NCBI GenBank assembly: GCA_949292105.1
Contig: CASEYK010000038.1
Span: 1 to 36,236 of the forward strand
Source: an uncultured bacterium
Lineage (GTDB): Bacteria > Bacillota_I > Bacilli_A > RFN20 > CAG-826
Direction of reading: 5' to 3'
Length of the DNA: 36,236 nucleotides
This document shows positions 1 through 36,236 of the stretch, piece after piece. Each line of letters begins with the position of its first letter. The first letter of the stretch is position 1. The position numbers and the translations under genes were made by a program. The notes under the pieces were generated by a model. It was not told the origin of the DNA, did no database searches, and worked only from the letters and a program-made list of their open reading frames with translations.

Positions 1-109
1 GAGAAATAATCCATGACGCTGCAAATAATTAACTTAGTATCAACAAAACTATGCTCACAAAAAAGGCACTATAAATAAAATCTTTATATATAGATAGTTT
101 AGATTTTGC

Positions 110-2071
110 TTATTTTGTAATTAATTTACTTTTTAAATAATCTCTTAAACCATCATCTTCGCAATAAACAAATGTTCCTAAAATACCTCTAGTCAACAAA
201 ACATAGTAAGTATTTTTTATCCATGTCTCAGCATCGATATCATTAGCGGTTCTAATTCCAGCCTGATCACTCGTTGGATGCGCATCTTTATGGAAAATAA
301 TTTTGCCGTTCTCGTACGTAATATCTTTGCCAATAATAACTCCACAATAATCTAAATCAATGCCTTGGCATGTGTGAATACATCCGATTTCGTCAACCGA
401 CAATGGGTCGTCAGCCCATGAATAAGCTTTTAATCCACTGCCATATCTAAGATTCCACTTTTTAGCAAAATTGTCTTTTTGAATAATAACATCATTAATT
501 CCATCTCTTGTAGTAGGATCGGACACCCATTCATAACAATATCCTGCTACAACTCTTGCATGACCATTATAATCATCGATATCAAATGCTAGCTTGCCAT
601 CCGCTAGCGCTTGTTTTTTTCTTGATTCAATGTCAAGTTCTTTAATTCTATTAAACATTTCATTAGGATTATCAAAAACCTTAAATTCATATGAATTATT
701 TGTGTTAAATTTATTGTTTTTATCAGTTAGTTCAAGAAAAGATTTGATAAACTCAATATACTCTGCACCACCTTGAACGCGGTACTGACCTGATAGTTCC
801 AGCTCTGGGCCCATCACCAATTGAGAATGGCATTCTTTCGCTAATTCTTTAATGATGTCGATTGTAGCATAGTCATCTTTAGTCACAGCTTGATTATCAT
901 CAATAAAGAAAACCGATACCTTAGCAACGTTAATTAATTCTTTCAACATATTGGTTCCGCTTTTTAAACCTACCCCACCCTTCATTTTAAAAATGCGATG
1001 AGCTTCATCTATTAAAAGACAAGGAATTTCATTGAATGGTCTATTTACAAAAGCTGTGGGATATTTGAACAAAGCACTTAAATCTCCACTTTTAAATGCT
1101 TTCCCTTTGATTAAGCCATTGTATAAAACTTTCTTTGGAGCAGCATTAACTGTCACAAACATTGTAGTAATTCTATCGTTTTTCTTTTTTGGACTATTTA
1201 ATTGGCCTAATGCATTGATTGCAATAATTGATTTGCCTGTTCCTGCTCCGCCTTTTACAATAATGGTTTTTTTCTGATTATAATAATCCGCTTCTCTAAC
1301 TGCAGAAACAATTGTACTCAAAGCATTTGCTTGTCCCATATCCAACGTATACATCAAATTACCGCTCAGAGCATCTCTCATCAATTTTGCAAATTCATCT
1401 GACGGCACCGTTCTTGCTTTGTTAATCTCAAAAAGGATATCGTGGCAACTTTTAGATACATATTTTTCAACAAAAGCTCTTAGTTTAGATGAATCATCTT
1501 CTAAAAATGAAGGAGATTCAGGAATAAAAGGAAATAATGAAACATCTTGCATTATTGTTTCATATCCATTATCCATATTATGGCAGTAAGAACATGCTTC
1601 AATACCCATCTTCTCAACTTGAACATATTCGTTGAAAGATTTTAGTTGCCCTGCATAATTATATGCTTGATAAGAAGGGTGAAAATGGTCTTCATAATGA
1701 CCTTTAGATACCATGGTGTGAACTTTGTTTAAAGCACCAGAAACACTAACTTGAGACCATTGTTTTAATTCAACGATAACCATATTTTTCTTATCGTTCT
1801 TATCTAAACCATAAATAAGAAAATCTAATCTTTCCAAACTATGCTTTAATCTATATTCAATCGCAACATCAACATCACCATCAATTGAACTTCCTTGAAG
1901 AGCTTCGGCGATTTTTGGAAGGGAATTTTTCCATGAAGTTTCCCAATTTGGCATAACATATGAATAACCAGCATTATACATTTCTTGTTTAACTTCATCA
2001 GCGATTGTTCCGCTGATTAAACAAGAATGAATAAATTGTTTTAGTGTTTTTTGATAAACTATTTGCTGCAT
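110..2071 (-). CDS. DUF2075 family NTPase/helicase with N-terminal nuclease-like domain
   Basis: A 653-residue P-loop protein. The Walker A motif GGAGTGKS is at residues 274-281 and a DEAH Walker B box at 355-358; the C-terminal half continues as the DUF2075 helicase-like core. The N-terminal part carries LDFLIYG followed by IVELKQW (D83, E101, K103), the spacing of a PD-(D/E)XK nuclease core, so a nuclease-helicase role is inferred. It starts 7 bases after the MazG-like gene and is the last gene of the minus-strand operon that begins with the Sau3AI-like endonuclease. No strong ribosome site precedes the ATG, which suggests coupling to the upstream gene. DUF2075 proteins often sit in defence islands; the substrate is unknown. 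The family call is firm, the nuclease call moderate. Confidence 0.85.
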   Translation of the reverse strand: MQQIVYQKTLKQFIHSCLISGTIADEVKQEMYNAGYSYVMPNWETSWKNSLPKIAEALQGSSIDGDVDVAIEYRLKHSLERLDFLIYGLDKNDKKNMVIVELKQWSQVSVSGALNKVHTMVSKGHYEDHFHPSYQAYNYAGQLKSFNEYVQVEKMGIEACSYCHNMDNGYETIMQDVSLFPFIPESPSFLEDDSSKLRAFVEKYVSKSCHDILFEINKARTVPSDEFAKLMRDALSGNLMYTLDMGQANALSTIVSAVREADYYNQKKTIIVKGGAGTGKSIIAINALGQLNSPKKKNDRITTMFVTVNAAPKKVLYNGLIKGKAFKSGDLSALFKYPTAFVNRPFNEIPCLLIDEAHRIFKMKGGVGLKSGTNMLKELINVAKVSVFFIDDNQAVTKDDYATIDIIKELAKECHSQLVMGPELELSGQYRVQGGAEYIEFIKSFLELTDKNNKFNTNNSYEFKVFDNPNEMFNRIKELDIESRKKQALADGKLAFDIDDYNGHARVVAGYCYEWVSDPTTRDGINDVIIQKDNFAKKWNLRYGSGLKAYSWADDPLSVDEIGCIHTCQGIDLDYCGVIIGKDITYENGKIIFHKDAHPTSDQAGIRTANDIDAETWIKNTYYVLLTRGILGTFVYCEDDGLRDYLKSKLITK

Positions 2072-2078
2072 AACATTC

Positions 2079-2399
2079 TTATAATTTGTTGTACTTGTCC
2101 GCTTTACCTTTTGATTTCGACACAGGATATTTAGCTTCGTTTTTACTCATTTTTTCATTAACAATTTCGTCTTCGTCCAAGCCTAGTTTGTCGAGCATAT
2201 GTTGACAATAAACTAGGACATCCGCTAACTCTTCTTTCACAGAATCCATATCAAAGTGTTGTTCATCCCATTGAAAACACTCCAAAAGTTCGTTGGCTTC
2301 AATTGAAATAGACTTTGCCAAATTAGCGGGACTATGAAATTGGTCCCAATCTCTATCGATGGTAAATTTTCTGATTCTATTTTTCGTTTCTAATTTCAT
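2079..2399 (-). CDS. MazG-like nucleotide pyrophosphohydrolase
   Basis: A small all-helical NTP pyrophosphohydrolase of the MazG-like type, expected to cut nucleoside or deoxynucleoside triphosphates to the monophosphate and pyrophosphate. Visible landmarks are RDWDQFH near the start, the metal-binding EANELLECFQW block, and KEELADVLVYC, which together supply the E-x-x-E ... E-x-x-D ligands of the family. I chose the internal ATG at 2399 because the family normally begins at MKLE; the frame is open to 2456, giving 125 residues, but the extra 19 residues do not look like the family. It lies between the SF1 helicase and the DUF2075 gene. The pairing suggests nucleotide-pool control or damaged-nucleotide clean-up during defence, which is inference. 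Confidence 0.85.
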   Translation of the reverse strand: MKLETKNRIRKFTIDRDWDQFHSPANLAKSISIEANELLECFQWDEQHFDMDSVKEELADVLVYCQHMLDKLGLDEDEIVNEKMSKNEAKYPVSKSKGKADKYNKL

Positions 2400-2500
2400 A
2401 AATATGCTTTTATTGTAACACTTCACTACCATTTGTTTATCTTTTTTTAATATCAAATAATCTTTTCATAGCACGCACAGTAATAAAGAAAACATTTATA

Positions 2501-5500
2501 TTATTCTTCATCAAACAAACTAATTTGAGAATATGCAACATCAATATTTGGCAAATCTTTAACCACAAATTCAAACAGACTAATAATAGATTCATAATCC
2601 TTGACTTGACTGTTAGCTATACGAATTAATTTAATCCCGTGATTTTTACATATCTCTTCTTTTTGGCGATCTAGATTGGCAGTGTGTCTATTTCCTACAT
2701 GCTCGCCACCGTCGATTTCAAAAGCAACGATTGTCCTATATTGTTTTCTAATAAATCCTTCGCCTATTTGTACGGTAACATCGAATTCTTTATTGCCAAA
2801 GCAACTCGTTTCATCTAGGCCGATACCTTTAATTGCGGCTTTGACTGGAACATTTCTTTCAATTTTGAACTTGCTGCCCTTTTTATTGAAATAAGGCTTT
2901 ATTGTCTCAAAGAACTCTTTTTCATTTTTTGAATCATTTGAAAAATCGGTAAGAATAACGCTATCGCTTTTAGGAACAATAACTTCTCCGTTTCTAAAAA
3001 CATAATCAGATAACACTCGAACATCGTTTTGTTTGTTTCCGCTGAGTACATCAATTGCCTCTTTATCGCCAACAAATATAAATTTTTCTTTGGCTCTAGT
3101 TACACCAACATTAATTAATTCATGATTGTTTTTTATCCAGTCCATTGTTTTTTTGCTTGTTTTCAGTGATAAAGCGGCGGACATAATAATAACTGATTTT
3201 TCAGATCCTTGTAGCGTGTGAATGGTGCCGGCTTTTATCCCATCAACACCAAATTTAGCCAAATATTCATTAATCAAATTTGCTTGATTGACAAATGGAG
3301 TGATAATCCCAACATCTTTATATCCGTTCGACTTAATTATTTTGACAATTTCAATAGCTTCTTCTTTATACGAATTTCTGTTATTGGGATTAGGGCTATT
3401 TTTAACATTGTGATAAATTAATTCACCAGAATTATTATTTAATAATTTTAATTGCTGATTATAAAATCTTTGGTTGACAAAATCAGCAATTTTTTGGCCA
3501 CAGCGATAATGATATCTAAGCAATATGCTTTTTGAATTGTTATCTTTTTTCAACATCGTGGACAATATTGAATTATGAATGTAATTGTAATCTTCTTTGA
3601 TATCATATTTTTTCATTAGTGCTTCATTAACATTTTGCTCGAGAACGGTTACTGGTTGTAATTGATTAGTATCTCCAACGAGTAGCAAATCTGTACCTCT
3701 AACGATTGGAATAAGAGAGGAAGCTAAATTGCATTGTCCAGCCTCATCCATAATAGTTAGATCAAAGTGAGATTTTGGACTACCCAATTTAGTGCACGAG
3801 AGATTTGTACAAACAACAATAGGAAAAATATTTAGAAGTTTTTTTAAATTGTTATCGTCGCGAAGAAACTTATTAAGGCTCGTTATGCATTCGTTAATAT
3901 CATCTTTTTCAACCATTTCTCTTAATTCTTTATATGAATCTGATAAGATTTTTTTAAATTTAAGGAGTGATGAAAAATATACATAATTTTGAAAGTCATG
4001 ATTCTCACTCGCTGAAATTACATGTTTCAAAATATCTTCGTCTTTGATGATCGCGGACGCATTATCTTTTTGCCTATATAATTTGATTTGATCGTCCAGC
4101 TTGTTACTTATTTGGTTGATGGTTGTTAAATTTCTTATTTTTTCTAGCGTTGCTATTCTATCCCTCAACTCAATTCGCTCTTCATATTCCACTAGTGATT
4201 GTTTTAACTTGTCGAAACTAGACATAAATTTATTTTTGCTGTTTTCAGTTAATTCTTCTTTCAAGTTAGAGCGGTTATGCTGCTTTGCCAAAGCAATGAT
4301 TTCTCTGATTCTGTTGACAGCTTCAGTCATCTCAACATTATTGCCAAGACGAATCATAGGAAATGTGATTTTAATTTCGGCGTTACCACGATATCTATTG
4401 CTGTAAAACAAAGAATTATTCATTTTAACAAAAATATCAGAAACAGGATGATTATTATTTGAACACACAAGAACTGTTTTGTTGTTGGCGTATGCTGATA
4501 AAAGAACATTAAATATGGTCTCTGTTTTCCCAGTTCCAGGCGGTCCCTTAACGTATGTAACATGATTAACCATTGAGTTATAGACAACTCGAAGTTGGTC
4601 AATATTAATTTTGCTTTTATTAAAGACAACAATATTTACTTCTTTATTCGTTCCACTACGATTCTTGTTTCTTCCAAAGAAAGATTTTAATGGAATAGAC
4701 AGTTTGTTTGATTTGTCCATATCAGAAATCGCTTCATATGTTTCGTCTATGCCTCTTTGATAATTTCTAGACAAAAAGAAGATAGTTGGGCGGGTATTCA
4801 TTATTTCGCCGTTTCGAAAGTTATCTCGGATATGTTCGATAAATTCTCGCTCGTTTTTATCATAATTTTCGCAAAAATCATCTGGATTTATGTCAAGATA
4901 AGTACCGAGTGTAACTCTTTTTTCTTCCGACACTAAAAAAGACTTGTTAATAGAGGATTTTTCGGAAACTTTAAGTGTTTTATCTTTAAAGTTAAGAGAT
5001 AAAGTACGATAAGCAACGACATATTGTTTTCCATCGATATCAATAGAAAACTTATTAATCGCAAGCTCTTGATATCTATTTATTATTTCTGCCTCATGCT
5101 TATTTCTTTTAAAAACTCTTTCTAAAATAAATTCAAATTGCTTATCGTCTAACTTATATCTTTTAGAATTAGCCAATGTTCTATTGTCAATTCCATCAAC
5201 CATAACAACCTCTTTAAGAAAGGGGTCGTTGTCTAACCGCTGACAGTCAGAAAGATACTGGAGAATATTATTATCAAAGTTGACAACTTCGAGAAAATTG
5301 CTAACTGTTTTATCGTTTGATAATTTTGTAAAAAGGGTATTGGGACTATCGTAATAACTATGTTCTAAAATTGTGGCGGATTTAATACCGCTTATTTTAA
5401 TAAAAATATCTTTTGATTTAATGATTTCAGAATTTTTAAAAGGATTAAATATATCGCAATAAATCCTGTCATTCTCTACATCAATGTCCTTAATGCCTAT

Positions 5501-5602
5501 GTAATATGTGGTTTCTTCATCGGCTCTATTGACATAAACAATGTTAAGCCATTTATTTTGAAGAATTGCTTGATATATTGAATTTTTAATTGAAAGTTCC
5601 AT
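2501..5602 (-). CDS. SF1 (Upf1/DNA2-like) helicase with C-terminal PD-(D/E)XK-type domain
   Basis: A 1033-residue protein. Residues 1-80 form a beta-rich region faintly like a WYL or Sm-like barrel (inference). The helicase core has Walker A GPPGTGKT at 353-360, a long helical insertion, the motif II sequence MDEAGQ, the superfamily I motif GDTNQLQPV, and the motif VI region NVGVTRAKEKF. The last about 100 residues contain FEIDGGEH, then a DRQKEEICKNHGIKLIRI segment typical of DUF559/DUF2726-like nuclease domains. It probably unwinds and cuts nucleic acid. It starts 40 bases after the Sau3AI-like endonuclease gene, so it is probably co-transcribed with the restriction system. Whether it helps restriction or is a separate defence module cannot be told from sequence. 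Confidence 0.88.
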   Translation of the reverse strand: MELSIKNSIYQAILQNKWLNIVYVNRADEETTYYIGIKDIDVENDRIYCDIFNPFKNSEIIKSKDIFIKISGIKSATILEHSYYDSPNTLFTKLSNDKTVSNFLEVVNFDNNILQYLSDCQRLDNDPFLKEVVMVDGIDNRTLANSKRYKLDDKQFEFILERVFKRNKHEAEIINRYQELAINKFSIDIDGKQYVVAYRTLSLNFKDKTLKVSEKSSINKSFLVSEEKRVTLGTYLDINPDDFCENYDKNEREFIEHIRDNFRNGEIMNTRPTIFFLSRNYQRGIDETYEAISDMDKSNKLSIPLKSFFGRNKNRSGTNKEVNIVVFNKSKINIDQLRVVYNSMVNHVTYVKGPPGTGKTETIFNVLLSAYANNKTVLVCSNNNHPVSDIFVKMNNSLFYSNRYRGNAEIKITFPMIRLGNNVEMTEAVNRIREIIALAKQHNRSNLKEELTENSKNKFMSSFDKLKQSLVEYEERIELRDRIATLEKIRNLTTINQISNKLDDQIKLYRQKDNASAIIKDEDILKHVISASENHDFQNYVYFSSLLKFKKILSDSYKELREMVEKDDINECITSLNKFLRDDNNLKKLLNIFPIVVCTNLSCTKLGSPKSHFDLTIMDEAGQCNLASSLIPIVRGTDLLLVGDTNQLQPVTVLEQNVNEALMKKYDIKEDYNYIHNSILSTMLKKDNNSKSILLRYHYRCGQKIADFVNQRFYNQQLKLLNNNSGELIYHNVKNSPNPNNRNSYKEEAIEIVKIIKSNGYKDVGIITPFVNQANLINEYLAKFGVDGIKAGTIHTLQGSEKSVIIMSAALSLKTSKKTMDWIKNNHELINVGVTRAKEKFIFVGDKEAIDVLSGNKQNDVRVLSDYVFRNGEVIVPKSDSVILTDFSNDSKNEKEFFETIKPYFNKKGSKFKIERNVPVKAAIKGIGLDETSCFGNKEFDVTVQIGEGFIRKQYRTIVAFEIDGGEHVGNRHTANLDRQKEEICKNHGIKLIRIANSQVKDYESIISLFEFVVKDLPNIDVAYSQISLFDEE

Positions 5603-5642
5603 GTTATTTTTAAAGCGATATTACAATAGCAGGTAGTGTTTA

Positions 5643-7031
5643 TTAAGCATTGCCTTTCAATACTTTTTCTACAAAATCTTTATTAAACCAAAAACTCTGT
5701 TTTGTGTAAGAAATAATGCCGGTAATTTTATCAGGAACTGGCAAATCAAAAGTATCAGAACTTATTCTAGCGTGCGGTCTTACATGGCAGACACCATTAG
5801 AATTTCTATCCTCTTTTGGAAATTTGTCTTTTATCTTACCATTTTTGTCAAAATAAAAAGCATTGCCTTGCCTGACCATTTTGGCACAATGCTCGTACAT
5901 TGTTTTAATTGGTCCATCGACAATTGAATTCGGAGCATTCCAAAAATGAATTGTTTCAAATGTAATAACTCCATCAATTTCTTTAAAAACAAATATCATC
6001 AATTTTAAATCGACAAAATCTTCACGAACAGTTGACACATCCCAAGAACTATTTATTAATTCATCGAATTCAAATGATTTAAATGGCATTGCTTCTGTTG
6101 GCCGGCCATTTTTATCAACAGTTATTGTTCTAAAAATAATGCCTGCCGCTTCCATTTCAGCCGTTGCTTTTCTCTTGCCTGAAATCCCAAGCATTTTTTG
6201 ACACAAAATAAAATTAAGGTGCTTGGCTTTTGAATTAACGCCAAATTTTATGCATAACTGTTTTTGAGTCATTCCATAATATGCAGAAATTTTTTCCTTA
6301 TAAATTTCCTCAAGCGGACATTTCATCCATTCATCTTCGGAAAGCAAAGGTGAATAAGGAGCAACCTTATGAATTAAATTTCTATAAATATAGGTCATAA
6401 AAGACTGCTTAAAACTATATGCTCGTGGTTTGGCTTTGATTGGCGAATTATATTGTTCAGTAAGTACTTTGCTATTAGCACCTTTTGTACAAGCGGCTAA
6501 AAATTCTGTATCTGATTCAGAAATCTCATGAGCTTTTCCTTCTACTATCTTTTTGTGAATCAAATTCCAATCTCTTTCAATCACTTTGCATTGAAGAGAA
6601 TTTTCAAACTCAAACAAATCGTAATCAGTTATTTCAAATTCTGAAGGATGTGCTCCAATGGAGTATAAATAAAACCAAATTAATAATCTTTTATTTTTCT
6701 TGTAAAAGGAACTTGTTAAAAATGTTGTTGCTGCTTCGGCCTTGTAATTAATCATATTTAAAACGAGTCTCTCTTTTGATGATATTGTCCCGTCTTGATT
6801 CTTCTTGACTGGCGTTACTTTTAATTCAATTCCAGCATCAATAAAGTCAGGGTTCTCATCAGAGTTTGCTTTATATCCAAAAATATGTTCTTCTACGAAA
6901 CCGCCAAGACCGCCTTTGTTTTTGCTCATATAAGAATTATCTAAACCAAAATACCCAAAAGTCTTATGCAACGATTTTTTGGTTATTTCTAGAATTTCTT
7001 TTTCGCTTAGATGTCTATTTTTATCGTCCAT
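5643..7031 (-). CDS. Sau3AI/MutH-family type II restriction endonuclease (predicted GATC)
   Basis: A 462-residue endonuclease close in length to Sau3AI (about 490). The N-terminal catalytic domain shows GGFVEEHIFG, then PDFIDAGIELKVTP (D62/D65, E69, K71), then KERLVLNMI, the MutH/Sau3AI nuclease signature. The C-terminal half resembles the second MutH-like domain that Sau3AI uses as a DNA-binding allosteric site, but without an obvious catalytic set. Family members cut GATC. The gene is divergent from the C5 methyltransferase, as in other Sau3AI-type loci, and heads the minus-strand operon. A TATAAT box ends only 11 bases before the ATG and there is no Shine-Dalgarno site, so the message may be nearly leaderless. 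GATC specificity is by family, not proven. Confidence 0.88.
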   Translation of the reverse strand: MDDKNRHLSEKEILEITKKSLHKTFGYFGLDNSYMSKNKGGLGGFVEEHIFGYKANSDENPDFIDAGIELKVTPVKKNQDGTISSKERLVLNMINYKAEAATTFLTSSFYKKNKRLLIWFYLYSIGAHPSEFEITDYDLFEFENSLQCKVIERDWNLIHKKIVEGKAHEISESDTEFLAACTKGANSKVLTEQYNSPIKAKPRAYSFKQSFMTYIYRNLIHKVAPYSPLLSEDEWMKCPLEEIYKEKISAYYGMTQKQLCIKFGVNSKAKHLNFILCQKMLGISGKRKATAEMEAAGIIFRTITVDKNGRPTEAMPFKSFEFDELINSSWDVSTVREDFVDLKLMIFVFKEIDGVITFETIHFWNAPNSIVDGPIKTMYEHCAKMVRQGNAFYFDKNGKIKDKFPKEDRNSNGVCHVRPHARISSDTFDLPVPDKITGIISYTKQSFWFNKDFVEKVLKGNA

Positions 7032-7042
7032 ATACTGAGGAA

Positions 7043-7048
7043 ATTATA
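7043..7048 (-). promoter_or_regulatory. -10 box of the endonuclease operon
   Basis: A perfect TATAAT on the minus strand, 11 bases before the endonuclease ATG. No good -35 box is visible at the usual distance. The predicted start point leaves a leader of only about 4-5 bases. Confidence 0.5.
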
Positions 7049-7077
7049 ACAAAACACTTTAATAATTGGTAGAAAGC

Positions 7078-7083
7078 TATAAT
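7078..7083 (+). promoter_or_regulatory. -10 box of the C5 methyltransferase gene
   Basis: A perfect TATAAT on the plus strand with only a weak -35 match upstream. It would give a leader of about 80 bases before the ATG at 7173, in contrast to the near-leaderless endonuclease message on the other strand. The two promoters lie back to back in the 141-base divergent region. Confidence 0.45.
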
Positions 7084-7172
7084 GAAATACATTTAATAAA
7101 TTATCTAAAGAATTTATTGAAACTTTATTTTTGTTCTTGATCGTTCACCAACTGTGTAGTAAACTTAAGAAT

Positions 7173-8426
7173 ATGAAAAAAACTGTTGTCGAACTATTCG
7201 CTGGTGTCGGTGGATTCCGAGTTGGATTAAACAATATAACTAGAATTGACGAAAACGGAAAGGCAATCGAAAATGGCCCTTGGAAGTTCGTATGGGCTAA
7301 TCAATGGGAGCCATCAACAAAAGCGCAACACGCATTTGACTGCTATAATATTAGATTTCCATCTGCGGTTGAAAACTCTAATGTGGATATCTCCAAAGTA
7401 GATAAAAAAACTATTCCTAATCATACTTTGCTCTGCGGTGGGTTTCCTTGCCAAGACTATTCTGTTGCTCATTCCCTAAGCAGTTCACATGGAATTGAGG
7501 GCAAAAAAGGTGTTTTATGGTGGCAAATTAATGATGTTTTGGCAGTTAAAAAACCCCCGTTTGTTCTTTTGGAAAACGTTGATAGATTGATTAAGTCACC
7601 AGCCAAACAGCGCGGAAGAGATTTCGGTATTATGCTCCACTGTTTTGCTAAACAGGGTTATGCCCTAGAATGGAGAGTAATTAACGCTGCAGATTATGGT
7701 CATCCTCAAAGAAGACGCAGGATATTCATTTTTGCTTTTCATAAAAGTACCAACTATTACAAATCACTCATTAAAATTTCTGCCGTCAAAATTATTTCAA
7801 AAGAAGGCTTGTTTGCTAAAGAATTCCCAGTTGAAAATATTTCAGAAAAAAATATAAGGCAAATCAATTTAATTAATGGTTTTAAAGATTTAGTTGATAT
7901 ATCTGAAAATTTCCGTGCTTCATTCGGAAATACTGGTTGTGTGGTTGGCAACAAAGTATATACAGCAAATACAAAACCAATTAAAACGAAACCTATGGTT
8001 TTGAATGATATAATTGAGAAACGCCAAGTTGACAAGCATTATTTTCTAAGCGAATCACAAAAGAAACAATACGAATATCTTCGTGGTTCCAAAAAAATTC
8101 TTAGAAAAGATAAAAATGGTTTTGAATATATGTATTCTGAGGGATCAATGTCGGCATATGATGATTTATTGCTTCCAGCAAGAACAATGTTGACATCTGA
8201 AAGTACAACCAATAGAAGTACACACATAATTAAAGATCCAAAAACCAAAAAACTCAGGGTTTTAACACCAATTGAATGTGAAAGAATTAATCAATTTCCT
8301 GATAATTGGACTAATTCAGGAATGCCAGAAAACAGACGATATTTTATGATGGGAAACGCATTGGTGTGTGGCATCATTTCTAAAATCGGCAAACAAATTG
8401 AAAAAATAGTAGAAAAAGAAAAATAG
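7173..8426 (+). CDS. DNA (cytosine-5)-methyltransferase, M.Sau3AI-like
   Basis: A 417-residue C5-cytosine methyltransferase, which moves a methyl group from S-adenosylmethionine to cytosine in its target. Motif I is VELFAGVGGFRVG (residues 6-18), motif IV is GGFPCQDYS with catalytic C93, motif VI is LLENVDR, motif VIII is the DYGHPQRRRR block, and motif X is MMGNALV near the end. The variable region with a target-recognition domain lies between VIII and IX. I chose ATG 7173 because residues before it are not family-like and the frame otherwise opens with a TTG at 7131. Length is close to M.Sau3AI (about 412). It is divergent from the endonuclease and should protect GATC sites, by family inference. 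Confidence 0.92.
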   Translation: MKKTVVELFAGVGGFRVGLNNITRIDENGKAIENGPWKFVWANQWEPSTKAQHAFDCYNIRFPSAVENSNVDISKVDKKTIPNHTLLCGGFPCQDYSVAHSLSSSHGIEGKKGVLWWQINDVLAVKKPPFVLLENVDRLIKSPAKQRGRDFGIMLHCFAKQGYALEWRVINAADYGHPQRRRRIFIFAFHKSTNYYKSLIKISAVKIISKEGLFAKEFPVENISEKNIRQINLINGFKDLVDISENFRASFGNTGCVVGNKVYTANTKPIKTKPMVLNDIIEKRQVDKHYFLSESQKKQYEYLRGSKKILRKDKNGFEYMYSEGSMSAYDDLLLPARTMLTSESTTNRSTHIIKDPKTKKLRVLTPIECERINQFPDNWTNSGMPENRRYFMMGNALVCGIISKIGKQIEKIVEKEK

Positions 8427-8486
8427 TTGCAATTAATGTTAACTGATAAATATCAAAACATTTTGATGCGGAAATAAAAACTAAAT

Positions 8487-8539
8487 AGCAGTTGTTTGTT
8501 CACAACCTTCGCAAATTTCCATTGCCTCAAACAACAGCT
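8487..8539. terminator. Inverted repeat between convergent genes, possible bidirectional terminator
   Basis: Two 12-base arms (8487-8498 and 8528-8539) match with one mismatch around a 29-base loop. They lie between the converging ends of the methyltransferase and the UDG-like gene. There is no clean T-run after either arm, so terminator function is only plausible. Confidence 0.35.
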
Positions 8540-8564
8540 GTGCTGTTATGTTTTAGTAGAGTTA

Positions 8565-9131
8565 TTATTTTATTTTTTCCAAAATCTTATCTAGAGCCTT
8601 GTATCTTTCTATATAAGATTTAGATGATGAAAAATGTGGAATTTTATATAATTTGTTGTTTAAGCATCGACATTTATATTTACTTAAATATTTAAAACAT
8701 TCTTCGCCAACAGCAATGACTATAGCGCCGTTCATTATAAGAGGATTAATCCTCGTAATAAATTCGGAAAAATATTTTTTTTCTAGTTTTGGTTCTTTGG
8801 CAAAAAACTTTTTTAAATCAGATGCTTTCGGAGTTATACAATCATCATTTGGAAAAACATCGGTTATGAAACTACCTTTGAATTCTGATTTTTCTTTAAT
8901 TGTTTTCATTAATTTAGAATCGCCAGCGCTATGACGATTATGAAAATTTTCATATTTTTTGGTAGATCCAGATCGATTAAAAGCAACAAAAACATATTTA
9001 TTGTTAAAATTTTCAATCAGTTTGGCTTCGTCAGTTATTGGAGCGATATCATCAACAGTATCGCCCCAAAGCAAATAACTACTATAGTCCATAAATTGGT
9101 CTAAATATTGAATAATTTCTTTTTTGTCCAT
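8565..9131 (-). CDS. Uracil-DNA-glycosylase-superfamily-like protein
   Basis: A 188-residue protein whose layout fits the UDG superfamily: FVAFNRSG (48-55) at the place of the catalytic-water motif, FKGSFITDVFPN (84-95) as the second conserved block, IAVGEECFKYL (139-149) as the strand before the last motif, and PHFSSS (165-170) at the place of the leucine-loop H-(P/F)-S motif. The usual Asp of the first motif is not obvious, so the base it acts on, or whether it is active, is unclear. A good Shine-Dalgarno GGAGG sits 8 bases before the ATG. It converges on the C5 methyltransferase. Since 5-methylcytosine deaminates to thymine, a mismatch-repair role comparable to Vsr is a reasonable but untested idea. 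Confidence 0.6.
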   Translation of the reverse strand: MDKKEIIQYLDQFMDYSSYLLWGDTVDDIAPITDEAKLIENFNNKYVFVAFNRSGSTKKYENFHNRHSAGDSKLMKTIKEKSEFKGSFITDVFPNDDCITPKASDLKKFFAKEPKLEKKYFSEFITRINPLIMNGAIVIAVGEECFKYLSKYKCRCLNNKLYKIPHFSSSKSYIERYKALDKILEKIK

Positions 9132-9354
9132 ACTATTTTTCCTCCGTTTTATTTTATTGCATAGATTTTTCTTCTAACAATTTAACTACTTTTGTTTATA
9201 TGACACATTGTAATAATTTTCGTTTGGTATTCATTTTTGTAGTACATATCACTGATGACAGCAAATGTTTCGCTTTCTAGATATTAAAGATGCATTTTTG
9301 GCAATGTGCATTTTAAATTTCTACTTATGTTCTTAAATGCTTAAAATCTAGTTC

Positions 9355-10398
9355 TCATTGAATCAAAGAATATTTTCTAATTCGTTTATTAACAAGATTT
9401 GGTTTAATAAGACCATTAAGGCATAGTTCATTGGCCCAATTAATTATTGTCCGATTGGACACTTTAAATATTTTTGCCATTTCAATTGGAGTGAATGACT
9501 CAATTTTGTGATTTTGCAAATATTCAAAAAATATCTTAGCTTTGCGCGATAATCTAATTAAATTACTCGAAGATGCTTCCTGTGCAGTAACTAATACTTT
9601 TGATGTGTAAAGACACATTATTTTTAAAAAATATTCAAACCAAATTTCAGGATGTGGAGGATTATTTCTTCCATCATAATATAAAGCTGGCAAGCCCATT
9701 TGGATTGAAGAATAATATTCATCTAAATCATAGGCAAAATATTCTTCTAGTGAACCAATACCACCAAAACCATAGCCAAAATATGACAACAAATAGTTGC
9801 ACAATATTCTTGCGGTTCTTCCATTACCATCCTCGAATGGATGAATTGTTACTAATTGGTAGTGAAATACTGCTGCTTTTAAAACTGGATGGTCATCGGA
9901 ATTATTGATGTAATCTACTAGATCGTTCAATAAAGGCAAAACATCATTAGCTTCTGGCGGAATATATTCGGGGGCGCCGGTCTTAGTATCGTAAACAGCA
10001 AATAAAACACCGGGTGGCATCGGTAATCTAATACCTATTTTTTCTTTAGGCTCGCCTTTAACAATAATTTTTTGAACATCTAAAATCAATTCTAAAGAGA
10101 GAAGCGTTTTAACTCTCAACTGTTCTTCAAGATATTCATTAGCTAAAAAATAATTAATAATTTCTTGCTCTGGTTTTATTAAATGGCGATTCGGAGAATC
10201 AATAACATTAGAAACTTGCTCAAATGTAAGAGGATTACCTTCTATTTTATTCGAGGCATATGTACTTTTCTTACCAGTAATTTTTCTTAGTCTATTTTTT
10301 AATTGTGTTGGTATAACAATTGAAGACAACAGGTTTTTATTCGTTTCGATAGAAACAATCATATCTAAGATTTTGTTGTTCAAATTAACTTTTATCAT
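9355..10398 (-). CDS. Fic family protein with C-terminal HTH
   Basis: A Fic-domain enzyme, probably an AMP-transferase acting on a protein. The full catalytic motif HPFEDGNGRTAR is at residues 186-197 (numbered from the ATG at 10398). An N-terminal inhibitory motif SNKIEG (49-54) matches the (S/T)xxxE(G/N) rule, so activity should be self-restrained. The C-terminal 60 residues form a winged/HTH segment (MAKIFKVSNRTIINWANEL). The GTG at 10425 in the same frame is a less likely start: a TATAAT box lies between it and the ATG. It stands alone between the UDG-like gene and the broken ATPase gene. It may be a toxin-like or regulatory Fic; the target is unknown. Confidence 0.9.
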   Translation of the reverse strand: MIKVNLNNKILDMIVSIETNKNLLSSIVIPTQLKNRLRKITGKKSTYASNKIEGNPLTFEQVSNVIDSPNRHLIKPEQEIINYFLANEYLEEQLRVKTLLSLELILDVQKIIVKGEPKEKIGIRLPMPPGVLFAVYDTKTGAPEYIPPEANDVLPLLNDLVDYINNSDDHPVLKAAVFHYQLVTIHPFEDGNGRTARILCNYLLSYFGYGFGGIGSLEEYFAYDLDEYYSSIQMGLPALYYDGRNNPPHPEIWFEYFLKIMCLYTSKVLVTAQEASSSNLIRLSRKAKIFFEYLQNHKIESFTPIEMAKIFKVSNRTIINWANELCLNGLIKPNLVNKRIRKYSLIQ

Positions 10399-10405
10399 AG
10401 CAAAA

Positions 10406-10411
10406 TTATAA
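10406..10411 (-). promoter_or_regulatory. -10 box for fic, possibly leaderless
   Basis: TATAAT on the minus strand lies about 6 bases before the ATG at 10398. Transcription would begin at or beside the start codon, so the fic message may lack a leader. No Shine-Dalgarno site is present, which agrees. Confidence 0.4.
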
Positions 10412-10423
10412 TAGCATAATTTC

Positions 10424-10457
10424 ACTATTTTTTCATTATTTTTTCATTATTTTTTTA
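10424..10457 (-). repeat. Tandem 11-base repeat upstream of fic
   Basis: Read on the minus strand, about three copies of TGAAAAAATAA stand head to tail just upstream of the fic -10 box, in the -35 region and beyond. Short A-rich repeats of this kind can change copy number by slippage. Confidence 0.55.
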
Positions 10458-10598
10458 GAAATTTTATACAAGTAGTTCTGCGAAAACGTAATTGTACCAA
10501 GCATTGATAACCGCCGTATTTTCTTAGCGCATAGCTATCTATTACTGGAATTCATTTTATTTTTTTAATATTTAGAATCTATTCCAAACGCTTCAGTT

Positions 10599-12698
10599 TT
10601 ATAAAGAAGTAGAAACACCTTCTATCGTTTTTATTATTTCATCACAAAGATCAATGATATAGTCGGGAATCTGCTTTACTCCTAAAACAGTATATAAATA
10701 TAAATTTTCAACGTGATAATTTTCTGTAATAAAATTTCTCAACTTTATATCCACAGGAACAGTATTTTTTTCTAAAATTGGTCTGATTAGGCGAATTTTT
10801 TCATAGTTGTCATTTGAATGTTTATACAAAGTAATTAAATCATTCAAGGAATTGTTAGATATGAAAACATTATAATCAAAACCAGGAATCTCATTTCTAA
10901 TTTCATTTATTCCAGCGCTTATCGCAGAACTATCCAAAGGTTTGCCATTTATTTTAATTGGTGTTGCTCGTAAATGCTCAGCATTTGATAAGATATGATA
11001 AATAGGTTTACTATGTTGAGTTCCGAGTAGGTCGTAATATCTTCTTAAATGAATTATCTTTAAATAGTCAATTGAATTATTTTGTACCTGCTTATACTCA
11101 GCGGTAATTACATTTTGAATATCATCTTTTTTTATTTCTTTTTCGGATACTTCGCCTTTATTATTAATCAAAAGATGAGCCTTTTTAGGAATTTTTATAA
11201 AATCGTTTTTAATAATGTCTAAAAGCGGTTCCATATCATGAGTTAAAAGAATCACAGTTTTATCTTTTAAAACACCATTTGTTTCATTAAACAAATAGTG
11301 AATTACAGCAAATTTTTTGTTTTCATCAAACGAAGAAATAGGATCATCAAGAATAACCAAATCCGTTTTCTTTCTCTTAGCAATTGCTCCAAATAAAGCA
11401 AGACTTAATACGTTCATTTCTCCATATGAGAGATGTTGTGTTGCATCTTCAAGAATTATAGTTTTATTTAATAATGGCTTTAACATTGTTTGAGAATCAC
11501 CGTTTTCGTCAACATCAATATTGAACACATATGGAATACCTGCATATTTTAAAAATGTATTAATCTCATTTTCTGTATTGTTGATTGAATCTTTAATTAA
11601 GTAATTAAACTCCTTCATTAAGTCATAAAAATCATCAAATTCCTTTATCAATTTATCTATGGAATTATTTACTTTGACTGCGTTTTCTTTTAGTTCCTTT
11701 TCCAATCCATCAAAATATGTTAAATCTAATTTATTATTAACATAGTATTTTTTGATATCTTCCTTAGTATATCTATTTCTAAAAGAAAATCTAGTTTGAT
11801 GTATCAAAGATTCGATTTTATTTTTCTCAACTTCTGCTTTGTAGAATGTTTTCGCTAACAATTCCTGTTGTTCATCAGAAAGTGGGTCCTAAACAGTATT
11901 TATAGATTCAATTATTGTTTTTGTACCACTATCGGTAACAGTAGATAAATCAATGATAATTTGTTTGGCGGTATTATTCTTTTTAAAATCATTTTCTTTA
12001 ATAATAGAAGCTATTTTATTTTTAATATCATCAAAGTGTTCAGGTAATTTTTGAGCACAATAAGGACATCTGTCGTCTAATGCAAAGTTTACGCCATTAT
12101 TAAACCAAGAAAACCAATCAGGAGATTTAGGATTATTAATCCATAAAGAATACTCTTTTAGCTCAGATTTAGAGATCTTTTCGGCATAAGCTGGACCATT
12201 TTTAAATCCTTTTCCAACAGTACTTGAACCGCTTATAGTCTTTTTATCTTTATTAAATTTTAGTTGCCCACTAATTTTGTTAATTTTTTCAACAAATAAA
12301 TTTAAAGAAGGTGAACTAGCATTCTTAGATAGATTTAGTAAAGCACTATTAATCTCTTCTTCTTTTTTGACTAATGAGTCATCGTTAAAGAAAATAGAAT
12401 ACGATTCATTAATAACATTATTGTCACCTTGAAAAAGCCATTTGCTAATATAATCTCTATTAAAAGACATGCAAGAGTTGAATGTGCTAGATATAGAGAT
12501 TGCAGGATTTCCACCATTAAAAGGGGCGAGTTTATCTATTTCTTCATTAAGTTTGTTGATGCTAAAGTCTATAGCTTTTCCAATAGAACTTTTTCCTAAT
12601 CCGTTATATCCATATTTAATGTTGATAGATTTTTCCTCAATAACAATTTCTGCTTTTTTAACAGATTGAACATTTTCTATTTTTATATTTGTACTCAT
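10599..12698 (-). pseudogene. PrrC/RloC-like AAA ATPase gene interrupted by an in-frame TAG
   Basis: One long reading frame of about 699 codons, interrupted only by a TAG codon at 11889-11891; both sides are in the same frame. The N-terminal part has GYNGLGKSS (Walker A) and CPYCAQKLP, a zinc-hook-like pair. The C-terminal part has the ABC signature LSYGEMNVLSLA, Walker B LVILDDPISSFD, and RPILE with a later H in NYHVENLY, which recalls the R-x3-E...H anticodon-nuclease triad of PrrC/RloC, though the spacing differs. The start at 12698 has a fine ribosome site (GGAGGAAAAAG). Without the TAG this would be an intact AAA_13-type effector ATPase. It is a recent nonsense pseudogene, or less likely a readthrough gene; other genes here use TAG as a true stop. 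Confidence 0.75.
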
Positions 12699-12783
12699 CT
12701 TTTTCCTCCACATTCACCTTTGAACTCAAATCACTACGATTATTTAGGCTCAAAATTTTAACTGTTTTCTTCTCCATCCATTA

Positions 12784-13035
12784 CTAACCAAAAGACAAAT
12801 CATCAAGGTTTAATTCAAACCTTTTACTAATTCTTTCATGTAGCAAAAGTTCTGTCTACACCAATGCTACCAGCTTCTGCAAACGTTCCAGCAACAACCT
12901 CAATTGGATTGTACATTCCATCTTTATCATGTTTGATATAAGGTCTTGATTGTTTTGTTAACTTAAATTCCTCATCCACCAATTCTACAATTTTTCGACA
13001 TCATAATCCATCTTCTCAATGTTTAACTTTTTCAT
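12784..13035 (-). pseudogene. Decayed small gene of unknown family, two frameshifts
   Basis: A gene start is clear: ATG at 13035 after an AGGAAATATC ribosome site, then MKKLNIEKMDYDVEK. The frame is lost at an A5 tract (12991-12995); restoring one base gives about 50 further protein-like residues including RPYIKHDKDGMYNPIE and VDRTFAT. A second shift near 12843 joins ISKRFELNLDDLSFG and a TAG. The restored product would be about 84 residues. I do not recognise the family. It ends about 85 bases before the broken ATPase gene, so the two may have formed one operon that is now dead. Confidence 0.55.
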
Positions 13036-13186
13036 GATATTTCCTACCATATTTAAATATGTTTACAGTAACACCTTAACAGTTGTTTAACCTTTGATGA
13101 CTGTTACTTTTTATTAAATTATATGATTTTCACTTATATTTTGATATAAAAATAATCGCGAATATATAGGCAATATATCGTTTTCG

Positions 13187-13225
13187 TTACTTTTTGATAG
13201 CTAAAGCAACGACAGTCTCAACATG
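13187..13225 (-). pseudogene. Displaced 3' end of an rlmD-like gene (possible attachment-site scar)
   Basis: On the minus strand this encodes HVETVVALAIKK and a TAA stop. The intact rlmD at the right edge ends HVETIVGLALKK, 9 of 12 residues identical, with codon differences mostly at third positions. The E in HVET is the catalytic base of that family, so the motif is specific. The same frame stays open upstream to the DUF2971 stop codon at 13298 (residues HEHEHLRVSR precede the motif), in DNA that is visibly richer in G and C than its surroundings. This looks like the old gene end pushed away by an insertion. The match is short, so certainty is moderate. Confidence 0.5.
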
Positions 13226-13297
13226 CCTTGACACGCGCAGGTGCTCATGTTCGTGCATATAGGCGTGACCGTAGAGGCTATCGTGGAACCATGTTTT

Positions 13298-14332
13298 CTA
13301 TATAATTTTGCTGTATGTGATTCGCTTCTTTCCATTAGGTGGATTCATCTTGAATAAACTAAATCCTTTTTCTCTGGCTAGTTTTTTCATCTTGCTCTCA
13401 TTTGATTTTTTAACTTTGAATCCAAGATATACTGCCTTGATATTTAAATAAGGGAATCTGCCTCCTGCATTGGCAATTAGTCTCCATTCTGCTTGATATG
13501 ACCAATCAGTATCTTTTGTGCAGAATAGTTCCATAGATGCACCGATGTTGCCAGTTAAATGACCATCTGTTACGGCTCGCATAAATGCACCCATAGCGTA
13601 TTCAATCATCTTCTCGATAAATCTATTATTGTTCCTTTTTGTATAAATAACAGGACAAAGATTGGGAGTAACCTCTTGTCTTTTTGGAATATCATACTCA
13701 ATACAGTATCCCTCGTAATTATTTCCATACAAGGACCACATAGCTTTGTTATCTCTCTTTTCTGATAACGAGCATATGCCTACTCTATCACCAGGAGACA
13801 TAGCGCTCTTTGCAAATCCATCTAGTTTTGCACTCTCAATTACACCTTCAAAATTTTCATTAAATGTATTGAGTACCACAAACAACGGTTCAACCTCTGT
13901 TCTAGTCATGATACCGTTTGATGTAACCACCTTAGGCACTTTTTCATAATCTATGCCATCTTCTTTTATGCATTGAAGGGCTAATTTTTTTACTTCCTTA
14001 GGAGATAAGTTTTGAATGCCTTTCGGGTAAACCAACTTAATAATGAAATCAACTGCTTTTGGAGTAATTTTATGAGTCTTTTCGTTATAGAAATCATTAA
14101 TTGTGAAATCATTAAGGCAATCAAAAGGATCATCGAGACCTTTAACCGGAGCTAAATATGCATACCCCTCTTCAATCATTTCAAAAGCGTATCTATCAAA
14201 CGGTCTATATTTATATAGGATAATAGGAGTCTTTTTGAGAAAATCTTTCCTTGTTTCAAATTCAGACATGAAAGGAGTTGATTGAAAAACCAACAAATCT
14301 GTCATGTATTTACGTTTTTCTTTATTGTTCAT
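13298..14332 (-). CDS. DUF2971 domain protein, last gene of the helicase-McrC operon
   Basis: A 344-residue protein of the DUF2971 family. The hallmarks are LYKYRPFD (about residues 39-46), the LDDPFD box that follows a short helix, GICSLSEKRDNKAMWSLYGNNYEG, then CIEYD. Family members occur in abortive-infection and other defence loci, but no reaction is established that I can state with confidence. It begins 2 bases after the macro-McrC stop (TAG GT ATG), so translation is probably coupled. No signal peptide or membrane segment is visible. Its place at the end of the operon fits an effector or accessory factor, which is inference. The conserved polar residues suggest an enzyme rather than a structural protein. 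Confidence 0.85.
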   Translation of the reverse strand: MNNKEKRKYMTDLLVFQSTPFMSEFETRKDFLKKTPIILYKYRPFDRYAFEMIEEGYAYLAPVKGLDDPFDCLNDFTINDFYNEKTHKITPKAVDFIIKLVYPKGIQNLSPKEVKKLALQCIKEDGIDYEKVPKVVTSNGIMTRTEVEPLFVVLNTFNENFEGVIESAKLDGFAKSAMSPGDRVGICSLSEKRDNKAMWSLYGNNYEGYCIEYDIPKRQEVTPNLCPVIYTKRNNNRFIEKMIEYAMGAFMRAVTDGHLTGNIGASMELFCTKDTDWSYQAEWRLIANAGGRFPYLNIKAVYLGFKVKKSNESKMKKLAREKGFSLFKMNPPNGKKRITYSKII

Positions 14333-14334
14333 AC

Positions 14335-15270
14335 CTATTCAAATATTTTAAGCAAGGTACTAGTGAGCATTTCTTTGGTTTTGTCTATGTCCTCTTCAAA
14401 AACAAAAGGAACTCTAACTAAAACAACATCCACAAATTTTATATCGTCAAGTGATGAATTTCCTGTAAGTATCAATTCTTGAAAAATCGGCATATCGCTT
14501 TCAACATCTTCATATCTTAATAATGGGTAAATAATATAGGCCTTTTTTAGATTCCTTTTAGCCGCAAATGTAGATACTTGATATAAATCTTGCTGAGTGA
14601 CACCGCGAATGAGTTGCATCTTCCAAAGAGTTTCGTCTTCTTTTGCGTCCTCAAATCTTTGTATTTTTTTGTATTTTGTATCCATCAAGAATACTTTGTC
14701 TTCGATTGTGCATAATATATCGTGTCGCATCATGAATGCAGGACCATATGATTTTCCGGCATATCTAATGTCATTAATAAGGGGTTGATCACTTTTTTGT
14801 AGTTCAACTCTTCCTTTCCCGTCCAAAATCGATTTAAGGAACCCACCAATAAAGCCCTCAAAAAGCAAAGGCATAGGAAATAAGAAGCAGAACGATTCTT
14901 TTGTGTCCATCGTGTATCCAGGCAAATCATTGAGTAAAAAGATTTTACAAAGAGACAAAATGCTACGATATTCACTTTGCATTCTATTTAGAGTTACCTT
15001 ATCGCAGTCTCTAGCAATACAAACAACATCAGAAACATCGGACATTCTAAGAATAACGTTTCTAGCTTTTAAGCCATATCCTCTAGTGATAACTGAACAG
15101 CCAACATCACAATGACCGATTTGATTAAGCTCAGCCAAAATAGTCTTGCCTGCTTTAGCAATAATCTTCTTTCCGATGAGGCCACCTAAATGCAAATTAG
15201 TGTTTGCAGTACACACAATGGCGTCTACATCTCTATTGGTTATGTCAGCTTTAACAATATATAGGCTCAT
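14335..15270 (-). CDS. Half macro domain fused to McrC-like PD-(D/E)XK nuclease
   Basis: A 311-residue fusion. Residues 1-72 match the first half of a macro domain (ADP-ribose binding): VKADITNRDVDAIV, TANTNLHLGG in place of the usual NAANxxLxGGGG, and GYGLKARNVI. The rest of the macro fold is absent. From about residue 80 the chain follows McrC of McrBC: LNRMQSEYRSILSLC, LFPMPLLFEGF (130-140), then MRHDI (D184) and LMDTKYK (D197, K199) as the nuclease active site, and QQDLYQVSTFA. McrC normally works with the GTPase McrB, which is not in this window; here the partners appear to be two helicases. Start and stop lie 2 bases from both neighbours (TAA AT ATG; TAG GT ATG). Confidence 0.8.
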   Translation of the reverse strand: MSLYIVKADITNRDVDAIVCTANTNLHLGGLIGKKIIAKAGKTILAELNQIGHCDVGCSVITRGYGLKARNVILRMSDVSDVVCIARDCDKVTLNRMQSEYRSILSLCKIFLLNDLPGYTMDTKESFCFLFPMPLLFEGFIGGFLKSILDGKGRVELQKSDQPLINDIRYAGKSYGPAFMMRHDILCTIEDKVFLMDTKYKKIQRFEDAKEDETLWKMQLIRGVTQQDLYQVSTFAAKRNLKKAYIIYPLLRYEDVESDMPIFQELILTGNSSLDDIKFVDVVLVRVPFVFEEDIDKTKEMLTSTLLKIFE

Positions 15271-15272
15271 AT

Positions 15273-17156
15273 TTATTCACCATCTTCGGCTCCAAAAAAC
15301 ATGAAAAACGCACCAGTTCCAAACATAGGAAGTTTGCTTTCGTATTTTTCCATTGTCTGTTTACACTCATCAAAGGAAGCGTTAAATATCAATCCGAGTT
15401 CGAATTTTGCTCTAGAAGCGCCAACATATAAAAGCAATCTATTAGCGTCATCTAAAAGAATATCTTTATCAATATCGATAACAATTACTACTTCTGCTTC
15501 AAGCCCTTTAAATTTTCTACAAGTTGTAAATTTACACGGATAACCGTCAATAACTATTTTTTCGTTTCTAACCATTTCGGATAATGATGAGCTATTGGCT
15601 TCTCTTGTTGTTAACACAACAATGTCTTTATAATTCATCTTCCTATAAGTGTTCACCAATTTTTTCAATGACTCATAGTTATTTTCAACATCAACGCAAA
15701 AAGCCTTAACTTCATTACCATTTTCAAATCCTTTAATATATTCTCTTTTATATTCCGATTCTCTAAACAATGTACATGATGATTTAGCGATTTTTGTTGT
15801 GTTTCTACAATTTCTGAAAAGAGTTAATTTGCAATCGGCGCTAGATATCACTTCTGGCACTTCTTTAGATTGAACGCATTGGTATTTATCATAAAAGTAA
15901 TAACAATATCCTTTGTTCTCTTCTGCTATAAGTTGAAGATTTAACAAGAACCCAGACGCTTCTATTTCTTTTTTCCCGAAGTCTTGAGCTTCATCAATAA
16001 TGAAATTTACATAATCAAAGTTCTTGTCTTCAGTCATTTTTGAAACAAGTAAATTGTAATTTTTGTCGTCAATCGTTCCTAAATAATGGTGATAAAGCGA
16101 ATCAATTGTCTCAAATCTAATGAGTGGATACGTTTGGCTATAACTATCTAAATGCTCTTTCAATTTATTGTTATAACAGAGAAACAGCACTTTTTCTCCA
16201 GCATCATTTATTCTAATGGCCTTTTCTAAAGCTATCATTGTTTTGCCCGTACCTGCACCACCAGCTATGACAGCGATTTTTTGATCTTCCAAATAATTCA
16301 ATATTGCTTTTTGGTCCTCTAAAAAAGATGAAAGTCTTCCGTTCTTTAAATCGATAAAAAATCTTTCACTCGGTATAAGATTGCAAGCAGGAGCAATAAC
16401 AAGCTTTATAAAGTTTTCACAATCTAACTTTGATAGTTTTTTGAACGGCTCAACTGTCCTAACAGGAGTTTCATATCCGCATTCAGGGCATTTATAAACT
16501 CCGTCGTGACATTTGCATTTCGGATTTGGACATTTAAATAAGTAGTCTCTTCTAATCTTGTTGTTGTATTCAACGTCGATTTGGTATTGAACCGCAGATA
16601 AAATCTCGTCTTTCAATTTTTCTGGATGATCATAAATATGATATTTTCCTAAAATATATCTTTTGTTACCTGCGTCAGTAGGCAAAATCCAATTATTGAT
16701 TTTGTTCTGATCGATTGACGGAAAACAAACCAAACTGAGAAATGACATTTTAGAACCAAAACCAAATTTTGAAGCCCTTCCTTCGTTTAAGAATTTGCTT
16801 AAATTCCTGCGCGAACGATCTAGCTGTCTGAATGGTCCATTATATTTCATTACGGTTCCATCACCATAAGTCCACAAATAGTTGGTTGGCCTGCCTTGGT
16901 AAGTTAAGCTTTCTCCGGTCTTTATATCGACAGCGCCCGCTTTTGCTTCAAGACAAATTGCGGCAACATCAGGAATAAGAATTAAGAAGTCAATTTCAGC
17001 TTCATAGGATTGATTTTTACCATCAACATCTTTTATTTTTACTGAATGGCAAACGTACCAATCTTCAGGAAGATATTTATGCAAAACATCAAAAATATCA
17101 TCTTCTTTACTGCTTTTGTCGTAATCTAAGGCTCTGCCTGGAATCATTATTGCCAT
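15273..17156 (-). CDS. NERD nuclease-domain protein with UvrD/Rep-type helicase
   Basis: A 627-residue protein. Residues about 15-110 form a NERD domain with a nuclease-like core: EIDFLIL (D56) and ICLEAKAG (E70, K72). A zinc ribbon follows (CPNPKCKC ... CPECG, 208-225). The helicase part has Walker A GGAGTGKT at 298-305, FIIDEAQDF as motif II, a CRNTTK motif, KGLEAEVVIV as motif V, and YVGASRAK as motif VI, a superfamily I layout. It should move on DNA and may cut it. A ribosome site AAGGAG lies inside the end of the helicase gene, with 2 bases between stop and ATG. Placed between the DUF1998 helicase and the McrC fusion, it adds a second motor to the operon. Confidence 0.9.
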   Translation of the reverse strand: MAIMIPGRALDYDKSSKEDDIFDVLHKYLPEDWYVCHSVKIKDVDGKNQSYEAEIDFLILIPDVAAICLEAKAGAVDIKTGESLTYQGRPTNYLWTYGDGTVMKYNGPFRQLDRSRRNLSKFLNEGRASKFGFGSKMSFLSLVCFPSIDQNKINNWILPTDAGNKRYILGKYHIYDHPEKLKDEILSAVQYQIDVEYNNKIRRDYLFKCPNPKCKCHDGVYKCPECGYETPVRTVEPFKKLSKLDCENFIKLVIAPACNLIPSERFFIDLKNGRLSSFLEDQKAILNYLEDQKIAVIAGGAGTGKTMIALEKAIRINDAGEKVLFLCYNNKLKEHLDSYSQTYPLIRFETIDSLYHHYLGTIDDKNYNLLVSKMTEDKNFDYVNFIIDEAQDFGKKEIEASGFLLNLQLIAEENKGYCYYFYDKYQCVQSKEVPEVISSADCKLTLFRNCRNTTKIAKSSCTLFRESEYKREYIKGFENGNEVKAFCVDVENNYESLKKLVNTYRKMNYKDIVVLTTREANSSSLSEMVRNEKIVIDGYPCKFTTCRKFKGLEAEVVIVIDIDKDILLDDANRLLLYVGASRAKFELGLIFNASFDECKQTMEKYESKLPMFGTGAFFMFFGAEDGE

Positions 17157-17158
17157 AA

Positions 17159-20100
17159 CTATTTCTCCTTCACTGCGTAAACATCAGAATCGGTTAGCTC
17201 ATCGTTGCCCACAAGGAATTTAACATCTAACGGCAAATCAATGCTTTCAAGTTCGGTTTCTGCACCTGCTTCAAAAATATAAACTCCTTCATTTGGCCAA
17301 TAAACTATTGCGCGTTTTTTAAGCGCTTTCCCATTAATTTCAACTTCTCCAAACATCTTCTTTGGTAATGTGAGGGAAGATATTATCTTTTCAGCACTTG
17401 CTGTAAAAAGTCCTTTTGCAGTTTTGAAGAATGAGTCCCAATTCGTAAATGGGAAATTGCTTTCATTTTTCAACGTAATCTTGGTAGAGATATGTTTCTT
17501 GGGAATTGCATCAATATAAGGTTGTAAGAAATTGATTACAAGTTCTCTGCTTAAAATATCATGATATTTTTGGTTATCATAAGTCCTTAAACATTTATAA
17601 CAAGAAGATTTTGGATCACATGTGCAGTTCAAAGATTTTAAATAAGCAGCGTTTATTACTTCAGCTAAATTCATGAAGTCGTTATCTAATAATTGTTTAA
17701 CGTGACCTGCGCCTCCAGGAACATTATCAAATAGGATAAATCTGTAATTCATGGTCCCGCCAAGAAGATCGTCTCGTTTAATAACGCCTGATATTTCGTT
17801 CCTTTCAATGTGGAGTTCGTTCGAAATTGCGTCAATTAAAGCAAACAATACAGAAGTCGCTGTTGCATCATCGATGCTCTGAGCGTTGTTAAAGATTATT
17901 TGAACAATGTCTGTATTAAAAGCATGGTATAAAGTCTTTTTCTCAAGCGTGAGACAATTACATGGTTTACCATTTGGTCTATTATGCCCTTTTTGAACTG
18001 TTAAATCCTTTTTTGTGCCAGCTTGAAGAATTCCTGTTGCAACTTTGTCAAGTTTGCCATTTTTGTCCCTGATTTTATCATATCTTCCATATGCAAAACC
18101 GCATTTTGGACAAACATAGAACGGTTCTCCTTTAGCAGATGTAACAATGATTTTATCTTTTCTGGATGAAATAACAGTTATCTGAGAATGATTAAAATCA
18201 AGAACTGTTTTGTTGGCTGAGTGGTCTTCTTCTATATAATAGAAATCGGATCTATATACTTTTTTCGGTCTTGATAACGGAACTTCTTCAGGCTTGTTGC
18301 CATCTGTTATCATGCCAGCAGATGGGCTTATTGCTTCTTCCCAGACAACACCATTAAGAGAAACACCACAACCTTCGCATTTTTTATTTGTTGGGGTATT
18401 GGTATATGAGACGTTTAGTGTGCCACATCCACTGCAATATGAGACATATAATTTATCAAAATCCTTTTCTCCATTTTTCCAGTATTTAGAAATGTAACGT
18501 GCAGTGTACATTTTGTTATCTGCAATAACTTTAGAACCAGGAGCATAGTCACTAATTGCTTGAGTCATGTCTCTATTTAATCTCAAACCTCTATTGCTAT
18601 TGCTAGAATCATAGAGATGCTCTCCGCCAATTTTTAATTCTACGGTATCAACAGGGAATCCATACTTAGGAAGAATGTTACCTTCAACTAAGAAATCAAT
18701 GATTGAAGTTCCCTTGTATCTTTCCAAATCCTTTTCTTTATAACCGGAAATAAGTTTCCAATCTTTTCCCTGTGCAACTTCAATTGCTTTAATGTCATTA
18801 AGATAATCTTGAACGACTGAATTATATTCTTTGACTGCGGATGTTAGACGACCATTTGTTCCGATTAATTCAGAAACCCATTCACCAGAATAATCAGATA
18901 TACCAAATTCAGAATCCAAATCAGTAAAAGAGCAATGCAGCACATTTGCTAAATTCTGATCCTTATTCTTTAACATCTCTGTGAATTCATCTAATCCACC
19001 ATTTTCAATGAAATAGGAAATTGGTCTTTGCTTGCCTTCGTCATCTTCAAAATATGCTTCATATTTATTAAAGAAGTATCCAAAGCAAGTAGAGAATATA
19101 TGTCTATAAACAATTTTTGGATTATCTAACTTAAAGAATGGAGGCGTGATCTCACCATTAATCATTTCTTGTGGTTTTTCATAAAAATTGAAATCATGTG
19201 ATGAAAGTTTTGCAAATGATAACACAAAAGCAGCAGAATCTTTACTTCTGCCTGCACGACCGGCTCTCTGAGCATAATTGGCTGTGCTTGGTGGAATATC
19301 TCTTAAAAATACGGTTTCAAGTTCACCGACATCAACACCCATTTCAAATGTTGTTGAGCAGGACAATGCATTTATATTATTCTTTTCAAACTGGTTTTGG
19401 TAAGCCGATGCATCATGCTTACTTAATTGTGCTGTATGCTCCCTAACAAGCATTTTTTTAAGATACCTATCTTCACCGTATTTGAAAAATTTCAAATAGT
19501 GATTGTTTTTTAAATAATCTTGAACATTAGATAATTCTTCCAAATCGCCAGAACACTTTGTGACTAAACATTTATTTTTAAAGCCAATCGTTGTTATCTT
19601 CCCACACTTTTTGCATCGATACCATTTAACATTCTTATGTTCTGGAATCTTAATCGTAATAGACGATGTTGGGAGAGCATACCATGGATTAGAACCATCA
19701 ATACTTATTGCATGATAAGGGTTGGAAGAATTAATTAAGTAATCAAAATATTCTCCTAGGAATTTATTTGCTTCTTTTGTTTTTGTTTTATCATCAAATG
19801 CTTTCAAAGCAAGTTCTTGACGATAAGTTTTGTAATATTTATTTGGATCGCTTTCTCTAGCCATTGGCAACCAGTTTCCAATGTTAGGAAGCGAAAAACC
19901 GCTCTTACTTTTTTGAATGCCTTTTTGGTCTTTAACGAAAAACACTTCTTTTCTTGTTTCGAGTTTTAGATCGTAATTGTCGGTAATAATTGCTCCAAAA
20001 TAGGCAAAAGTCATCGCCAACTCATCGAGCAACTCTTTTACATCAAAATTACTTAATGAAGGAAAGTAAACCTGTTTAAAATAGCTAACAATCTTATCGT

Positions 20101-22519
20101 TGTTTCCAAGATATTCATATTTCAAAAACCCAAGAGATTGTAAACTACTGGAATATTTGCATGAAACTAACTCTTTTAAAATAACAAGCCAGGCATTTTC
20201 TTCACATAACGCTTTATGTTCCGCTGGTTTTGGATTCTTCAATAAGTCATCAATGAAAGTAAGATTTTTATGGAATAATTTGGCCAATTTATCAGCAAAG
20301 ATATTCAGATTCCACATTTCATCAAAGTAGTCCTCATCCATAAGGGCCTTTTTGTTTTTTTCTAATAATTCAACAAAAAGTCTTTTTGCCATCATGTTCT
20401 GATAAGTTCTATCCAAATAACTTGAAAAATATGCAGCTTCAGCTCTGGAATCAGAGAAGGCTAGGAACTGTTTTCCGGCCATTTTAACTATTTTTTCATT
20501 AGGGAGACCGGGCAGAGGCGATTCAACTTCCACCGTTACCGGCTTAATAGGGAGCTCCTCAAATAATGCGGTAGCCAAAACACCCGTAGCAGCTTCTGTA
20601 CCAATATAGAATTTATTATATTCACCGTTGAAACAATAAAGGCAGCGACTCTTTGAATGAATCACCTTTTTCGAATAAGATCTTATGTGCATCAAATCAG
20701 ATTTTGGATGTTTACAAGTTGGATATCCATCAGCTATTAACGATATTTCTCCACAATGTGGACACAAATAATAGTCATCTACATCTTTTGACTCGGTTAT
20801 GTCCGCTTGTTTGATGTGAGCCAACTCTTCTTCGTCGTCAATATCAGCTTCCTTTTCTTCGGCTTCTTGGAAATCAACTTCACCTTCATCAGGATCATCG
20901 TTATCAATTTTCGTTTTAACAATATGGAAAAACATTGGTTCTTCATCTTCAACTCTGTCATGAAGTGTAGAATCTCTATTTTTCAAATAAGTGGTTCCGT
21001 TTTCATCTTGAATATACCCAACAATGGCAATATCACCACAATGTTTGCAAATAGAAATCTCGAATACTCTATCTTCGATATTTCCTTTTTGAATATATTC
21101 TTTTCTCTCGAGGAACGCTGCTTTATTTCCTGTAAAGCAGCAATAAAATCCTTCTAATGTTCTGACAAAAAAGTGAAATCTAAGATCAACCAAAACAGAA
21201 TTCTTATTTCTGCAAAGAGAGCAAACATGCAAGAAAGCAACAGTTTGATCTTCTGTGAGTTCAAGCCAATCAGCAATTGTTTGTATAACAACTGGCTCAA
21301 CAAAAAGCATTCTTAAAGTCTTGTACATTGAACAGCACGAACAAACATTAAACAAATTCTCTTTATATTCGAGTTTATCATCGTAATCTAAATTATATTT
21401 TTGGAATAATGGCTTGTAATCCTCAGTTTCATTTGAAGCACATTCTTCAAAGAAGCCTATTGGTACATTTAAAGTTTGATTACCCATGAAAAATGGTTCT
21501 CGATGGCCAAATACGATTGTATCAGTGCCAAACGCTTCTCCTGTTAAGTTCTCAGCAAAATCGCTAATATCTTTCTCGGCTTTTCCTTCTTCACCAAGTG
21601 TCGCACTTGTCAAAATGTACTGAGGATGTGATTTTTCTTGGTTGATTCTCGCAATAAGTCTTCTAATAAGCAGAGATGTCTCCATTCCTGTTGCCCCTGA
21701 ATAAGAATGGGCTTCATCCAAAACAATAAATTTTACGTTTGATCCAGCAAAAACAGCTCCTCTATTAGGTGTAAGAAGCATATATTCTAGCATCGCATAG
21801 TTTGTACATAGAATATGAGGTGGATTCTTAACCATTTCTTCTCTGGTTAAAGGTTCATTAGGCAAAGGCCATCTTAATTTCTCAACGGCTTCATTTTCGT
21901 GCAATTCGTTATACCATTTTCTTCTATCACCACTGTATGGAGTGTCACCATTAAAAACACCAAATCTTATTTCTGGATATTCCATCAAAAGATTTCTGAG
22001 CCTTTTCATTTGGTCATTAGCTAAAGCGTTCATTGGATAAATAAGAATCGCTCTAACTCCCGGCTTTGAAAGGGTGCCTTCTTCTTTTTCTCTTAAAAGA
22101 GAATTAATTAGTGGATACAAGAAGCATTCCGTTTTTCCTGAACCAGTTCCGGACGTAACAACGATATTGCGCTTGCTATTTAATAACCTGATTGCTCTTT
22201 CTTGATGAAGATAAAGAGGCCTGTCTGGCACTATGCTTCTTTTGTATTTCAACTCATTGGGTTTGTTTTTTTCAATTTCTGTAAATAAAGGCGATAATAC
22301 ACCCTCTTTTATTAAATCGTTAATCGTGCATCCTTTAACAAAATTGGTATTTATATCAACGTATGGACCCTTGCAAATTGTTTTTTCAAGTTCTTTTCTG
22401 AATTGTTTACCAAAATTTACTACATCTTGGTCGCCATCAATTGGGAAGTTCAATGCAGTAGTAATATAATCAATGAATTCTTCTTTAATTTTCTTTGAAC
22501 TTTTCGCAGGATTAAACAT
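17159..22519 (-). CDS. Giant DEAH helicase with C-terminal DUF1998 (Druantia DruE/YprA-like)
   Basis: A 1786-residue superfamily 2 helicase. Motif I GTGSGKT is at 124-130, Ia is YPMNALANDQ, Ic is CTNYAMLEY, motif II DEAH at 268-271, motif III TSATLG, motif IV AFSDSRAEA, and motifs V-VI run FEMGVDVG to QRAGRAGR. Many cysteine pairs (CSCC, CKHCG, CPHCG, CKKCG, CSGCG, CEGCG) imply inserted zinc ribbons. The C-terminal region FDNVPGGAGHV ... SCYKCLRTYDNQKYHDILSREL is the DUF1998/MrfB zinc domain. This architecture and great length resemble DruE of Druantia and relatives of YprA/MrfA and DISARM helicases. The ribosome site GAGGAG precedes ATG 22519, 11 bases after the 955-residue gene. It is the likely motor of the system. 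Confidence 0.92.
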   Translation of the reverse strand: MFNPAKSSKKIKEEFIDYITTALNFPIDGDQDVVNFGKQFRKELEKTICKGPYVDINTNFVKGCTINDLIKEGVLSPLFTEIEKNKPNELKYKRSIVPDRPLYLHQERAIRLLNSKRNIVVTSGTGSGKTECFLYPLINSLLREKEEGTLSKPGVRAILIYPMNALANDQMKRLRNLLMEYPEIRFGVFNGDTPYSGDRRKWYNELHENEAVEKLRWPLPNEPLTREEMVKNPPHILCTNYAMLEYMLLTPNRGAVFAGSNVKFIVLDEAHSYSGATGMETSLLIRRLIARINQEKSHPQYILTSATLGEEGKAEKDISDFAENLTGEAFGTDTIVFGHREPFFMGNQTLNVPIGFFEECASNETEDYKPLFQKYNLDYDDKLEYKENLFNVCSCCSMYKTLRMLFVEPVVIQTIADWLELTEDQTVAFLHVCSLCRNKNSVLVDLRFHFFVRTLEGFYCCFTGNKAAFLERKEYIQKGNIEDRVFEISICKHCGDIAIVGYIQDENGTTYLKNRDSTLHDRVEDEEPMFFHIVKTKIDNDDPDEGEVDFQEAEEKEADIDDEEELAHIKQADITESKDVDDYYLCPHCGEISLIADGYPTCKHPKSDLMHIRSYSKKVIHSKSRCLYCFNGEYNKFYIGTEAATGVLATALFEELPIKPVTVEVESPLPGLPNEKIVKMAGKQFLAFSDSRAEAAYFSSYLDRTYQNMMAKRLFVELLEKNKKALMDEDYFDEMWNLNIFADKLAKLFHKNLTFIDDLLKNPKPAEHKALCEENAWLVILKELVSCKYSSSLQSLGFLKYEYLGNNDKIVSYFKQVYFPSLSNFDVKELLDELAMTFAYFGAIITDNYDLKLETRKEVFFVKDQKGIQKSKSGFSLPNIGNWLPMARESDPNKYYKTYRQELALKAFDDKTKTKEANKFLGEYFDYLINSSNPYHAISIDGSNPWYALPTSSITIKIPEHKNVKWYRCKKCGKITTIGFKNKCLVTKCSGDLEELSNVQDYLKNNHYLKFFKYGEDRYLKKMLVREHTAQLSKHDASAYQNQFEKNNINALSCSTTFEMGVDVGELETVFLRDIPPSTANYAQRAGRAGRSKDSAAFVLSFAKLSSHDFNFYEKPQEMINGEITPPFFKLDNPKIVYRHIFSTCFGYFFNKYEAYFEDDEGKQRPISYFIENGGLDEFTEMLKNKDQNLANVLHCSFTDLDSEFGISDYSGEWVSELIGTNGRLTSAVKEYNSVVQDYLNDIKAIEVAQGKDWKLISGYKEKDLERYKGTSIIDFLVEGNILPKYGFPVDTVELKIGGEHLYDSSNSNRGLRLNRDMTQAISDYAPGSKVIADNKMYTARYISKYWKNGEKDFDKLYVSYCSGCGTLNVSYTNTPTNKKCEGCGVSLNGVVWEEAISPSAGMITDGNKPEEVPLSRPKKVYRSDFYYIEEDHSANKTVLDFNHSQITVISSRKDKIIVTSAKGEPFYVCPKCGFAYGRYDKIRDKNGKLDKVATGILQAGTKKDLTVQKGHNRPNGKPCNCLTLEKKTLYHAFNTDIVQIIFNNAQSIDDATATSVLFALIDAISNELHIERNEISGVIKRDDLLGGTMNYRFILFDNVPGGAGHVKQLLDNDFMNLAEVINAAYLKSLNCTCDPKSSCYKCLRTYDNQKYHDILSRELVINFLQPYIDAIPKKHISTKITLKNESNFPFTNWDSFFKTAKGLFTASAEKIISSLTLPKKMFGEVEINGKALKKRAIVYWPNEGVYIFEAGAETELESIDLPLDVKFLVGNDELTDSDVYAVKEK

Positions 22520-22530
22520 ATCTATCTCCT

Positions 22531-25398
22531 CTATTTTTTATAGTAAATGGTTTTAAATTCAGAAACTGAATTAGAAGCAGGATTTGTCGTAAAGCAATTT
22601 TTGGATGTGTCAAAATTTGCTTTTTTGGTTATCTCATCCTCTTTACCATAAACAAACAAAAGGTTTTTGATAAGTCTTCCATCTTTATGTGTAAATCTAA
22701 CTTTTTGAGGACGTGACATTTTAGATTTAAGCATTCCATTGAATACACAATCACCTATGTTGTCATAGCCAAAATATGAAATTGTATCAATAAAGTATCC
22801 ATCCATTTTTAGCTTTGCTTGCGTTTTAAAGTCTCTGGCTGGTCTTAAGCCAATCCTATCGATATCGGCAAACGCCTTTTTGTTAATGTCGCCAAGAACA
22901 ACATCAAACGATGGAAGAGATACTTCCGCTTCTTCTTCACCAATATAGACTTTTGCAAACGAAATATGAGCTTTGTATTCGCCATCATCTATGCTTGTGT
23001 TTTCAAAAATATTTTCTTCATCGATGGTTTGCAATTTCCATTTGATCTTTTTTCCTTTTGAATCCTTTAATGTTAAGTAAACATTATAGTTTGCGTTATC
23101 ATGGATAAAATATTCTCTAATATCGATTTTTAATGTTTTGTCATCAAGTGAAAGACAATCGCCCAAATCAATTGTTTCAGAACCATATGGCCTATCAGTA
23201 ATAGCAAAGAGCGGTATTTCTGTGTTAAAGCACTTACAGAAAAAATATCCTTTTTTATTTCCGGCACTAATAAATTGTGACAGCAAATATGTATTTTCTT
23301 CAGAACCAGAAAACACTTCGATAGGTTTAGATGCTAATGTTGGCTGAAAATATAATTTATCAATGCTCAGGGCAGTATTAATTAATATTGTTTCATTAGT
23401 TGACTCAAATTCGCTGATAATAATTGGCTTCTTAAGATTAATTTGTAAATAATGGATATCGTTAGACGTTGTTCCAAAATACCAATTGAAGAATGGGTTT
23501 TGAATGATGGCAGTAGCACCCAAATCTTCTAACTCAAATTCGCTTTCTTCGCTTGTTGAGCTAATTACATAATCAAACGGCATCCCGAATAATTTTAGCT
23601 TGCCACTGCAATCGCCTTTCAAATAAGGAAAACAGTCTCTTTGAATTTTAATCTCATCATCAATTATGTAATGTTTATCAAGCAAATTTTTGTTGCCTAA
23701 AACGCTTTTAGAAATTTTGGTAACGGTCAGTGAATGATAACCAACTCCAGATAAATTATGTTCAAGATTGTCAAAACAATACCTGTGGTTGACAAGTGGG
23801 AGCTCTGAAAGTCTCTTTTCATCATCAGACAAAATATTTCCAAAAGGATCTTTCAAGACATGATGAACTCTTATAAATTCAGCACTTGTTTCATCATCCT
23901 TGTTAATTAACAAACTGGAAAAAGACCTAAAAACTTCATACACTTCATCATTTTTATAAATCAATATGCCTTCCAAAGCGGATAAAGATTGGTCCTCAAA
24001 TTTAACATTTGATGGCATTCCTTGCTGTGAAAAAAGTATTGTTGAATCGCCATATTCAACAGAATCAAAATCTTCAGGTATAATGTTATAAATATTTTTC
24101 CAGAGTAATCGATACTCATTTCTTAGTAGATGGAGGTTTTTAGAAATATCGAATTCTTTTGGAACAACAAGATAATAGTTTCCAGGTTTGACGTTTCCAC
24201 GAATTTCTTTATCAGCGCCAAAGAGCAAGAAATCTCTGTAGAATTCTTTTTTGGAGTAATAACCATCTCCATTATTAGCAACAATTTGAAGTTCATAATG
24301 GTAATTCTTTTCTTCCGAATAATAAATGTCAGTTAGCTCCTCGGAAAATGCACTTAAGGTGTATGAGTGTTCACCATTATTTTTGATGTATCTACGAGAA
24401 AACTGCTTTACCAATGTTTTTTTGCCGTCTTCTTCTTCGCGGAAAAGATAGACATCAACATATTCACATTCGTTTTCGTTTCCTAAGAGAATCAATCGTG
24501 GGATTCTTATATGAATGGTCGGTTTTTCATGCTGAGCAAAATCTATATTTAAAACAGGACGTAATTGGCTAAATGTGTGTGCGGTATTAGAACCTCTGTA
24601 TGTTGAGCCTCCGCCACTTCCGGTCCTGACAATAACTCTTTTATTTTTAGCTACAACAGAACTGATAATACGGTTTATTGTATTTTCTTCAAGATCTTCG
24701 CTGCTTCTATCAACATTGTTGATTGATAAAAGTATATTATCTAAAAGTTTAATTGTCTTCTCTGTGTTTTGAACAACTCCATATTTGAAAGCTGTTCTAA
24801 GGCGATAATAAGTTGAACCAAATTGAACATCAGTATCTTCGTCAGGCGAAACAATTTTTTTCTTCAGTGAATTAATTACATATTCACAGAATATAATATC
24901 CGAAACAGGATAATCACATTCCAAATCATCAAAATACTTTCTCCAAGCTAAGTCGATAAAACTTTCCAATGAGAATCTTGGTGCAAGAGCATGGTATAAG
25001 AATGTTTGAGCAAAGGCACGCTTCCCGCCTTTTGTCTCAAACAAAACTCTATTGTATTTTTTAAAAAGTAGAGCGATAGCATCATAAAGTTTTATGAGAA
25101 ATTGACTTATTAAGATATAAACATAGTAGTCATCGTCAAATACTTGATTTATTTGATCCCAAAAGCCATTCTCGGACCATTCTTTATCCCAATCTCTTAG
25201 TTTGTTAACGACAACAATAACAAAATATGAAATTTCATCAAGGGTGTAGCCAAAAGAATTTGAGTTTCTTTTTGCCGCAGAAAGAAATTCCTCTTTTAAT
25301 TCTTCAATTTCTTCCTCATCAAAATGGAAATTGCCCAAAAGGTTAATGTCATCAGAAAACACGCGTTGAACTTTTTCAAATAATTCTTCATCAATCAT
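22531..25398 (-). CDS. 955-residue protein of unknown family, partner of the DUF1998 helicase
   Basis: I do not recognise the family. Residues 1 to about 250 look mainly helical and acidic (for example FDEEEIEELKEEFL). A glycine/serine-rich linker RTGSGGGSTYRGSN follows near residue 260. The remaining about 690 residues are strand-rich, with repeated alternation of hydrophobic and polar residues that suggests stacked beta-sandwich modules. No signal peptide, membrane helix, nucleotide-binding motif or nuclease motif was seen. The start has AGGAGG 8 bases upstream and overlaps the end of the Xre gene by 8 bases. Position and size, one long unknown protein just before a DUF1998 helicase, recall DruH of Druantia type III, but I saw no sequence proof. 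It may be a sensor or scaffold. Confidence 0.8.
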   Translation of the reverse strand: MIDEELFEKVQRVFSDDINLLGNFHFDEEEIEELKEEFLSAAKRNSNSFGYTLDEISYFVIVVVNKLRDWDKEWSENGFWDQINQVFDDDYYVYILISQFLIKLYDAIALLFKKYNRVLFETKGGKRAFAQTFLYHALAPRFSLESFIDLAWRKYFDDLECDYPVSDIIFCEYVINSLKKKIVSPDEDTDVQFGSTYYRLRTAFKYGVVQNTEKTIKLLDNILLSINNVDRSSEDLEENTINRIISSVVAKNKRVIVRTGSGGGSTYRGSNTAHTFSQLRPVLNIDFAQHEKPTIHIRIPRLILLGNENECEYVDVYLFREEEDGKKTLVKQFSRRYIKNNGEHSYTLSAFSEELTDIYYSEEKNYHYELQIVANNGDGYYSKKEFYRDFLLFGADKEIRGNVKPGNYYLVVPKEFDISKNLHLLRNEYRLLWKNIYNIIPEDFDSVEYGDSTILFSQQGMPSNVKFEDQSLSALEGILIYKNDEVYEVFRSFSSLLINKDDETSAEFIRVHHVLKDPFGNILSDDEKRLSELPLVNHRYCFDNLEHNLSGVGYHSLTVTKISKSVLGNKNLLDKHYIIDDEIKIQRDCFPYLKGDCSGKLKLFGMPFDYVISSTSEESEFELEDLGATAIIQNPFFNWYFGTTSNDIHYLQINLKKPIIISEFESTNETILINTALSIDKLYFQPTLASKPIEVFSGSEENTYLLSQFISAGNKKGYFFCKCFNTEIPLFAITDRPYGSETIDLGDCLSLDDKTLKIDIREYFIHDNANYNVYLTLKDSKGKKIKWKLQTIDEENIFENTSIDDGEYKAHISFAKVYIGEEEAEVSLPSFDVVLGDINKKAFADIDRIGLRPARDFKTQAKLKMDGYFIDTISYFGYDNIGDCVFNGMLKSKMSRPQKVRFTHKDGRLIKNLLFVYGKEDEITKKANFDTSKNCFTTNPASNSVSEFKTIYYKK

Positions 25399-25588
25399 TT
25401 ACGTTTCCTCCTACACTATTCTTTTCATACAGCCTCTTAAGTTTTCTTTTATATCTGTAAGTCGGCTGATGATGGCCGTTTTCCCATCTATTAACCGTTT
25501 CAAAAGAAACACCCAAAAGATCTGCTAATTCTTTTTGGCTGATCATTAACTTTTCTCTTAACTTTTTAGTGTCGTACGAAAAATCCAT
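25391..25588 (-). CDS. Small Xre-family HTH regulator, first gene of the operon
   Basis: A 65-residue Cro/CI-type DNA-binding protein: LREKLMISQKELADLLGVSFETVNRWENGHHQPT is a full helix-turn-helix, with a short basic tail. It overlaps the next gene by 8 bases, so the regulator is fused to the operon it probably controls. A palindrome (25648-25664) lies upstream of its -10 box and is a good candidate operator, implying self-repression. No strong ribosome site precedes the ATG. Such regulators commonly keep defence operons silent until needed. The role is inferred from position; the fold call is firm. Confidence 0.9.
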   Translation of the reverse strand: MDFSYDTKKLREKLMISQKELADLLGVSFETVNRWENGHHQPTYRYKRKLKRLYEKNSVGGNVND

Positions 25589-25630
25589 GATTACTTTAAA
25601 ATAAGTATATCAAGCATATGACACTTTTTC

Positions 25631-25664
25631 ATTATAACCTAGTTAACCGGACAAAATTCGTCCG
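25631..25664 (-). promoter_or_regulatory. Operon promoter (-10) with palindromic candidate operator
   Basis: On the minus strand TATAAT (25631-25636) lies about 42 bases before the Xre ATG. Upstream is CGGAC...GTCCG (25648-25664), arms of 5 bases around 7, overlapping the place of the -35 box, which is itself weak. This is where a small Xre repressor would block RNA polymerase. Confidence 0.5.
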
Positions 25665-25748
25665 CTTTAAAATACATCGTTTTTTCAAACGTTTTTCAAA
25701 TTTTTTGGCACTTTTTTCAATACTTCGTCAAAAGATGTTGCTACATAT

Positions 25749-25779
25749 AAAAAAGAGGTAACCTTAAGGTTAATCCTCT
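25749..25779 (-). terminator. Rho-independent terminator, minus strand
   Basis: Minus-strand hairpin AGAGG(AT)TAACC TTAA GGTTACCTCT followed by six T. The core AACCTTAAGGTT is a perfect palindrome. It lies about 110 bases upstream of the operon promoter and would shield the operon from minus-strand transcription coming from the right. Confidence 0.7.
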
Positions 25780-25819
25780 GATCATTTGAAAAAGCCTATA
25801 TACCCCTTTGATTTCCTAA

Positions 25820-25972
25820 TTTTTACACACGAAGTCCCTAGCCGATGAACTCGGTTATGAAACCCAAAGGATTATCTATGATTATGAGAATGGTATTAAG
25901 TTTCCAAAACTAGAAAACGCTCTCAAAATCGCGATGGCACTTGGTGTTGATCTCGATAGCATGTTCCGTTAG
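25820..25972 (+). pseudogene. 5'-truncated Xre-family regulator
   Basis: The frame encodes SLADELGYETQRIIYDYENG followed by a helix ending LGVDLDSMFR and TAG: the second half of an Xre helix-turn-helix domain. The frame opens just after a TAA at 25817 with no start codon and no first helix, so the 5' end has been lost. It is not related in detail to the intact Xre gene nearby and is on the other strand. It is probably the remains of an earlier element. Confidence 0.7.
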
Positions 25973-26088
25973 GGATGTGCTATTTTATCTTTTTACGAAT
26001 TGAACCGCTGGTACATAACACACATATATTTCCTTAATTTAATATGTTGGTGTCAACGGTGAAAGGCACCGAAAAGGAGATAAGAAAA

Positions 26089-26439
26089 ATGACAAAAAAA
26101 TACTTCGCAGTTACAGTTAAGTTCGGACACGTCGGACAACACAAATGCATTATTAAAACAGTTCCAATCGAAGCCGAATCCGGCAAAGACGCAGCATACC
26201 AAGCAAGATGGATGCCAAGAGTTAAACATCATGATAAACATGCAATTATCAGCGTTAAAGAAATCGATCTTGAAGCCTATCTTCTTCTAATGATTGATAA
26301 GAGTTTCAATCCTTACTTCCAATGCAAAAACATTCAAGAGCAAAGGAATGTATGTGAAGGAATTGAAGAAGATGTTCAGTACATGGAAACTGATGAAATT
26401 GACTACGAATTGCGCGAAAAAACACGCAAAAGAGAGTGA
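26089..26439 (+). CDS. Small conserved-looking protein of unknown function
   Basis: A 116-residue soluble protein beginning MTKKYFAVTVKFGHVG. The ATG at 26089 has an excellent ribosome site (AAGGAG, 11 bases upstream); an in-frame ATG at 26044 has none. The N-terminal half is strand-rich and basic (KCIIKTVPIEAES, ARWMPRVKHHDKHAIISVKEI); the C-terminal half is helical and acidic to mixed. I do not recognise the family and see no catalytic motif. The next frame begins inside its 3' end, so the two are probably one transcript, closed by the terminator at 26596. Confidence 0.75.
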   Translation: MTKKYFAVTVKFGHVGQHKCIIKTVPIEAESGKDAAYQARWMPRVKHHDKHAIISVKEIDLEAYLLLMIDKSFNPYFQCKNIQEQRNVCEGIEEDVQYMETDEIDYELREKTRKRE

Positions 26440-26590
26440 CTTAAAAGAGGTAACGGATAGATATTTAAAACCTGTTATTCTCTTCATACTATTCATGGGA
26501 GATGCTTACGAAAACATCGAAAAAGATGTTGATAAAAACCAAATGGTAGTCAACTTCATCAAAGCACAACTAACCACATATAACGAATAG
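26390..26590 (+). CDS. Small overlapping ORF, unknown
   Basis: A possible 66-residue protein starting MKLTTNCAKKHAKESDLK and overlapping the end of the preceding gene by 50 bases in another frame. After the overlap the sequence reads like real protein (YLKPVILFILFMGDAYENIEKD, one hydrophobic stretch) and stops 5 bases before a strong terminator stem, which supports it. No good ribosome site is seen at the ATG, so translation would need coupling. An earlier in-frame ATG at 26294 is possible but would overlap far more. It may be a frameshifted continuation of the upstream gene. Confidence 0.45.
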   Translation: MMKLTTNCAKKHAKESDLKEVTDRYLKPVILFILFMGDAYENIEKDVDKNQMVVNFIKAQLTTYNE

Positions 26591-26595
26591 TAAAA

Positions 26596-26634
26596 AAGCC
26601 CAATGCTTCATTGCAAAGGGCTTCTTTTTATTTT
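26596..26634. terminator. Bidirectional Rho-independent terminator
   Basis: Stem AAGCCC..TGC / GCA..GGGCTT (26596-26623) with a T-rich tail on the plus strand (26625-26634) and six T on the minus strand. It ends the two small plus-strand genes and the DpnII-like gene that converges on it. Confidence 0.8.
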
Positions 26635-27531
26635 CTGTTTAACAAACTCTGTAAATATTTTGTGGAGTCAACCAAAGTATCAATTGCACCATTTTCTAAA
26701 TCCTTGAGATTATAAAGATTATCAAGGACATCAAATGTTTCTTCTAGGTTGTGTTTCGCACTATTCCAGCCAATGCCATCCGTAAACCACACGAATTGAA
26801 AGCCTGTTATATTTCTAGATTCTTCAGTTAATGTTTTATAGCTTCTGGCTGTTTCATTAAGTTTTGAGCCGCCACCATTATAAAAGTTGCATTCACAAGC
26901 AAACACGGTTCCTAAAGCACCAACAAACACAAAATCAAATCTCTTTTCTGCCTTACCATCATTACTAAGCTTAGATAAATCTAAATGGAACTTTTTTTTC
27001 TACATCAGAAGCATACATTTCTTTGAAATATGTTTTGCCTTTAACTAAGCCCGCTTTAATAAGATACGATTCAACCAAATCTTCCATAACATGACCGGTT
27101 CTATTTTTTCTTCCGTTAGTATCCATTCCGACTTCGATACCCAAGACATAATCCACCAAGTTATTGATAATGTGGTTTTGCAATAAATCAAAGAGACCAC
27201 TATTTCTCATAAAGAGTGCATATTGTTCAACTGTGTAATTCATATTTACAAAGTTAAATACATAGCTTCCATCAGCATCTTGTACTTTAATCTCAGCTTC
27301 TCTTTTCGCTAAAAGAATTGGTACCACGACCAAAACATTAGGATACTGAGTAACAATAGACTTGAATTCTTCTTCGATATTTTTAGAGCCAATAAGCGAG
27401 TTTAAAATATTGAGTTCAACTTTTATTTTTTGGACATTCTCATAAACCTTGTCAAAATCAGTATAGTAAGTCCATGTAGCTATACTATCTTTCATTGTTG
27501 ATAGCCAATTGTTGAAATCTCTATTCGCCAT
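26628..27531 (-). pseudogene. DpnII-family restriction endonuclease, frameshifted in an A8 tract
   Basis: The ATG at 27531 has a ribosome site GAGGAG. The first frame runs MANRDFNNWL to GIEVGMDTNGRKNRTGHVMEDLVESYL and KEMYASDVEKK, then goes wrong. At 26992-26999 the coding strand has eight A; with seven the frame continues as FHLDLSKLSNDGKAEKRFDFVFVG and ECNFYNGGGSKLNETARSYK, the catalytic half of DpnII-type enzymes, to the stop. The restored product is about 300 residues; DpnII itself is about 288. Family members cut GATC lacking adenine methylation. No DpnM/DpnA-type adenine methylase is in the window. The break may be a disabling mutation, a slippery phase-variable tract, or a sequencing error. 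Confidence 0.85.
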
Positions 27532-27541
27532 AAATGCTCCT

Positions 27542-27721
27542 CTATCTTCTGTTATCCCACTTGATATCAGCTTGGTTATTATCTGCCCAAGCAATAACAT
27601 CATAAATGTCAGCATCATCTTCAGAAATTCTTGTGATGATTGTTTTAAACATAAATGCTTTTTCGGTTGCAGACTTTTCATTACCAGAAAGTAGCATTAG
27701 AATCTGGTGAAGTGCTTTCAT
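27542..27721 (-). CDS. 59-residue protein in the DpnII-like operon
   Basis: A small acidic, mostly helical protein (MKALHQILMLLSGNEKSATEK ... DIYDVIAWADNN). Its ATG overlaps the TGA of the upstream gene (ATGA), and its stop lies 10 bases before the endonuclease ATG, so it is a true operon member by position. I do not recognise the family. A regulator or endonuclease-binding partner are possibilities without direct evidence. Confidence 0.65.
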   Translation of the reverse strand: MKALHQILMLLSGNEKSATEKAFMFKTIITRISEDDADIYDVIAWADNNQADIKWDNRR

Positions 27722-28104
27722 TGACAAAAACCATATTCGTTTAAAGATTCGTACTCTGAAAGGTCAATATTATTAAGATGTGAGTTGATCCATTGTTCGA
27801 TATCATCTTTGCGGTTGGATTTAAATGTGTCTAAGGAATTCCATGAATTAACAAAAACCCTTAGGAATTGGTTCATCAAATCTTTGTCGTGCTCTTTTTT
27901 CATTAAAACATCAACCACCCAATAAATGTGTTTAATGTTCTTTTCTTCAGAATCACCTATTTTGCTATCAGTGATTGTCACCAAAATATCGGTATTGAGA
28001 TTACCCTTTGTTCCTTTTCTAACTCTAATGGTGATCCCGTCATCGTTAACAAATTCATACAATAATGGGTTATCGTCTAATGATTTTTTTCTCCAGCTTG
28101 ACAT
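27718..28104 (-). CDS. 128-residue protein opening the DpnII-like operon
   Basis: A soluble protein with a strand-rich first half (YEFVNDDGITIRVRKGTKG, TDILVTITDSKIG) and a helical second half ending in acidic residues (IDLSEYESLNEYGF). It starts after a GGAG site about 10 bases upstream and overlaps the 59-residue gene by four bases. No known domain is recognised. It precedes a restriction gene where a methylase would normally be expected, but it has no methylase motifs (no FxGxG, no DPPY or NPPF). Confidence 0.7.
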   Translation of the reverse strand: MSSWRKKSLDDNPLLYEFVNDDGITIRVRKGTKGNLNTDILVTITDSKIGDSEEKNIKHIYWVVDVLMKKEHDKDLMNQFLRVFVNSWNSLDTFKSNRKDDIEQWINSHLNNIDLSEYESLNEYGFCQ

Positions 28105-28654
28105 TTAGAGTTTTCTCCGCCTTCTATCCCTTTCCGAACCGCGTGCATGAAGGATATTGTGGTAATTACTTGTTTTGACTGGAAACTAATGCGATATCTA
28201 AAACTAATAAAATGCTTTAATTGCATTTTAAGATACCTAGGAGACACGAAAAGCCTCAAGACGAGGAATTTATCCATCCCACCACTGAAACGTGTCTCAA
28301 AACGTCTATTTTTGAAATCTCAAAAAATATAGGTCCCGTATATGTAAGCTCCTGCCAGCGGTCCTCTCCTTTTTTATTACGATTTGATAAGGGGAGGGGA
28401 GTCCTTTTACGCGTGCTTATTGATATTTTTGACATTTATGGGTTTACAAAACAGCTTCATTTCTCCGTATAACGTAAAGGTGGCAAATCGAAAAGTTGAA
28501 GAAATTTGCAAATCATACCCGAACAAAATAGCACTTGTTCTCCGTATAGTGAGCAGATAAAGCAACTTTGGAAGTTTAAAGCCCTAACGCTCAAAGCTAT
28601 GTTTCCAAGATTAAAAAGAGAAAGGTTGAAATAGTAAACATAACTGTTGCTATT
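28105..28654. other. 550-base region with no supported gene
   Basis: No reading frame here has a ribosome site and protein-like composition. It holds the upstream region of the DpnII-like operon (minus strand), a purine-rich stretch near 28390, and the 11-base direct repeats at 28461 and 28538. A short open stretch on the plus strand (about 28438-28560, FISPYNVKVANRKVEEIC) could be the trace of a small gene, but support is weak. Confidence 0.5.
28461..28548 (+). repeat. Direct repeat TTCTCCGTATA, two copies
   Basis: The 11-base word stands at 28461-28471 and 28538-28548, 77 bases from start to start, about 150-235 bases ahead of the recombinase gene. They could be binding sites or part of a recombination site. 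Confidence 0.6.
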
Positions 28655-28672
28655 ATCACTCTTAAGAGTGAT
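28655..28672. promoter_or_regulatory. 18-base perfect palindrome before the recombinase
   Basis: ATCACTCTTAAGAGTGAT is fully self-complementary and ends 10 bases before the AGGAGG ribosome site of the recombinase gene. It is a good candidate operator for that gene, or a recombinase binding site. Confidence 0.6.
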
Positions 28673-28696
28673 GTATGTATGTAGGAGGTACCACTT

Positions 28697-30430
28697 ATGG
28701 AAAGAGAAGTTCAAATTATAGCACCTAGACCAAAGCCTAAGTTTCTTTTCAATGGTTCAAAAATCCTTCCTACACAAAAACGAGTCGCTGCTTACTGTCG
28801 TGTATCGAGTGATAGAGACGAGCAGCTCAACAGCTTCGACAACCAGGTTGATGAATGGAAGAAAAGACTTGAGCAAGATCCAAGTGTTGTTTTGGTGGGT
28901 ATCTACGCTGACGAAGGTATCTCAGGTACATCTGAAGAAGGAAGATTAGAATTCCAAAGACTTATCAATGATGCCCGTGCGGGAAAGATAGATAAGATTG
29001 TTACTAAATCCATATCCAGGTTTGCTAGAAATATTCAAACATCAATTAACATCGCTAGAGAGTTAAAAGCCATCGGTGTTGAAATCTATTTTGATAATGA
29101 GCACATATCCACATTAGATCCTTCCAGTGAAGTCATGTTCACTATTAACGCTATTGTGGCTCAAGAGGAAGCTCGCCATATTTCAGAAAACGTTAAATGG
29201 ACTTTTAATAAAAACAAGAAAGAAGGCATACCTATGGTAAGCAGCAACCTTCTTGGTTATAGAAGGGATCCAGAAAACCCAAAGAACCTCATCATCATTC
29301 CTGAAGAAGCTCAAATAGTTAGAGAAATCTTTGAACTATACACCAAGGAGGTTGGCACCAATGAAATAGGCAGAATTCTTGAAAAGAAAGGCTATCTCAC
29401 TAGAAGAGGCAAGACCAAATGGTACAATTCCTCCATTGAAGGCGTTATCACCAACGAGAAATACTGTGGTGACTTAATCCTTCAAAAGAGTGTGACTGTC
29501 GATTTCCTAAGCCATAAAAGAATTAAAAACGATGGCATTGAAGAGAAAGTCTATATTAGAAACAATCATGAACCTATTGTAAGTAGAGAAGTCTGGGATA
29601 AAGCTCAGCTCATCTACGCCAAGAATAGAGATAGATTCAGAGGAGAAAACAAAGACAGCAGAAAATATGCATCTAAATATCCTTTAAGCGGTATGCTTGT
29701 TTGTCTTAACTGTGGCAACACCTATAAAAGAAGACATTGGACACAAGGCTATGCAGAGCCAAGAATTATGTTTCAATGCAATAACTTCATCAACGGCTAT
29801 GAATTTAATAAATGTCACTCGCAAGCAATAAGCGAAGATATTCTCCTTAAAGCAACAGCGGAAGTTATTAACCGTGTCTATTTAGAAAAGGGCAAAGCAT
29901 TGAGCACACTCATGAAAAATATTGAGTCTCAAATCAACGATGAAAGCACCGAAGACCAGGTTAACGAGCTAAAACGAAAACAAGAAACCATAGAAGATGA
30001 AATTGACGAGATTATTAAAAAGAAGCAGTTCGCTGACGAGCTTGAAAGAATTCTCTTAGAGAAACAATACAAAGAGCGTATTGTGGAATATCGCGATTTA
30101 GAAAACAAGATCAACGGACTTCTCAGCAAAAGCAAAGAAGTTGAACTAGCAAAGCATAGGTTGCTCAATATGGGTAAATCGTTAAATGGAGAAAAACTCA
30201 CAGGTCAAACGTTAACTAAACCAATTGTCCAAACTTGTATCGAGTCCATCATTGTCATTGACAAGCACAACATTGTGTTCGTTCTTCCCAACAACGAAAA
30301 AGCCAACTACGAACTTATAAAAGAAAGAAGAGAAAGCCTTGTACAACACACTCCTGTCTTAGAAGGAAACGTTACTTATCCAAGAAGGTTTAGACCAGAA
30401 CGCCTGCACTATAAAGTGGTGTTAATGTAA
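28697..30430 (+). CDS. Large serine recombinase (site-specific integrase)
   Basis: A 577-residue recombinase of the large serine type, which cuts and rejoins DNA through a serine-phosphate link. The resolvase domain starts AAYCRVSSDRDEQ with likely catalytic S37, followed by DEGISGTS and ITKSISRFARN. The Recombinase domain (LLGYRRDP ... GRILEKKGYLTRRG) comes next, then a zinc ribbon (CLNCG ... CNNF ... KCHS) and a coiled coil (about 415-490, NELKRKQETIEDEIDEI). A perfect AGGAGG site precedes ATG 28697. It probably moves an element in this region; its codon use looks richer in G and C than the defence genes to its left. Length and all domains are intact. Confidence 0.95.
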   Translation: MEREVQIIAPRPKPKFLFNGSKILPTQKRVAAYCRVSSDRDEQLNSFDNQVDEWKKRLEQDPSVVLVGIYADEGISGTSEEGRLEFQRLINDARAGKIDKIVTKSISRFARNIQTSINIARELKAIGVEIYFDNEHISTLDPSSEVMFTINAIVAQEEARHISENVKWTFNKNKKEGIPMVSSNLLGYRRDPENPKNLIIIPEEAQIVREIFELYTKEVGTNEIGRILEKKGYLTRRGKTKWYNSSIEGVITNEKYCGDLILQKSVTVDFLSHKRIKNDGIEEKVYIRNNHEPIVSREVWDKAQLIYAKNRDRFRGENKDSRKYASKYPLSGMLVCLNCGNTYKRRHWTQGYAEPRIMFQCNNFINGYEFNKCHSQAISEDILLKATAEVINRVYLEKGKALSTLMKNIESQINDESTEDQVNELKRKQETIEDEIDEIIKKKQFADELERILLEKQYKERIVEYRDLENKINGLLSKSKEVELAKHRLLNMGKSLNGEKLTGQTLTKPIVQTCIESIIVIDKHNIVFVLPNNEKANYELIKERRESLVQHTPVLEGNVTYPRRFRPERLHYKVVLM

Positions 30431-30438
30431 GCAAAAGA

Positions 30439-30481
30439 AAAGCCCCAGTTCCCAACTGAAGTAGTTGAGTTCTGAGGCTTT
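30439..30481. terminator. Bidirectional terminator between recombinase and exonuclease genes
   Basis: An imperfect hairpin AAAGCC..CAG..CAACT gaagt AGTTG..CTG.GGCTTT lies between the recombinase stop and the end of the converging exonuclease gene. T-rich tails follow on both strands. Confidence 0.7.
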
Positions 30482-30487
30482 ATTGGT

Positions 30488-31609
30488 TTATTTGCGTTTC
30501 ATCTTTTTATCTTTGATAATGGCACCTTCTCTAAAGAGGCAATCAATAGGAGGCAGAGGCAGACTTTCAAGTTCTTCATTTGTCATTCCTAGCATTGTAA
30601 GGAATTCTTCAAATGTCATCTTTTGAATTTGCTTGCCTTCAGATAACGCTATATCAACATATTTTTCTCTGTTACATAGCCAAGGTGTTCCGTCTTCATG
30701 GAAGCTAGCGTAAGTAACGAAGATGTCGGCTTCACTTCCTTTAAGGACGTATTCGCCGCCTTCGTTTTTAATGATTTGAACCAGGTTCATCATTTCTTTG
30801 AAATGTTTACACTCGTAATTGATGCTAATGGAAATCTTTTTATCTTTACACTTTCCACTACCTTCGGCGGTGACTTGAACATTATCTAAGAATTGAACAA
30901 AGGTCTTTTTGTTGCATCTTCTTCTCATGGAGAGCATATCATTGCTTCCATCAGAGTAATCGCCTTTAAGCATAGCTTTTTGTCTTTCGGCCCTTGCTTG
31001 CTCTGCTCTCACTCTAGATTCGATTAAGAAGTTTTCAGTTTTATCTTTTGCTCTAGGACATATCTCGATCATCTCTTCTAACTTGAAGTCCAATTTTTCA
31101 AGAATGGTTTTAAGCTCAAGCATAGTATTGAAGGCATCCGCTCCAGCATCGTGTTTATTATCGTCACCTTGAATACCAAGTTCTGACAATATGTTTTCTA
31201 CTGAAACCGTCTTCTTGCTATCGTTATAAGCCTTGTACATTTCTTTAATATCGTAGAATTCAAAGTCGAGACAAGGAAGATTATATCTTTGTAGTTCACA
31301 GTTCAACGCATGAACATCACCATCAATTGTATGTCCAAGAATGAAATCTGCATTTTGGATAAGAGCCACTATCTTTTTGTGATAAGCGGGGAAGAAGAGC
31401 CTGTTTTTGTACTCTTCTCTCTTCCTGGTAAGAATCTTTTTCAAAGCATACCAGTCCCACTCGTTATCTTTAATATTCGGATTGATAATGATGTTGTCTT
31501 TATAAAGAACTTTGAAGTTCTCATCCACCATAACATATCCAAATTCGCAGATTTTTTCTTTGTTATCAAAGCAGTTTGCGAATTCGCAATCAAAGAATAG
31601 ATATTTCAT
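30488..31609 (-). CDS. DEDDh 3'-5' exonuclease with C-terminal BRCT-like region
   Basis: A 373-residue protein. Residues 1-175 form a DnaQ/RNase T-type exonuclease: FFDCEFA (D7, E9), ILGHTIDGDVHAL (second Asp), and HDAGADA (the H and last D) complete the DEDDh set. A helical, charged linker (about 190-225) leads to a C-terminal region with FLDNVQVT, KKISISINYE and EGGEYVLKGSEADIFVTY, which reads like a BRCT domain (moderate). It probably trims DNA or RNA ends in repair or metabolism. It overlaps the transporter gene by four bases (ATGA) and is last in a three-gene operon. Confidence 0.85.
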   Translation of the reverse strand: MKYLFFDCEFANCFDNKEKICEFGYVMVDENFKVLYKDNIIINPNIKDNEWDWYALKKILTRKREEYKNRLFFPAYHKKIVALIQNADFILGHTIDGDVHALNCELQRYNLPCLDFEFYDIKEMYKAYNDSKKTVSVENILSELGIQGDDNKHDAGADAFNTMLELKTILEKLDFKLEEMIEICPRAKDKTENFLIESRVRAEQARAERQKAMLKGDYSDGSNDMLSMRRRCNKKTFVQFLDNVQVTAEGSGKCKDKKISISINYECKHFKEMMNLVQIIKNEGGEYVLKGSEADIFVTYASFHEDGTPWLCNREKYVDIALSEGKQIQKMTFEEFLTMLGMTNEELESLPLPPIDCLFREGAIIKDKKMKRK

Positions 31610-32916
31610 TGAAGTTCACCAGCCTTTCTTAATTCTCTTCTTAAGAAGACTTTTTCTTCAACTAGAGACACACCCCAGTGGACGATGTTTCCAACACCAA
31701 ACATGACAATGATCATATCCATACTCATTACTACAGCACCGGTTTTCCATAAGATGAACCAGATTCCATAGTAAACGATATTACAGAATAATGAGTTAAT
31801 CGCGTTATATTTGGTTTTACCCATTCCCACAAAGATAGCGTCTGGAATTTGAGATAGAGCATAGGCAATATAGAATCCGAGATTCTTCACTACAATCTCA
31901 AAGATTCTTTCTGGATTATCTAGTCCTTGAGCGGTTCCAAAGAACCATTGATATGAAGGAATTAACGCAAACCATACAACCATTGAGAAGATGGCGATTG
32001 AATAATAGTTAAGTTGTTTAAGCTTATAACCATCTGCACCGGCATCTTTTCTGATGATTTCAGCAAGGCATGTAATTGGAATCAAAAGCCATCCCCAAAT
32101 AAAGTTATTGCTTACCCAGTAATTACCAGATTCACTAACGGCATTAACTAATCTACAAATCATCAATGCATAAACGATATTGTCGATAAATTGTTGACCA
32201 CCAGCAAACAAACCAATTCTTCCCCAGTCTTTAAAGTGAGGTAGGTCTTCTTTACTATATTTTCCAGGTCTTAATTGTTTAATGTAGATAAGTAAACCGA
32301 TTGCTAAGGCACCCATCACACCATTGGCGATAATGTTGCTGACTGCAATACCATCAATTCCCATTCCTGGAATTAAGGCAAAGTCTGCGAGTAACGCTAA
32401 TAAAATTTTTGCTACCAAGAACGCATACATGTATCTAGACTTATCGATAACAAGGAACACAACGCTTGCATAACTGAAGATGATTCCAATCATGAAGGCG
32501 ACTGTCTCAAGACTTAGATATCGATATGCTGCTGCAATATCAATTTCGTTTGGATTCATATAATTGATAATGCAGATTCCCCAGAAGAATGTTCCGATTG
32601 AGAACAAAGCATATAAACCAATAACAATGATTCCAAGCTTGAAGACAACCTGGTTAAAGTTCTCTTTTTTGTATGCCTTTGATAGCACTGAATACATTGG
32701 AACAATTAAGAAGGCACAGATGGTTTCATCAATAAGATCAAACCATTCCATTTGCCCAACAATGTCTAATGCGCCAGGATTAGCATAAGATGTGATGAGC
32801 TTAGTCACCACCGTTTGATAAATAGCTGGTACCAATGCCAGTAAGCACAGTGCCAGATACATCTTCCAATCGAACGTTTTAAAATCGTTCCACCATTGTT
32901 TTATACGTAATTTCAT
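31606..32916 (-). CDS. MATE-type multidrug/polysaccharide transporter-like membrane protein
   Basis: A 436-residue inner-membrane protein with about 12 hydrophobic segments, beginning with LALCLLALVPAIYQTVVTKLI. The pattern, two sets of six helices with short loops, and segments such as YAFLVAKILLALLADFALIPGMGIDGIAVSNIIANG fit the MATE/MOP superfamily. The substrate cannot be inferred. It is coupled by four-base overlaps to the FtsH-like gene before it and to the exonuclease gene after it. The mix of protease, transporter and nuclease in one operon is unusual and the reason is not visible. Confidence 0.8.
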   Translation of the reverse strand: MKLRIKQWWNDFKTFDWKMYLALCLLALVPAIYQTVVTKLITSYANPGALDIVGQMEWFDLIDETICAFLIVPMYSVLSKAYKKENFNQVVFKLGIIVIGLYALFSIGTFFWGICIINYMNPNEIDIAAAYRYLSLETVAFMIGIIFSYASVVFLVIDKSRYMYAFLVAKILLALLADFALIPGMGIDGIAVSNIIANGVMGALAIGLLIYIKQLRPGKYSKEDLPHFKDWGRIGLFAGGQQFIDNIVYALMICRLVNAVSESGNYWVSNNFIWGWLLIPITCLAEIIRKDAGADGYKLKQLNYYSIAIFSMVVWFALIPSYQWFFGTAQGLDNPERIFEIVVKNLGFYIAYALSQIPDAIFVGMGKTKYNAINSLFCNIVYYGIWFILWKTGAVVMSMDMIIVMFGVGNIVHWGVSLVEEKVFLRRELRKAGELQ

Positions 32917-34238
32917 TGCAAATCACCACTTTCTTTAAGATTTTTAAGTATTTCTTCAACTTCTTTCTTAGAGAGTTTTTCTTTTTCTTTTAGTTGCTTA
33001 TAGATCGCTTGAACCACAGTTTTGTTCTCTTCGATAATTGCTTTCGCTTTCTCAAAGGCTTCATTTAACAAGCCACATTCATAATCTGCTATGAGCTCTA
33101 GCTTCTTGTCAGAAACTGGGAACTCTTCTGAAGATAATCGACCAAGTCTTGCTCTAGGAAGAAGTTTATCGAATACAAATGCCCCAACATTCATAAGCAT
33201 TTGAATATACTTTCTTGCTTTGCCAACATCATCGCTAGATCCACTGGTGACATCATTACACATGACTTCTTCACCAGCTAATCCGCCAAGCATTGTCACC
33301 AGTTTTCGTTTGAGGTTGTTCCTAGTGATTGGCTCGAATTCAACAACTTCTTCATCGATATAGATGTGTCCTTGCACTTGTCCATATCTTTCAATTGATA
33401 TAGAACCTATTTTACCACTTGTTTTGTATTCAGTGATAAAGTGTCCTATCTCGTGATAACAAGTCATATCATCCGGGCCATCCTTACTTCTCTTTCTGAT
33501 ATCTTGGAACATAACTACTGGAATGTTTCTTTCAAAATCCGCGATAGTTATTGTATCAATACCCTGGGAGGCACAATCAATGATTGTTTCATTCACTAAG
33601 GTTTTAATATCAGCACCTGTAAAGTTGGCTGTTTTAACTGCAAGCTGATGAGCGTCTATGTGTGAAAGTCGCTCATTCTTATTCAAGTAGAGTTTGAAGA
33701 TTTCCTCTCTATCATAGGTGGTAGGCATTTCAACCGTTATTCGTTTATCCATTCTTCCACTTCTAATAAGAGAAGGAGGAAGCATTGGTCTCTCGTTTGT
33801 AGTGGCGATTACTAACACACCATCAGAAGAAGAGATACCATCAATCTCTGTTAATAGGATTTTAGTGGTTTTTCTAGAATAATCGGAACGGAAATCCATC
33901 GTCATCACCAGCTCGTCAAATTCATCAATAAACACAATCGATGGAGCGTTTTCCCTAGCTTTTTTGAATAATTCCTTAATGGACTTAATCGTTTCAGCTT
34001 TGGTTTCGCTTTCGTTGCTTTCAAATTCATAGAATGGGACGTTACTTTCAGAGGCAATTGCTTTCGCCAGCATCGTTTTACCCACTCCTGGAGTTCCAGA
34101 TAAGATTAGCCCCTTAGGGATATAAGCTCCTATCTTCTCGTATTTTTCATGATTTTTGAGCACTTCGATGATCTTTTTGACTTCCGCCTTCTCTTCGTCA
34201 TACCCTGCAATGTCTTTTAAATAAATTTTGTCGTTCAT
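32913..34238 (-). CDS. Soluble FtsH-like AAA+ metalloprotease
   Basis: A 441-residue ATP-dependent protease. Walker A GTPGVGKT is at 48-55, Walker B FIDEFDEL at 103-110, the second region of homology at IRSGRMDKRITVEMP, and the M41 zinc site HEIGH at 262-266, with a later D in TSGSSDDVGKAR as candidate third ligand. Unlike FtsH (about 600-700 residues with two N-terminal membrane helices), this protein begins directly at the AAA domain and has no membrane segment or outer domain. The start has AAAGGAAAAG upstream. It leads an operon with a transporter and an exonuclease, overlapping the transporter gene by four bases. The target proteins are unknown. Confidence 0.9.
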   Translation of the reverse strand: MNDKIYLKDIAGYDEEKAEVKKIIEVLKNHEKYEKIGAYIPKGLILSGTPGVGKTMLAKAIASESNVPFYEFESNESETKAETIKSIKELFKKARENAPSIVFIDEFDELVMTMDFRSDYSRKTTKILLTEIDGISSSDGVLVIATTNERPMLPPSLIRSGRMDKRITVEMPTTYDREEIFKLYLNKNERLSHIDAHQLAVKTANFTGADIKTLVNETIIDCASQGIDTITIADFERNIPVVMFQDIRKRSKDGPDDMTCYHEIGHFITEYKTSGKIGSISIERYGQVQGHIYIDEEVVEFEPITRNNLKRKLVTMLGGLAGEEVMCNDVTSGSSDDVGKARKYIQMLMNVGAFVFDKLLPRARLGRLSSEEFPVSDKKLELIADYECGLLNEAFEKAKAIIEENKTVVQAIYKQLKEKEKLSKKEVEEILKNLKESGDLQ

Positions 34239-34278
34239 AACTTTTCCTTTCTGTGTTGTTTGACCGCTAAGTATTCAA

Positions 34279-34461
34279 TTAAGGAATGTTCATATGATGG
34301 GTAACATACAACCCAAGAGCTCTTATGTTTATCCTCGTAAGCTCAAGAACCGATGACGCTTTTTGTTTTAAGTTTTCAAAGAACAGTTTTGCTGGCTTTC
34401 TAGACCGAGCATCATCAATATAAGAAAAAGAAATTTTCTTATCAGAAAATGTGACATACAT
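34279..34461 (-). CDS. Possible small protein, doubtful
   Basis: The frame from an ATG at 34461 gives about 60 residues (MYVTFSDKKISFSYIDDARS ... KLFFENLKQKASSVLELTRI). The composition is protein-like and faintly recalls the first part of HigB/Gp49-type toxins, but no ribosome site is seen and the frame can be extended upstream only through a terminator hairpin. It may be a truncated toxin gene beside the HTH-like gene, or not a gene at all. Confidence 0.25.
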   Translation of the reverse strand: MYVTFSDKKISFSYIDDARSRKPAKLFFENLKQKASSVLELTRINIRALGLYVTHHMNIP

Positions 34462-34494
34462 ATAAATCACATTTAGGCTGTTTTTGAGAACAAC

Positions 34495-34528
34495 AAAAAA
34501 GACCTGCCGGTCTATCGTTTGGCAGGTC
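34495..34528 (-). terminator. Rho-independent terminator of the small HTH-like gene
   Basis: Minus-strand hairpin GACCTGCC-12 bases-GGCAGGTC, a perfect 8-base stem, followed by six T. The stem begins within the stop codon of the 67-residue gene. Confidence 0.9.
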
Positions 34529-34730
34529 AAAGTATTCCAAGCAACACTAGAATCGTGTATAGCTGCCTTCCGGTTAGATCACCGTTGGCGAGTTTTCTAC
34601 ACAATGTCTCCCTTGCCATATCAAGATGGCTAAGAGCAATCGATTCTTGCGTATATTTTGAAAAACGTATTTCTTCTCTTAAATCTTCAAGAAAATTCTT
34701 GTAGGAGAAGGCTTTGTAGCTTTTTCGCAT
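34527..34730 (-). CDS. 67-residue HTH-like protein
   Basis: A small basic protein with a strong ribosome site (GGAGGAGG, 9 bases upstream). The region YTQESIALSHLDMARETLCRKLANGDLTGRQLYTILVLLGI reads as helix-turn-helix, similar in length to the core of Cro/CI-type domains but lacking the standard motif details. It ends inside a strong terminator, so it is a single-gene unit. It could be a small repressor or an antitoxin. Confidence 0.65.
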   Translation of the reverse strand: MRKSYKAFSYKNFLEDLREEIRFSKYTQESIALSHLDMARETLCRKLANGDLTGRQLYTILVLLGIL

Positions 34731-34796
34731 ATTGATTTACCTCCTCCACGTTCGATAGAAACAAGCGGTAAACTAATGCGTTAAAGCACAAATATT

Positions 34797-35507
34797 TTAA
34801 TTTATTGTGTCTCCTGGTTTAAGCATTTTTTCATATAGAGGCAAAAACTCATCTTCATACACTTTTGAACGTTTTCCAACAAGATTACAGAAGTTATTAA
34901 ATAAATGTTCAAATGTAATACATGCTAGGTAAATGAAATCTAATTCAAACAATTTGAAGCCTTCATCGGTTAACGAGAGTGAATTGATATTTTGGTGAAT
35001 AAATTGATCTAGATTGTCAATCCATCTAAGAATTGTACTTCCATCAACATGTGCTGCCTTCAGCATTTCGTGGTATCCATATTTTCCTTCTTTGCTAATC
35101 GGCTTTATCCAACCATAATCCAAAAAGGCAAGAGCGCTATCATATTGGTTTTTGCTAAGTTCGAATCTTTCCATAACTTTTAGTTTGCGTTCTTTTTGTG
35201 TCATATCCATCACTTCTTCTCTAACTTGGCAATGCTTAACAAAGTTATCGTATAGTTCAGGATGTTCAACTAAGATAATGATTTTAGCCGTTTCTTCAAC
35301 CAACAATCTTAAAACAGCACTACTTTGAACCAAAAAATGCATTTGAATAAGCCTAGAAAAAGCCGAGAAAGATCTAAAAGCTTCTACAATTAAAGAATAA
35401 AGTCTTTTCTTTTCTCTAACTTGTAGTTCGTTAATGATGGCTGGGCCATAGTCGCTTATCTTTTGAGCGGCCTTCAAAGTTTGCAAGTAAAGTTCTCTAT
35501 CTTCCAT
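34797..35507 (-). CDS. DUF5677-like helical protein
   Basis: A 236-residue, almost wholly helical protein. The stretch SSAVLRLLVEETAKIIILVEHPELYDNFVKH resembles the conserved core of DUF5677-type proteins, which occur in accessory and defence regions and have no established reaction. No membrane segment or catalytic motif stands out. The ATG at 35507 has only a weak ribosome site (TAAGA). It stands alone between rlmD and the small HTH-like gene. Family call is moderate. Confidence 0.65.
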   Translation of the reverse strand: MEDRELYLQTLKAAQKISDYGPAIINELQVREKKRLYSLIVEAFRSFSAFSRLIQMHFLVQSSAVLRLLVEETAKIIILVEHPELYDNFVKHCQVREEVMDMTQKERKLKVMERFELSKNQYDSALAFLDYGWIKPISKEGKYGYHEMLKAAHVDGSTILRWIDNLDQFIHQNINSLSLTDEGFKLFELDFIYLACITFEHLFNNFCNLVGKRSKVYEDEFLPLYEKMLKPGDTIN

Positions 35508-35669
35508 TGCAAATATCTTAATTCATAAATATTTCTATTTAAAGTAAAGATATGTTCCCGCCTTCAAGGGTAAAGCGGAAATTCGGGATTGAGAGGGAGA
35601 TAAAAATAAAGAACCTTCCCACTTGATTTTTTCAGAGAGCTGTCTCTTTTCAGTTAAGAAAATTAGCAC

Positions 35670-35693
35670 TAAAAGTATATTCATATACTTTTA
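35670..35693. terminator. Perfect 10-base inverted repeat after rlmD
   Basis: TAAAAGTATA TTCA TATACTTTTA begins 8 bases after the rlmD stop. The position suits a terminator of rlmD, but the stem is A/T-rich and there is no long T-run, so it could also mark an element boundary. Confidence 0.5.
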
Positions 35694-35701
35694 ATCAGTC
35701 A

Positions 35702-36236
35702 TTATTTCTTTAAGGCTAATCCCACAATGGTTTCAACGTGAAACGACCTAGGAAACATATCAACTGGTTGAACTGCTTGTATTTCGTAATCATTAATTAA
35801 GTATGCAAGGTCTCTTGCTAGAGTGGCGGGATCACAAGAAATATAGATAATCTTTTTTGGTTTATTTTTTAATAGTGAGAATAAAAATTCTTTGGTTGAT
35901 CCTTTTCTCGGAGGGTCAAGTATCACAACATCAAATTTATGATTTGTTTCAAATAAATACTTAGTACAATCTTCACAGACAGGTGTCATGTTCTTAATAT
36001 TGTTTAATTTGATGTTGTCTTTCATGTTATCCACCGCTTCTCTAACAACTTCAACTGAAGTCACATGCTTTGCATATTGACTAGCGATAGCACCGATGCT
36101 GCCAACGCCGGCATAGGCATCAAGCACTTCGTCTTCTTTTGAAAGCTGTGCCAATTCAAAAGCTTTAGAATAAAGAACTTCTGTCTGGCTTGGATGAACT
36201 TGAAAGAACGACTTAGATGATATATTGAATGTAACA
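35702..36236 (-). CDS. rlmD: 23S rRNA (uracil-C5)-methyltransferase RlmD/RumA family, 5' end outside window
   Basis: The C-terminal about 178 residues of a TrmA/RlmD-type enzyme, which methylates uracil C5 in RNA (U1939 of 23S rRNA for RlmD) using S-adenosylmethionine. Reading in from the right edge: SKSFFQVHPSQTEVLYSKAF, the SAM motif VLDAYAGVGSIG, then VVILDPPRKGS (motif IV), YISCDPATLARDLAYL with the catalytic cysteine, and FHVETIVGLALKK with the base E at the end. The gene continues beyond 36236. It is a chromosomal core gene and a known entry site for integrative elements in Firmicutes; here accessory DNA begins right after its stop. Confidence 0.92.
   Translation of the reverse strand, partial: VTFNISSKSFFQVHPSQTEVLYSKAFELAQLSKEDEVLDAYAGVGSIGAIASQYAKHVTSVEVVREAVDNMKDNIKLNNIKNMTPVCEDCTKYLFETNHKFDVVILDPPRKGSTKEFLFSLLKNKPKKIIYISCDPATLARDLAYLINDYEIQAVQPVDMFPRSFHVETIVGLALKK

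Follow-up and report, generated by a model that had tools for sequence, protein, structure and literature searches.

A macro-McrC hybrid gene in a mosaic defence island at rlmD is best explained as a recombination scar

The window analysed here, a stretch of 36,236 nt from the genome of an uncultured bacterium of the class Bacilli_A (contig CASEYK010000038.1), carries a defence island next to rlmD (rumA). Its features are listed in Table 1. Three large minus-strand genes, which we refer to as operon A, encode a protein of unknown family, a DruE-like helicase and a helicase with a NERD domain. They are followed by an ORF whose front half is derived from a macro-domain gene and whose back half is derived from mcrC, and then by a DUF2971 gene.

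Table 1. Features of the island, with positions in the window
Feature	Position	Strand	Remarks
rlmD (rumA)-like 3' tail, ...SRHVETVVALAIKK stop	13190..13291	-	Just after DUF2971
Block shared with the L002 McrBC cassette	13209..15064	-	1,856 bp, 98.9% identity; ends in rlmD-like tail
DUF2971 gene (PADLOC candidate PDC-S31)	13298..14332	-	Adjoins McrC in L002 and L003; same transferred block
Hybrid ORF, macro front half and McrC back half	14335..15270	-	311 aa
McrC part, residues 70-311	14335..15064	-	99% DNA identity to residues 224-465 of L002 McrC
Junction word TAGAAACGTTAT	15053..15064	-	12 bp, at most 14; same frame in both parents; RNVI
Macro part, residues 1-73	15053..15270	-	87% DNA identity to L004 macro gene over residues 1-69
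NERD and superfamily 1 helicase gene	15273..17156	-	Operon of macro parent
DruE-like helicase gene	17159..22519	-	1786 aa; operon of macro parent
955-aa protein, unknown family	22531..25398	-	First large gene of macro parent's operon
CcrB/CcrC-like large serine recombinase	28697..30430	+	73% identity to recombinase of L002 contig
Chromosomal rlmD, 3' part	35711..36235	-	Contig end; island site

Both the rlmD end at the edge of the contig and the rlmD-like tail downstream of the DUF2971 gene were matched by protein similarity alone. Similar tails follow DUF2971 in two other Bacilli genomes, L002 and L003, and the tail in the window is probably the attachment-site edge of a cassette. On the L002 contig, the order is rlmD, a recombinase with 73% identity to its counterpart in the window, and an McrBC cassette. 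The rumA (rlmD) gene is a known site of elements whose serine integrases exchange the 3' part of the gene (PMC4701971). The island resembles these elements in that it adjoins rlmD, encodes a large serine recombinase and has an rlmD-like 3' tail at the far cassette edge, but it differs from them in that no conjugation genes were found among the window ORFs scanned. The recombinase gene and rlmD together mark an SCC-like accessory site that is also used in L040, a locus on the same contig as L002. Two further defence genes in the island are broken. A PDC-S06-type (AAA_13-like) gene (10599-12713, minus strand) is interrupted near 11889 by an in-frame TAG, which leaves two ORFs that match positions 2-265 and 290-689 of one 693-position model, and a DpnII-type restriction endonuclease gene (26628-27681, minus strand) lies in two ORFs in different frames that match profile positions 1-178 and 201-277 of 278. 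The hybrid is thus not the only defence gene here that has decayed. At 5643-8426, a Sau3AI-type restriction endonuclease gene (minus strand) adjoins a C5 cytosine methyltransferase gene (plus strand).

The hybrid ORF begins with ATG and runs through 311 codons in a single frame without an internal stop. Pfam matches its front to Macro (E 1.3e-8, profile positions 1-88 of 118) and its back to McrBC (PF10117; E 1.8e-26, profile positions 151-318 of 318). Both matches are well above chance, and NCBIfam agrees on a macro front and an McrC back; the Macro match past residue ~74 is alignment run-on into McrC. An earlier, sequence-only reading of this DNA had described a macro-then-McrC chain in one ORF, and this description is confirmed by both profile collections, by the open frame and by the parent genes described below. 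The macro span, given there as residues 1-72, can be refined: macro sequence extends to residue 73, and the switch lies at residues 70-73 (RNVI), which are common to both parents. The same reading held the D...DxK nuclease site to be intact, as indeed it is, with D184, D197 and K199 invariant in an alignment of eight McrC-type sequences. We rejected the possibility that two ORFs had been joined by a frameshift or a wrong start, given one stop-free frame with DNA matches on both sides, and also that of a standard McrC N-terminus, given that residues 1-69 have 87% DNA identity to a macro gene and only background similarity to mcrC.

Scanning genome contigs with the whole 311-aa protein gave matches at three loci, none of which covers both halves. 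The only close match of residues 1-73 is an intact macro protein in L004, an uncultured Bacilli genome. That protein is complete, with 342 aa and the full macro domain (1-118 of 118), and its start shares 96% identity with these residues. Residues 70-311 match intact McrC proteins only, with 99% identity to the end of the complete 465-aa McrC of L002 and 94% to that of L003. All of these parents sit in draft genomes. The surroundings of each half correspond to those of its parent. The L004 macro gene comes after genes for a 955-aa protein, a DruE-like helicase and a NERD helicase, as in the window, and positions 15053-25671 are colinear with the L004 contig (blastn); at 76.6% identity, L004 is a stand-in for the operon-A parent, the true parent not being in hand. 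In L002, a methyltransferase gene and an AAA_5 (McrB-like) gene, the latter directly 5' of mcrC, precede mcrC, and a DUF2971 gene follows it as in the window. L003 has the same gene order and lengths as L002, and the two contigs are 80% identical across 7.8 kb of the McrBC cassette. Positions 13209-15064 of the window are colinear with L002 at 98.9% identity (blastn). Eight of the 21 differences in this block fall in its last 72 bp, past DUF2971, a clustering that fits a site-specific crossover near 13285.

These gene orders bear on the absence of McrB, which the sequence-only reading had linked to the helicases of the operon. No McrB homologue was found in the organism's own genome, which is 97% complete, with the L002 McrB as query, so the absence itself stands. 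The proposal that helicases serve in place of McrB is not supported, since the helicases belong to the operon upstream of the macro parent in L004, and in L002 and L003 an McrB-like gene lies immediately 5' of the McrC parent. The rest of the macro gene was likewise not found in the same 97%-complete genome.

The blastn alignments of L004 and L002 to the window overlap solely at positions 15053-15064. The sequence there, TAGAAACGTTAT, encodes Arg-Asn-Val-Ile in the same frame in both parent genes. In steps of 30 bp, identity to the macro gene drops from 0.93 in codons 61-70 to 0.47 in codons 71-80, and identity to mcrC rises over the same codons from 0.40 to 1.00. One synonymous mismatch between L004 and the window falls inside the word, so the length of the match between the real parents can be given only as 12-14 bp, with no more than one mismatch. 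The longest word common to two such genes by chance is typically 10-11 bp, and a 12-bp word is thus not rare in itself; it is the coincidence of the breakpoint with the shared word, rather than the rarity of the word, that points to recombination there. A repeat or RNA feature at the joint was rejected, as no long repeat crosses the joint and the window has neither an Rfam match nor a tRNA.

A single contig in a single draft genome (53 contigs) carries the junction, its parents also come from draft genomes, and each half has a nearest relative of its own, with identities that lie far apart. These properties would suit an assembly or read chimera, in which two strains or species carrying cassettes of the two kinds at the same site had been misjoined. 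However, the exact shared word of 12-14 bp is below assembler k-mers, since short-read assemblers normally join contigs with k-mers of 21 or more. In addition, the whole contig is free of N, and the other edge of the McrBC-derived block is a natural cassette edge, the rlmD-like tail, such that one unusual join suffices. Together, the short word, the lack of N and the natural edge favour a real junction, and we regard a chimera as unlikely.

We conclude that the ORF is most probably a recombination hybrid present in the organism. The sequence-only reading had named a recombination scar as one of two possibilities, and this is the one borne out by a complete gene elsewhere for each half, by a DNA switch within a shared word of 12-14 bp and by the lack of any other fusion in the genomes searched. 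We propose that illegitimate recombination at the 12-14 bp match joined two defence operons within one mosaic island at rlmD. The start of the hybrid would derive from operon A, comprising the 955-aa protein, the DruE-like helicase, the NERD helicase and a macro protein, and its end from an McrBC cassette, cassette B, comprising a methyltransferase, McrB, McrC and DUF2971. The cassettes would have been inserted in tandem at rlmD and the deletion would have come afterwards, an order of events that we infer; such a history is a natural one for the hybrid, given the rlmD site with its serine recombinase. The simplest event would be one deletion between the two operons, lying in tandem with a common orientation. 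The loss would comprise the back of the macro gene, the methyltransferase gene, mcrB and the front of mcrC, and by comparison with L004 and L002 would amount to at least about 5.8 kb. With the word in the same frame in both genes, the hybrid would have stayed open, with DUF2971 directly downstream and now behind operon A. The hybrid start codon is 2 bp past the NERD-helicase gene, like the macro start in L004, and DUF2971 starts 2 bp past the hybrid stop, like after mcrC in L002. These spacings, kept at both ends, leave DUF2971 as the last gene of operon A, behind which it would still be expressed. A genome with intact operon A and cassette B in tandem was not found. It also counts against a scar that a dead scar does not require an open frame, although a joining would give one by chance in one case out of three.

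A variant that is compatible with a scar is gene replacement, in which the end of cassette B was swapped into an A-type island by crossovers at the word and at the attachment-site tail. That the 98.9% identical block ends in the rlmD-like tail, with its differences from L002 concentrated there as if a second crossover had occurred near 13285, is in keeping with replacement. However, replacement needs two events at once, and the second edge is equally explained by an earlier site-specific integration of cassette B together with one deletion. We therefore prefer deletion, on economy alone, and consider replacement a tentative alternative with a modest chance of being right.

An alignment to TgMcrC (6UT5) places the joint at about TgMcrC residue 237-240. 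The published domain limits of TgMcrC are residues 1-98 (and 289-298) for the scaffold, 99-288 for the finger domain and 299-458 for the nuclease (PMC7680126), and the finger is the part of McrC that enters the McrB ring. The hybrid thus resembles TgMcrC and E. coli McrC in residues 70-311, which comprise the tail of the finger domain and the PD-(D/E)xK nuclease, but unlike the McrC of McrBC type IV restriction it has neither the N-terminal part of the scaffold nor most of the finger. Residues 1-223 of the parental McrC, and with them the N-terminal DUF2357/finger domain that contacts McrB, are missing. An intact McrBC system also has a gene for the McrB GTPase alongside, whereas none was found in the genome of the hybrid. 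In the same way, residues 1-73 correspond to the first part of a macro domain (PF01661; MacroD-type), but beyond residue 73 there is no true similarity to the parent, and the fold is incomplete: the RNVI strand is the last macro element kept, and the second half of the fold, including the conserved HTVGP and FPLIS..G..YP stretches, is absent. With half of the macro fold and most of the McrB-binding finger missing, the hybrid protein is expected to have no activity or, at most, to act as a nuclease without targeting. Structure prediction of the N-terminus, which the sequence-only reading had suggested as a check, decides little: in the AlphaFold2 model, confidence is low over residues 1-130 (block means 33-67) and rises over the nuclease, and the shallow alignment makes the model weak evidence. 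Foldseek searches with this shallow-alignment model hit McrC as well as macro structures, though at low whole-chain TM-scores; the intact McrC was modelled with a mean pLDDT of 69.7. The low confidence of the hybrid model is consistent with a loss of fold.

The other possibility raised by the sequence-only reading was a true new architecture, in which a trimmed macro fold replaces the N-terminal region of McrC; in the form considered here, the nuclease would also be coupled to the helicases of the DruE-like and NERD genes. The open frame, the kept nuclease residues and the position right behind the helicase genes are what such a protein would show. We searched for homologues with the same junction, and a second macro-McrC fusion was absent among 193 relatives, 395 class genomes and 224 family genomes (overlapping samples), every other match in these samples being one-sided, with an end near the joint. 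In plasmids, no match spanned 80% of the hybrid protein; phages had none, and in viral contigs neither the protein nor the junction DNA gave one. An origin of the fusion in a phage or plasmid was rejected for want of a full-length match. A literature search for a macro domain-McrC fusion found no paper in the collection searched, and a census of McrBC systems makes no mention of macro domains (PMC11090510). The lack of the fusion in any other searched genome disfavours a new architecture, as do the macro half that ends at the RNVI strand, the presence of the operon A core without a macro or McrC gene in two genomes (G184 and G230) and, as weak evidence, the low model confidence over residues 1-130. 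Taken together, a new architecture is very improbable. We give slightly less credence still to the idea that the hybrid is expressed as a minimal, McrB-independent nuclease recruited by the operon A helicases through its macro stub, a fusion caught at birth; were the fusion functional, it would offer a rare view of a new defence protein forming.

Hybrid genes from illegitimate recombination are of a well-known kind. The present case provides an example of shuffling at rlmD, with a Druantia-like operon and an McrBC cassette as partners, and it illustrates that a single crossover in a defence island can yield a convincing two-domain "new architecture". Comparison of each half with its intact parent is what settles architecture versus scar.

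Operon A resembles DruE-centred Druantia systems in carrying a DruE-like helicase (PADLOC DruE1, E 3.5e-170; DruE3, E 6.5e-163). It differs from them in that the 955-aa partner fits no Druantia model and a NERD helicase comes after. The 955-aa protein has no Pfam, NCBIfam or PADLOC match, and no cognate Druantia partner such as DruH was found in the operon. The hybrid ORF does not belong to the core of this Druantia-like operon, and a macro gene as conserved core was rejected, since G184 and G230 carry the core without one. A three-gene unit of a 900-1100-aa protein of unknown family, a DruE-like helicase and a NERD helicase is present in the window (15273-25398, minus strand) and in two other class members, L047 (6793-16248) and L048 (7830-18119), both without macro or McrC genes. 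This unit is possibly a Druantia-like variant with a NERD helicase; tblastn did not show homology of the first gene across the three units. The DUF2971 gene lies 2 bp after mcrC in the intact McrBC cassettes of both L002 (10732-11766) and L003 (10732-11766), and may be an accessory gene of the McrBC system.

Follow-up and report, generated by a model that had tools for sequence, protein, structure and literature searches.

The DpnII Locus and Its Two Frameshifts

The window, by which we mean the whole 36,236-nucleotide stretch of DNA that was analysed, is contig C38 of a bacterial assembly of 994,892 bases in 53 contigs (97.1% complete). On its minus strand lie a gene of the DpnII restriction endonuclease family and an adjoining open reading frame (ORF), here called the companion, and each of the two carries one single-base homopolymer indel. 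The public relatives nearest to the DpnII gene are labelled rumen Erysipelotrichaceae, Bacilli and similar. L020, the nearest relative, is an intact locus with the gene order DpnM-DpnA-companion-DpnII and serves as the reference in the features listed below.

26971 to 27531, minus strand: DpnII-family ORF up to its premature stop (PF04556, E 1.8e-63, profile positions 1-178 of 278)
26992 to 26999, minus strand: A8 tract (T8 on the plus strand) that breaks the DpnII frame, one base longer than in L020
26628 to 26990, minus strand: remaining 120 codons of DpnII, in the next frame, with conserved nuclease-core positions (whole-genome profile scan)
27718 to 28104, minus strand: 5' part of the companion ORF, 128 aa to a premature stop, resembling the L020 companion; no Pfam match
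27726 to 27730, minus strand: T5 run (A5 on the plus strand), the second frameshift; T6 in L020, one base longer
27542 to 27724, minus strand: 3' part of the companion ORF in a shifted frame, ending just before DpnII (coordinates by arithmetic)
28697 to 30430, plus strand: serine recombinase (PF00239, PF07508, PF13408), divergent from the DpnII locus
5643 to 7031, minus strand: Sau3AI-family restriction endonuclease (NF040973, 415 bits, cut-off 300)
7131 to 8426, plus strand: C5-cytosine methyltransferase (PF00145; PADLOC MTase_II, E 1.2e-168)

The DpnII gene begins with an ATG at 27531, and a ribosome-binding-like AGAGGAG stands shortly 5' of it. Its 5' ORF encodes 186 aa, made up of residues 1-180 in frame and a short out-of-frame tail; the frame is lost after about residue 180 of 300 and resumes past the A8 tract. 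The whole-genome scan matched the next frame, at 26679-27041, to PF04556 profile positions 164-277, and both pieces (1-178 and 164-277) score above the cut-off, which places the gene in the family by sequence. No single open frame runs through the nuclease core: D199, E213, N215 and the later conserved positions are out of frame. At the tract L020 reads GAAAAGAAATTC, one base fewer than the window, and a second copy in the same genome, on contig C18, reads GAAAAGAAGTTC. Thus, one extra A breaks the frame of the window gene. The original prediction, made from the letters of the window, had placed the disruption of a DpnII-like frame at exactly this A8 tract, had held that seven A would restore the frame, and had described the gene as otherwise intact with good signals; all of this is borne out, the rest of the reading frame being intact. 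Cleavage of unmethylated GATC is presumably the specificity of the enzyme, which we assign from the family alone. Runs of at least eight A or T number two in the window, against 21.3 (S.D. 4.8) in 100 first-order Markov simulations, and promoter-like sites at the DpnII locus did not exceed those of shuffled sequence.

The second frameshift, that of the companion ORF, was absent from the original prediction. Amino acid identity between the window and L020 companions is 68-71% before the lesion (71% over residues 10-127) and 73% past it, over 60 codons, whereas the two pieces of the window DpnII are 97% and 91% identical to the L020 enzyme. The companion ORF, at 68% and 73% identity, is generally under less constraint.

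What the Truncated Enzyme Lacks

The L020 enzyme as modelled by AlphaFold (pLDDT 90, pTM 0.68) most closely resembles DNA-bound BstEII (Z 11.8, 7.8 Å over 252 residues), and several nucleases match it only at residues ~141-295; a sequence search for solved DpnII relatives gave none at E 0.1. According to this model, the frameshift at residue 180 would remove three predicted strands of the nuclease core, at residues 197-203, 209-216 and 244-251, which hold D199, E213, N215 and W248-T250-D251. Many of the invariant residues of DpnII fall in the lost 120 residues, where the conserved positions are D199, E213, N215, Y217, G221-S222-K223 and W248-T250-D251-G252, and we take it from the family that the PD-(D/E)xK catalytic residues are among them. 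Because the 186-aa product lacks most of the predicted PD-(D/E)xK core, it is not expected to be a working restriction enzyme.

Relatives of the Locus and Age of the Lesion

In genome_contigs, 127 stretches matched the search pattern and 95 encode a relative, the best 80 of which were retained. The original prediction had proposed that relatives be checked for a methylase and for an A7 tract. A DpnM or DpnA homologue lies within 2 kb in all 80 of these best 80 of 95 relatives (DpnM in 75, DpnA in 64). At the tract itself, none of the 82 copies compared (the best 80 of 95 loci and two paralogues from the same genome) is split. The full tract alignment has 92 rows, namely the best 80 of 95 loci, nine loci from genomes of the bacterial family (partly repeats), the two paralogues and the window. 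The longest A run is 2 in eight rows, 3 in 39, 4 in 26, 5 in five, 6 in 10, 7 in two and 8 in two, so that the run is at most 5 in 78 of 92 rows and the homopolymer is not conserved. A7 is indeed found in two intact relatives, L014 and L044, both in frame; A8 is found in the window and in L051, which is in frame. The condition, also raised at the outset, that all relatives might carry further inactivating changes does not hold, since the frame of the relatives is open at the tract; a single relative, L052, has a stop elsewhere, in frame near residue 235. A few relatives have DpnII cut by contig ends.

Closer to the host, a DpnII match is present in 10 of 146 genomes of the bacterial family, its own included, and the locus contains a methylase homologue in the other nine of nine. 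A search of the two genomes of the genus gave no copy in the other one. The exact 26-base pattern had no match in viral_contigs, and a protein search of the same set gave three loci, none of them a same-species copy. A distant blastn search with 26600-28700 returned one phage record and three plasmid records at 64-67% identity.

Relative to L020, dN/dS is 0.015 before the A8 tract (177 codons) and 0.023 after it (120 codons), ratios that are rough in view of a dS of at least 1. At positions where all seven compared sequences agree, the window copy has one private amino acid change in each part. A dN/dS of ~0.02 on both sides argues against a long period of relaxed selection, and on these comparisons the break would be very recent, or else not fixed or not real. 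A long-standing pseudogene is ruled out by these ratios together with the 120 open codons past the tract.

Methylases and Other DpnII Copies in the Assembly

The statement in the original prediction that no DpnM/DpnA methylase is nearby agrees with our searches: the window contains no adenine methylase, and in the whole genome PF02086 and PF01555 have one match each, both on contig C14. Next to the window locus no trace of DpnM or DpnA was detected, and the side on which relatives have these genes is occupied by the serine recombinase. The former presence of both methylases here is suggested by the arrangement in the relatives.

The C14 contig carries a whole DpnM-DpnA-companion-DpnII operon in which all genes are open. 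Its products are a D12 methylase of 347 aa, whose N-terminal part has a helix-turn-helix, an N6_N4 methylase of 265 aa, a companion of 177 aa and a DpnII of 296 aa. Since C14 is 6.4 kb long, its assignment to the same genome depends on binning. Given this complete operon, GATC adenine methylation is probably available in the host through the C14 methylases. The warning that, with no methylase nearby, an active enzyme could kill the host is thereby weakened.

The copy on C18 (L007, 5132-6196), also without a methylase nearby, is 85% identical in DNA sequence to the window gene and is open at the tract. It is a chimera, in which an unrelated 85-aa stretch stands in place of the conserved first ~32 residues of DpnII and the DpnII portion starts at about residue 33, with the frame open. 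The missing part includes F6, W9, Y22 and D25, each kept in at least 95% of sequences. The 85-aa stretch resembles the N termini of proteins in eight of 141 other genomes searched from the bacterial family, most of them in open frames of 183-237 aa, and the ORF upstream of the chimera is presumably UvrC, from its appearance. The DpnII of C14, beside its methylases, is the only whole copy in the assembly.

In its endonuclease sequence, the window locus is like the DpnII restriction-modification (RM) system (DpnM-DpnA-DpnII; PF04556, D12-class Dam and N6_N4_Mtase), and the intact L020 and C14 loci share the gene order of that system. They differ from it by the additional companion ORF, which the family libraries searched do not name. 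The window differs in that both methylases are missing and the endonuclease and companion are frameshifted.

Neighbouring Genes

The adjoining genes at 5643-8426 form a Sau3AI-type RM system, with NF040973 above its cut-off and a PF00145 match, and the C5-cytosine methyltransferase is probably the partner of the Sau3AI-type enzyme. The pair adds another GATC-type system to this small genome. According to a study of Metamycoplasma hominis (PMC10305163), DpnII is independent of 5mC methylation; the pair is therefore not expected to protect against DpnII.

A PDC-S06-type ATPase defence gene (10599-12713) is split by one in-frame TAG, with no homopolymer involved; the parts on either side match profile positions 2-265 and 290-689 of 693. 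A large helicase (17159-22519) resembles Druantia DruE (PADLOC, E 3.5e-170), and upstream of it is a 955-aa ORF without a family match. No structured RNA or tRNA of known kind was found in the window.

Origin of the Frameshifts

We consider it probable that the window locus is what remains of a mobile DpnII operon, redundant and without methylases, and that replication slippage inactivated it recently. The starting point would have been a mobile DpnII (GATC) RM operon with the order DpnM-DpnA-companion-DpnII, from which both methylase genes have gone at this locus. Separation from the methylases may have made the window copy redundant or useless, and one-base slips in mononucleotide runs, one in the companion ORF and one (A7 to A8, giving the 186-aa product) in DpnII, would then have been fixed by drift or weak selection. 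What was observed directly is the pair of frameshifts, the missing methylases, the intact C14 operon, the intact relatives and the lack of decay beyond the lesions. The Metamycoplasma hominis study (PMC10305163) describes a comparable case, in which a DpnII-type system decays strain by strain, likewise beside a Sau3AI-type RM system. In those degraded loci it is the endonuclease gene that has disappeared and dam genes, or fragments of them, that persist, whereas in the window the situation is reversed, the methylases being absent and an endonuclease pseudogene remaining.

The main rival is that one or both indels are unreal and the gene is whole, as a result of an assembly, sequencing or strain-consensus artefact. 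Both lesions are single-base homopolymer changes, the sequence past them has not decayed, and the assembly is fragmented into its 53 contigs, all of which would fit such an error. We nonetheless regard it as unlikely. T5 is a very common length, and the 18 other ORFs of the window (29,763 bases) are all open despite 203 5-mers, 69 6-mers, 18 7-mers and one 8-mer, the 203 runs of 5 included, an open frame being no proof of full length for each ORF. Furthermore, both lesions fall within 1.46 kb, in a locus that lacks its methylases as well; the chance that two random indels over 31.2 kb of coding sequence would both fall there is ~0.002 by arithmetic. The break in the nearby PDC-S06-type gene is a point nonsense mutation, so real gene loss is under way in another defence gene. 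Together, the open ORFs, the clustering and this TAG favour real local gene loss.

The original prediction had suggested that the tract could be a switch, either phase-variable or by transcriptional slippage, and neither form fares well. A phase-variable switch would toggle DpnII through slippage of the A tract during replication, with the C14 methylases making the on state safe. The A8 tract is among only two such long runs in the window, the coding sequence past it is conserved, and repeat-driven phase variation of methyltransferases is published for Mycoplasma agalactiae (PMC9465063) and proposed for M. hominis (PMC10305163), the former resembling the window in having a repeat-length frameshift in an RM gene. 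These cases, however, are methylases with poly-G, GA or TA repeats, and the poly-G/GA tracts of M. agalactiae vary within and between strains, whereas the window tract is not conserved and is known from one assembly. A contingency locus would keep a long simple repeat at the same place in its homologues; here the run is of 2-5 A in 78 of 92 rows. The missing methylases at the locus also speak against a switch, and the companion gene, with its separate frameshift, would need a reversal of its own. We judge such a switch improbable in the window, and as a family-wide device it is ruled out by the alignment. There is a still smaller chance that the methylase-less window and C18 copies share the C14 methylases in trans, with slip-prone tracts re-activating the window copy under phage pressure; if true, this would constitute an unlinked, reversible reserve of GATC nucleases in one small genome. 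Least probable of all is that transcriptional slippage on A8 yields a small amount of full-length DpnII. Bacterial A runs are slippage-prone according to PMC1088944, but the same paper places evident selection against slippage, in a large proportion of genomes, from nine nucleotides, and the tract has eight; nor would slippage there rescue the companion ORF. Among the papers listed by literature searches, none described a DpnII endonuclease gene switched by a homopolymer, which is weak evidence.

Read as the remnant of a DpnII operon, the locus would be a clean example of the recent loss of an RM system in a genome of ~1 Mb, the only whole DpnII copy being still beside its methylases. The general picture of phase variation is unchanged by it.

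GATC Depletion and the Companion Family

GATC avoidance was considered as a sign of an active enzyme and rejected, depletion being equally strong without a DpnII match and hence uninformative on the window gene. GATC occurs in the window at 0.43 of the second-order expectation, and at 0.30 in the genome of the same genus that has no DpnII match. It is the most depleted 4-base palindrome in samples of nine of 13 further genomes of the bacterial family, DpnII match or not, the ratio ranging from 0.36 to 1.07 over all 13. Few 4-base palindromes are as depleted as GATC across that family (window, L113-L132), whether a DpnII gene is present or not.

The companion belongs to an unnamed family of ~180 aa with the motif IHWxVDxLxK, found beside DpnII in contigs of Bacilli, Clostridia and Bacteroidales. 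Searches of Pfam, NCBIfam and PHROGs gave no match above cut-off or of weight. The fold model of the family is confident (pLDDT 88); it had no clear match in the PDB, where the best row reached only Z 4.1 (3.5 Å, 73 residues), and none at E 0.001 or better in the viral set. Members lie upstream of DpnII in the window (27542-28104), L006 (1913-2446), L020 (5417-5992), L078, L079, L092 and L093, and downstream of it in L032, L037, L038 and L074; more distant members are found within 10 kb of DpnII in L050, L053, L056 and L067-L069. The locus points in this way to an unnamed ~180-aa family as a companion of DpnII in several bacterial groups.
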